Below are positions 1 to 64,000 of a stretch of DNA of 64,000 nucleotides, in pieces. Source of the stretch: Diphasiastrum complanatum (Eukaryota; Streptophyta; Lycopodiopsida; Lycopodiales; Lycopodiaceae). How positions within the stretch are numbered: position 1 is the first letter of the stretch; every line of letters begins with the position of its first letter. The stretch covers positions 43,340,744 through 43,404,743 of the forward strand of contig CM055102.1 in the NCBI GenBank assembly GCA_029204225.1, in the 5' to 3' direction. The notes under the pieces were generated by a model, which saw only the letters and a program-made list of their open reading frames with translations, had not been told where the DNA came from and searched no databases. A program made the translations under genes and the position numbers.

Positions 1-650
1 GGCTGGAGTTGGATCAAGGCATGTTTCAAGGAATAGAACTACGATTCTAAGGTTGGAATGGGAGTTTATAACCCCCCTGGGTTGTAGGTTCTGGAAAGGA
101 GTTAAGGAAGGTGGTGATGGGGGTTTGCACTAGTGATAAATGTTTTGTAAAAATTGTGCGATGCACTTGGACTGGACTCATAGAGGAGAAATTTGTGTCA
201 TTTGAGGGCATCATTAGAATCATTGTTTGGGCCTCTTGTGGATTGATTAGATCCATTTCAAGTCCTTTATGTCATCAATTCAACACAAAGAGTAGGACAG
301 AGAGTAAAGTAAAATCATGTAGTAGTCAAGTCAAAATCAATGATTTCTAGAGAGATTTTGTAGAAAGTTGATTAAAACTCATATTTCCATTCAACCTTTT
401 TGAGAGAGTTTGAGGGCAGAGACTAGAAGCTTCTAAATTGCTTAGAATAGCTAGAAGTCTATTTTTGAGTCATCCAACTTAAGTGAGATCAATATTAAAT
501 TTTTTGATCAAGTTGAGATACACTTTGCACTTTGGGCTCCTTAATGTGAAATTCATCTTGTTTCTTAAATATCAAATGGTCATTTCCAAATCAATGATTC
601 GCCATTTGACATCTTGAGTGTGAAGAATTTCCTTCAAAGATGTAACTTGG
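1..650. other. Intergenic sequence, no gene recognised
   Basis: Only short overlapping open frames occur here on both strands, and none shows a domain I recognise. The right part may be the decayed continuation of the minus-strand Copia gag next to it, out of frame. I see no LTR boundary or other structure. Confidence 0.4.
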
Positions 651-654
651 TAGT

Positions 655-1083
655 TACGCTCTCACATCATATAGTGAGCTCAAGATGTCCCAAACTTCTT
701 TCGAAGTCTTAGCTTCAACTATGTGGCCAATTTGAGTATCTGATATATTGAGGATAATAAGCGCGGAAGCTTTATCATCCTTCAATTTTCATTTTGAGTC
801 TTCTGTGTCATCTTCAGGTTTCACTTCGATACTTGTAACAACATCCCACAACTCGTTGGCGATTAGCAAGGTCTTCATCTTAAATTTCCACAAATGATAA
901 TTGGATCCATTCAGTTTGTCTACAATAAGACCAGCTTTACTTTGAGAATCCATCTGAAACTTAGTCTGTCGATTGTATCAATGACGCTAAGATGTAGTGA
1001 TGCTAACAATAGGAAATCAATTTTCTGATACTGAAAGGATGAAAGGAACTCAAGAATATGATATCAATTTGATATCGCAAAAG
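655..1083 (-). pseudogene. Decayed Copia gag N-terminus with 5' leader, minus strand
   Basis: Reading the minus strand from an ATG at 953-951 gives a typical Copia Gag opening: a short lead, then LNGSNYHLWKFKMKTLL, an acidic stretch, and a helical segment containing TSKEVWDILSSLYD. This is the UBN2-type Gag pattern (N-Y-x-x-W near the start, W-D-x-L later). One TGA interrupts the frame around 795, and readable similarity ends near 655. Upstream, at about 1030-1045, the minus strand reads TATCAGAAAATTG, which resembles a worn primer-binding site, so the old element's 5' LTR should lie to the right. The younger Copia element at 1084 cuts it there. The LTR remainder may continue after 7322, but I could not confirm this. 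Confidence 0.7.
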
Positions 1084-1817
1084 TGTGAAGAATTGAAAAA
1101 GATTATCTATGTTAGATATAGGGGTCTTATGTTTTTTACATCAAGCATCTAGGTGTAGGATGTTGATAGGAATAAATTTGGCATAGATGGCAAATTATGC
1201 ATTTCCACTTGTAATGCCACTATTGAGCCAAAATAGAGTAAGAGGCTAAACACTTGCTAATTAGAGTGTAGACAAGTGTAAAGTTTTTGTTTGAATTCCA
1301 AGAGGTCCAAGAGGATTTAGAGGTGGAACCTTGTAAAGTCCAATAGGAAATTGAGGTGTGCTTGAATATAGTCCAATAGAATTAAGACGTGCATAGATCA
1401 ATGATCCAATAGGATCAAGAGGTGACAAAATATGGTCCAATCATAGTTAAGCATAGCGGTAGCTCGTGGACCTACTAGTATCATTGTACTCCTCATTTTG
1501 AAGCTAATTGTTTTGGTGATTTCATGGATTTTGTGAGTTATTGAATTTCTAGCTTTCTCTCTCTACGCGAGAGCTCATGATGCATTTTCTCTCTCTACCC
1601 GAGGAGAGCAGCTTGTTTTTACTTAGATTATTTTTTGAATACTTCCCACACGTGTGAGTGAGAGTTGGAAGTGATTGAATGCATGTAGTAGTGTGTTTTT
1701 GCCATAGGATTCAAGATTGATCTTGAATCTCAATCTAGTCTTGATCTTGGTGCATCTACACACCTTAGGAGATCACAAGTACATGTAGTGGACAGTCCAC
1801 ACGTGTGAAATTCAACA
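1084..1817 (+). repeat. 5' LTR of the Copia element
   Basis: This 734-bp LTR has TG...CA ends and is directly repeated at 6581-7317. It contains two copies of the palindrome cacacgtgtg (near 1649 and 1797) and two ctctctctac/ccgag segments. It continues straight into the primer-binding site. A reversed relative lies at 16569-17299. Confidence 0.95.
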
Positions 1818-1830
1818 TGGTATCAGAGCC
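1818..1830 (+). other. Primer-binding site, initiator tRNA-Met type
   Basis: TGGTATCAGAGCC directly follows the last base of the 5' LTR. It is complementary to the 3' end of plant initiator tRNA-Met, the usual primer for minus-strand cDNA synthesis in plant Copia elements. Confidence 0.93.
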
Positions 1831-2573
1831 TACCTAAGGTTACCATGCATTTTGATCCATCTAAGTGAAAAAAATTTCATCAATCTTGAGCTAGAAGTTG
1901 TCAAGGCCCATTTTCCTAGCTATCTTGTTCAATCTTGGATCAAAAGAGATCAAAAGGACATTTATTGGGTCTGACCTAGTACTGTACGGAATCAGGTGCT
2001 CAGACACGTGTGAGGAACATCCAATTTCAGTTTGGAAGTTCTCTCTCATGTTTGATCCATTTATCTTGCTTGATAGCTTGTTTTGAAGCTATTTTTGTCT
2101 AGTTTCTGTTGCAATCAGTTCAATTCCATTTGGTTGAGCCAATCAAAAGTTATAAGCTTTTGAAGAGGGTTAGGTAGGGCACCTAGACCTGGGTGGACAC
2201 ATTTGGTTTGGTCAAGAGATTGCTTGGTTGAACCAAAATCACAGTTGTATGCTTGCCAATCTCATCTATATGTGATCTAGGCACTGTTTTGAGATCTTAG
2301 CCATTTTGTTCATGCAATATCATTGTATTTGAGTCAAATTTGGTTTGTTAGTGTATTTCACACGTGCTAAGAGTGTTAGATCCTAACTTGGCCTATACTC
2401 CATCATTTGATGTGAAATAGATCTTGTTTTAGAGAGATTTGTGTAGCTAGTGAGAATCAATTCACAAATTGTTGTAAGATCTTTCATAGGAGGAGATAGT
2501 ACTCAATTATTGGATCCTATTGAAAGTGTGTAACAACATTTATTGTTCATCATTTGAGTTTTCTTCACTTCAA

Positions 2574-5500
2574 ATGTCTTCAATGGGTTCATCCTTGTTG
2601 GAACCAAGCGAAAGATTGACTACTTCAAATTATTCAATTTGGAAAATGAGGATGGAGTCCATCTTGATCCTTCAAGACGTGATGGACATAGTTCTTGGCC
2701 TTGAAGAATAACCACAAGTTCTTCAAGAGGTTCAAAAATACAAAAAGAGAGCTAGGATGGCTCTCCACTACATTAAGATGAATGTCTCTAATGAGATATT
2801 GAGGGAGATAGGTACTTGTTCAATAGCCAAAGAAGCTTGGGATTGTCTCAAGACTATCTATGAGGCTAAGAATACCTCTAGGCTTCTCACTCTTAGGAAT
2901 CAAATCTTTCAAAGTAGCCAAAAGAGTGATGAGAGTGCATCTAGTTATGTTTTGAGAGTAAAAGATATTCATAGAGAGCTTGCTTGCATTGGTGATTCCA
3001 TCAATCAAAATGAGCTAGTTCAAGTCATTCTCAATGGCTTGAGAAGTGAATTTGCTAACCTTGTCCAATCCTATGCCATTAAGGAGGAGCTACCAAGTTT
3101 GGAGGCTCTCCAAAGTGTGCTAATTTCAGAAGAATCAAGACAAGAGTACAAGCTCTTGAGGATGGACAAGCTTTCTCTCACTCATAATGATGGCAAAGCT
3201 CTCTTTGCCAAGGATAAGCACAAAGGGAGGAGCAAGAACCAACATCAACAATCCTCAAGCAAGGACAAAGTCAAATCCAAAGACAAAGATGAGGAGGAAG
3301 ATGATTCCTCTAATGCTTCTTCATCCAAGCTCAAGAAGAAGAAGATCAAGTGCTTTTATTGTGGCAAGAAAGGTCATTATGCCACCAATTGCTTCAAAAA
3401 GAAGAATCAACTCAAGCAAGCCAATATTACCAATGAGAAGGAAGACACTATTGCAAGTGATGGAGAGGGATCTCTTATGGTCTCTAGTTTCTCATCTACT
3501 CCTTTCAAGAAGGACGGCCTATGGTATATTGATAGTGGAGCCTCTTCACATATGTGTAGCTCCAAAGACTCTTTCTCTTCTATTGCACCTTATGATGGAG
3601 TGAAGAAATCAATATACACTGCAAATGATTTTGAATGTCCTATTGAAGGCATAGGGAAGATTCCCTTGAAGTTTGCATCCTCTAAAGTTCTTTCTCTCTC
3701 TAGAGTTCTTTATGTACCTAAGCTTACCAAGAATCTTATTAGTGTTGGACAATTGCTTGATAATGGCCTTGATGTAAAATTCAATGTTGATACTTGCACT
3801 ATCAAGAAGAATGATGAGATACTTGCATTAGGATCTAGATTTGGTGGCATCTATAAACTAGATCCAAATGAGTATGTGAATGCTTGTAATGTTCCTCTTG
3901 TGAACAAGCTCTCTATGGAGGAATTATGGCATAGGAGGTTGGGACATCCCAACTACAAATCCATGCTCTCTATGACCAAAGAAACCAAAGCTATTGGCTT
4001 GCCAAAGTCATTCTCACAAGAAGATCAAGCCTTGTGAGGCTTGTGCTATTGCTAAATCTCACAAAAAGCCATTTACAAGATCTTCTATCAAAAGCAAGCA
4101 TCCTTTGGAGTTAATCCACTCGGATGTGCATTTCTCATCAACTACAAGCAAGGGAGGAGCCACTTGTTTTGTTACTTTCGTTGATGATTACACAAGATTC
4201 ACTTGGATATATCTTCTTGCTTCAAAATCTATGGTGTTTGATCATTTCCTTATTTTCAAAGCTTATGTAGAGAAGCAATTCTCATTCAAGATTAAAGCTC
4301 TTAGAAGTGATGGTGGTGGTGAATATATCTCCAATAAATTTCAAGATTTTTATGAGCTTGAAGGCATTAAAAGAGAGTTTTCTTGTGCCTACTCTCCATC
4401 TCAAAATGGAGTGGCCGAGAGAAAGAATAGATCTCTATGTGAATGTGCAAAATCTATGAGAATTGAGGCATCTTTGCCCAAAGATTTTTGGGGAGAAGCC
4501 ATTAATTGTGCAAATTATCTTTGCAATAGGCTCCCACATATAGCTCTTGGAGGAAAGTCACCATATAAAATCTTATTTTTGAAGAAGCCTAAGGTTGATC
4601 ACCTTAGAGTTTTTGGATGCTTATGCTTTGTCCATATTCCCTTGGAAACAAGGAAGAAGGAAGATCCTAGTGCATGCAAAGGGATCATGGTTGGATACTC
4701 ATCCACCAAGAAGGCCTATAGAGTCTTTATACTCTCTACTTCTCAAGTTATTGAAAGTAGAGATGTTGTCTTTCATGAAGATCAACACTCATCATTTGAA
4801 GAGGCCGAGATCAAGAAATCTATGGATGCATCATCAATTATTGATTTTGAAGACAATCATGATGTGATGGGGTCGAGATTTGAAGAAGACTCTCCTCGGA
4901 TTTTTTCACCAAGAAGATCCATGAGAGATAGATCCGAGCCTAAGAGGCTCTCATATGTTGACAAAGGCAAACAAGTGGATCTTGATTCCACTAATTATGT
5001 TTTTTATGTCTCTCATGAAGAGCCAAAGAATGTACAAGAGGCACTCAGTACCAAGGAGTGGTATGATGCCATGAAGCAAGAGTATGATGCATTGATCACC
5101 AACAATACTTGGGAGCTTGTGGATCCTCCATCCAACAAGCATGTGATTGGTTGCAAGTGTTCTATTTCGGATCAAGTTCAATCATGATGGCACCATCAAC
5201 AAGCATAAAGCAAGATTATGTGCCAAAGGATTTGCTCAAATCCATGGTCTTGATTATGAGGAGACCTTTGCACCCATTGCAAAGATGGTGACAATAAGAA
5301 TTCTTATTTCTCTTGCTTGTTTTTTCAAGTGGAAGGTGTTCCAATTAGATGTATCCAATGCTTTTCTAAATGGTTATCTTGAGGAGGAGATCTATATGGA
5401 ACAACCTCAAGGATTCATCAAGGATGAGTCCAAAGTGTGCTTGCTCTTCAAAAGTCTTTATGGACTCAAGCAAGCACCAAGATCATGGTATTCAAGACTT

Positions 5501-6562
5501 AACTCTTTTCTTATCTCACTAGGATTTACTCTTAGTGACTATGATCCTTCCATGTATCTAAAGTTTGTTGATAGCAATATTGTCATTCTTCTAATTTATG
5601 TTGATGACATTATTCTTTGTGGAAGTTGTATCAAGCTAGTTGATGAAACCAAGCTAGCACTTGGATGTGAGTTTAAAATGCAAGATCTAGGAGAGATACA
5701 TTACATCCTAGGCCTAGAAATTGATTTTTATGAAAATCATGTCTTTATATGCCAATCTAGATATGCTCACTCTATGTTGAAAAAACTCCATATGGAAAAT
5801 TCTAAGAGCATAGATACTCCAATGGAGCAAATTGTAAAAGATCCTAATAAAGGTGATGAAAGATCCTTTGAGGACATCACACTTTTTAGGAGTCTTGTAG
5901 GCTCCTTGATTTGGCTTACCATTACTAGGCCCGGTCTTAGTTTTCGTGTGCACAAATTGAGTCAATTTATGCAAGATCCTAAGATCCATCATTGGAAGAT
6001 GGCCAAGAGGATTCTAAGATATGTATCTTCATCTTGTGATTATGGTCTACTCTATAAAAGTGAAGATCTATCCATTATTGGCTACTCGGATTCGGACTTT
6101 GCAAGTGACAAAATGGATCGAAAGTCTATTAGTGCATACACTATCTTTCTTGGAGGCAATCTAATATCTTGGCTTTCCAAAAAGCAAGATACTATATCTC
6201 TCTCTTCATGTGAGGCCGAGTACAAAGCACTCACTACAACTACAAAAGAAGTGCTTTGGATCAAGAGGTTATTAATGGAACTAAAGTGCATCAAGGAGGA
6301 TGATCTACCAATGATCAAGTGTGATAACATCTCGGCCCAAGCTCTTGCCAATAATCCCATATTTCATGCAAGAAGCAAGCACATAGAAGTGGTACACCAT
6401 TTTGTGAGGGAAAAGCTTATTGGAGGAGAATTCTATTTGGAGCATGTCAACTCGTCCTCTTGTATTGCCGATCTACTCACCAAGCCTTTGAGCAAAAGTG
6501 CTTTCATCAAGCATAGATCTAATCTTGGAGTTATATCAAGATCAATGCCCAAATCTTCATAG
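2574..6562 (+). pseudogene. Copia gag-pol polyprotein, one stop and two frameshifts
   Basis: This encodes the structural and enzymatic proteins of the Copia element. The most plausible start is ATG 2574, followed by the Gag motif SNYSIWKMRME. A TAA at 2709-2711 interrupts Gag, and the frame then runs to 4037. Along it are a basic/acidic linker, a CCHC zinc knuckle (CFYCGKKGHYATNC, from 3351) and the aspartic protease motif DSGA (from 3531). GAG-pre-integrase follows with LWHRRLGHPN, and its CxxC lies just past a frameshift near 4020. The integrase core has its acidic residues in HSDV, VDDY and NGVAERKN. A second frameshift near 5155 precedes RT, with LDVSNAFLNG, SLYGLKQAPRSW and the catalytic YVDD (5597-5608). 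RNase H has GYSDSDFASD and SSCEAEYKAL. All domains survive, so the damage is recent and light. Confidence 0.93.
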
Positions 6563-6572
6563 ATAATCTTTT

Positions 6573-6580
6573 AGGAGGAG
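6573..6580 (+). other. Polypurine tract
   Basis: AGGAGGAG sits immediately before the 3' LTR. This is the expected position for the RNase-H-resistant primer of plus-strand DNA synthesis. Confidence 0.85.
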
Positions 6581-7317
6581 TGTGAAGAATTGAAAAAGAT
6601 TATCTATGTTAGATATAGGGGTCTTATGTTTTTTACATCAAGCATCTAGGTGTAGGATGTTGATAGGAATAAATTTGGCATAGATGGCAAATTATGCATT
6701 TCCACTTGTAATGCCACTATTGAGCCAAAATAGAGTAAGAGGCTAAACACTTGCTAATTAGAGTGTAGACAAGTGTAAAGTTTTTGTTTGATGAATTCCA
6801 AGAGGTCCAATAGGATTTAGAGGTGGAACCTTGTGAGGTCCAATAGGAAATTGAGGTGTGCTTGAATATAGTCCAATAGAATTAAGAGGTGCATAGATCA
6901 ATGATCCAATAGGATCAAGAGGTGACAAAATATGGTCCAATCATAGTTAAGCATAGTGGTAGCTCGTGGACCTACTAGTATCATTGTACTCCTCATTTTG
7001 AAGCTAATTGATTTGGTGATTTCATGGATTTTGTGAGTTATTGAATTTCTAGCTTTCTCTCTCTACCCGAGAGCTCATGATGCATTTTCTCTCTCTACCC
7101 GAGGAGAGCAGCTTGTTTTTACTTAGATTATTTTTTGAATACTTCCCACACGTGTGAGTGAGAGTTGGAAGTGATTGAATGCATGTAGTAGTGTGTTTTT
7201 GCCATAGGATTCAAGATTGATCTTGAATCTCAATCTAGTCTTGATCTTGGTGCATCTACACACCTTGGGAGTTCACAAGTACATGTAGTGGACAGTCCAC
7301 ACGTGTGAAATTCAACA
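6581..7317 (+). repeat. 3' LTR of the Copia element
   Basis: This 737-bp LTR matches the 5' LTR except for nine substitutions and a 3-bp insertion near 6790. It ends TTCAACA and is followed by the duplicated target aaaag. Confidence 0.95.
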
Positions 7318-7322
7318 AAAAG

Positions 7323-10300
7323 ATATAAAGTATTAGAGCTTTTCGCTCTAATATCAAAATAGTATGGCCGTGACAATTCAGATCTAAGCTTTTCTTGGAG
7401 AAAAAAGAAGAAGAAGAAAAGTTAACAAGAATTTCAAGAGTATTTTGCATCGTTTAATGACCAAAGCTAATGTCACGAGATCGTCACCAAATTAGATCAG
7501 GGATACTCTTGGGCATTTGGCGAGTGAGATCAATATACATATTGCAGCATAGTTAGAAAAATAAGTGCAAGAACTTTGGCACCCAAGTATGTGTGTAAAT
7601 CTACAATATAGTTTCTTTAGAAGGTAGAGTTGCATTTAGTCAATTCAAGCATTTGTGCTACTCCAAATAAAATTAAGATTATGTATAGTAGACATTAGTG
7701 TTAAAGAAACTTAGCTAATTCAAAAAGAAAATTCAATTTCAAAATAAGCCTTGTAGATGCTCTTTAATATCTATATGTGATTACTCACATAAATCAAATC
7801 AAAACATTCTAATTTCTTTTTGAATTTGAAAAGTAGATAGAAGTCAATTACTCAATTGATTAGAAATCATCCTTTAAATATAGCAATATGTAACAAGCAA
7901 CTTCAATTTCTCCTTTTCAGTAGATACAAGCTACTATAAAGCTTGCAAAGAAGACATTCTACACTATAGAACATTTGTATGCAAATGAAGTTGTTTGGGA
8001 TATAAAGGATATGTTACACTAGGAATAATTTGTATCCTTGCAACATCACAAGTCTTCTACTAGTGATAAGGGCTCATATAGACAACATAAAATTATTCTC
8101 TACATAGGCAAGACGTACAATGTGTCATAAAACCATGGGTGTGAGCGGCAGCGAAAGCTCGATGCTTTGAGTGTGGCATGTAGGAACGGAAACACAACAG
8201 TTAGCATCAGAAGTATTAAGAATTCATACAGATTGCACATATGAACAACGCAATAGTGAGACAAAAATTGCACTCTGATTGATATCAACAGTGAGTACAA
8301 TGGCTTGAAGTAATAACTTCAGCTTGTTGAGCATGATAACGCTGGCTACAGAAAAATCCTGATTGAAAAAGTTATTTAATTTACTAAAAATAATCTTTTT
8401 TTATAGCTTGATTCAGCTAATATATATATATATATTTACAAGTGTCAAGAGACAAATATCTTTGCCTTAAAATGGTTTTCTAAGCCATTCTGGCTATTGT
8501 GTCTCCTTTTTCACGAAGGTGCGGAAAAGGGCGAAGGTGCCTAAAAATGGTTTAAGGCAAAAAATCTCAAAGGAAAAATGTGAAGGTCCGAAAACATGTA
8601 GTCGGCCTTCGGTTTTCAAGATGCTCATTACTTGAACGATTTGTTTAAGGCTGAGCATAAGAAATCTAATACATTGGAGCCACCAATTTAAAAAATTAAA
8701 AACAAGAAAATGTGATTTCAATCTGACAATACAATAGTACACACAAGGCTTGAGGAATAACAAGTTGATGCCTCAACTTTGACCCAACATTTTTGGATTT
8801 GGAAACATGTAGAAAAACTCAAAATGGAAAATACTCAACAAGATCTTCCCACCAACAACAAAATCAAGGAGATGTTGGATAGCTCCAATATATGTCTCTA
8901 TTGTAAAAGAGACAAGAAATCTATCTTTTTTAAGCTACTACTTGTCAATTTCAAGGGTGGCGTTTCTTTTAAAAGTTATAGTGTCACTATAATGTGAAGA
9001 ATATATACATTAAAAACACCAAGAATTTTCTAGAATTACCATCTTTATTTCAATTCAAAAATGAAGTGAAATTTTTTTATGAAACTCCCATTCTTTGCTT
9101 CTTATGAAAAATTACACTAATGATCTAAAAACAATATCAAGTTGTAAATGTCGAATACTTTCACATACTGATTCTAGTGCTTTTGCAACAAAGAACTTTT
9201 CACTCTAATGAAAGGCTTTCGACTTAGAAAATAGATATATTTTGAACTTGTGATTCTAAAAATACACTCACTATATCCAAAAAGTAGGTTTCATATGTAG
9301 CTTCATATTTATCTAAACTAAAAAATGATAATAAAATTGCCTCAACTACATACAATGTCATGATAAAGGTATAACTTTTGTAGTTGAACTTAAATTGTGA
9401 ATATACTACCACAAAAGCTTGAGACATGTTTTCTCCTTAAGATTTGGCTTCACTTTATTTACTAATGTTGCATACATGATATAGACATGATTTTATAATT
9501 GAACTTTCATTATTTTAACAAGCATGAAACTTATTTCTTCCTTAAGACTTAGATTTTACTTTATTTACTAGTAAATCTGAAAGAAAGTAGTGATTGCATG
9601 TGCAACATGATATTTGGGTACCATTGAAAACTTTTGACTTGCTCTATCCCCTAAAGTATCAAGTTAAGTAAACCTCTATATTTTAGTATATTGATGAGGA
9701 ATTCACGATTAATAGTTGGTCCCTCTTTGATATGTAGCTCATAAGGTATTGATAAAATTAGTATATTACAATGTAAGTTCAAGTTTTTGATCTATCATTA
9801 CACCATCTAGTGACTAGTGGTATCTTTGGCTTAAAAAAGTATTGATTTATAGTATCAACATTGGCTATAAAAGAAACATGATACTATTGGTTTTTCTTGC
9901 ACATTTAAAATCAGTTGCATGACTGGCATAGAAAAAAAAGACAATATCATTGAGATTGCTAGGCTTTAGCATGATAGACTCGATAAGAGTTTCATCTCAT
10001 TTTACTAGACTTTTTTGTTTTTAAATTATTATGTATACATGTACACGTAATGTAAATAGTTATACATAGTTCTTAGACTAGTATTCCAACTAAAAAAAGA
10101 GCCAATTTTCATTTTTTTAATCGACATGTATTAAAAACATAATAGACTCCTATGGTCCACATTGAAAATTCAGTAAGCTTAAAATGTCATAAGTAGTTTA
10201 AGATAAACAAAAAATGTTGAATGCATCCAAAGGAAATGTGGATATGAGATTCAATGCTATCATAGAATAGTACTATGTTTGATTTAATAGCTCAAAAGTA

Positions 10301-11160
10301 CATGTAAAGGGTACATGCATATAGCTTGTTGGTCCACATACTCTTGTCAACTATCTACAATGCCACTTTAAAATGTCTTCATCACAAGTCACTCTTTTTA
10401 AATCAAATTTGGGAAAACATCAAAGCAATAACAAATATGTGGATATTATTAGCATCTCCTTTCCTATCCTTGACAATAGAGGTCTATAAAACACAAAAAT
10501 GACCTATATTATAATGATAAGATTGGGAAAAAAAATGGAGTGATAACAAAATATCGTAGTAAGAGTCAATGTATCTGTGTGGAGATGAAGATAAATTTTG
10601 CTACACTCTTATAGTATATCAATCTATTGAAGATCTTCATGCAAAAGTAGAAGCAAAGAAACCTATGTATCTTTATCGTCGAAAAAGAAAATATTTTCAA
10701 TTTCATAGGCCATCATGTCCCACCAACAATGATTGATGTTGTCCATCTTGTGACTTGCAGTAATTTCATCTCTTTTCATGATTTTGAACGTGAAAAGATT
10801 CCATTTTGATACTTTAATAACATAACCATGAGTGCATACATTAATACTTTAATATCATAACCATGAGTGCATACATTAATACTTCAATATCATAACCTTC
10901 CATGAGTGCATACACTAATACTACATTTTTCCCAATTAGTTCGACCAAATTTTAGTATTTGGTTGCAACGTAAAGCTTTGTCATCAAATAGCAATTTTGG
11001 AAAAGCATTTTTAATATCTTTGGACCTCGTAAATCCAAAATTGGTAGTGAAATCATCATCAAAATGGTCCCTATTATTAAGGTAATGAAATAGTTTCTAT
11101 TCTTAAATACTGTAATTCATTTTTTGTAGATAGGGTTGAAGAGTTAGAATCTTTTTTTTT
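7323..11160. other. AT-rich intergenic sequence
   Basis: I see no coding region with a recognisable domain on either strand. The open frames present are short and lack family motifs. The first few hundred bases may be the LTR of the older minus-strand Copia element that the younger one interrupted, but no boundary was found. A short tandem repeat lies at 10811-10919. Confidence 0.45.
10811..10919. repeat. Tandem repeat, three 35-39 bp units
   Basis: The unit runs from actttaata through cataaccatgagtgcataca to ttaat. It occurs three times head to tail, and the third copy has a 4-bp insertion (cttc) and one substitution. Confidence 0.85.
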
Positions 11161-11161
11161 A

Positions 11162-11428
11162 GTGGACATTTCATTTTGTGACCTCAATACCTATATATAT
11201 TGGAAAGCACTCTTAGTTATTTGGGTGCATTGTTGGCACGCGAGAACAAAACATATTGAAGTGAAATATCACTTTGTGCGTGAAAAGCTACAATCTGAAG
11301 ATATGAGTATTACACATTGTTCTACGATGTTGCAAGTTGCTGATATATTTATGAAAGTTTTAAGTAAAGAGAACTTTGAAACTTTTAGAGCTAAACTTGG
11401 CTTAGATTTGGTTATGTATGAACAATAA
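11162..11428 (+). pseudogene. Copia RNase H C-terminal remnant
   Basis: The C-terminal two-thirds of this frame match the end of a Copia RNase H: HARTKHIEVKYHFVREKL, then a segment ending in a leucine/phenylalanine-rich LSKENFETFRAKLGL. In Copia elements this block follows the last acidic residue of RNase H and ends pol. The upstream 25 residues do not fit, so the fragment is truncated. A purine stretch aggggag follows about 25 bases after the stop and may be the old polypurine tract. It differs from the 1084-7317 element and therefore belongs to another copy. Confidence 0.8.
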
Positions 11429-11429
11429 G

Positions 11430-12300
11430 CTGCCTATGTGTTTTCACATTTTAGGGGAGTTTCCAACTCTTGCTATAGAAGGAAGAGGTTGGGCCATTAG
11501 ATAATCAAGTGTCACTTTTTCCCTTGTAGAGGATATTAGTAGTCAAAGATGGAGCTACCAAGCCTTTTGCAAAACATCTTGGACCTTTTTTACAAAAATA
11601 TTTGGCAACAAGTGGACCACCTTTCTTCGCAATACACAAATTGAGAAGACTAGGAGAAATAAGGCAAGTTGAAATCCATGATGCCAGTTTGGTTGATGAT
11701 TCCCTAAGTCCTAAGTCAATAATGCATTTTTGGATAGTGTACCATGCATTAACTCAAAAACATAATCTCTACAAATGCTTGTGTTGAAGTTTTGAAAAAT
11801 CTTGACAACTTTTTGCTATAGTTTTGCACTTTTTTCATGCTCTATATGATACATGTAGTAACTTGCAATTCTGTGGCGATCATGAGACAATTTTTGACTA
11901 CTTTCAGAGCTAAACTCCAATCGATTTAGCATTTGAAGATATGATTCTTGCTTGTTTGCACTACATTTTTTTATGGTAGACAGTGTCAAAAATTCAACTA
12001 GTTTCGTTAAGTTATTTTGGCAATTTTGAGGCCAACATGGAATTTCAACTTAGAGATTTTTTTTATGTCACTAAAAACTAGGTTTTCGATGAAGTACCTA
12101 GAAGTTGCTATTTTAGAGCTAGTTTAGGAAAAGTGGCCAAATGCAACTATGGATGTTATAAATAGTTGTACCAGCATGGAGAAGCTATCTTGTAGTTCTC
12201 TTTCTATGTGGATAACTTTTTTCTTTTAATTCTATGTTCATCTCTTGCATATTTCTCATGATATCTTGAGTTCTAGAGTATAGAATGTGATTTTTCTTGT
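11430..12300. other. Intergenic sequence, no gene recognised
   Basis: I see no family motif. A 61-codon open frame at 11602-11787 has no recognisable features. The sequence probably includes the decayed 3' end of the Copia fragment to its left. Confidence 0.35.
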
Positions 12301-12304
12301 TGTA

Positions 12305-12980
12305 CTTGAATCCGAAAACTTCCATGGTTTTTGTGTGTAAATTTTTCACCCTCCAAATGTCTCTTTATAATCTTGCCATAATTTGTTTGTGAAAATATCC
12401 ATGAAAGTATTTTATGGTCTTCTTTCAAGACTTGTGGAGAAGCAAGTAATGCATGACATGTTCATAAAAAATGGCAATGTATGAAATGTTAATAACGATA
12501 CTTAAAAAGAAAATTGATAAGTAAACTGGAATGCCGCCAACCACCATATGTGATTTTCTGATTGAACACTAAACGTTCGATCATCTGTATCTAAAATTTT
12601 GTTCATCAAAGTGAGATCATTCATTTCAATTTTATTACAATAATGATCTTTCCATTTACTTGACGTTTGTCTAGTTTATAGAATCGAATAATATATTTTA
12701 GAACATTTACTACTATTGCAATTGTTGTAATTGAGCTCACCATATTCTGATTTGTATAATTCAGTTATATGAAGTGGTTGGCCAACTACTTTGAACATTC
12801 CATCATTATACTAATTTCTTGTTAATGTTACCCGATATGGACGAGGAAGATAAGTTTTTTTCACCATCACTTGAGAAAAGGCTTCTTTAACTATTCTAAA
12901 AAAAGTAGAATAAGTATCTCTGCTAATTTCAGAAACATCACATACACCTAGTATCACATTTGCATCCAAGTTTGAATCTT
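12305..12980 (-). pseudogene. Dispersed repeat, copy A of an unidentified minus-strand gene
   Basis: This segment matches 38140-38860 over about 650 bp in the same orientation, with many substitutions and small indels. Both copies contain, for example, attgaacactaaacgttcg and atatgaagtggttggccaac. In the other copy the adjoining sequence has an intact 237-codon minus-strand frame, and here that part is missing. The shared part looks like a 5' coding section broken by stops. Two diverged copies 26 kb apart with different flanks point to a mobile element, probably a DNA transposon, rather than a host gene. Confidence 0.7.
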
Positions 12981-14719
12981 ATTTAAAACACTCTCTGCAA
13001 TTTCATTTTTCATTTTTTCAAACCAAGCATTTTTCATCATTGCCTTTGCTGACTTTCTTGGTAAAACATGACTTACATATGATTCGATGCATTTTAACAT
13101 TTTTTATCGGCATGCACACTTTTAAATTTATGTATGATCATCCCTAATATGCTTGAAGCAAGTGACATTTAGTGATTGAATCCATACATAAGTTATAATG
13201 TTTCTAAGTGTGAAGCAAAATAAAGTATGCAGTCGGTTATCTCAAATCGAAAAACATTAAGTAGCAAAGAACTAAAAACATATATAGTGTTTAAAGAGAC
13301 CAAAACAAATGCAAGGATATTTTTTAGACTATCACAAATCAGACTACTAAACAATACTTGATAGTTCATGTTTATCTTAAACCTCTACAACTTGTGAGTC
13401 TATCGACTAAAATAGGCTAATAACGAAATGATAATAAATAACTATTCAAAGTTCATATTAACTTTTACTAGTATGCAATTATGATAAATAGAACATCAAG
13501 AGCCGTTCACAAGGTACAATTGGCCTTCAGCAGCCATATCATCCACATAAGGACATCTTTTCTTCTTTCTGTATGGGTAATTGGTGACATAGTTCCACCA
13601 CCTCCTCATCCAATCCAGCAATAGACTCTGCATAAACCGGTAGAGACCTATAAGCAACATGCAGTTAAACCAAAGACAATTCATGTATCCAACATAATAT
13701 TAAATCAAAAGGGCTAGGCTTTCACCATGCATGACAACGACAAAAATGTAATGAGAATTGTAAGTATGTAGCATGACTTACCAGTCCACCGGAATCTGAA
13801 AGTGAATTGATTCCTCTCCATCCTGGACCCGGTATATGCAGTGAGGAAGATTACATTCCATCAAATCACAAATAAAACAGCTCCCTTTGTATATTTAGAA
13901 TTTAGACTCCACATTTTTGGGACTTTCATGTTTCCTATCGTGTATGTTCTAACATGTGTGTTGCTTTTATGATATGTGTTCCATTTGAAATGCCTCTTAT
14001 GGGCTCCATTTAAAATGGAGTTACTTAGCTAAGAATTTGATTTCTTTTTCATATATTTGAAGTTGTTGCAAAAAGCCAATGCCATAAACCACAAGGCAAG
14101 ATACTCTGGTAGACCATCTTTTTCCATTGACTCTAACGAGGCGCTGATTAGGGAATGTTTGTCTCCGATGATTCGGGATGACTCATGTGAGTGGATACCA
14201 TGGCCTTTTTCCTTGCTTCAACTCCAATTTCCTATACAATTCTATCTTCTGATGCTCATCTACAGTCAAGTTTTCACTAAAGGTCCTCTCTCCACACTCA
14301 GATATTGTCTTGGCATTGTAGAGGTAGTCTTTTAAATTTGTCTTGACTATAGCATTCTCATTCAACCCAAAGAAATTCCATACATCAACCTTTATTTTTC
14401 TAGAATCACATGGAATGAAATAGAACATTCAAATAAAGTAGAATAAGTTACACAACCTATGTAGCATACAAACTTACAAATTCAAACACTGTAGTGTAGC
14501 TACCATATATATAAATATATCATTCCATACCATGCCCTAAACCTACCATTCCATAATATACCTAAACACCCTTCCAAACCTAGCATACACATATTCCAGA
14601 AATTTTATAAACATAGCATACCTAAACATTCCATAACATACAACAATATATCATACCATAATGACATGCTGTAATAACACTTTAAAGAGACTAATAGACC
14701 CCATCTGTTGTACGATGGG
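12981..14719. other. Intergenic sequence, no gene recognised
   Basis: Short open frames occur on the minus strand at 13496-13684 and 14183-14428. The second has a plausible amino-acid composition but no recognisable motif. Part of this interval may belong to the element represented by copy A to the left. Confidence 0.35.
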
Positions 14720-16545
<1,826 letters not shown>

Positions 16546-16568
16546 CTAAAAATATGTGAGCTAATCTT

Positions 16569-17299
16569 TGTTGAATTTCACACGTGTGGATTGTCCACTA
16601 CATGTACTTGTGATCTCCTAAGGTGTGTAGATGCACCAAGATCAAGACTAGATTGAGATTAAGATCAATCTTGAATCCTATGGCAAAAACACACTACTAC
16701 ATGCATTCAATCACTTCCAACTCTCACTCACACGTGTGGGAAGTGTTTCAAAAGTATTCTAAGTAAAAACAAGCTGCTCTCCTCGGATAGAGAGAGAAAA
16801 ACCATCATGAGCTCTCGGGTAGAGAGAGAAGGCTAGAAATTCAATGACACTCAAAATCCACTCAATCTCAAAATCAATTAGATCCAAAAGGAGGAGTACA
16901 GTGATACTAATATATTCATGAGCTACCATTATGCTTAACTATGATTGGATCACACTTTGCCACCTCTTAATCCTATTGGACCATTGATCCATGCACCTCT
17001 GAATTCTATTGGACTATATTCAAGCACACCTCAATTTTCTATTGGACCTCACAAGGTTCCACCTCTAAATCCTATTGGACCTCTTAAGCTTCATCAAACA
17101 AAAGCATGACACTTGTCTACACTCTAATTGGCACAAGTTTGGCTCTATTTTGGCTCAATATTGGCATTACAAGTGGAAATGGATAATTTGCCATCTATGC
17201 CAAATTTGACCCTATCAACATCCTACACCTAAATGCTTGACTATGAATTCTATGAGACCCCTATATCAAACATTTTGATTTACTTTACAATTCTCCACA
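16569..17299 (-). repeat. Isolated, reversed LTR of the 1084-7317 Copia family
   Basis: The reverse complement of this 731-bp segment aligns end to end with the LTRs at 1084 and 6581. It begins TGTGGAGAATTG and ends ACACGTGTGAAATTCAACA, with divergence clearly higher than between the two young LTRs. No primer-binding site lies at its left end and no convincing polypurine tract at its right. The flanking 5-mers (atctt and cgtgg) do not match, so a simple solo LTR from recombination within one insertion is not supported. It may derive from recombination between two elements or from a truncated copy. Confidence 0.9.
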
Positions 17300-17745
17300 C
17301 GTGGGAACATCCTCCACACATGTGAGATTCACTTACAAACTTCTATCATAAAAAATACCAAGCTAGATTTTTGCCAATTTCTCACAATCTTAACCATCCA
17401 TCTTGGACCCAATCTAATCCAAGGGTCTTCAAAAAGTACATTGGAATTCACATGATACATGTGAGTCTCAATTTGGACCCAACTCTGAAAGTTTGAGACT
17501 AAGTTTATTAACTTGACATTATGGCCCCAAGTTTTATTGTATTAACAATAAGGCCCAAGTCTTTAATTCTATATACAACTTAACTCGCATGCTCATTGGG
17601 CCATGGGTTTATACATGCAGGATGCCACAACCCTCGCAATACTTTCTACTTATCTATTTTCCAATTTTATTTATTTTCAGTATGTTGGAAATACCCCCAA
17701 TAGGACCCACGTCCTGAAGTAGTGTCGGTCCCTCGGCACTCTGCC
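17300..17745. other. Intergenic sequence, no gene recognised
   Basis: Plain sequence with a few cacatgtg/cacacgtg-like palindromes near its left edge. No open frame of note. Confidence 0.35.
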
Positions 17746-17748
17746 GGT

Positions 17749-19522
17749 TTAGTATAAAGTCTTCTTTGTTCGTCTTTGGTGGATGAGGTATCCTGTAACA
17801 TCTTCCATAAATGCGACTCTATCGATTTTCTTCAAGTCCTTGGGTGTGAAGAGGGACATGTGGATGCCTGTTAACCAGTTTTGGTCGATCCACGCTCGGA
17901 ATCTTCCCGTCCAGGGATCGCCAAGGAATGTTATTCGGTAGTAGACACGCGATACTGGTAGCTGATCTTCAATTTTATCAGAGACTAGAGCTTTATTCAA
18001 ATCAAAGAATATGGGCATGAATAAATTGTCCCACTTAGTTTCAATGCCCATTAAATATTTTAAGTCCTGGGCGTAAGTGGCTGCCGCACAGACTGTTGGA
18101 TCAAGACAATTGAAATACTTATTGAAAAACTGGGTGAGAGCCCTTATAGCATCTACATTTGTATTCCAACCATGTTTTGAAGAAATCATTGGCCAATTGC
18201 AATTCTATATGGTGATCTGGTAATGGAGTGTCGCATTCTGCCCATTTAGATCGGCACGTGTAGGGGAGAAAATGCGTGTTCACCTGTAATTGCCGTGGAC
18301 TAGTCACATAGGCCCTGATGGCCACAGTGTCTCGTTCGAACAACTGTTGGCACCATTCTAGCTATGGTTGGAGGGTTGGAAGAACTTGCAGCTCGTTGTC
18401 TTTTATGGTTTGTGCTGAAAATGAGATCTGCCAGCTGTCTCGTGAGGACTCGTGAGGATATTTTGCCAAGAACTCACTGATTTTCTTCTCCACGGACTTC
18501 GATCGACGAAAAGTTCGGTTGGTAGATATGGACCTTGAGCCACGAGATGTGGAGGCTTGGAGCTCCCCTTGGCTTTGGCTCGGATCTGTATTCTAGCGCA
18601 GGTCCTGGGCACCGGCATCGGCTACATCTGAGCCCTGATCCTATGTTGGTGGTCCTTCTGCCTATTTGCCCGTCTTTTGACTGGAACTAGAGCTACCACA
18701 GTCTTTCATAGGTGGCGGTGGAATCACCATTGGGGCTAGTTGAGATTTTTGTTCCATGTATTTCTGGCACGCTTCAAGGCACTTTTTGCCTGTGCCAATT
18801 CTTGCATTGCCCCGCGCCAATAATTGGTAAACTCGGTCTGGTACTTGGCGAATGTGTCAGTATAAACCTGCACTTGCTTGCTAAGTAGATCCACCTCGGC
18901 TTGGCTGAGGGGTCTATTGGTAGGTGCAGGTTGTGCCAGCCAAGCCATCTTTTCTACTTGTAATGTCGTCACCTCCACTCCCAGTTGTAGATTTTCTATT
19001 TCCAAGACTATGATTTGTGCCTGGAGCGGAGTGAGGTGTGGTGTGAGCTACTGCTAGATCTCCTGGACCTTGATCTGCACATCCATGGTAGACTTGGAAA
19101 GGGCTATGACGTACCCTTGGAGATCTGCTTCTTGTTTCTTTAGCTTCTACACCTCAATTTTTTCTGCTTGTTCGTGCTGTTGGAGGTGAGGAAACTTGGT
19201 GAGACGGCGAGAGATTGATGAGATGCATCCATGACAGGGTGTCGGGAGACAGCTGTGAGTAGAGTGGATTGATCTGAAGAAGGGGTGTAGAAGCAGAAGC
19301 AGGGGGTATGGACGAAGCAATGGTGATAAAAGTAGTGAAAGGTGTGGGAATAGAAGCAGAGGATGTCGGAATAGGAAGAAGAGGAATAAATGAGGTAGTA
19401 AAAGTGGAGGTTTGAGCAGAAGAAGAAACAGTGGCTGTGGAAGTGGCAGTGGTTAGTTGCGGAGGTGCGGTACGTCGTCTGGTGGTAGGAGGACTTGATG
19501 GGGGGGGGGCAGCACCACTCAT
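17749..19522 (-). pseudogene. Broken TE-type ORF with Ser/Thr/Pro-rich and coiled-coil parts
   Basis: Read on the minus strand, this starts with a Ser/Thr/Pro-rich segment (ATG 19522, rich in TTATSTATVSSS-like runs). Next comes a heptad-like helical region (about 19150-18740, including LQLGVEVTTLQVEKM), then a basic region, then a longer globular frame (18189-17749) containing RVYYRITFLGDPWTGRFRAW. The frame changes at least twice. In the coiled-coil section the only stops are TAG codons (19147-19149, 19054-19056, 19048-19050, 18736-18738), two of them flanking a CAG. I do not recognise the family. Its position beside a gypsy integrase and its overall architecture suggest a TE-encoded protein, but function is unknown. 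Confidence 0.45.
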
Positions 19523-19849
19523 GCGTTTGCTGGCCGTTTTGTCAGTAACTGCGGGTTGCTAGGAGGTGGAAGCATCAGAAGCCGGACACAAGGTAGTGTG
19601 TGGGACGGTGGCAGAAAGAATAGAGAAACGGTTAAACCCGCGCACCTTCTCCTCGAGAAGCGCACATGCAAAGTTATACAACAGTGGACTTGCTGCGATG
19701 TGGTCACACGTGTTAGGTTTTATGGCGATGGAAAGCTCGTGGAGCAGGAAGGTATGCCAGTCATATGGCATCACCGAGGGGCTCGAGAATTCTATGAAAG
19801 ATTCCACAATCTGATTGAGCAGCTTTTGTTGACTATCTCCACCGGGCAT

Positions 19850-20553
19850 CCAAAGCATACAATGATATTTTCATACAAAAACTTGGCAGTTGCTGGAGTG
19901 TCAAAGAGTCAACTGTTCACATTGCCTTGGATTCGATCCTCTTGTGAGGTAATTTGTGGCCATGATAATATATCAGGCTTGTGAGCTTCTTGCGGCAGGA
20001 TGAATTGGACCGATGTAGTCCAATCCCCACTTCTCCTAGCTCTCTAGCGCACATCACACTTCTTTAAGTATTCATCTGTATCCTTATGAATCGTTGACCA
20101 CTAGCATCCTAATTGTAGGATCTTGTGAACTGTAATGTCGGATGCAAAATGACCACCATCCATGCCTTCATGCAAAATTGAAATAATCTAGGTGGCCTTG
20201 TGTGTAAGAATACACCTTCAAAGAATACCATCTAATCCTCTTCGATACAACTAGCCGACAATCAGTTGATAAGGTCTAGCTTTTAGAATCAGTGTCCGCT
20301 GTTCCGCCTTGGGTAAAGACTTATCCAGTTGGTCCCTGATAGGGGAAAAATTCTCGACGGGGGATTGGTCTTGCCAGGAAGCCCTACAAGGGGAAGGGCC
20401 CACACTGCCCTTACGTGAGTGATTGAGGGATGTTGCTTCCAATCTCGAGGGCCATCTCAATAACCTCGTGCTCCTCATCCAATGAGGGTTTTCCAGGCCC
20501 CCAGAGGCACGACTGTAAGGAGGTTTGACATCATTTTTGATCGTATTAATCAT
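19850..20553 (-). pseudogene. Decayed Ty3/gypsy integrase
   Basis: On the minus strand, from about 20320 downwards, the translation passes through a pre-integrase linker. A zinc-binding region follows with LHEGMDGGHFASD and a later CxxC-like pair. The start of the catalytic core comes next, with GLDYIGPIHPAA (first Asp) and IIMATNYLT, and then a short piece resembling FLYENIIVCFGCPVEIV. These are the classic H2C2 and D...D landmarks of a gypsy integrase. Stops and frameshifts break it repeatedly, and the segment stops matching near 19850, where unrelated sequence is joined. The upstream part (20553-20320) is weaker. Confidence 0.7.
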
Positions 20554-21185
20554 GTCTTCCCATGTCGTAGCTCTAGGTGAGGGTGATAATCCTAGATGTC
20601 TGGCTTCCCTTTCCTAGCTCTTTCCATGTAGTGTGAACACGTTCCTTCAGAGTTTAGGATCTTAACTCAATCATATGACTGTGCGTGGTAAAAATTGTGG
20701 TGCTTACAATTTTTGTAAGATGTCTCTGAGCACTCAATCAACAATTTTAAGGCACACAAAATGAGGCTAGTACAGATACACCAAAATAGAAATAGGATGT
20801 CATCTCTTTGCTACTTGTCATGCAACGTGGGGGTGCCAGTTATATGCGTCGACATGTTTGATAGGCGGTGGTATTTTGCCAATCACCAGGCCTAGATATT
20901 TCTCTAGGCAGTTCCAATGATGGAACTGACTATCTTGAACCCTAACAGAGGTGGTGTGTTTCAACCAGGCACGGTGACACCCGCTCTTCTATTTCAAAGA
21001 GATCAAATAGACACAAAAATGATTCATTCCCAAATATAATATAAAGCTGGGTTTTGCAACCTAAGCGCAATGTGCATGGTGATTTTAACATTTGATAATT
21101 GTGAGCATACCATGAAAAGACACGACTAGCATGCTATATAACTTGATAGGGTACCCATGATGGGGACCGACATTATGCAAGTCTG
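20554..21185. other. Intergenic sequence, no gene recognised
   Basis: This probably belongs to decayed gypsy elements on either side, but I cannot point to a motif. Confidence 0.3.
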
Positions 21186-21189
21186 AAAA

Positions 21190-21410
21190 GATCACCGAGA
21201 GACTTCCAAGTGGGAGATTGGGTATTTTTGAGAATTCCGGTGGACTCAAGTGTAATGCGTACCGGCTAGCATTACTAATCGTCCCCTAGATATAGAGGAC
21301 CATTTAAGATCTTGAAAAAGATCAGATCCTTAGCTTACCAATTGGAACTCCCGGAAGGATCGCAAGTGCATCCTGTATTTCACGTAAACTGTTTCCGTTG
21401 TGTTGCTTGT
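21190..21410 (+). pseudogene. Ty3/gypsy integrase C-terminal (GPY/F) remnant, plus strand
   Basis: The plus-strand translation shows FQVGDWVFLRIP, then SPRYRGPFKILKKI, then LAYQLELPEGSQVHPVFHV. This is the GPY/F module that ends gypsy integrases. At least one stop lies inside (near 21260). The orientation is opposite to the integrase remnant at 19850-20553, so these are two separate elements. Confidence 0.85.
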
Positions 21411-23061
<1,651 letters not shown>

Positions 23062-23482
23062 ACACACATGTGGAACAATACTCGGTATGGCTTGGAGACT
23101 GATAATGAAGACAAATCACATTGATATTGCTTAGATCCAAAAACAACAACAAGTACATAGAGTTGAAACTTGAGTTTTGCCAATTAGCTCTCAAAAATAA
23201 TCTAAGTGTTCACTATGGAGGATTGGATACATAGAAAAGCTTGTTTCTCTCTAAAGTTAAATGAATTTTCAAGATGTAATAAGGAAATTCATTTGGCTTT
23301 CTTGCCCTGATTTTCCATTCTAGTCTCATTCCTAGTCATGCCAAGTAGGTGGTAGTAGGTCAATTTACCTCCTTAAATCTAGGATTTAGGTCCTATCTTT
23401 TTAGACTTGATCTAACCTGCACTAGGATAGGTTTCCCATGTGGTTCCCATGAGATGTTTCGAGATACAAGGCCATACTTGTA

Positions 23483-23800
23483 GTGAAGGGTTTTTTTCAG
23501 AAGTACAGCATCGACTATATTGAGACCTTCAGGAGTATCTACGGTCTCAAGCAATCAGCACGACAATGGTATAAGAAGAAAGATCAAGCCCTGAGATCCT
23601 TAGGATTTGAGCCATTGATAGCTGATTCCAACGTTTATGTCAGGATTACAGATGGGGAGATCATCATTCTTGCTGTGTATGTGAAGGACACCCTAATACT
23701 ATGCAGAAGCGAAGAGCTGATCGTCGAAGTGAAGAATGAGATCTCAAAACATTTTGAGATAACAGACCTAGGAGAAGCCAGATGCTATCTAGGCTTGTAG
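23483..23800 (+). pseudogene. Copia reverse-transcriptase remnant with internal deletion
   Basis: A 105-codon frame begins with the conserved KGFFQKYSIDYIETF (RT entry). It then jumps straight to SIYGLKQSARQWYKK, missing the LDVxxAFL block and about 60 residues that normally separate them. It continues through ILAVYVKDTLILCRS and ends at a TAG after the RT motif LGEARCYLGL. The catalytic YVDD reads YVKD, so it cannot be active. It belongs to a different Copia subfamily from the element at 1084-7317. Confidence 0.9.
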
Positions 23801-24624
23801 GTTGACCTCTGTTGAAATGGAAAAATAATCCATCTTGACTTTAGGCTTGTTACAAATGTTGTACCATGCAAGTATGTTGTTCGTAAATGCAAAATGCATA
23901 TCGCACTTGTGCGCGAGTAGGTATACTTGCAAGCAAACAAACAGCAATGAGCGCGCACAAAAGCGATATGTCGCAAATTTTGAGAGCGCAAAAGGTAAAA
24001 AATTATTTGATTTCCATGCCATTTATACTAAATTTTTGCATGTGTGGTCAACGGACTTATGACACATGTCTACTTTCAATTCGACAACAGGTGCAGGCAC
24101 GTGTGAGATGACACCTGCACACGTGTGAAATAACACCTAGACACGTGTCGCGTGTTCATTTGATTGCTCATAAACACGTGTCGCTCTCGCATTCGATCGT
24201 ACAAATCCCACATGTGTGGTGTGATAGGGTGACATGTGTCGCTCTTGCATTTGTCCATACAACTCTCACACGTGTGACAGGACGTTCTTTCGCACGTGCG
24301 AATCTCGATATAAAATCACTTTCGATGAATTTTTTTCACTTTTTTTTTCGCTCCGCATATTGCATTTGTGCGTGCCCTTCACAATCAAAATTTCTCCTAC
24401 TACCTTCCATGCGCACATGTTCGATACGTCTGCCTACGTGTCACCCCATATCGCACTTGTGCGTCTTTCCTCAAATCTAATCGTTCTCTCTGATATTCGG
24501 CTCGCATAGGTCCAATATACTATATATTATGTCCGTACATAGCGGTCCTCTGCGAGTTCTTTATCATCCCTTCCTTCTCATCCTAACCTCCATGCACAAG
24601 TCTGCTATCACATAGTTCACGCCC
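23801..24624 (+). promoter_or_regulatory. Upstream region of the H3-Ulp gene, CACGTG cluster
   Basis: Six CACGTG palindromes (G-box core, the usual bHLH/bZIP target in plants) lie within 24098-24298: at 24098, 24120, 24142, 24175, 24269 and 24293. Two CATGTG variants sit between them. One copy in 4096 positions is expected by chance. A 17-mer, catatcgcacttgtgcg, occurs at 23897 and again at 24447. TATA-like stretches are present near 24307 (gatataaaat) and 24520 (actatatatt), and the second lies about 100 bp before the ATG. Whether this is a functional promoter is inference from position and motif density. Confidence 0.5.
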
Positions 24625-26363
24625 ATGGATAGGAGAAAGCAGACAAGGAGAGATTTCTTCTCTCCTGGCTCATCCTCATCTCCTGCGGTTGCCATCACAC
24701 CACCTCCTAGACCTAGAACGCGCAACCACAGCAGGTGGCTCTCTGAGATACGCAAGTATCAGAGGTCAACAGCTCTGTTGATCCCAAGAGCTCCATTCTA
24801 CCGTGTTGTCTGGAACATAACAAGAAATGATCTCGGACAGCACATTAGATTCACACCGAGTGCTCTTCAGTGCCTTCAGAAGGCTGCTGAAGACTATATT
24901 AGCCTTTTTTTTTATGATTCTTTTTTGCTTGCCATCCATACCAAGAGGGTTACCATAATGCCCAAGGATTTTCAGCTTCTGATGAGAATGAGGGATAGGT
25001 ACTATAGGTTACATGTATCTCAGCCTCCTACTCCTAGACCAACTCTTGTAGATAGGACTCATCTTCCTACGAAGCGTCCTAGGAAGCAGACAACCCCCAA
25101 GCGTGCTCCTAAGAAAGTGAAGCCTATCCCAAAATCCATTGTAGATAATGTTGTTGTTGATAATGTTGTAAATATAGCTACCTTTGTTTTGGATACTCCT
25201 ATAGTTGTTGTAGATACTACACATCCACCTCCTCCTCCTCCTCCTCCTCCTCCCAATTTCTATACATATATAGATTCGGATGATTATCTTAAATTTGAGA
25301 AAGACATATCAGATGCTATAGATACAATTGGTACTCCTTTTTGTTTTAGACTAGAAGAACTTGATTTTAGTATTAATTTTAGAGTTCTAGATTGCCTGGA
25401 TCTCAAAGATAGATGGGCTTCTATCAGTGATCCTGTGATAGAGTCCGGGATGACACTCTTGCAATTTGACATTGCAAGAGATTCATCAAACGAGTTGCTG
25501 GTGCTGAGTAACTTTCTGCTCCAGGCCTTCAAGGAGAATAATGACACATTGTCACAGTGTCTGACAAGTGGATTCACACCAGCAACAAAGTATCTGGTCA
25601 TTCCTTATCATACTAAGTAAGATATATTAAGTGCTTCTTCATGTTTTATGCATTAACATTGACATTTTCAATTTAAATAGTTCTCAGAATTGCCGCTAAA
25701 GTACTTTTAATCTTATTTTGCAGTGACCACTGGATTTTAAACCTGATCACTATTAAGAGATCTGTAAATAATATTATAAAATGTTCTTGTGTCAAGATGA
25801 ATTCGGCGAGAAATACGCATAAGGATGTAGATATATTCATTCCATATCTAAGTAAATATATTCCTACAGACGTTCCCCATTCCGTGGACTGGCAGATTGT
25901 CAGCTTGGAGGTAAACTCTGTCTTTCTTAATAGCATTTTGAAATCAGTATTCTAATGAAATATTTTCAATCTAATTCATTCTATTTCATAATTGATTTCT
26001 TGTGTGCTGAATTATTTTGCAGTCACCCCAGCAAAATGATTCATTCAGTTGTGGGTGGTACACATTGTACAATGCCAAGCTATTTTTTGAGTGGTTCATC
26101 CTTCAACAAGATGTTGATATTTCTAAGGTAATAAATTTTGTTTATTCTTATTTTGGAATCATGATTACTTTTCTATTCTGGTGATGTTATTGGCCATTAC
26201 TAATACGTGAATGTTCTATTTGCAGTTTACACTTCTTGAGTATACATCAAGCCAGGTGTACAGATTTAGACAAGAAATTATCTTGAGTATATTGGCTAGG
26301 GCAAGGCTTCAGCCTTCCGTTATTGATGATGGTGCAAAGGATGATGTAGTTGTACTAAATTAA
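24625..26363 (+). CDS. Histone H3/CENH3-like fold fused to Ulp1 (C48) protease domain
   Basis: There are four exons, 24625-25616, 25724-25910, 26023-26127 and 26226-26363, with GT-AG introns and compatible phases, giving 473 codons. Residues 38-126 form a histone H3 fold: EIRKYQRST at alpha-N, LLIPRAPF, KAAEDY in alpha-2, and AIHTKRVTIMPKDFQL at L2/alpha-3. LLIP, AAEDY, KDF and a loop 1 one residue longer than in canonical H3 resemble plant CENH3. The short tail starts MDRRKQT. A Lys/Arg/Pro-rich linker (134-172) and ten prolines (201-210) lead to a C-terminal Ulp1/C48 domain. That domain has His333-Trp334, Gln397 in SPQQND and Cys403 in SCGWY, and the Gln-Cys spacing of 6 matches yeast Ulp1. 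The catalytic Asp after the His is not evident (KCS where Y-D-S is usual). Known families suggest nucleosome incorporation and SUMO-isopeptidase activity, and their combination here is inference. I recall no described protein with this architecture. Confidence 0.85.
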
Positions 26364-26558
26364 GATCAGAAAAAATATAAATAGCATAGAACAAAAGTAT
26401 ATGTATAGACTTCATAGAAAAATATACATTGATATATCAAATGTTGCTCCAGTTTATGAATTTGTTAGCACAAAATACATGTATAGATGCCCAACTTGGG
26501 CTTTCATTTATTGAATGAAAGGGTGTATACACAGATTTTTACTAAAGTTTATTTGAAA

Positions 26559-27166
26559 CTATTGTTCTCCCACAATGGTGATTGTTGTAGGTAGATCTTT
26601 GCAGCACATTATCAGCTCCTGTCTTTTTCGCATCTGTGACATGGCAAATATTAGTGAATGTTTGTAAATGATGACATTTTCTATTATTTTGTTCTATTTT
26701 GAAATGGCAATAAACATAAAGTACTTACAAGTCTTCCATTGATGATAAATCTGAAATATGTTGGTAGATTGGTTTGTAATAGCATGAGCTCTGTTCTGAT
26801 AAAATCAAGCTTCCAGTGCTCTTCCACCTCAACCATAGTCAAATATTTCTCATTGTAGATAATGCTTATCTCCATTCAGTTTGTGTGACCATTTAGTTCA
26901 AAGTCTTGATCCAGTGGTAGCCATGTACTTTCAATTTTCTTGTGTCGCTGGCAGCTAAATGTGAGACTGAGCATTTGCTTTTCGATATGATAACGAAAGA
27001 TCATTGAGGACTTTTTAATCCTGCATTCTATGTCATTATTTGTTTTACTATCCCAGCCTTGATCCATGAGATCTGACAAAGTCTCATCTGATAAATCCTT
27101 GCAAACAAATAAAGTTGGTGTCCTACGAACACTAGCACTCGAGAAAAAATCAACAAATGTATGCAA
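26559..27166 (-). pseudogene. Unrecognised two-exon gene convergent with the H3-Ulp gene
   Basis: On the minus strand an open frame runs from ATG 27166 to a good donor (CTT|GTAAGT) ending exon A at 26729. Exon B is 26633-26559, entered from a CAG acceptor in the same phase and ending at TAG. Together they give about 170 residues, with one in-frame TGA at 26876-26878 (possibly a former CGA). The sequence includes TPTLFVCKDLSDETL, FRFIINGRL and a Cys pair in LIMCCKDL. FRFIINGRL faintly recalls a ubiquitin-like strand, but I would not claim it. More exons may exist upstream of 27166. The 3' ends of this gene and the H3-Ulp gene are only 195 bp apart, so they may form one transposable or co-inherited unit. 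Function unknown. Confidence 0.45.
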
Positions 27167-27389
27167 TGAGATAAACCAACATAGTTAGAAAATTTCATTA
27201 GTTAGTTAGTATAGTTAGAAAATTTCATTATACTAACTAGCATAGTAAAGTAAATTTAACTTGAGATATTGACGTCGGACAGATTAGTACGTGTCGGGCA
27301 GGAAGAAGAAACCAATGGGATACGTCCATGCTGCCCGGACACAAATTTCAAAGTTTTCTATATTGCATTTTTTTTTTTTAGTTAATTTG
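27167..27389. other. Possible upstream region of the minus-strand gene
   Basis: Contains a short direct duplication of agttagaaaatttcatta (about 27183 and 27214) and a GC-richer patch (27270-27345). No coding sequence seen. Confidence 0.3.
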
Positions 27390-27512
27390 AACTATGTTAC
27401 ATAGATTTCAAATCTATGCATTTTGATTGGGCCTGGTGACGGTCGAAACTAAAGAAAAAAAATAAAAGTATCTTTACAAAGGGTCTTTTTGATATTGAGA
27501 ACTCCTCTAATG
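27390..27512. repeat. Partial MITE copy (right end only)
   Basis: About 120 bp matching the right end of the MITE at 28621-28985. Shared pieces include catagatttcaaat, a purine-rich stretch, tctttacaaagggtcttttt and the terminus gaactcctctaatg. The left terminal repeat was not found upstream, so the copy is truncated. Confidence 0.75.
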
Positions 27513-27785
27513 TGTAATGGACACATGCATGATGATTTGTACCTTTCTAGTTAGAACTAGCACAGTTTCATGCATGAGAACTGACAAATGTCACATAGAC
27601 TCTAGTTGTCACTTTAGATGTCATTTAATGATGGATGGATGTGGTTCTACCTCAAGCTACCTCAAACTCCATAAATATGTGTAGCTCTCCTCATATTTTA
27701 TGATGAAGAACCAAAGCTTTGTAGCTATCTCATGCCATTTTGGATCCACACAATTTTTGCTTGTTATCTGTCGTACTATACCAAC
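27513..27785. repeat. Dispersed repeat, inverted relative to 34785-35085
   Basis: About 270 bp is the diverged reverse complement of 34785-35085. Examples are gacacatgcatgatgatttg here against caaatcatcatgcatgtgtc there, and atgaagaaccaaagctttg against caaagcttggttcttcat. It is probably part of an LTR from an old element, and the MITE fragment abuts it. Confidence 0.7.
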
Positions 27786-28254
27786 AAGGTTAATATAGAT
27801 TTTGTAGCAAATAGTGTCGTTTCCACAGAGGACAGCGTTAGAAAGTTATGTTTTTGGTACAATTTATGACAAGTGATTTTGAGTGTTATTCTGGTTGTCG
27901 ACAGACATTAAAAAGTAACCAGTATTACTTATATTTGGGTGTGTTGTGTTGATAATTTTCAGAACAACAATCTGGCCTCTATCAAATCGAATGAAACGTG
28001 TTCTACAGAAGAGATGTTATCAGAGTAGTACAACAGTACTACACTGCTTTAGCCTTTATTCTCGTCATTCACTCCTCCTGCAAATATTTTTGGAGGACGA
28101 CGTTATGTTGATTCGCAGCCAAAAGTTGTTGCTTCAAAGAATCATTTTGAGTCTAAAATTGTCAGACTTGGTCGCAATTGCCTTATTCATCTTCTTCAAA
28201 GAATCAGCTTCATTTAATAGAGTTTAAAACTGTGTTTCGAGAAAACGATTTCGT

Positions 28255-29743
28255 TCAATCAGCTTTGTGTTGTCTGATGAGCGAATCGATCTTCTCGTAG
28301 GACGCCTTTAGATCCTCTTGGCATCTCCTTTCTGAGTTAACAAACTCCATGGTAATCTTTTGATGATACTTTTCCAACTCATACACTTCAGCCACTAGAT
28401 TTTTGGCTTTCTCTGTCATGGTTCGAAACCACTGGAGTTGGTTGTCTGGTTCATCTTCAATATGTGCCCCAGGGTCGCCTTCAGTAGCTGCTCGTGCTTT
28501 CTCTGATGTGTCAGACTGGGTTGCATCATCATCAGAGGTGGATGCACTCTGTTACTTCTGAGATGTGGAAGCAGATGCTAGCTTTGAAGAATCAGCAGCA
28601 GCAGTAGCTCCATCTATATCCATTAGAGGAGTTTTGCGCTCCAAAAAGACCCTTTAAGAATTCGTGCAAGATGTAGTTTATATTATTAAGATATTATAAA
28701 ACTAATACTTTTGACTTGCCATAACTTTTTAATAGTAGCTCAGAAGTATGTCATGTAGCATATTATTGGAAAGTCCTTGTTCAGCGCTTTCCAATGCACC
28801 AAACTTCGTTAAATTCGGACTTACCACTAAAAAGTTATGCCATCTTCAGTGTGGACTCAAAAAGTTATGTTACGTAGATTTCAAATTTGAGTGTTTTGAT
28901 TGGTCCATGTGTAAGAAAAAATTGAGAAAAAATATAAAAAAAATCTTTACAAAGGGTCTTTTTTGGATTTAGAACTCCTCTAATGCATTGCCACAGTTGG
29001 AACTGTATCTGGTTGGGATGGTGCAGCATCAATCTCCATAGTAGTGGTAGTTGCCACTTCGACTGTTGGTGTAGCATCTGGTGTAACCGGAATATGGACA
29101 AGCAGGATGCTGGAAAGATCAATTGGCTTGGGAGCCAACATCCTTCCCGTCAGCATTGTTTTCTCTTGCTTGATCAAAATGTCAAAATGGACTCACAATC
29201 GAGAAACATGTGCTCCAACGCCAGAAAACTTTTGATGTTTAATCCATCGCAAAAAAGCCTTGTAGGTAATAACGCCGAAGCAAACTGGATTACCCGCTAA
29301 CGCGTCCAATATATAGCCAAAATTTTGGACCGAAATTTTCGCATCCACATCCATCAAAAATATTGCTTGATTCGCGTATTTATAGAACAACTTAAATGTT
29401 GTATTCTTGATCATTGAAATTTTGTACCCCTTCGTGGGTATGAAACAATTGCTCAAAAAATGTGTCGTTTCATCTAGTCTTTGTTCGCTGAAACCATCTT
29501 CTCATCCAAAGGTAACCCGAAGGCTGTGCAGAACAGGTCTTCAGTAATTGTGAAAAAAATTTCTCGCACATGAACTTTGAAGTCCACCTCAGAGATTGAG
29601 TGGATGGAGTTCACAAATTCAGTACTTACTTCGGATAAGATTATAGAAGGATCCACTTCCAAATAAGACTAGATGGATGCCAGGCAGATTCCTACGTGTG
29701 CTTTCCAAATGATAGTAGAACTAGAACTTGATCCGGAAGCCAT
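28255..29743 (-). pseudogene. Broken TE-type gene with helical N-part and coiled-coil C-part
   Basis: On the minus strand, ATG 29743 opens a Ser-rich start, followed (after a TAG) by a helical domain with SISEVDFKVHVREIFFTITE and FCTAFGLPLDE. A frameshift leads to FKLFYKYANQAIFLMDVDAK and a segment ending VGAHVSRL. A Thr/Val/Pro-rich linker follows, with TPDATPTVEVATTTTM. The MITE at 28621-28985 cuts the gene, after which it resumes with an Ala/Ser-rich stretch. It ends in a likely coiled coil (KAKNLVAEVYELEKYHQK) at TGA 28255. The pattern (helical head, variable linker, coiled-coil tail) resembles poorly characterised plant transposon ORF1/gag-like proteins. I do not recognise the family. 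At least two stops and a frameshift make it a pseudogene. Confidence 0.55.
28621..28985. mobile_element. MITE with ~38-bp terminal inverted repeats
   Basis: The left end reads cattagaggagttttgcgct followed by ccaaaaagaccctt. The right end, read in reverse complement, is cattagaggagttctaaatc followed by caaaaaagaccctt. The 365-bp interior is AT-rich and non-coding. It interrupts the minus-strand pseudogene, so it is younger than that gene. A partial copy lies at 27390-27512. I see no clear target-site duplication, so the superfamily is undetermined. Confidence 0.8.
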
Positions 29744-29744
29744 T

Positions 29745-30530
29745 GGTCGAATGTTTGACGACAATTCCATAGATCGCAAAAGTTCGTATGAGAGTGCTTT
29801 GATCGCAAAGAGAATGAGCGCATAAAAGCATGTAATCGTAGTAAGAAAATGTTAAGGAAGAAAATGAAAAATAACTATGTTATGCAGTAGCAGTGTGGAA
29901 GGGATAATGATGTGGCATGGTGACATGACATCTGTCACTTCCATTTATGGAGGACGTGCATGGCTCAGTGTTTGAAACTATAATTTGACAAATCGATCTT
30001 TAATGACGGAAGACTGTTTGTGAAAAGAAAAAAATTAAATTAAGAAGAAACAATATCTGTTTTGATATGTGAGCGTACACACGTGTGAATAATGATGATC
30101 ACGTGGCCATCATCTTTAATGGAGGAATACAAAAAGTAGGTCGAGAGATTCTCGAAAATATGCTTGAAAGATTTTAGAAAGTTTCGTGAAACTTTCTTGC
30201 AGGATCCTAAAAAATGATACAGAAACTCACGAAAATTTTCCAAAAATTTTGGCAACATATTAGAAAATTTCTCGAAAAAAAATTTGATTAACAAATTTAG
30301 TGTCGCAAAAAATTCTCGAAAATACTTTAAAAATTATATTGAAAGATTGAGAGAAGTCAAGAAAATTTCTCGAAAATTTCACAAGACATTATGAAAAAGT
30401 TGTAGAAAATTTCACGAAAATTTTTAGAAAAGATAAAAGAAAAGTCCGAAAAATATTAGACAAGATAAACGAAAATTCGCGATTAATTCCAGAAAAATAC
30501 TAGAAAATAATAAGAATAAAAAAACAATTC
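29745..30530. other. Non-coding, degenerate ttctcgaaaat-rich sequence
   Basis: From about 30120 to 30500 the sequence is a chain of degenerate units based on gaaaatttctcgaaaa and tttcacgaaaattt on the plus strand. It lies directly 3' of the minus-strand gypsy integrase and may be that element's 3' untranslated region or LTR. No gene seen. Confidence 0.4.
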
Positions 30531-30533
30531 TGG

Positions 30534-31560
30534 TCAAAGGTAGTATTTCTTCAGTCTGGACAAATTAATATGTGTAGGTAATAGTTCATCTTCAAGTGAT
30601 TGAAGTTGCACAGAACCATTGTCAAACACCTCTATGACTTTATAAGGTCCAAGCCAGCTCATATGGAGTTTTTCAGGGAACTTTTGATGTCGACTGTTAT
30701 ATATCAGCACAAAGTCATCAGTTTTCAGATCACATTTCCTGATATGACTGTCATACTTCTTCTTTCTTTGTTCCTTGATTTCCTTCATTAATTTTTGTGA
30801 AGTCACAAGAGCTTCAGCTAGTTCTTCAATATTAGTCAATCTTTCGTTTATACATTCTGCCTGTTCGTTGAGCTTGAATACGAAAAGTTTTCACCTCAAA
30901 TTCAATTGGCAAAATAGGATGCATACCATACGTAAGAAAATATGGTGTCTGCTTCGTCGTGATTTTTTCTGTGTTGCGATAAGCTCATAGAACTGATGGT
31001 AGTTTTTGATCTCAATCTGTTGCATGTGCGATAGTAATTTTATTCAGGATCTTACATAAGATTTCATTAGCTCTTTCTATCAACCCGTTTGCTTTTGGAT
31101 TATACGGTGTAGTTTTTCTGTGTTTGATCAGAAAATATGTTGTCATCAAGCGTATAGTGTCATTTGAAAAATGTGTACCTTGATCGCTTACTAGTTCAAG
31201 TGGACAACCATATCTTGTGATTATACTTTTGAATAAGAATGTCGCGACAGATTTCGCATCGTTTCATTTCGTCGGCTCTGCTTCGACATTCTTTGTAGCA
31301 TAATCTGTTGCAACTAGAATATAACGACATTTCGTATGTTAGGTCACAGGTTTGATTGGACCGACAAAGTCAATCCCCCACTTTTCAAATGGAGAAAGAA
31401 ACAGGATTGGTATCAACGGCCAATTCATTGCTTTTGTAGGTTTACAACATCTCTGGCATGGATCACATGAATGAATAAAGTTCGATACATCCTTGAACAT
31501 TGTTGGCCACCAATAATTGGCAATCAATATCTTATTAATTGTGTTCTTGGTGGTTATATT
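30534..31560 (-). pseudogene. Ty3/gypsy integrase, minus strand, degenerate
   Basis: Starting near 31527 the minus strand encodes the zinc-binding domain (ANYWWPTMFKDV, then CDPCQRC). The catalytic core follows with GIDFVGPI, LVSDQGTHF and ANGLIERANE, carrying the D, D and E. The C-terminal module KKKYDSHIRKCDLKTDDFV and MSWLGPYKVIEVF ends at 30534. In-frame stops and a frameshift between 31340 and 30840 break it. The order and motifs are diagnostic of gypsy integrase. RT and RNase H, which should lie upstream (right), are not recognisable, so only the 3' part of pol remains. Confidence 0.85.
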
Positions 31561-32330
31561 ATTTCTCAGTCATGGCTTGATCATTAAGTGAAAAATATTA
31601 CACTTTTAATAGACGTCGAAATTAAAAAACGTCTACAACACACTAGGGCAAGTGCTAGTTAGATAGACAAGTGACTTGGACAACTCCACCACATGAGGTG
31701 AGTAATTGGAAAGTCATCGAGATAATTTTGATATGTTGTAGCCCACATAATAATGAATTATTTTGTGTGGATCATGAGTGAATTGGATCAATGATGATGA
31801 TGATTGTTCGAGTGACTAGTAAGTCACTATATTGAACTCCATAACAAGATCCAGGTCAATCAGTTAGAGCATTTTATGAAAAATGGTCGAAGTTACGAGT
31901 GACTTCTAATCATGTGTAGTCTCAGGCAAATAAAAGTGTGAAAGCTGAATTTTTGATATTTTGTATGAATTGGTGTGGTGAGTTGATCTATGATTATGGC
32001 AAGTGAAAATCATACCTCTAGTACTTGTGCCACATGATGGAAAGTCACACTGTTTTATGGAGTAGTCACACTCGCAATGAGTCACTTGTGAAAAATCTCT
32101 ACTAAGTAAACATGTCCAAACATGTCATGTCAAAATGCAATGTTTTGTGCAATTATTGAGGTAAAACAAGTTCCATCCACATATAATCAAACCAACTACA
32201 TGTCTATTGCTATACAACATCCAAGCAAAACGACAATTATTAAGGATGAACGCTCTCCAAGAATCTACTCCAATATATATTTTTTAAACCTAAGATGAAG
32301 CTTGGTTAGGCTAAACGCAAAAAGGTGATA
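31561..32330. other. Intergenic sequence, no gene recognised
   Basis: Runs between two unrelated minus-strand retroelement fragments. No LTR boundary or coding motif seen. Confidence 0.35.
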
Positions 32331-32334
32331 TTTA

Positions 32335-33775
32335 TCAGTCATTGCTCACCCTTGTGATTGCTCCATGATGGCTTGCTTGATATAGTGCCATTGAATTCAT
32401 ATGGCATAGTCTCCTGTGCCATAGAGTATTTGGCGAATCATCATGAGTCTCATGCACTTGATCTACAGGCAGACGTACCTTCAAGTGATACAGATTGTCT
32501 TTTCTTCTACCTTGAGTGATCAGAGTACTGGTACTTACGTCAACAATGTTGCATGCTTCATCTGAAGACGTTACGCGCATCTCTACATCAACTATTCTTG
32601 CCACTGATAGCAAGTTCTGCTGCAGTGTAGGCATGAATAGAACATCTTCGAGTCATATGTCTCTGTCGTTTGTGTTGAGCAATAGTGAACCAATACCATT
32701 CACTTGATATTTTGATCCATCTCCAAGAATGATAAATCTTGATGGATCTGCACTTCGGAAATTAGACATGATTCATCTTGATGTAACGAAGTGTGAGGTA
32801 GCTCCCGAATCAAGAATTACCTCCTATGTGTGAGGTGTTGATACTACACACATGTCTACACATATATAGGTGGTTGAATTACCATAATTCGATCTTTCTT
32901 CATCCATCTTTGAGCTCTCTGACTCCTCGACATAGGACGAACTATTATTGTTCTCCTGTCTGCTTTGAGCTGATTTATTTCTTGGGTTCTGGCGGCAGTC
33001 CATGGCTACATGATTATTCTTATGACAGTGGATACACTCGATTTTCGGATTTAGCAAACACGAATCGACAACATGTCCTCCGCCTTTGCATCTCACGCAT
33101 GTCTTCTTGTCTCCACTCTGCTGTTTCGACCTTCCTTTGTTCTTCCATTTGCCTTTGCTGGTCCATTCTGCTTGCTGATCACGATCTTGCTTTCGATCTG
33201 ACTCCCTCTTAGGCTTGAATTATTTCTTTTGCCTTTTCGAGTGTCATTGTAGGATCCTTTGCTAGTAGCGTTCTGGTTGTTTGGAAGGATCTCGGTAAGG
33301 CTCTCAATAGATAAATGAGCTGCTTCTCTGTTGACGCTGTATTTTTTGCTCCAGAATTGTATAGTGAAAGGAATAGATCCTTCATCTTCCTAATAAAGGA
33401 AGTGAGGTCTTTGCCATCCCACTGCAGGTTTGTCAGCTGATTCTCAAGCATCATTATCTGACTGCGTGATTTCGTCTGAAATCTTGTGAGTAGAGTATCC
33501 CACATCTCTTTTGCTTTAGAGAGTGTAGCCAGGTCAAGAATCAGGCTATCCTCAATGGATGATGATAACAAGGCTACTGCCTTGTCATTCTTCTCTTTCC
33601 ATTCGAGTAGCTCCTTGCCTGTTGTTGTAGGCATCTCCTCGATGCCATCTACCCAGGGGAATAATCCTTCTCCCTTTAGTATCAACGAGGTCTTAACCTT
33701 CCATGCTAGGAAGTTAGATCCTGATGAATCTAGGACTGTACAGATCTTGGATTGTATGCTGCTTATTAAAGCCAT
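32335..33775 (-). pseudogene. Copia gag-protease-pre-integrase fragment, minus strand
   Basis: ATG 33775 opens a 188-codon Gag with the UBN2-type pattern GSNFLAWKVKTSLILKG, then EMWDTLLTRFQ and LLRALPRSF. A 1-bp indel near 33210 shifts the frame. Beyond it come two zinc knuckles, RCKGGGHVVDSC (preceded by Cys) and CIHCHKNNHVAMDC, which is unusual because most plant Copia Gags have one. The protease region is degenerate. The 32634-32335 frame holds LLSVARI and the GAG-pre-integrase motif LWHRRLCHMNSMAL. The fragment ends abruptly at 32335, so integrase, RT and RNase H are missing. Its primer-binding site and LTR lie to the right. Confidence 0.9.
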
Positions 33776-33875
33776 TGCTCCTGAATTTGCATTCTCACTT
33801 GTTAATGGTTCTTTGTTTCAATGCTCAGCCTCTTGGATCTGATAGTTTTTTGGCTATGCCAGACTATGATAGGGT

Positions 33876-33888
33876 GGCTCTGATACCA
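33876..33888 (-). other. Primer-binding site of the minus-strand Copia fragment
   Basis: On the minus strand TGGTATCAGAGCC lies about 100 bases upstream of the gag ATG and one base from the LTR end. Confidence 0.9.
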
Positions 33889-33889
33889 C

Positions 33890-34383
33890 TGATGGAAAAA
33901 TGAAAGCTTAAAACTCCAGTAAAATTCTGGTAACAAACTGATAGGAGTCTCTCCAACGATTCGTGAACATTTTGCGAAACTGTTCTGATCACAAATAGTT
34001 TCTGCTCGAGAAGAATTCACGATCCAATCAAGCTCTGTAATGAAACGAAACAAAACAAAACAAAACAAAATTGGACGAAAGAGAAAAATTCGCGAAAAAG
34101 ATCAATCAGGCTCTGTAACGAAACGAAACGAAACTAGATGAAACAAAACGAAACGAAACTTGAATGAGCTCTGAAATTGATTTATGCTAAAAGCCAAGTG
34201 ATCGGGAAGCGAAACGAAAGCGAAGAGAAGCGAAACACGAAGCGAAAACATTCGCGAACAAAATCAGTTCGTGTGAAATTTAGATATGATTGCTGGTCAC
34301 TGCCTGTTATATCATTCCTACAATCCTCCAGAATGTAGAAAGACACTGCTGATCTACATTATAGATTATTATAACATTCAACA
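33890..34383 (-). repeat. Probable 5' LTR of the minus-strand Copia fragment
   Basis: On the minus strand a 494-bp segment starting TGTTGAATG and ending CCATCA leads into the primer-binding site. The inner end is well supported by the binding site. The outer end is my best guess from the TG start. It contains a dense run of cgaaac/caaaac units (34040-34165). Confidence 0.5.
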
Positions 34384-36420
34384 AAATCAAACCAATGTGC
34401 GAAATTGAATAAACAAGTGAATCAGATACATGAATAGTAGCTGACAAATACTCATTCGAGATCATACAATCATCCAGAATAATATGCGCATAATAGCTAC
34501 AATATTATCTATTGATATTTTGATTTCAAGCACTGTGTGATAAAATTCCAGCAAGCTCACACGTGTGGGAAATGAGCCTCAAGTGTGAATGATCTTGTTA
34601 AGCTTTGTGTTTAGCACATAAATTGATTCTAGATTGAATGCCAAGATTTAGTACAAGATTTTATGGCTAAATCACAATCTAGCATGCTAAGAATCAAAGA
34701 ATGACTGCTTTGAATAACAAAAGAAAAGAAGTACAAGAATTTAATGCATTAGCATAAGCCTCTACTCGAGTTAGAGAGAGAAAGGGAGAGCAAAATTCAA
34801 GCAAACAATAGTATAGATCCAAATTGACATGAAATAGCTTCAAAGCTTGGTTCTTCATCAAAAATTATGAGAGAGCCTTCACATATTTATGGAGATTGGA
34901 GTAGCTCGAGGTAGAACCATCTCTCTCCAACTTTCATCCACATCTAAAAGTGAGAACTAGAGAACTAGTGACATTTGTCACTTTACATGCATGCATTTCT
35001 ACCTACTTTTACCAAGTGTCAAATTTTTCAACTAGAATTGTACAAATCATCATGCATGTGTCCAATTCACTTTGTGCATGCCTTGCATGTCACTATGGAA
35101 CACTTACAACCATCGCATGTGATGTGCCACGAGTTTCTACAAGCCTATTATTGACATTTCTATGTCTACATTCTATATGCAAGTTGTATATTACCAACTA
35201 GACTTCAAGAAACCATGTAGCTCGAATTTCTTCTAGGCCAAATTTGGCATTTACAATATATGAAACATCACATACATATAGAAAAAACTTTGCTAAAAGC
35301 CTAGAGCCAAGATAGATGATTTTTCATTTTTTAACACTGTGTAACAGATCCACACAGTGCATTGGCGTGAGAGAAATACAATTCTCTCACGAATAGTGTC
35401 TCGCTTACTAGCGGACTTCTGGATCTGCTGATCCTCTTACAAAATTGTCTCGCTCATAGGCGGACATATATACTGTATATTTTTGTCTTCTTTTTTTTAT
35501 GCATCAAGCAAAAAGTATATAGTTCACGAACTTTTTCGTGTCGCGTCGTGTAACTTTCCAGATCATAAAGATTAAACATCTACAACTAATCTTGGATTAC
35601 AAGAGTGGTAGATTAGCCACATTCTAGAATACTTTTGTTGATGTCATGATATCTAATCAAATACTTGTACCCCATGGAACTTGGCTGATCTTCTTGTTTT
35701 TTTGTGGAGCACGAATGATTTTGTGTCGCGAAACAATTTCGTGTCATGTGTTGTGAAATTGATCGCGAACATTTTTGTTTCGTGTGTCTTTTCTGTCAAA
35801 ATCAGGGTGGAAAGTTAGCAAAGCTTTGGCAATAGAAACATTTTGTTTCATCAAACTAAACGTTAGTGATAGAAATCATGTTCGATCTGATTACGTAGCC
35901 AAACATTCAGCAACAACACATCAGAAAGATAATTTGTTGCGGACGTCTAGATAAATTATTTGTCGCAAATAATTCGTGAAGAGCTAGACCGAGCTCGACT
36001 GATAATCAGTCGCGAATCACTCATGAAAGGCAAGACTAAATATTAGTCACGAACAGCTAGACTAATAATAATTCGCTAAAAACAGACTACCATATTAAGC
36101 AATAAGAGAGTCAGACAGAATGTAGAAAAGCATAACAATATTAACACAAATCTGAATGCAGAACAAATAGAGTTGTTATCAGATTAAGTATAGCAAAATA
36201 TACAAGTCAATAATGCTGGTGAGCACAAGACAATAGCGGACGAAACTGCATGCTTCATGAAGCTAATCCAATCTGTTAAAGAAATAAACCTATTACTGCC
36301 AATACAAAGAATTGATGCGCGAAAGCATCTCCTTCGTCTATCTTTGATAAGCTTCTGATGCTATTATGCTTGTTGCTTGTTTCTCTTACATCTCTTGTTA
36401 GTGAATACGCAAATGGTATT
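34384..36420. other. Intergenic, repeat-derived, no gene recognised
   Basis: 34785-35085 is the inverted partner of 27513-27785. 35690-36080 is rich in short palindromic elements related to ttcgcgaa and tcgtga. One cacacgtgtg lies at 34558-34567. No coding motif seen. Confidence 0.4.

Positions 36421-36421
<1 letters not shown>

Positions 36422-36463
<42 letters not shown>
36422..36463. repeat. (TA)n microsatellite
   Basis: About 20 units of TA. Confidence 0.95.
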
Positions 36464-36464
<1 letters not shown>

Positions 36465-36869
36465 CTACAGGTGTCTAGATGAAGAAAGTACAAAGTGGAT
36501 GTGCTGTCTGTGGGAGATCGTGGGTGGCTGCTGTCATTGTCAAATCTATTTGCATAGTTGCATGGGATGAGCGTGAGAAGGCCGCGATGTCAGCCTTTGC
36601 TGAAATGAACGTTGGTGAAGATGCAAAAAATGTGACATCTGACAAATGCCTTAGGATTTGATTTACTAGGTGCCTATGCTTTTTCATTAGGTCACCTTCG
36701 GCATTTTGTAGGGCAGTGTCGCCTTTTTCGCCTGTCACAAATCACGTGTAAAAACACTGTCGCGTTTTTCGCCTTTTTCGCCTGCGTAAATTTACTTGTA
36801 TTTATGCAAACAGTCGCGTTTTATTCGTCTGTCTTATTTTACATGTAAATATTCACACTGTGTGACAAC

Positions 36870-37375
36870 ATGAGTAAAAAAATGCAGCAGCATGAATGGA
36901 GACAGATTAACATAGGATTTAGGAGAGTAAAGGAGATAAATCCAATAGACCCTCCTAATAAAGCCGAAGATTCTTCAAAGCCATCTCCTCCTAAAATTTT
37001 CTCTCCTCCTAGAAATCAGTCTCCTTCTCCTCCTAAAAACATTTTACCTCCTAATCTCAGTCTCCTTCTTCTCCTCCTAAAGATTCCTCTCCTAATAAAT
37101 CTCCTAAATCTCACTCTCCTAAATCTCAGTCACCTAAATCTCAATCTCCTCCTATTCTCCTCATATTAGGTCACCCTCTCGAGCATCATGAGAAGAGTTA
37201 GATAATTTTGTAAATTTAAAGGTCGAATCGATTTTAAATAATAACTCATTCCATGGTTTATCTGTATTACTTCTTGCACCCCCTGCACTTGCTTTTGTAG
37301 ATTCTCCTACATATGTACAAAATGACCAATTGCTAAATACTTATCTTAAAGGTCTAGATCCTAAATAAAGTTTTA
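36870..37375 (+). pseudogene. Fragment with Ser-Pro-Pro-Lys/Ser-Pro-Lys-Ser repeats
   Basis: A plus-strand frame from ATG 36870 begins MSKKMQQHEWRQINIGFRRV and goes into SPPK-type repeats. It shifts frame near 37060 and continues with SPNKSPKSHSPKSQSPK to a TAG near 37200. A further open stretch follows (NFVNLKVESILNNNSFHG). S-P-K/R repeats are known from tails of plant linker and variant histones and bind AT-rich DNA, but low-complexity repeats arise easily. I do not recognise the family. The preceding 36700-36860 is rich in tcgcctttttcgcctg repeats. Confidence 0.3.
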
Positions 37376-37539
37376 AGATGTCGAAGACTAATTTAGGTCC
37401 TATCCTTATATGTCAATGATGAGGGTGTGTGTGTTCCAATTTGTATAAAGATGAACTCTATTACACACACCCACAAAAAGTATTAAATGTCATTTGGTCA
37501 GGAGATAGCTCAATGATTTTGCAAATTCCTCATATCTTC

Positions 37540-38860
37540 TTATGATAGGTTTTCTTTCCTGATAACTCCTATGAGTTTGTCTAAGTTGGTCCACACTTGT
37601 CCCTTTTCCACTCGATTACTTACTTTCAGTGTTTGTGTGGCTTGAACAATTTCTCTCCAAATTTTGTATCTGACACTTGATTCTTTGCATGTGTGATTGG
37701 ATAAGAATCTTCTTGCTTTAGCACCCTCAATTGATGGCTTATTAGGAACGTTTCTTTTTTTCCCGGAGAGTCTGTCACTTTTTTCAATCATGACATTCTC
37801 TTTATGTAGTCCTGCATTTGACAGAACTATTTCCAACCTCCTAATTGTTAATTTAGCCACCGACTCCGGTTTATGATTCCATGCTAGTAGAATATACAGA
37901 TAAATAAGTTTTTCAATAATACGAACCTCAGCATGCAATGTGCATATGTGAACATATTTTAATGGAATTGGCAGAACACTTTTCATATTTGGATCTTCAG
38001 CTTCTCGTGTTGGACTAGTGTTTGTTGATCGTCCCAAATTCATATTGTAGCATTTCTTCATGCAATAAAGACATGGATGCTTTGATGTTGCCCCATGAGA
38101 GACATTATACATACATTTTAATCTTTCAAATCCCCTACAAGGTGCCATTGAATTTGAAAACTTCCATGGTTTTTTACTGTGAAAATGTCTCTTTATAATC
38201 TCGCCATAATTTGTTCTTGAAATCCATGAAAGTATTTTATGGTCCTCTTTCAAGACCTATAGAGAAACACGTAATGCATGACATGTCAATAAAAACTGGC
38301 AAGGTATGAATTGTTAATAAAGATATTCTAAATGAAAATTGAAATGTATACCTAGAATGCCGCCAACACCATATGTGATTTTTCGATTGAACACTAAACG
38401 TTCGATCATTTGTATCTAAAATTTTGTTCATCAAAGTGATACTCACTCGTTCCAACTTCTGACCCTTGATGATTTCAGATTCATCCAATTTTATTACAAT
38501 AATGATCTTTCCATTTACTTGATGTTCGTCTAGTTTATAGAATCGAATAATGTACTTTAGAACATTTTTAATATCAAGGAAAATATTATTGCAATCGTTG
38601 TAATTGAGATCACCTTATTCTGATTTGTATAATTCAGTTATATGAAGTGGTTGGCCAACTACTTTGAACATTCCGTCATTATAAAAATTTCTAGCTAATC
38701 TTACCTGATATGGACGGAAGATAAATTTTCTTCACCATCACTTGGAAAATATATTCTTTAACTATTTTAAAAAAAGTAGAATAAGCATTTATGCTAATTC
38801 TAGATACATCACATGCACCTTGTATCACATTCGCATCCAAGTATGATTAAACCTTAGCGA
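37540..38860 (-). pseudogene. Unidentified multi-copy gene with CxxC and LHAEVRI motifs (copy B)
   Basis: An intact 237-codon frame (38253-37540) on the minus strand contains SKHPCLYCMKKC, PIPLKYVHICTLHAEVRI, AWNHKPESVAKLTIRRLE and a Lys-rich tail. Upstream sequence (38488-38350) looks like another exon ending at a possible donor near 38350. That region matches copy A at 12305-12980. A Cys pair followed some 60 residues later by a conserved I-C-T-L-H-x3-R-I helix is reminiscent of insertion domains in RNase-H-fold transposases, but I cannot assign a superfamily. Two dispersed copies make a mobile element likely. It might also be a domesticated gene, because this frame is intact. Confidence 0.5.
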
Positions 38861-38869
38861 ACAAAGCAA

Positions 38870-39247
38870 TCTGACAAGCATTGCAGCATTTGAACTTAAA
38901 AAACTTTAGCAAGTTTGCCAATGATCAACCTTAAAAGATGTAGCAAGTTTTCCAACGATCTTCCTTAACAAAAATAGTGTTTATTACAATATTTCCATCA
39001 ATCTTCATGTCACAATTTTAACAATAACTTTAGCTTTTGAATTCTGAATTTTTAAAATCTAAGGCAGCAAACTTCTTAGTCTCCTCACGTGGCCATCATA
39101 AAATTGCCAGTATTATAATTGAAGATTGAAATTAAGAGCTAGCTAGGGACACCACACCCTCTCCTCAAAGAAGATCGAATCAATCTACATATGATCATTG
39201 ATCTCATTCATTGAGTACCTCCTTGTTCTCTCGAACCTTGAACCAAA
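38870..39247. other. Probable leader of a minus-strand Copia-type element
   Basis: Lies between the dispersed repeat and a primer-binding-site-like sequence. No coding motif is readable. Confidence 0.3.
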
Positions 39248-39694
39248 GCTACGATACCATGTTAAAAAACCGACTTGATCATACAAGTTACTCAAGATAA
39301 GATTCTTATTGTTGTTAGCCACATGAAAAAGAATCCAAACAACAGTGATGAAGCAATGATGATATGTACTTTAACTATGTCCCATTACTTACGAACTAGG
39401 GAGAACTACATATAGACTTTGGCATCAAGTCTCTATGCCAATAATGAAAAAGCAATCTAAAAGCAACCATAAAGCAATCTAATTGCATAATTAATGTCTC
39501 TATATAGAGTAAAAGCACCCAACACCTATCTATAACAAAACTTACGCACTAGAATCTCTTAACTTGAGTCTCTAACTTGACTTTACTAAATATAGGTAAA
39601 GGCCCCTAGAATTAGCATGCAGGCATGGCCTAATAATCCTAATTAACCCTAGAAAACAACATTAGGAGTAACAATGTGAACATTAATTCTAACA
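39248..39694 (-). repeat. Probable Copia-type LTR with degenerate primer-binding site
   Basis: On the plus strand, gctacgatacca (39248-39259) is the reverse complement of TGGTATCGTAGC, a one- or two-base variant of the usual primer-binding site. It abuts a 435-bp segment starting tgttaaaa and ending ttctaaca (39260-39694), the expected TG...CA form. No second copy is present in the window, so the LTR call rests on these boundaries. Confidence 0.5.
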
Positions 39695-39699
39695 TTTGC

Positions 39700-41020
39700 A
39701 TCACATCCCTTTGATTGGAACTGCTTAGAAATGTTTTACAAGAAAGAGCTGGAGCAATCCAGTTTTCTAAATAAGCAAAATCTATATTCTTATGGTGAGT
39801 CTAGTATGATGACAAGGAACTAATAAAGCAGATACAATCTTCATGAAGTCTTGGACCACGTCATAAGAAAGACACAAAATCCTACATCTTCACTCACAGT
39901 GTTGATCCACAAGCGTAGCTGGACATTATGCATAAAGATATGTCCAGGTTGGATTTTGTAAACTTTATACAAAAACATTGTACTAATCTCACTTCTCTAG
40001 AGAGGAAAACCAGATGAAGATATACTGATTAAAGAACAGCAACCATCAAAGATATCCCTAATGCTTGAAACAAAGCAAATATCTCTAGAAGGTTTTGCAT
40101 ATGTTCTTCCTACAGCTTCTTATGCTACACCAAAAAAATCCTGAAGCTCCTTAGAAGTTTTCCATAATCTTCATAGATGGCGTAAGATGTTCATAGATGG
40201 CTCTGATCAATATTACACAATGTGGATGATTCACAACAATAATAAGACTTTTTACAGTTCACTGCTTTCGATAATTGATGCAAAAATAATCAGAGCCTCC
40301 CTGGACACATCAAAATGAAACCCATTAATTTTCATGTGGTAATCTTGAGTTGATAGATTGGACACCTTGAACAAACCATTGATAAAATCATATAATTTTT
40401 TTAATAAAGAGCTACAGAAAGTCCAAAAAAATTGCTTACAAATCCTCAACTTGATGTTTCACCCATCAGCATAGTCAAGTGTTCAACTGAATGTTTTCAA
40501 ACTATACTGGCTTCTAGAGACCAGAATTGTCATAACCTAGCACTGGTCATTTCAAACTAGTAAACATACCTTGCGCTGATAGTTAGCTGAATCTTAGTTT
40601 TCCAATGTAACTTCCATTTGTCTTTATAAGATTGATCCACAGCCTCAATTGGTTCTCTTATTTTGGCAGAAAAGAAATGAGAACTTCCTACAAATTGTTC
40701 ATAGACTAAGTCTATCCATCGTTATGGGAGCAAAAGAAGTTCCACCTCTTCAATGTGTCACATTGCAGGATATGCTCCCGAAGAATTGCAGATTGAACAG
40801 TTGATCTATTATACATCTCTGAAGCAAAAATTACTTCAGCAAGCACATCTAAAGGTATCTATGAATGGCACCACATCAGCAGTGAGCAATGCATCTACTA
40901 TTGACCACTCATGCTTGCTCACGTCATGGTTAAGCCCAACAATGTCAATCCTGATGCCACCCTCGAGCAGGCACCATACTGTGATTGTTCCAGTTTCCAG
41001 ACCTGAAATAAAGCTCTGCT
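39700..41020. other. Region 3' of the SurE gene, no gene recognised
   Basis: A 65-codon minus-strand frame at 40252-40449 begins after a CTGTAG acceptor-like site and could be an exon, but it matches nothing I know. Some of this interval should be the 3' untranslated region of the SurE gene. Confidence 0.3.
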
Positions 41021-41025
41021 ATACC

Positions 41026-44000
41026 TTACAAAGAAGCCTGGCCAACGTGATCCCAAGCAGCCTCAACCCATTTGGTAACCAAAAGATGAATGTCCGCTTC
41101 TGTGTGACTAACTGCTCCTAAAGGTGTAATGGCGATCTATTCAAACAAGCAGTGGTTAGAAGTAAATACATCAAATAAAGCTTAAGTGAAAACTAGTGAA
41201 ATGATAATTGTAGTATGGCATCATGTTTGGATGGCTTCTGCTTAGAGGTGGGGGGGGGGGGGGGGGGGGGGTATCCGTGCATGATGTCTACGTGGTTAGG
41301 AAGACAACCTGAACTTACTGAAATAATCACTTACATATCCTTGTTGAAGAGCTCCATAATCAAAGTCAATATGAGTATCTCCAACCTCTTGCTCCGTAAA
41401 CTACAGCAAAGAAAAGGATACAAAGGATAATAAAGAGACCTACCAAAGAACTTTTTGGCAATCAAACAAGAAGCCTCTCATTGACACTACAGAATATCAC
41501 TTTTTAACTGTTGGAAGTAACAACTATAGGCTACTAAATCATATGCATCGATCAACTTTTGCGTCAAATCCCAACAGCAGCCCTTACTCTAAGAATACTC
41601 AAGATGAATTCCTCTTTCATTTACTCACAGGCAAAGTTTTTCAGAAAAGTGTTGCACTTTTTATGGGAGACCTCTCTAAAGAGCAATCCTGATTTATTGA
41701 TTATTCAAATTCAACCATGCTGTGCAGTCAGGCCTTGGTTATCACAGCTTCTTAAGATGTCATAGATCATATAAAATATCCAGAAATTCACTACTGAGAA
41801 TAAGCTAAGCAAGATAACTTTTCATGAAGTGCTGAATTACTAACAAACCTCAATCTGGAATAACTGCTTCTGAGTAGAGATTGTAGGTGTTTCATCTTTG
41901 CGCCCTGCAACTGAATCAATCTCAGTATGCTTATATGAAGAATTAACTTTTCTTGCCGCCCCCTGTTCACATGAAAACATTGAATTAAAAAATCTGCCTG
42001 TACTGGCCTTCAATATTCAATCGGGCATGTATGCATGAAAAAGCACAGTCTTGCTTTTAGAAATAGCGTAATCTGTATTTAGTGGATTTATCTTACACCA
42101 CAAAGGTTTCCTAAACTAGCAGTATTAGTTCAGCTCCAAACCATGACATGTCTGCATAATTAGGGCTCATTTGCTAACAAACTTCCACAAGGAGCAACCT
42201 CAATGTCTGCAATTGTTTAATACAGCTCTCTTATTTTTCATTTTTGGGAAAATAAACTCTAAGAAAACTCTCATGCTTGTATGAAGCTAGACACCTTAAT
42301 TTGCCGTTGTTAGCACAAACAAGAATCCTCATCACTACCAGTAGCTGCTTGTTTTGTTTAGTGATATGTGTGCCATAACGGTTAAGGTTCTTCCAGTTAG
42401 CCATGTGGTCATAAGCCTCAAGTAGATTAATTTCAGACAATAAAGAATTTGCATAATTGTGCATTCTGCATTACATATTCATGAAGTGTCAGGTCAATAA
42501 GGCTGAAAGGATTAAAGTACCTGGATATTATGCCCATTACCTATACCAGAAGAGAGATGGGAGAGTATTTCCGTTTACCATGTATGCAGCAGCAACAAAA
42601 TGCTATACTAATTGTGGTTAAAAATTAGAGTTAGGGTTTTTTGGAATACAATGTTTTTTGTTTTGAGTTTATGTATTTATTTTCATTTGACTTTTCCTTG
42701 AGATTTTTTCGCTTTTTCTTGAATTTTTTTGTAGGACCTGTGGAAGTATGTCGTTTTATTAGAACATTTGTAAGCTGAGAATCACTCTTAATGCTAGTTG
42801 GGTCCCAAACTCATGGATGATGAGTGAGAATAACGATGAATTTGTGAAAGAGATTCCCAACCATTAGTGTTTATTTCTAAAAAATAAAGTAAACAATCTG
42901 GGTCGCAGATCGCAGACTATCTGACAATCCGAAACGTCCGTTTCGAATAGTTTTTGCAGTGGACCAAGCGGATGGTGATCTGCTACAACTATGGTATATC
43001 TCATAGTTGCACAGAAATGAGTTTCTGGGCAAACACGTTTCTAAAATCGCGTTTCTCAATTCGGTCAAGTTTAGGTGCATTAACCCATGTTGGGTTTTGT
43101 CACCTCTCCCTCTTCATCTTGAGGAGGTGCTTTTGGTAGTACATTTGGTCAGTCTTCATGTCTTTTTGGCTCTCCTTATGGGTCTCCCGCACCACCACCT
43201 AGATTTCCCTCAGTACCACCAGGTTTTCCCTCCCCTACTTTTCCTGGAAGTCATGAGTCACATTTTGCTCGTGATTTTCGTGATCGCATCCAGCTTACCA
43301 CTTACTCTGGTTCGTCTGATGGGAATATTTTGGAGAATTGGTTCTCTAAATTAGAGGCCTATTTTCTTATGTATCCCAAGACTGAAACCCAGAAGGTCCA
43401 GTTGGCTGCATTACATCTAGATGGTCGAGCTCAGACTTGGTGGCGTGTTTACCATTCTAAGCCTGCTCGCGAGGGGTTGCATATATGGCCTACCTTTCGT
43501 CATGACCTTTGTATGGCTATGATGGACCCCCAATGGCTAGTTCACCAACGTGATCTGTTTCGCAGCCTTACCCATACTGGTGAATGACTGCTTATATTGA
43601 CCAGTTTACTGAGCTTTCTTACCTTTTTGGTGATCTCCACCCTACTGGGCTTATTTCATGCTTTATTGTTGGTCTTAGAAGTTCTTTACGATATGATGTG
43701 TCATCCTTTTGGCCTCCTACTCTTTCTAATGCTATTTCCTTACCACTACCTTGCAGCATAAGTACCATGAGTTATCTACTTATTCTCGTTTTTCCCGCCC
43801 TCGTTTAGGGACACCTATTTCGGCTGCTTCTCCTACCCCGGCTTCTACTATTGCCACTCCTACTTGCCCTCCTACACCCCGCTCCGCCTTTGTTCGTCGC
43901 TATTCAGCCGCAGAGTTTGCTGAAATTCAGCAGAAGCGTCTCTGTTATCGTTGTAAGAGCCCGAACCACATGGCCCGTGATTGTCATCAGACTCCTGGCC

Positions 44001-46397
44001 CTACTACAACTATTTTTTACCATGAGGCCATTACTCCTGATGATTCTAACATTTACATCCAGATTCTTGGTACTCCTAACCCCACCTCATGTTGATGTGC
44101 CGGCTGAACCGCTTCCTGCTGATCCTGCTCCTGCCACTTGCCATGGCAACTTGCTTGTGCTACTTGGGCTGGTCGTCCTGGTCCTCGCTCTATTCATTTA
44201 CTTGTCTAAATCTTGGGGCAAGAGTATATTGCTTTGGTAGACACAGGAAGTACACATTCATCTATTAGCAATTAGATTTCCACCAGAATTCGTGCTACAC
44301 CTTTTCCTGCTTCCCATCCTCTTAATGTTGAGATTGCTAGCTCCCATTCCTTTCTCAATTCTCAGATCTTTCAGGGCTTGGATTATCGCATTGGTGACTT
44401 TTTTGGTCATGCAAATTTCTACATCATTCCTCTAGAGCGCTATGCAATGTTTCCTCGAAACACGTTTCAAACGCTGAAACACGTTCGAAATGGGCCATAT
44501 GAAACGACCCCGCTTCGAAACATCGTTTCAGTGTTCGAAACAATTGTAAAAAAAAAAAATCTAAATAAAATCCAAATTTTTTTCCGAAACTACGCCATAA
44601 GCTTTGTAGTATGTACTTATTGGCAATGGGCATGAACAGATTCTCGCAACCTAATGACCTATCCACAACAATATCAATAATTTTCTAAGGAAAGTGACCA
44701 TAGTCACCGTACACAGCTTCTCCTCTTGAAATTGCATTCTCTAGAGCAATCTCATGAAATTGGATGTATCTACTTGTTACTAGACTTTCTATGACATCTG
44801 TAAACCCCAAAAACCCTCAGAAAAACATTTTAAAAAAAAAAAAACCCTAAAAAAAAATTATGTGTCGAACACCATTAAAAATAGATATCCCTTATCTTGG
44901 ATGATCTGATGGATTGTTTGAATGGTGAAAAGTCTATCATCAAGATTGGCCTCAAATTAGGCTACCATCAAATAAGGCTAAATAAGGATGACGTACCCAA
45001 AATAAGTTTCTCTTCGAGATTCAGTCACTATGAGTTTTGGCTTTACCCTGTGGATTCAAAAATGCACTTGCAACATTCTAGTAGAAGATGAATGACGTCC
45101 TTCTTCCATTTTCGAGAAAGTTCGTTTGGTTTTCTTGGATGATATACGTGTACAGAGTTAGACTCTGGAGGAGCATGAAGAACATCTTCGAATTGTCTCA
45201 AGTATTTTAAAACAAGAAAATATCTACGCTAAGGAGTCCAAAATGTGAGTTCATCCAAACCAAATAACAATGTCTAGGCCATAATATTTCCAATTGTGGC
45301 ATTGAGATTGATAATGATAAGGTTCATAAAGTACAAGAATGGTCAATCTCGAAAACTATTTGTGAAGTAAAATTTTGTTTGGGTGAACTCGATGGAAGTG
45401 GCTTAGTACATCTGTGAGCCAAATTTCAAAAGTTGTTCGACAAAGAATCCTCATAGAGAATTCCAAAAAACTTCCATAATGCATATCCAATTTTATGCTT
45501 ATGAGCAAGTGAAAAAAAGTGGCATAGAAGAGTGTACCAAGCACCCCTATAAATCTCATGAAAGCTAGTTAGATTTTATAGTTGAGTATTTTTGTAAGTT
45601 ATCGCTATTCACAACATCAACAGATACAGAAGCCATACAAATCAGACAAAGTTCTATGACAACTGCATAAGAGAACCTACTGCCGCAGAAGCAGCCAGGC
45701 CCAGTTGAGCTAACTGAATGCCCATGCCGGGCTCCTTCCCCCTCAGATAGCTCGACAAGCGCCTCTGTGTTGTAGCAGCTTGCCATCTTCCAATGAAACG
45801 AGAACTTCCTTGTCGTGTGACTTTGAATCCCTGAAACACAGAAAAACTTGGACGTTGTTCATTAAAGAGCACCATTGTCATCAAATGATAATGAATGCCT
45901 GAGCAATGATTTATCACATATGATAATCACATACATATGAACATTGATCAACGCCATCTTAAAACATAGAATCAACTCATCAGGTAGCAATGAAGCCCCC
46001 CAGCTAACCTTATGTTCTGAAGGGTGAGTAGGAACATCAATATTTAGAAAGTATCCAGTTGGATATGTTCCCTTTGCAATGGCATCTAAGACAGCAAGTA
46101 TCAAAGGCAGGCAAATGTTTGCTGTCACTTTGAAATCCTTATCACTGCTTTGGCCCCTACTCCTGAAATTTTTCAACCCATTAACTCATTAGAATAAAAT
46201 TGTGAGATCCTCCTTTGATAGAAGATACATTTCCTAAACAAACACAATAGAAAATACTAGACTGACCTTTCAGCTTCTCTCAAAAATGGCCTAGAAAGAG
46301 AGAAACCTAGGAGGCTCACCAGTTCAAAGAAATTGCAATAGATGGAACACCATTGATAAATGCTTCTCGAGCTCCAGCCACTGTACCAGAATAAACG
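41026..46397 (-). CDS. SurE-type 5'-nucleotidase/phosphatase, C-terminal six exons
   Basis: SurE proteins are metal-dependent phosphatases acting on nucleoside monophosphates and related substrates. In transcript order the exons are 46397-46320, 46162-46009, 45830-45681, 41962-41849, 41400-41335 and 41136-41026, with GT-AG introns in matching phases and stop TAA. They encode about 223 residues. [13 protein letters not shown] is the SurE signature near the active site. It is followed by [45 protein letters not shown], and near the C-terminus [19 protein letters not shown], all in the order found in plant homologues. The N-terminal 100 or so residues, with the metal-binding N-D-D-G and S-G-I-N motifs, were not found up to 64000. 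The gene is therefore either 5'-truncated or its first exons are displaced. Intron 3 is 3.7 kb and contains a gypsy remnant. No stop or frameshift was seen in these exons. Confidence 0.88.
41250..41271. repeat. (G)22 homopolymer
   Basis: A run of 22 G in the last intron of the SurE gene. On the transcript strand it is poly-C next to the acceptor side of the intron. Confidence 0.9.
42000..43100. other. SurE intron 3 sequence outside the gypsy remnant
   Basis: A minus-strand frame at 42231-42464 has no recognisable motif and does not resemble SurE. No other structure seen. The gypsy remnant starts near 43110. Confidence 0.35.
43110..45345 (+). pseudogene. Decayed Ty3/gypsy element inside SurE intron 3
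   Basis: Plus-strand pieces appear in gypsy order. A Gly/Pro-rich Gag start is followed by a Gag core (43330-43587) with [14 protein letters not shown] and [13 protein letters not shown] zinc knuckle reads [14 protein letters not shown] (about 43940-43985), and a protease motif reads [13 protein letters not shown] (about 44235). RT pieces with [10 protein letters not shown] and SHYEFWLYP (44897-45091) come next, then LDDIRVYS and LGHIIS in another frame to about 45345. Stops and frameshifts are frequent and an unrelated stretch (44430-44880) separates protease from RT. It lies antisense to the host gene. I found no LTRs. Confidence 0.88.
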
Positions 46398-47879
46398 CTG
46401 CAAAGAAGGTGAAGTCTGTGTTACAATTGCTCAAGTGTATGAAGCTGACTACTGAAAAGTTACAGCAAAAAATGCAATGATCAAAACGTCCAGGAAAGTC
46501 TAGGACTCTATGTGACAGATTCAAGTCACTCTTCCACAGTCTGTGATGATTGGCCAAAATATTGTAACACAAGAACAAGACAGTATACTGTTACTGTTCA
46601 AGACTGAATCATCAACTTCTAAAATATTAAAAAACAAGCTCCTCTGGAAAAAAGCTACGCTTGCCACATCACTATCTAGTCAAGCTCTCATGAACAACCA
46701 ATTGTGAATTCAGGACATTGTTCCAGCCATTTCTTGACTAAAAAAATAAAGACCTGATGTTTTGTGGATGAACAAATGGAAAAATTTGAGGAGTTTTCCT
46801 CTTCATGCCTGGACAGAAAGGTGCATCAATCTAATGAAATTTTGGGATCAGTTATTTGCGTTGCAAATGTAAAGAATACAGCAATGATTCAATTGCTCTA
46901 TTGATTTCTATTCATTTTATTCTTAGCTCAGTATAATTTCGAGGAGACGGAGCTAAGAAAACCAGTTTTTAGGATTCCGGACAGCCTTACAATGGTTCTC
47001 ACTTTTGTTGTAGGTCTAACAATATAAATAATGTAAAATCTAGAATTATGTGACAAACATCACAGGCAATTTTTAGCTTTGATACGATCCATAATAGCAT
47101 CGCGCGGAACATTTGAATTTCTTCCTATCAGAAATAATAGGGGTTTTGGAAAATACATATTTGGGGGGAAAAAAATACCAAAAGAAATTCTCATGTAGTG
47201 CGCGAAGAGAATGAAGCCCATTTGACTTTGCAACCACTGACTTACAGAATACTCTTGTTTTTTGCCCAGGGCATAGTTCCTAGGAACAGTATGCAACTGT
47301 ACCCTCCACCTCTTGTTTTGGTACATTTGCATACAATAGGAGAAGAAGTTGGCGTCCATGTTCGTAACGACCGCTTATGCTCTGCATTGCAGAGGGCCCG
47401 AAGCCCAACCATGGCTTACGGGCGATGCAAATGAGGCCATCAGAGGAACTGCTATATGAAAGAAATAATATATAAAAAATAATTAATTAATTATTGTACA
47501 GTTCACCACAGTTCACCAACAAAATCTTTGTGAACCGTACGGTTCACTCTAAGAACCGTGGTGAACCGTTCACGGTTCTCAGAATCTATGCTAAGAAGCA
47601 AAAGACAATAAGTAAGAAGAAAGAAAAATAATGATAATGATAATAATCCAAATAAAAATAAATTCAAAATTTGAAGTTTAAGAATTTAATTAGAAATGAA
47701 TAATAAATCAAATCAACTAAATAAAAACAAGGATCATACATAGAATTTATGAACTGTGGACGGTTCACCGCAGTTCTGAGAACCGTACGGTTCTCAAAAA
47801 AATTGGGGTTCAGAATCACGACTTGCAGAGTCGCAATTCGCGAATCGCAGACCCAACGAATCGCGATTCAGTGCATCTA

Positions 47880-47926
<47 letters not shown>

Positions 47927-48005
47927 GGAATCAAAACGCAAATGGAACGGAAACTAATAACAAATAACGAAAGACAAAATGAAAAATGCGCAAACTGACA
48001 TGAGG
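46398..48005. other. Region 5' of the recognised SurE exons
   Basis: I searched this stretch for the missing SurE N-terminal exons and did not find them. A minus-strand piece near 47240-47360 (ATG, then WRVQLHTVPRNYALGKKQ, then a GTAAGT donor) could be an exon of something unrecognised. 47500-47870 has repeated short words around gaaccgtacggttc. Confidence 0.35.
47881..47923. repeat. (TA)n microsatellite
   Basis: About 20 TA units immediately left of the hAT region. Confidence 0.95.
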
Positions 48006-48009
48006 GATG

Positions 48010-48228
48010 GGCACTTCGGCCCGCGTCCGCGTCCGCGTCCGTGTCCGAAGCCCGGACACGTCCGACCCCCGGACGCGGGGTCGGACGCGTCCTTTTTTTT
48101 TTTTCTTTTAAGGCTGGACGCGTCCAGCATCCGGACGCGTATTTTTTATTATTTTTAAAAAAAAAAGAAAAACCGCGGGCCCCCTGCAAACAGTCCTCAA
48201 AACCAGAGTGGGCGGAAGAGGGCGGAAT

Positions 48229-48282
<54 letters not shown>

Positions 48283-48295
48283 AGAGGCATAGAGT

Positions 48296-48353
<58 letters not shown>

Positions 48354-48612
48354 TAGATGGTGTGTGAAAATTGTGTGTGTGTGTGTGTGTGTAAAAATTG
48401 TGTGTGTGCATTCAGTTGTGTGTGTGTGGTGATCTGTGTGAGAGAGAGAGAGAGAGGAAGAGACAGAGAGTGTGAGGGACGGAGAGAGAGGATTTGTGTG
48501 TGTGCACAGTGTGTGTGTGTGAGTTTAGGATTTAGGTTTAAGGGTGCTTGGGTTTGGAGTTTAGGGTTTAGGGCGGGAGAGAGCTTGGATTTCCGTGCTT
48601 CTGTGTGTGTGC

Positions 48613-48657
<45 letters not shown>
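48010..48657. repeat. Left flank of the hAT gene: GC-rich GGACGCG block, GA/GT tracts, TTTAGGG-like units
   Basis: 48019-48140 repeats cgcgtcc/ggacgcg words and includes a short hairpin (tccgacccccgg against its complement near 48078). GA and GT tracts fill 48232-48510. Degenerate plant telomere-type units (gtttagggtttaggg) occur around 48555-48575, and a GA tract (48618-48657) abuts the ATG. The right flank carries the same classes of repeat in the opposite orientation, so these may be subterminal repeats of the transposon. Confidence 0.6.
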
Positions 48658-48661
<4 letters not shown>

Positions 48662-51600
48662 TTGCTCGTCTCATTTGGGATGAGGTGGAGGTCATGCCCG
48701 ACAAAAAGTGGCGTTGCCCTCTTTGTCGAAAGCAGTTCACAGGGAACGCCCGCTGCGGAGAGGGCTCGCATTATGGAGACATATTCTGAGATAGCTGCTG
48801 AGCCCGGCGAGCCGTCCACAGATGCCGCGTACTCTATTTCTACTGCTGCACCCACTACCACCGCCCCTGCCACTGGTACACAACAACGCCACCGCCCCCA
48901 CCTTCGCATCTGCACCCGCCACCGCCGCTGCATCCGCACCCACCACCGCCACCGCCACCGCCTCCGCCTCCGCCAGTACTCCCCATGGATCCACGGCCTC
49001 CACTACTGCACCTACGCCTCTGCCATCACCGTCAGATCTACACGGCCCCTCCACATCCTCCGCTTCCGCACCTGCACCTATGCCACCACCTCCATATCCG
49101 CATCGTCCATCCGCATCCTCCCAGCCATCCACATCCCGAGGCACCAGACAGATGTCCATGCCGGGATCTTTCAGAGAGGGGCAGCATAGACCCCTTTATC
49201 ATGGCATCATCCCACATCTTTCGAGAGGCTATCTCGAAAGTTGCAGTCTGCGGGCCCGGCTACACACCACCCACAGCCGACGCACTACGAGGCCCTCTGC
49301 TCCAGGACAGGGTTGCATCAATCAGAGAGAGACTGGCCGCACTGCACGAGGCTTGGGATAGATACGGCTGTTCCATCATGGCTGATGGGTGGACTGATCG
49401 TTGCAGATGTCCACTCATCAACGTGATTGTTTCCAGTTGTTACGGTTCCATGTTCTTGCGCAGCATCAACGCCTCCGAGGCAGGAAGAGTGCATTCGGCC
49501 GAGTACATTTACGGCATCATTCGCACGGCGATAGAGGTGGTCGGGCCACAGCGCGTTGTCCAGGTATAATCTTTTTTCATTAGTTGCTTGCTCATTTGCT
49601 GCTTGATGTTGATACAATAGTTCTGCATAGTTTTTGATTGATTGCAATGTGTTTCCGAGTTGTGAATTAATCGTGTGAACGTATGGCAAAAGGTTGTGAC
49701 GGACAATGCGTCCAACTGCCCCGGTATGGGGGAGCTTCTTATGGTAGACTACCCCTCCATTGTGTGGACTCCATGCGCCGCACACTCACTGGAATGAATC
49801 CTGCATTCCATCGGGCGCCTGCCTTGGGTCAGTGACATTCTCACGAGGGCACTTGCAGTTGTGGACTTCGTCACACGCAAGCACCGCATGACGGCACTAT
49901 TCCGCACATTCAGCAAGTAACCTGCCACTTACTTTTTGGCTCGTTCAAGATGCTCTCTTTTTTGTGCTCGTTTCATGTGTGCCTCTCATTCCGTTTGTCA
50001 ATGCAGGCTCGACTTGAAGAAGCCCGCTCGCACCCGCTTCGCCTACCAATTCATCATGCTTGAGCGGCTACACAAGCTCAAGGGTGAATTGCGGCACATG
50101 GCCACTTCGGCAGAGTTCACCGCCATGGACCTGTCCACGACCCCAGAGGGCTTGGCCTTCCACGAGATCCTCTTCATGGAGCCTTTCTGGGTGGATATGC
50201 AGCAGCTGATGGACGTCATGCGCCCCATCTACTCTGTTCTGAGGCTCGTTGATCGGGAGGGTTGCACGATGGCCTCATTTACGAGTTCATGGACCGCATA
50301 GGAGAGTCTCTCCACCGTTTTGAGCTGGACCCTGCCAGGTATAACTTTCTTCCGTCTCACCATCCTTACTTCCATTTCGCACTTTGTTTCTTCTTGCTGT
50401 CGCACCATGATGGTATGTAACTGTTGCCTCCGCGTGGTTTGGTCCACAGGTTGGAGCCTATCAGGCGCTTGTGGCAGCGGCGATGGAAGAAGTTTCATCG
50501 GCCCATTCACAGTGTGGCCCACATACTGCATCCGCTGTTTCAGAGCGAGAGGCAGTACGACGATGCGGACTGGTTCGCATACATCCGGATCCTCAGCAGC
50601 GACACTGGGTTCCGCAGAAGGCTCGAGGTGCAGAGGCTCGGTTACAGGTAAACTCTTGATCTATCGTACGCTGTCGTTCGTTCAATTTCCCTGCACAAGC
50701 TCAAGTGTACTCAAGTATATCGTTGCTCAACTGCAGGCACTCTCTGGGGCTGTTCGGCGAGGACCTTGCACGTGTTCGGGGAACAGGTCTTGCCTGTATC
50801 ATGGTCGGAAAGCTACGGCGTCGGGCAGCCAGACCAAAGGACACTCGCGCTCCGAGTCCTTTCACAGGTATGTTGTCTGATCTCATTCATCCAACCAGTT
50901 TTCGCATTTTCTCTACAAGGTCGGTACTCACTCGAGTTGTTGCCAATTAATGCAGAACTGTTCCGCCTGCGTGTGCGAGCGGAACTGGTCAGCGTTCAGC
51001 CTTGTTCACACGAACAGGCAGAACCGTTTGACGACGAAGCGGTGCAATGACCTGGTGTACTGCAACACCAACACCGGAGTGGTTCGACGCATCACGGAGA
51101 GCATGAGGGCAGGAGGCGCACGCGCCCTACTGCTGCAGGTACATTTCGTTGCTCTGTCGTTTTGCTTTCGTATTGGTTTGAGACAATCAGTTTAATGCCC
51201 TCACGGTTGCTTCGGCTATTCTCACGAATGATTGACTTGTGCAGGTCAATCCCGATGAGTGCCTGGTTGCAGCGGCCGATCATGAGCCAGAGCCAGAGGT
51301 TGATCCAGACGATGCCGCTCGACGTGCTCTGCAGGGTGAGCACGAGGATGATGTCGATGCCGATGAGACCACCACCCTCCCTGCTGACATTCCATTGCCT
51401 TCCTCTGATGATGAGCCCACATATGATTTAGACGAGACGGTCGACCTAGCAGGGGATGGTCCACGTGCCCCACCGAGTACCCCCGCATCACGCCCCCTTT
51501 CCGATGATGGCTGGTCAGAGTTTGCGAGGGAGACAGAGGCTGTTGCCCAGAGACAGATAGCGCAGAGACGACTCAGAGCATCACAGGGAGGCAGTTCTTC

Positions 51601-51853
51601 CCAGAGACCCCCCCGTGGCAGATGGAGACCCCCAGCCAGGAGTGTACCACAGAGGGTTCCTTCCGACAGACCTAGAGGCAGGCCAGCCAAGAGGGGACGT
51701 ATTGATGATTTTTCTAGTCGTCTCTTGGCAGGCGTTGGCCCAAACCTAGAGGAGTCCCAGATGCCTCCAGACTCCCAGCCAGACTTTGTATTTGACACCC
51801 CTGCAGATGCATCTGGCACGCAGAGGGATGAGTTTTTTAGCACAGACTTGTAG
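48658..51853 (+). pseudogene. hAT-superfamily transposase gene (DUF659 type), lightly damaged
   Basis: This encodes the enzyme that cuts and pastes hAT elements. The N-terminus has a partial BED-like finger (KKWRCPLCRKQFTGN), then a frame change and a Pro/His-rich low-complexity linker. The DUF659 core follows with SIMADGWTDR and EYIYGIIRTAIEVVG (exon to 49563). Later exons are 49693-49916 (VVTDNASNC, PCAAHSLE), 50007-50338, 50450-50647 (WKKFHRPIHSVAHILHP), 50737-50867 (YGVGQPDQRTLALRVLSQ) and 50956-51138. The last of these is the dimerisation domain with CERNWSAFSLVHT and NRL. 51245-51853 is an acidic then basic tail. Defects are a TGA at about 49796 directly after SLE, a 1-bp deletion near 50272 and the frame change near 48770. 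All introns are GT-AG. GC content is higher than in the surroundings. It is recently inactivated or mis-sequenced at three points. Confidence 0.88.
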
Positions 51854-52004
51854 ATACTGATACACACTTGAGCATCATGTACAGTGGCATCAGATGAGAT
51901 GTATATATTTTTTTACAGTATATTTGTGTCATGGCAAATTTATCGGGTTGCTTACAAATGGTTAGCTCTGTGAAGTTTGAATGGTTAGTCAGAAATGGTT
52001 TGCA

Positions 52005-52007
<3 letters not shown>

Positions 52008-52052
<45 letters not shown>

Positions 52053-52290
52053 CACAGAGACCAGCACATCTGCATCTCATTCATAACATATGCATCATGT
52101 TCAACCATTTAACATAACGTGCTAAACCCGACACCCCAACAAATGGCACAGTTAATATAACACCCTAAACCCTAACAAATCATCCTAAACCCACAACCCC
52201 ACAGCCATAACCATCAAAACAAGCCACAAGCATAATCATCATAAACACATCCATAAATACCCTAAACCCTAAACCCACGTCCTCATTGTG
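52008..52290. repeat. Right flank of the hAT gene: GA tract and CCCTAAA-like units
   Basis: A (GA)n tract (52008-52050) is followed by scattered accctaaaccctaa units up to about 52275. These are the reverse complement of the TTTAGGG-like units on the left flank. The pattern is too degenerate and too short to be a telomere. Confidence 0.6.
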
Positions 52291-52410
52291 TCGTAGGCAT
52301 TGCACCACAGGTATGTGCAGATTCAACATCAAAGCTGCACTTGTGTAGCATACACTTAAACCTGCGTAGAACGTATTACAGTCCACTTGTTCGTGGAGCG
52401 GGTATTTACC

Positions 52411-53450
52411 CAAGGGACCGAGCCTGGCTCAATACGGGCATCGTCCAGTCAAAATGGTCGTTTGACGGGTTAGAAACGTAATTAGGTCAGTCAAAATGGA
52501 CTACTTTTGCAGCTATCCATCCGACGGTCCCGTTTCTCCAAACGGGATCCGTTTCAGGTGTCGTCCGTTCGGCGGGCGGACAACCTCGATAGAAACCTGT
52601 GGGAGCAGACGGGGCGAGGACCGGACGGACGGCAGGCCCAGTACGTCCTTCCGAAGTTCAGGGTCAAAACAGGGCTTCGGGGACAGTTTGCCGGGATGGG
52701 ACCTGAAAACATTCGGAATGGACAGAATGGTCCAGGAATACAGTCCAACGATTCGTGATCCCGATACGATCTCAAGGGACCGAGCCTGGCTCGATTCGCG
52801 TGCCGTTCGGTCAAAATGGTCGTTCGACGGGACAGAAATGCAATTAGGTCACGTGAAATGGACCAGTTTTGTCGGTCTCTGTCCGACGGCCCAGTCTCTC
52901 CAAACTGGCTTCGTTTCGGGTGTCGTCTGTTTCGGCCAACCGACGACCTCGCCAGGAACGGACGGATGGCCTGCAATGAATGAAACAGTTTTGCATAAGT
53001 AATTAGTAGGTTGTTCTGGGGGGAAACCGATCACAGCACACAAGACAGAGTACTGTGTAGAATGCATCAATGGTCCGGGAACATAGTCCACAGGTTCGTG
53101 ATCCCGATACGAACCCAAGGGATCGAGCCTGGCTCGATTCGGGTATCGTTCAGTCAAAATTACCCTTCCACTGGAGAGAAGCGCAATTAGGTCAAGCAAA
53201 ATGGACTAGTTTTGCAACTCTCCGTCCGACGGTCCCATTTCTCCAAACGAGATCCATTTCGGGTGTCGTCTGTTTCGGCCAGTGGACAACCTAGATATGA
53301 ACCTGTGGGAACAAACAGGATGAGGAAATGACCAACAGTCGGCCCGCAACATCTGTCCGAAGTTCGACGTTAAAGAGGGCTTCAGGGACACTTTGTGCGG
53401 TCGGAACCTGAAAACTGGGAGATTTTTCGGAGCCCCCGTGCTGGTACGCA
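52411..53450. repeat. Tandem repeat, three diverged ~350-bp units
   Basis: Units begin at 52411, 52773 and 53116 with caagggaccgagcctggctc or a close variant. Each continues through ggtcgtttgacggg-like and aattaggtca words, then tccgacggtccc, tctccaaac and gggtgtcgtc. Spacings are 362 and 343 bp. The open frames in it follow the repeat on both strands and show no domain, so I treat it as satellite-like non-coding DNA. Confidence 0.85.
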
Positions 53451-53479
53451 AAATCTCAACATCGTATTGCAGCATGTTG

Positions 53480-53849
53480 AAGTAGTGCCATAACTAATTA
53501 GTAAGCTGTTGAAGTTCATCCGGGAAGAAACCGATCTCATCAACGGAGTCACAGTACTATAGAGCTTGTCACAGTAGTCTATAGCTTGTCACTGTAGTCT
53601 CTAGCTTGTCACTGCTCACTAGCCATGGTTGTTTAGTAATTTCTCAGTTATGAGAGGCATGGCCCAGTGGTTAGGTCTGTTACAAATTTTGTTGGTACCG
53701 TTTGCCTATTTTTTAACAGAAGGGGGCAGGTGGGTGCCAGACACCCTCTGATAATTAATTCCGGGGGAAAAAGAGGGGCCATAAATTGCTTTTATTTTGC
53801 TTTTGGGATGGGGGAGAGTGTAGGCAGGTGCCTGTATTTTTATTTTTAT
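53480..53849. other. Intergenic sequence, possible SINE head
   Basis: Contains three short direct repeats of tatagcttgtcac type (53570-53610). At 53660 it has atggcccagtggttagg, which resembles a tRNA A-box, but no B-box follows. Confidence 0.3.
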
Positions 53850-54025
53850 TTTGAAAAAAAAAAAAGACGCGGACGCACCCTTGGCGCGTCAGCGTCCGGA
53901 CGCGGACACGGACGCGCGTCCGCCACCCGCTTCCTTATATATATATATATATATAAGGAAGCGGACCTTGCACGCGAACGCGCGTCCTGGGATGCGTCCA
54001 CCCTGGACGCAAATTTTTTTTTTAC
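53850..54025. repeat. GC-rich fold-back with a perfect 38-bp palindrome at its centre
   Basis: 53927-53964 is a perfect palindrome: ccgcttcctt, nine AT units, aaggaagcgg. Outside it the similarity continues imperfectly (ggacgcgcgtccgc on the left against gcgaacgcgcgtcc on the right), ending in an A-run on the left and a T-run on the right. The whole could form a hairpin of about 170 nt. It shares GGACGCG words with 48019-48140. Confidence 0.75.
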
Positions 54026-54059
54026 AGGCCCCTCCTCGCTCACTCCCACATGCCCAAAA

Positions 54060-55128
54060 ATGATTAATAATTATTCTTTTTCTTCAGCGGATTCAGGAGA
54101 TTCGTGCATCTCACCCGGATAGATACATAGTTGCTGCGGTTACTTCTTCACGAGTCCTAGCTGATTCCCAGGCCAAGCTATCCTGATACCAGCAGGCATC
54201 TGATCTCTTATGACATATGGGCATCTCTATCATGGATCTTCCTCGTGGTACGCATTCATATATCCGAGGCTATTTATTTCGTCGATATATGCAGCAGACT
54301 TGGAGCTCCCTCCCACCTTCCCGTATTCGACTGAGCTATTACCAGACACACTTCTTCTCTCTGGATCCTTCTGGTTTGCATCGTTGCCGCTCTCTCTCTC
54401 ATAGCCCCTGTCACACGGCCTGCTCTATCGTCTTGGGCAGTTGCGCATTTCCTCTCATCAGCTTGCTATTGAGGCCGGTCGTGCTATGTCGCTTGTGCTC
54501 GTTGCAAGAGGTGGAAGATGAAGCCCATTTCCTCCTCAGATGTTCGTTGTATTATGAGATAAGGGGGAGGTATTATTGTCTCTTTCGCGATGGCCCGCAT
54601 ACACTTCGCAGTTTTGTCTCCTATTCGGATGCTCGTTGTTTGGGACTTCTTGTTCGTGAGATGCTTACTCTCCGTCAGTCTCATCTGCCTGTACCAGACT
54701 ACCTGGGGTTAGACTCTCGGCAGTTGCTTCTCACTGGCTTCTTTCGGACTCAAGCACATGCTGATGACTCCGATGATGAGATTCCTATCACTGTGCCACC
54801 GCGGAAAAAGCCCAGATGTAGTCGGCACTCCCCTCCATCGGGGCCCACTGTACGGTCCACTCAGCGAACACTTCACACTTACTTTCGCTGATATGTACTT
54901 ATTCTCCACCTGGCCCGGGTTGTGGGCAATGGTACTTTTTTTGTAGTTCTTCTGTTATACCTGGCCCGGGTTGTGGGCTTATTTCACTTCTGCTTTGTTC
55001 TACTTTCATTCGTAGCTAGTCTATAGCATTTTACGGCCACGTCCTCCTATGGATCATGCTCCCACGATTGCTTGTACATATTTTCTTTTTGGTCTTATGC
55101 ACCCACGGGTGCCCAAAAGACGTTAATA

Positions 55129-55132
<4 letters not shown>
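54060..55132 (+). pseudogene. Probable LINE 3' end with RT-associated zinc finger
   Basis: A plus-strand frame (54217-54891) contains LCRLCSLQEVEDEAHFLLRC, matching the C-x2-C...H-x3-4-C zinc-binding module at the C-terminus of plant LINE reverse transcriptases. An acidic and then basic tail ends at a TGA (54889-54891). Upstream, an overlapping frame reads SSHQLAIEAGRA, which normally precedes the finger, so a frameshift lies near 54480. The 3' untranslated region ends with taataaagctct running into a CT tract, a plausible LINE terminus. RT and endonuclease domains are absent, consistent with 5' truncation, which is usual for LINEs. Confidence 0.5.

Positions 55133-55182
<50 letters not shown>
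55133..55182. repeat. (CT)n microsatellite
   Basis: About 25 CT units directly after the AATAAA of the probable LINE. Confidence 0.95.
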
Positions 55183-55186
<4 letters not shown>

Positions 55187-55351
55187 CCGATGCCCACAAT
55201 AACTAAGATACAGCATCGAACAATTTGCAACTTTGAGGAGAACTCTCTCTCGCTCTCGCTCTCTCTTTCCCTCCCTCCCATTGCCCATGCCTACCATAAC
55301 TGAGATAAAGCATGAATCATCGGTCAAAGAGCAAACGACTTGTAACATTTA

Positions 55352-55355
<4 letters not shown>

Positions 55356-55414
<59 letters not shown>
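55356..55414. repeat. (CT)n microsatellite
   Basis: About 29 CT units. A similar leader (cccatgcctaccataactgagata) precedes it as precedes the earlier CT tract, so this segment of about 130 bp is partly duplicated. Confidence 0.93.
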
Positions 55415-55417
<3 letters not shown>

Positions 55418-55454
55418 CAATCAGCAATGTCACATGCAAATTTTAGAAGCATAC

Positions 55455-55902
55455 ACCCTCGGGGATGGCTTGAAGAGGAGGGTTTAGACAAAACGTATGA
55501 AATGCATGATTGCATCCAGCTCCGTCACAAAGAAGCATTAGATTTCCTGGACCTGCAAAGAAAATTTCACACAAAAGAATACGTTAAATGCTTTAGGGTT
55601 TAGGACCAGATGATATGAGAGACAACGTTCCTTAGACAACGCCCTCATGAACTTAAGGTGACTTTGCACAGGAAATTAGAATAAGATGAATCATGAAAGG
55701 AGGCGCTCCTTAGACGTTCCTATTACGAAGGGAGGCTTTATGTAAATTTAACCTTCTTTTCAACCTTACCGTAAGCAGTGTCCTTAGTGAAGAGTTCTCT
55801 TGCATAGGCCCAATCAACACCATTTTTCAAAAGGCTTGACACAGAATCTTCAAGTTCATAACTGGTCTTTGCACACTCTAGCTTCATCTCCCAGTTTTTC
55901 TT
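55455..55902 (-). pseudogene. Partial PHD-finger gene fragment
   Basis: Two minus-strand exons are visible. 55902-55770 is a helical, charged stretch (KNWEMKLECAKTSYELED...) with a CAG acceptor and GTAAGG donor. 55552-55455 encodes MLLCDGAGCNHAFHTFC followed by LNPPLQAIPEG and a GTATGC donor. The second is the middle and end of a PHD-type zinc finger, a reader of histone H3 tails in many chromatin proteins. The phases fit, but the first C-x2-C pair of the finger is absent from the joined sequence and the final C-x2-C exon was not found. It is probably a gene fragment, since no further exons were recognised up to the LTR at 56291. Confidence 0.55.
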
Positions 55903-56290
55903 CTGCAAGAAAAGCTCCAAAGCGTAGCACTTTCAACACAAACAAAACTGTGATATTACAGAAATCATTGTGCTTGCTTTGTAGTCTTTATACCTATGTC
56001 AAATCCTTTGTTGTGTTTGTTGAGTTACAGAGCAACCAAACAAAAGGTCAACATTTTGCGTGTTTTGAGGTGCTTGTGTGGTGTGCATCCTCGATTCCAT
56101 AGCTTGAGGAAAACAATTGCAACAAAACTGCTGCTCACAATTTTAAACTCCAAGGTGGTCTTTTTGAAGTTGGATATTCTCTTTATAAGGTTGGATTTAT
56201 TCCTATTTCCAGCAGCGATTAAATATCCAGTAATAATTTGCAACACCCATAAAAATGTAAACTCCTCGACTTGTTCCTGGTGGAGGTAAC
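55903..56290. other. Intergenic sequence left of the nested gypsy pair
   Basis: No motif seen. The five bases gtaac (56286-56290) directly precede the outer LTR and would be the outer element's target duplication if it recurs beyond the window. Confidence 0.35.
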
Positions 56291-56434
56291 TGTTACGAGC
56301 ACGTGACCAGTGCCGAATCCTAGAGAACACAGAAGGTCAGATACCAGTCAGGGTCGTGTCCAGCGCGTACACGACCAACAAGGCAAGACAGTGTGAGTGG
56401 TGCGCCCCAGCACGGTCCATAGCCATGGCGGGCC
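56291..56434 (+). repeat. Outer gypsy element: first part of its 5' LTR
   Basis: 144 bp starting tgttacgagc. It is homologous, in reverse orientation, to one end of the inner element's LTRs. It is interrupted at gggcc (56430-56434), the site where the inner element inserted. Confidence 0.9.
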
Positions 56435-56792
56435 TGTAATAGATCCTAACACCACAGTAGGGCAAACACTAACTGATCCACCCCACCTTGCCTACTCCCT
56501 GATATAGAGTAAGCCCCTCCTAGCCCAGTGTGAGGACTGGTAGCATGCTACTGCCAAGTGTCGGCCACGTGGCACTGACGTGGTCGACTGCACGTCGGGA
56601 CCCAACTGGGGGCCCTATCCTGCTGACAGGGTCCCTAGGCTGTGTTAGGCCCGCCATGGCTATGGACCGTGCTGGGGCACACTAGTCACACTGTCTTGCC
56701 CTGTTGGTCATGTACGCTGGACACGACCCTGACTGTGGTATCTGACCTATCTGTGTTCTCTAGGGTTCGGCACTGGTTACGAGCTCGTAACA
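56435..56792 (-). repeat. 3' LTR of the inner gypsy element
   Basis: 358 bp, TG...CA in both readings. It carries 4 bp (tgca near 56590) that the other LTR lacks. Confidence 0.95.
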
Positions 56793-56803
56793 CTCCCTCC
56801 CCC

Positions 56804-59800
56804 TTAAGAACCGTCTTGGTCCTCTAAGACAAAGTCTGGAAAAATCTTGCGAAGGACGCTGCTTCTTTCCCAAGTGGCATTCTCAACAGGCTGATCATTC
56901 CACTTAACCAGATATTCTCGGTATAGAGTATGACGAGTTTGCGTCTCTCTACTATCTAGAATTTCCTCTGGTTCATGTGGAGGTTGTTGAGGATCCAATG
57001 GGAGAACTAGAACACTGTCCCCTACCAGATTATCTGATCTGGTTAAGGCTTTTCGTAACTGACTTACATGAAAAACTGGAAAAACCTTACTCCTGTGTGG
57101 GAGTTCTAGTTCATAGGTGACCTCGCCTAGTCTCCTACTGATGGTAAAGGGACCACAATACCTTGGAGACAACTTAGCACACACTCCTGATTTGAGGGTT
57201 TTAGAGTCAACTGGGACTCTCAAGTAGACTTTCTCACCAGTGGAGAACTGCACATCCCGTCTGTGTGGATCTGCATAATGCCTGGCTTGATCCTGGGATT
57301 GTCTAATGCTACGCTTAGCATGTTCTATCATCTGGTTTAGGTCTTCTAAAAAGTTTCTGGCTGCTTCAACTTTTTCTTGTTTAAACCCTACAGCTGTGGG
57401 TGAGCGTGGCTAAAAACCGTACATCAGCATAAATGGGCTGTATCCCGTAGCTGAATGTTTGGTACTGTTGTAAGCAAACTCTAATATCGAGAGATACTCC
57501 TCCCAATTAGTCTGCTTCTTGCTGACGTATGCACGAAGCATATCCTCCAGCACTTGATTTACCCTTTCTGTTTGACCGTCCGTCTGTGGATGGTCGGTGG
57601 TACTCATATTAAGTTTAGTATGGAGATGATGGAATACTGCCTTCCAAAAATTTCCAGTAAACTTACTGTCCCGGTCGCTGACTATGCCGGAAGGTAGATC
57701 GTACAATTTAAATAGCCCGTCTACAAACAACATCGCTAACTCTGGAGCTCTAACGGTTGTTTTGGTCGGAATAAAATGAGCCATTTTGGTCAGACGGTCA
57801 ACTGTGACCCATATAGCGTCATTACCCTTTTGGGTTTTAGGCAGGCCTACTATAAAATCCATGGAGATACTCTCCCATTTACCAGCTGGTATTTCTAAGA
57901 GATGCAACAACCCTCCTGCCTTTACACGCTCTGCTTTATTTACTTGACATTTCTGGCAACTGGTTACATACTGGTGGACGTCCTTTTTCATACTGGGCCA
58001 GAAAAATTGCCTACGAAGAAGCTCGTAGGTCTTCTGTATGCCTGGGTGTCCCGCGCTAGGATTGTCATGACATTCATATAGGACCTGCTGCCTATATTCC
58101 TCTGAATTGGGGACACATACTCTATCTCTATAGAGCAAGTACTCATCCTGAATGGAATATTGTTTCCATTTGAATCCTTGAGTCAACTGACCCTCAACCA
58201 CTGGGGTTTGCTTGGGTGATACAGGCTCAGAATCCTCAACGTCATCTGATGACGTATACTCGAACTCATCATCATCCTCAACGGAAGCTGCCGTATTCTT
58301 GGATGAACTGGCACCAGCCCCGGGAACTGGTTCTGGAGTCTGTAACTGTCTGTTCTGGACTGAGTTCCAGATAATAGAGAAGAATGCATCATGCTGGCAT
58401 TTCCCTCTCAAGGACTCGAGTAACTCATTACGAATCTGAGTAAAACTCAGCTCGTTTATTATAGGCATTCTGCTAAGGGCATCTGCTACTGTATTGAATT
58501 TTCCACGCCTATATCTGATAGACATGTCAAACTCTTGCATCAACTCTGCCCAACGAGCTTTCCGACCTCTAAGCTCAGGTTGATTGCAAAGGTATCTGAG
58601 ACTCTCATGGTCTGTCAGGACCTCAAAGTTGGCACCATACAAATAATGCCTCCAAGTCTTAAGGGCATGGACTATAGAAAAGAGTTCCTTTTCATAGGCA
58701 CTATACCTAGTCTGTGCTGGCTCGAGTTTTTTACTCTTAAACGCAACTGGTCGTCCACCCTGAGTTAGCACAGCACCTACTGCAAAGTCGCTAGCATCTG
58801 TTTCGACCACAAACGACTGATTGGGGTCGACGACTTTTAAAACTGGTGCTGTAGCTAAGGCTGTTTTGAGAGCATCAAAGCTCTCCTGTTGTGCGGACTC
58901 CCAAATGAACTCCTTTCCCTTCCCCTTAAGGAGATTTGTCATAGGGACTGCTATCTGAGCATATTCCTTGACAAATCGTCTGTAATATCCCGCCAGACCA
59001 AGAAAGATTTGAAGTTCCAAAATATTCTGAGGTCTCAGCCAACTGAGTATGGCTTTAACCTTATTTGGGTCCATCTTAATCCCATCTGAAGAGATAATGT
59101 GACCCAAATATGCTACTTCTTCTACGAAGAATTCACACTTGGATTGTTTAGCATAAAGCTTATGCTTTCTGAGCAGTCGAAACACCTTTCTGAGGTGTTT
59201 TAGATGCTCCTTCCTCGTTTTGCTGTAGACGAGGATGTCATCTAAAAATACGACTACAAACTTACCCAAGTATGGTCTGAGGACACTGTTCATCAAGGTC
59301 ATAAAGGTAGCTGGAGCATTTGTGAGCCCAAATGGCATCACCTTAAACTCATAATGACCGTGACGAGTCCTAAAAGCTGTTTTCGAGACATCTTCCGATT
59401 TTATACGGACTTGATGATATCCCGATCTGAGATCTATTTTGCTGAAAAACTTAGCCCCGTCGAGTTGATCAAACAACTCGTCTGCCCGAGGCATAGGGTA
59501 TTTATTCTTAATTGTGACTTTATTGAGGGCTCTGTAATCTACGCAAAGACGCATAGACCCCTCTTTCTTTTTCACCAATAGGACTGGTGAGGCCCATGGT
59601 GAACTACTGGTCTGAATTTGGCCTTTCCCAAGATAGTCTGTTAACTGCCTAGTTATTTCTTAATCCTCTGTTCGGCTGACCCGATACGGAGGTTTAGAAA
59701 CAGGTGCTGTACTTGGTACTAGGTTTATTACATGATCTACCTCTCTGCTAGGTGGTAAACCATGTGGCAAATCTTGAGGAAAAACATCTTTAAATTTAGA

Positions 59801-61591
59801 CAATAAAGTTTCTAATTTACTGATTTTCTGCTGAATAGAACTGGAAATAGAAACTTCAGGAATAAACTGAAAGTCACATAAGAATACCTGATGGTCTTCG
59901 TCTCCGATTAGCTGACAGAGCTCTGAACTGCAGACCATAGGGCTGTTGGGAACATCATGCTCCCCATGCAACTGGATCTCTCGGCCTTTATACTGAAAGC
60001 TGAGGGTGTTCTCCTGATAGTTTCTGTGGAGGGAAGGTCCTAAACTGTAGAGCCAATCTCTCCCGAGAACAATGTCTGTTCGATCCAGGTGCATTATCTG
60101 AAAGTTTATTTGATCTTGGTACCCCTGAATACCAAGATTTAACTTACTTACCATAGTTTCCCATATTTTTTAATCTTCACCCTTAGCTAATGAAACTATG
60201 TACCTATGCTGACTAGGTACTTCTGGTAGTTTAAGCTTTTTAGCCAGGGTGTGGTTGATGAAATTATGGGTTGCCCCATCATCAACCATGACTCTTACTG
60301 ACTGGTTACCAACTTTCCCATGCATACGTACTAGGTCATGCGGCCCAAAGCTGAAGGGTCTCGCTAGCATTGCAGAGGTCAGCTGGCAACAGTGTTCATG
60401 ATCTTCATGATACACTTTGATCTCGGAAGCTGCCGAGTCACTGGGGAAACATACAGTCTGAACAAGATGAACTTGTTTTTTATCTTTCTTATCTTTTTTA
60501 GTGAAAGGCCCCTTGGGACACTGTCTGACTGTGTGTCCCTTGCCCATACACACAAAGCACAAACGTTCTTGTTTGGCTTTCTCAAAATCATCTGGTTTTA
60601 AGGGCTGTATGAGTGAAGGGCGTTTCTGAGGAGCTTCACCTTTAAATTTATCTTCTTTCTTTCTTTTTAAAAATTTCTTTTTAAATTGAAAGTCTTTCTG
60701 AGGAAGCTGCTCAGAAAGTGGTTGCTGTCTCGCTCTCTTCCTACCCACTGAATCATCATAGATTTGAGCATATCTGAGAGCTTGCTCAAGGGTAGTAGGC
60801 GAGTTTCTCTGGACCTCTACTTTATATTCATCTTTGAGGCCACGGACAAATCCCCTGATTTTTTGATAGTCATCCATATTTTTAATCTTTAAAATTGCCT
60901 CTCGATACTGCGAGATATATTGGATGAGGGACTTGTCCATTACTGTTCTTTCCCAGGCTTCCCAGGCTCTATCAAGTTCATTCTCTGGTAGAAATTCTCT
61001 TAGGAAAGCTTCTTCAAAAGCTTTCCATGACCGGGGAGTCTGCCCAGTCTCCTGGAGATTTAACCACCACTTATAGGCCATAGGCCCTAAAGAAAGACTG
61101 GCCTCAATTGCTTGCAAATGGTCAGGGGTCTGTTTAAGAGCATGAATGTTCTTCCATTTGCTGAGGAAGGTTTGTAGAATATCTGCATTTCTATCCTTCT
61201 CTTCCCCATTAAAAGTAGGAGGCTTTAAATCTTTAAAAACACTGGGGTGAGACCGTAAAGTCTCACCCGAAACTGATGGAAGTGGAGAAGGGGATAACTG
61301 AGAAGTGGAGGGAAGGCTTCCTTTCGCGGAGCTCAAAATCAAGTTTTTGAGTTCAGCGAACGAGTCGTCCACACTGGACTTGAAATTGGCTAATGCCAGC
61401 TTCAGTTCATCCACTTCTGTTACCAATTGGAGGAACTGCTCCTTGGTAACCAGTTCGTCGAGTTCTTCGGCGAACTGTTCCTATTCTTCTACTTCCATGG
61501 GTTCCTTCCCTTTTCTGTAAGCCAAGGCTACTGTTTCAAGTTCGTCGAAGCCTCTCTCCTGGGGTTGATCAGGTCCCTGAGGAGTGGTCAT
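56804..61591 (-). pseudogene. Gypsy Gag-Pol polyprotein with four in-frame stops
   Basis: A single frame of 1595 codons runs from ATG 61591 to the stop at 56804 with no frameshift. In order it holds Gag with a zinc knuckle CFVCMGKGHTVRQC (about residue 345) and protease VMVDDGATHNFI (about 437). RT follows with [11 protein letters not shown] and [10 protein letters not shown] (Asp pair about 784), then RNase H ([15 protein letters not shown], about 930). Integrase has its zinc domain at about 1180-1220 and a core with [18 protein letters not shown] and [13 protein letters not shown] module (CGPFTISRRLG) and a C-terminal chromodomain (YLVKWNDQPVENATWE, about 1555) mark it as a chromovirus. The protease has D-D-G where D-S/T-G is usual. 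Stops lie at 61481-61483 (TAG), 60170-60172 (TAA), 59660-59662 (TAA) and 57410-57412 (TAG), each where glutamine fits. The relative at 63877 has CAG at the first site. Confidence 0.95.
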
Positions 61592-62287
61592 CTTCGAAAC
61601 TGAAAGAGAGCTACCTTAACTTCTGAAGGAAAAAAGTCTAAAAGACTAATTTACAACTGTACAAGGGAAAGGAAAGATGACTTAGCTGTTTCTGAGGACT
61701 GTACTTCCAAAGAAAGAATGAAGAGGAACCCTTTCAGCTCTTTTCCCCAAAATTTCAGACCTGTTGTTCCGAAAAATGCCAGTTTGAAGCTTCAAAACGG
61801 TGCTAAATTTCCCGGTTTTTTGATGATAGTAGCTCGCTGGTTTGATAGGAATCCTCTTGCTCCAAATCTCTGACGTTGGGGCCCAAAAACTTGTTGAAAA
61901 ACCAGATTTTCAGAAGTACTGGCAGCGCTGGCCCTGCTCCTCCTTTTTGGCTTCAAACTCGCTGAGAACCAGTAACTTTTTCCCTGGAAATCGGATGTAG
62001 GTCTCTGACTGTACAGCGATGGAGGTGCTGGCTTCTTCCTACTCTAATTTCGCTGGGAAAACTATAGAGAATCCTCTCAACTCAGTGGGAAACAGCTGTT
62101 TTTTCAGCGAGTTACCTACACTTGGAATCTGACTCCTTGCTACTGTGATTTCTCAGTGGAAATCAGAAGTTTGAAGGCTGCTCCTACAGCGATCCTCCTC
62201 CTCTATTCCTCTCTGAGAATCTGAGAAACACTTCCTATCTTCTGATAGCTTTCTCTACTACTGTCCTGAACTCCCTAGGATGGAGAT
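61592..62287 (-). other. 5' leader of the inner gypsy element
   Basis: Untranslated leader between the primer-binding site and the gag ATG. I see no coding motif. It is readable as diverged homology to 62887-63768 of the outer element, in opposite orientation. Confidence 0.6.
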
Positions 62288-62300
62288 GGCTCTGATACCA
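62288..62300 (-). other. Primer-binding site of the inner gypsy element
   Basis: TGGTATCAGAGCC on the minus strand, one base from the LTR. It is complementary to the 3' end of initiator tRNA-Met. Confidence 0.93.
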
Positions 62301-62301
62301 G

Positions 62302-62655
62302 TGTAATAGATCCTAACACCACAGTAGGGCAAACACTAACTGATCCACCCCACCTTGCCTACTCCCTGATATAGAGTAAGCCCCTCCTAGCCCAGTGTGA
62401 GGACTGGTAGCATGCTACTGCCAAGTGTCGGCCACGTGGCACTGACGTGGCCGACCGTCGGGACCCAACTGGGGGCCCTATCCTGCTGACAGGGTCCCTA
62501 GGCTGTGTTAGGCCCGCCATGGCTATGGACCGTGCTGGGGCACACTACTCACACTGTCTTGCCCTGTTGGTCATGTACGCTGGACACGACCCTGACTGTG
62601 GTATCTGACCTATCTGTGTTCTCTAGGGTTCGGCACTGGTTACGAGCTCGTAACA
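62302..62655 (-). repeat. 5' LTR of the inner gypsy element
   Basis: 354 bp, nearly identical to 56435-56792. It is followed on the plus strand by the duplicated target gggcc. Confidence 0.95.
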
Positions 62656-62872
62656 GGGCCTAACACAGTCTAGGGACCCTGTCAGCAGGACATGGCCCCA
62701 GTTGGGGCTTGACGTGCAGTCGGCCACGTCAGTGCCACGTGGCCGACACTTGGCAGATGCATGCTACCAATCCTCACACTGGGCTAGGAGGGGCTTACTC
62801 TATATCAGGGAGTAGGCAAGGTTGGGTGGATCGGTTAGTGTTTGCCCTGCTGTGGTGTTGGGATCTATTACA
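62656..62872 (+). repeat. Outer gypsy element: second part of its 5' LTR
   Basis: Begins with the duplicated gggcc and continues the LTR cut at 56434. It ends ggatctattaca at 62872. The two parts without the extra gggcc add up to 356 bp, the same length as the inner LTRs. Confidence 0.92.
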
Positions 62873-62873
62873 C

Positions 62874-62886
62874 TGGTATCAGAGCC
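62874..62886 (+). other. Primer-binding site of the outer gypsy element
   Basis: TGGTATCAGAGCC, one base after the outer LTR, mirroring the inner element. Confidence 0.93.
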
Positions 62887-63768
62887 ATCTCCATCTTTGG
62901 GAATTTAGTAGCAGTAGAGAAAGCTATCAGAAGATAGGAAATATTTCTCAGATTCTTAGAGAGGAATAGAGGAGGAGGATCGCCGTAGGAGCAGCCTTCA
63001 AACTCTTGAATTTAGCTGAGAATTCACAGTAGTAGGAAGAAAAATTCCTTGTATAGGTAACTCGCTGGAAAGGCAACTGTTTATCTCTGATTTCAGAGAC
63101 TTATTCCCTGAATTCTGAGCGGGTTTGAGACAGGAATATAGGAGCAGATCCATCGCTGGAACAGTGGCCCTCAAATCTGAATTTTGTAGGAAATTTTCAG
63201 TAGATTAGAGCGACTTCTGATCCGAATTCGAGCAGCAGGGCCAGCGCTGGACAGGGAAGAGAAAGGGTGAAGTTTCATCCCTGTTTTTAGAGATTTTTCA
63301 GAGGTTTCAACTTCAAACTTTCATGCTACAGATCAGCGAGTAGGTGCCACCAGAATTTCAGAATTTACAAGTGATTTTGGGCTTCAAATTTGGTTTTTGG
63401 GAACCAACTCAGAAGCTGTCAGATCAGCGACGGGGGATAGCAGAAGAATTCAGATTTATTTTGCAATTTTTTCGGCCTTCTATTCAAATTTTTCAGAGCC
63501 ACAGGTCTGCTAGCAAGCCAGCGAGCTACTCTACTCAAGAAACCGGAAATTTTGGCACCATATTGGAGCTTCAAACTGGGATTTTCCGGGACAGCAGGTC
63601 TGAAAATTTGGGTAAAAGAGCTGAGAGGGTTCCTCTTCGTATTTTCTTTGGAAGTACGGTCCTCAGAAACAGCTAAGTTTTCTTTCCCTCTTTGTACAGT
63701 TATAAATTAGTCTTTTTGACTTTTTTTTTGGAAAGGAAACGTCAGGCAATCTTTTTCTAGCTCTGAAA
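62887..63768 (+). other. 5' leader of the outer gypsy element
   Basis: Untranslated leader of about 880 bp rich in tttcaga and ggtttt-type words. It is diverged from the inner leader, so the two elements are related but not recent sister copies. Confidence 0.6.
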
Positions 63769-64000
63769 ATGACCACTTCTCCGGGATCTGATCAACCCCT
63801 GACAAGAGGCATTGATGAATTAGAAACGGAATCCCTGAGGTTCAGTAAAGGGAAAGAACCAATGGAAGTTGAAGAACAGGAACAATTCACCGAAGAACTC
63901 GACGAATTGGTTACCAAGGAGCACTTTCTCCACTTGGTAACAGAGATGGATGAACTGAAGTTGGCATTAGCCAATTTCAAGTCGAATGTCGACGTCGTCG
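63769..64000 (+). CDS. Gag of the outer gypsy element, N-terminus (cut by window end)
   Basis: ATG 63769 opens a frame that stays open for 77 codons to the edge of the window. It aligns codon for codon with the start of the inner Gag: a Pro/Gln-containing lead, GKEPMEVEEQEQF, then an acidic coiled-coil-like segment LVTEMDELKLALANF. Codon 37 is CAG (63877-63879), where the inner copy has TAG. This supports both the choice of start codon and the idea that the inner stop arose by C-to-T change. Whether the rest of the outer element is intact cannot be seen. Confidence 0.9.
   Translation, partial: MTTSPGSDQPLTRGIDELETESLRFSKGKEPMEVEEQEQFTEELDELVTKEHFLHLVTEMDELKLALANFKSNVDVV

What the first reader, a model, noticed from the sequence alone, without database searches (positions are those of the whole stretch)
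24625..26363. Histone H3 (CENH3-like) fold fused to a Ulp1-type SUMO protease in one spliced gene
Seen: four exons with GT-AG borders and consistent phases give 473 codons without a stop. An H3 fold (EIRKYQRST, KAAEDY, AIHTKRVTIMPKDFQL) is followed by a basic and proline-rich linker and a C48 domain (HW, SPQQND, SCGWY). Known: H3/CENH3 are normally stand-alone nucleosome subunits, and Ulp1/C48 enzymes remove SUMO and are often captured by plant DNA transposons. Inference: the protein could carry SUMO-protease or SUMO-binding activity into chromatin, perhaps centromeric. I recall no described protein with this architecture, so it is my best candidate for a new system. An intact frame amid heavily decayed neighbours suggests recent arrival or selection.
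Basis: partly seen in the sequence, partly recalled or inferred. Interest (0 to 1): 0.95.

Follow-up and report, generated by a model that had tools for sequence, protein, structure and literature searches.

The report
Transposon carrying a histone–protease fusion gene
The odd gene is real, but it is one truncated copy of a jumping-gene family with at least 200 such genes in this plant genome; natural selection has preserved its histone half, which hints that the transposon may use its own histone against the plant's silencing machinery.

Summary
In detail: four GT-AG exons (24625-26363) give 473 codons with an H3 histone fold (Pfam E=1e-26) and a C48/Ulp1 domain (E=1.7e-10). The reading changes. 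The gene belongs to a high-copy DNA transposon of the same 1.74-Gb genome: 201 distinct listed places, a lower bound. Complete elements are about 9.3-9.5 kb with 35-bp inverted repeats (2,378 ends genome-wide, control 0), a transposase-like gene of a family without a Pfam match, two unknown minus-strand genes and the H3-C48 gene. The window copy is a left-truncated, internally deleted remnant (23898-27512). Recent copies decay nearly neutrally: 4 of 30 are open. Between three older lineages the H3 domain is under purifying selection (dN/dS 0.12-0.17). The tail keeps the K4 equivalent and lacks K9, K14-K27 and K36 in the lineages read. C-to-T decay is as strong at CHG as at CG, as expected under H3K9me2-linked methylation. 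The triad Asp is Asn in 30 of 30 copies. CENH3 kinship is not supported. Best guess: a transposon-encoded, silencing-resistant H3 variant with a tethered SUMO protease or SUMO binder, analogous to VANC/KIU anti-silencing factors; inferred, not shown. Protein and paper searches (capped) found no such fusion.

The parts
23898..27512 (+). Remnant of the H3-C48 transposon (left part with left TIR and transposase-like gene missing)
   Evidence: Homology to other copies starts at 23898 only because this copy is cut there: many others run on upstream. Right end 27512/27513 shared by the 4 copies fetched downstream
24625..25616 (+). Exon 1: H3 tail, H3 fold, basic linker, start of C48
25724..25910 (+). 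Exon 2: C48 with catalytic His333 and Asn357 at the triad Asp position
26023..26127 (+). Exon 3: C48 with Gln397 and Cys403
26226..26363 (+). Exon 4: C-terminus and stop
24625..24726 (+). H3-like tail, residues 1-34: keeps the K4 equivalent (K5), D at the K9 position, no other Lys
24727..25002 (+). H3 histone fold, residues 35-126
   Evidence: dN/dS 0.12-0.17 between lineages
25003..25254 (+). Basic and proline-rich linker, residues 127-210
   Evidence: dN/dS 0.27-0.54 between lineages
25579..26279 (+). Peptidase C48 domain (residues 319-446, across introns)
23897..24463 (+). Cluster of CATATCGCACTTGTGCG-like and CACGTGTG motifs upstream of the start codon
26687..27199 (-). Second gene of the element (gene B), product unknown, partial
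   Evidence: tblastn from L042 gene B, 91%; no Pfam match above cut-off
27196..27206 (.). Junction of an internal deletion of about 0.9 kb relative to 4 other copies, next to a 20-bp direct repeat
27478..27512 (+). Right terminal inverted repeat (35 bp)
   Evidence: identical to the left TIR of the C10 element
28621..28985 (.). Small element with related terminal inverted repeats (MITE-like)
37525..38915 (-). Remnant of a related transposase-like gene
   Evidence: tblastn 41-54% to the C10 gene
12306..13017 (-). Second remnant of a related transposase-like gene

Best explanation
Layer 1 (shown; about 0.95): the H3-C48 gene is an accessory gene of a terminal-inverted-repeat DNA transposon of about 9.3 kb, next to a gene that looks like a transposase of a family without a Pfam match, in a plant genome; the family has amplified widely and its H3 fold has been held by purifying selection across lineages. 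Layer 2 (inferred; about 0.35): the protein works in chromatin as a transposon-made H3 variant. Its H3 fold is deposited with H4 by host chaperones; its tail can take K4 but not K9 or K27 methylation, so it breaks the H3K9me2-CHG methylation loop on element DNA; the tethered C48 domain removes or binds SUMO on silencing factors. The net effect would be escape from silencing while the transposase acts.
For: Family and element: full-length DNA copies 93-95% identical over 1,739 bp; left TIR of the C10 copy identical over 35 bp to the window's right TIR, element 9,338 bp, its own two ends differing at 2 of 35; C12 copy 9,298 bp; two more TIR pairs at 9,451 and 9,371 bp each enclosing a transposase hit; 1,154+1,224 TIR matches, reversed control 0. 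Linkage: 139 listed transposase hits against 201 distinct fusion places (all rows) give 22 pairs within 8 kb, 21 of 22 same strand with the fusion downstream, 20 of them at 3.4-3.95 kb, 1 of 22 inverted. Selection: H3 dN/dS 0.12-0.17 in the five pairs between three lineages (window/L034, L066, L078); transversion-only 0-fold/4-fold ratio 0.16, window vs L066; exon 2 of C48 0.22 (95% 0.08-0.73). Tail: K5 in 30 of 30 copies, no other Lys in residues 1-40 in 29 of 30, same in L066 and L078. Silencing: C-to-T at CHG 9.8%, CG 9.6%, CHH 1.9% per site and copy. Precedent: Ulp1-bearing VANC (KIU) anti-silencing genes of VANDAL elements (passages of PMC13317346) and VANC targets that often form tandem repeats (abstract of PMC5735166); this element has a motif cluster before the H3-C48 start, 6 matches in L042 vs 0.2 expected from 60 first-order random sequences.
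Against: No expression, protein or chromatin data. Consistent target-site duplication not found: TCTG (4 bp) in C10, TCA (3 bp) in one C1 element, none in 4 of 6. The triad Asp is Asn (30 of 30), so protease activity is unsure. Residues 211-330 are not always constrained: L066 vs L078 dN/dS 0.72 (0.29-1.88). Only three lineages carry the selection test. The tail is 10 residues shorter than in H3, so the loss of K9/K27 is read from an alignment with a gap. Host methylation was not measured; it is read from the decay spectrum. The CACGTGTG part of the motif cluster also occurs elsewhere in the window (27 matches on both strands, 5 of them at 24098-24276).
Confidence: 0.55

Rival explanations
1. 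Transposition helper: the H3 fold only anchors the protease to nucleosomes or DNA at insertion or excision sites, and the C48 domain de-conjugates SUMO from the transposase or repair factors; silencing is not the target.
For: Ulp1 and OTU domains sit directly on Ginger transposases and have been suggested to act in transposition or repair (passages of PMC2836005). H3 fold and C48 exon 2 both conserved.
Against: The gene is separate from the transposase-like gene. The tail pattern (K4 kept, K9/K27 gone, stable across the lineages read) has no role under this view; but tail dN/dS (0.24-0.45) has wide intervals, three of five reaching above 1.
Confidence: 0.3
2. Inactive SUMO or ubiquitin-like reader: with Asn for Asp the C48 domain binds but does not cleave, acting as a decoy in chromatin.
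For: Asn357 in 30 of 30 copies and in L066.
Against: His333 (30/30), Gln397 (30/30) and Cys403 (27/30) are kept; papain-type enzymes use Asn as third residue (recalled).
Confidence: 0.2
3. Host centromeric protein: a CENH3-type gene with a fused SUMO protease.
For: Loop 1 is one residue longer than in H3 (alignment); AEDY and KDF resemble plant CENH3 (recalled); weak CENP-T_C hit below cut-off.
Against: High-copy, TIR-flanked, linked to a transposase-like gene. Best Pfam and PDB matches are histone H3; no CENH3 clade in the tree.
Confidence: 0.03
4. Passenger: a captured gene fusion without function that rides with the element.
For: Most recent copies are broken (26 of 30) and singleton changes are neutral (N/S 1.04 of expectation).
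Against: dN/dS 0.12-0.17 in H3 between lineages; 24 of 121 exon-1 matches listed for L066 (itself included) are free of stops.
Confidence: 0.05

Closest known systems
KIU / VANC-Ulp1 genes of VANDAL (non-TIR MULE) transposons, Arabidopsis and eudicots
   Same: Plant transposon with an accessory gene that carries an Ulp1 domain, apart from the transposase gene; implicated in anti-silencing; motif clusters in non-coding DNA (PMC13317346 passages, PMC5735166 abstract)
   Different: No histone part is mentioned for KIU ('histone' 0 times in the main text of PMC13317346); VANDALs lack TIRs; our transposase has no MULE Pfam match
Ginger1 DNA transposons
   Same: TIR transposon with Ulp1 (PF02902) on board (PMC2836005 passages)
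   Different: Ulp1 is the C-terminus of a Gypsy-integrase-like transposase; no histone ('histone' 0 times)
CACTA elements with ULP1 (grapevine, rice)
   Same: Plant transposon with ULP1 region (PMC2528002 passages)
   Different: Tnp2 transposase (passage) and CACTA ends (recalled); ours has neither
Canonical plant H3 / CENH3
   Same: H3 fold, stretches such as EIRKYQ and KRVTIMPKD
   Different: Fused, tail 10 residues shorter, K9 to D, K56 to R, one residue more in loop 1 than H3

Membership tests
Histone H3 | H3 histone fold recognised by profile above cut-off | tested here: met
   PF00125 94 bits, cut-off 26.4; best PDB matches H3
Histone H3 | Canonical tail with K4, K9, K14, K27, K36 | tested here: not met
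   Only the K4 equivalent is kept
Histone H3 | Assembly with H4 into nucleosomes | not testable with these tools
CENH3 | Groups with CENH3 in a tree | tested here: inconclusive
   Separate branch, 0 of 7 inner branches starred; CENH3/CENP-A rows typed from recall
CENH3 | Centromere localisation | not testable with these tools
   no experiment
Peptidase C48 (Ulp1/SENP) | Profile match above cut-off | tested here: met
   41.5 bits, cut-off 20.7
Peptidase C48 (Ulp1/SENP) | His, Gln and Cys of the active site | tested here: met
   H333 30/30, Q397 30/30, C403 27/30 copies
Peptidase C48 (Ulp1/SENP) | Triad Asp | tested here: not met
   Asn357 in 30/30; the register against the Ulp1 Asp is my reading of a hairpin of different length, phmmer places it otherwise
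VANDAL / KIU (MULE) | MULE transposase | tested here: not met
   No Pfam transposase at E<=1 in 8 transposase relatives nor at E<=10 in 7 ORFs of the element
VANDAL / KIU (MULE) | Non-TIR ends | tested here: not met
   35-bp TIRs
CACTA (En/Spm) | CACTA ends and Tnp2 transposase | tested here: not met
   Ends are CATTAG; no Tnp2 match
DNA transposon with TIRs | TIRs, many dispersed copies, linked transposase-like gene | tested here: met
DNA transposon with TIRs | Target-site duplication | tested here: inconclusive
   2 of 6 elements (4 bp and 3 bp), 4 of 6 none
DDE transposase | Catalytic D, D, E/D | tested here: inconclusive
   Two invariant Asp (KLDE, GDLKTLK), the second followed by a nearly invariant CxxC, in 22 aligned relatives; third residue not assigned; fold not testable; no PDB match

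The most novel reading that the evidence does not exclude
A transposon makes its own 'unsilenceable' histone: an H3 variant that keeps the activating K4 site, has lost the repressive K9 and K27 sites, and carries a SUMO protease into chromatin, so that nucleosomes on element DNA cannot be locked into H3K9me2/CHG-methylated heterochromatin.
Probability: 0.3. Interest if true: 0.95.

Novelty: new variant of a known kind. Interest (0 to 1): 0.85.

Why it matters
Transposons are known to carry Ulp1 domains and anti-silencing factors; my paper searches (capped listings) showed none that carries a core histone, let alone one fused to a SUMO protease. If the inferred mechanism holds, it is a new weapon in the transposon-host arms race and a natural separation-of-function H3 (K4 without K9/K27) that could be used to test how much silencing depends on histone tail lysines. 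In this genome the transposon-borne H3 folds (201 listed fusion places) far outnumber the 13 rows that score like canonical histone genes (163.7-165 bits; those rows were not read).

Tried and rejected
CENH3 origin: tree unresolved, rejected as a claim. TIR/TSD search inside the window alone found one weak chance-like match because the left end is missing. The boundary at 23898 shared by most copies was first read as the element end; one search showed it is the break point of the window copy. Shared-versus-singleton N/S test (shared 0.54 of neutral, singleton 1.04, shared linker 2.91; Fisher p=0.007 whole, 0.019 H3, 0.30 C48): kept only as support, since searches show that many shared changes are recurrent C-to-T hot spots. 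Stop at codon 97 (TAG in 12 of 30; the window has TAT, 11 have GAG) sits at the end of a poly-T run and is not taken as one founder. Viral origin: viral-contig scan gave 5 pattern hits, none a relative. Database absence: one search scored 5,001 candidates, probably a cap, and its 13 hits carry no C48 domain in the precomputed Pfam column; one search had 914 candidates, none at E<=1e-3; such collections under-represent spliced transposon genes, so absence is weak. Transposase against PDB: only chance-level hits. First linkage count (13 pairs, 12 of 13 same strand) used 110 of the listed fusion places; six rows had been left out, and one search replaces it with all rows. One search paired 150 histone rows with 139 transposase rows (10 pairs, 10 of 10 same strand and downstream); its second block used 21 hand-picked rows, one pasted in error, and is not used.

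Full report
WHAT IS IN THE WINDOW. Pfam finds Histone (E=1e-26) and Peptidase_C48 (E=1.7e-10) in the one protein, and the best solved relatives are H3 and, weakly, Ulp1-type proteases. The gene sits among decayed retrotransposon pieces.

IT IS A TRANSPOSON GENE. The window lies in a 1.74-Gb genome held as G000. A protein search of that genome gave 192 matches from 90 scored candidates of 15,161 in the first look; a DNA search gave full-length copies 93-95% identical over 1,739 bp; a search with exon 1 of a diverged copy gave 121 matches. Together the listed rows are 201 distinct places. These are lower bounds; the first-look numbers are not counts of copies. In many other copies the homology continues upstream of window 23898, so the window copy is cut there, and it lacks about 0.9 kb near 27195/27207. 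The right end is window 27512 (27513 in one) in the four copies that I fetched downstream. The copy on C10 has a left terminal repeat CATTAGAGGAGTTCTCAATATCAAAAAGACCCTTT at L065:899, identical to the window's right repeat; that element spans 9,338 bp and its own right repeat has 2 mismatches of 35. A C12 copy spans 9,298 bp; for two other copies no left repeat lay in the 600 bases fetched. Genome-wide the repeat occurs 1,154+1,224 times with up to 3 mismatches, the reversed control 0 times; two pairs in that listing enclose 9,451 and 9,371 bp and a transposase hit each. Some of these ends may belong to short derivatives such as the one at window 28621-28985. Target-site duplications are inconsistent: TCTG in C10, TCA in one C1 element, none in 4 of 6. 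This remains unexplained.

OTHER GENES. Left of the H3-C48 gene in the C10 element lies a gene in one reading frame (L065 about 1304-3634, with introns and one stop) whose product matches a protein family without Pfam domains above cut-off: 46 proteins at E<=10, full-length relatives of 783 and 801 aa. Twenty-two aligned relatives share invariant or nearly invariant motifs KLDE, W-H-x-x-x-D-L-K-x-L-K, CxxC and HxCTLH; I read this as a DDE-type transposase, an inference. Two minus-strand genes (A, L065 4123-4641; B, L042 3561-4354, window 26687-27199) match nothing above cut-off. Linkage of transposase and fusion: 139 listed transposase hits against the 201 fusion places give 22 pairs within 8 kb, 21 of 22 same strand with the fusion downstream (20 at 3.4-3.95 kb), 1 of 22 inverted. 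The other listed transposase hits have no listed fusion nearby; both lists are capped, so this says little. Against 150 listed histone matches there are 10 pairs, 10 of 10 same strand and downstream.

DECAY AND SELECTION. Of 30 aligned copies (window and L032-L060, six near-identical pairs included) 4 have neither stop nor frameshift: window, L034, L038, L039; L038 has lost Cys403. Changes from the majority are mostly C-to-T or G-to-A, 742 of 1,174, at 9.8% of CHG, 9.6% of CG and 1.9% of CHH sites per copy (25 copies after dropping 5 near-duplicates): the mark of plant CG/CHG methylation, hence of silencing. Within this young clade dN/dS is not below 1 (window vs L034 0.86, 0.42-2.83). Between lineages it is: window-L066 0.30, window-L078 0.22, L066-L078 0.36, L066-L034 0.28, L078-L034 0.20 for exon 1; 0.14, 0.17, 0.12, 0.13, 0.16 for the H3 fold; 0.54, 0.31, 0.54, 0.50, 0.27 for the linker; 0.29, 0.18, 0.72, 0.29, 0.16 for residues 211-330. 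Transversions alone give much the same for H3, window vs L066 (0-fold/4-fold 0.16). C48 exon 2, window vs L066: 0.22 (0.08-0.73); L066 itself has lost exon 3 with part of exon 4 and has a stop in exon 2. Of 121 exon-1 matches listed for L066, 24 (itself included) show no stop (counted by eye).

ANATOMY OF THE PROTEIN. Against H3 the start MDRRKQTRRD aligns with MARTKQTARK: K4 is kept, K9 is D; the tail is 10 residues shorter, the stretch that holds K14 to K36 in H3 has no lysine, and K56 is R (H3 numbering recalled). K5 is present in 30 of 30 copies and no other lysine occurs in residues 1-40 in 29 of 30; L066 and L078 agree. In C48 the active-site His333 and Gln397 are in 30 of 30 and Cys403 in 27 of 30; the expected Asp is Asn357 in 30 of 30. 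Hydrophobic patches beside Asp in the linker resemble SUMO-interacting motifs; this is a look by eye only. The fusion lies outside the CENH3 pair in a ten-row tree of low support.

MECHANISM. Shown: transposon location, copy number, linkage with the transposase-like gene, selection on the H3 fold, tail pattern, methylation-type decay. Inferred: that the H3 part enters nucleosomes, that the missing K9/K27 matter, and that C48 acts on SUMO. I prefer an anti-silencing role because the host response visible in the decay is the H3K9me2/CHG kind (established plant biology, recalled), because the tail lacks just the sites that response needs, and because Ulp1-carrying VANC genes of VANDAL elements are described as anti-silencing (passages of PMC13317346; abstract of PMC5735166). 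The motif cluster upstream of the start codon (CGCACTTGTGCG with up to 2 mismatches: 6 in L042 vs 0.2 expected, 0 in the two other pieces of the C10 element) is a candidate target or promoter array. A role in transposition itself, as proposed for Ulp1/OTU in Ginger (passages of PMC2836005), is the main rival.

NOVELTY. Ten paper searches were run; nine bore on this, on the host plant. None of the titles and abstract openings listed describes a histone-Ulp1 fusion or a transposon-encoded histone; listings were capped (in one search, 15 of 995 papers). I read passages of PMC2836005, PMC2528002 and PMC13317346 and the outline with abstract of PMC5735166, nothing else. The library holds open-licence papers only. 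The host plant was not identified: 23 large contigs and an unusual transposon set made me think of a clubmoss such as Diphasiastrum (chromosome number from recall, untested).

Noticed in passing
window 28621-28985: Small element with inverted ends related to the H3-C48 transposon's TIR (arms of 38 nt, 79% complementary); possible MITE mobilised by the same transposase. Flanks show no target-site duplication.
   Followed up: partly
window 12306-13017 and 37525-38915, minus strand: Two broken relatives of the transposase-like gene: 35-49% and 41-54% identical to the C10 gene in pieces.
   Followed up: partly
window 1082-7317: Copia-type retrotransposon with 98.4% identical LTR-like blocks (1082-1817 and 6579-7317), and a further copy of that block at 16567-17273 (about 89%).
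   Followed up: no
window 56290-63994: Gypsy-type retrotransposon genes on the minus strand with several duplicated LTR-like blocks.
   Followed up: no
genome G000: 13 histone matches of 163.7-165 bits, then a gap to 109.5 bits and 137 weaker rows. Only 35 of the 137 lie at a listed fusion place or near a listed transposase; the other 102, some in open frames of over 300 aa, may be further transposon histone lineages.
   Followed up: partly
protein P0012 (267 aa, JGI contig of 23.5 kb): Histone H3-like protein with long extensions that groups weakly with the fusion in the small tree (81/87, long branch); source organism unknown.
   Followed up: no
proteins P0014-P0017: Short-contig proteins 64-95% identical to about half of the transposase query; P0014 reads into the intron, so it looks genomic. 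They suggest near relatives of the element in other sequenced samples.
   Followed up: no
window 15034-15244 and 22912-23059: Long uninterrupted dinucleotide tracts, (CT)105 and (GA)74.
   Followed up: no
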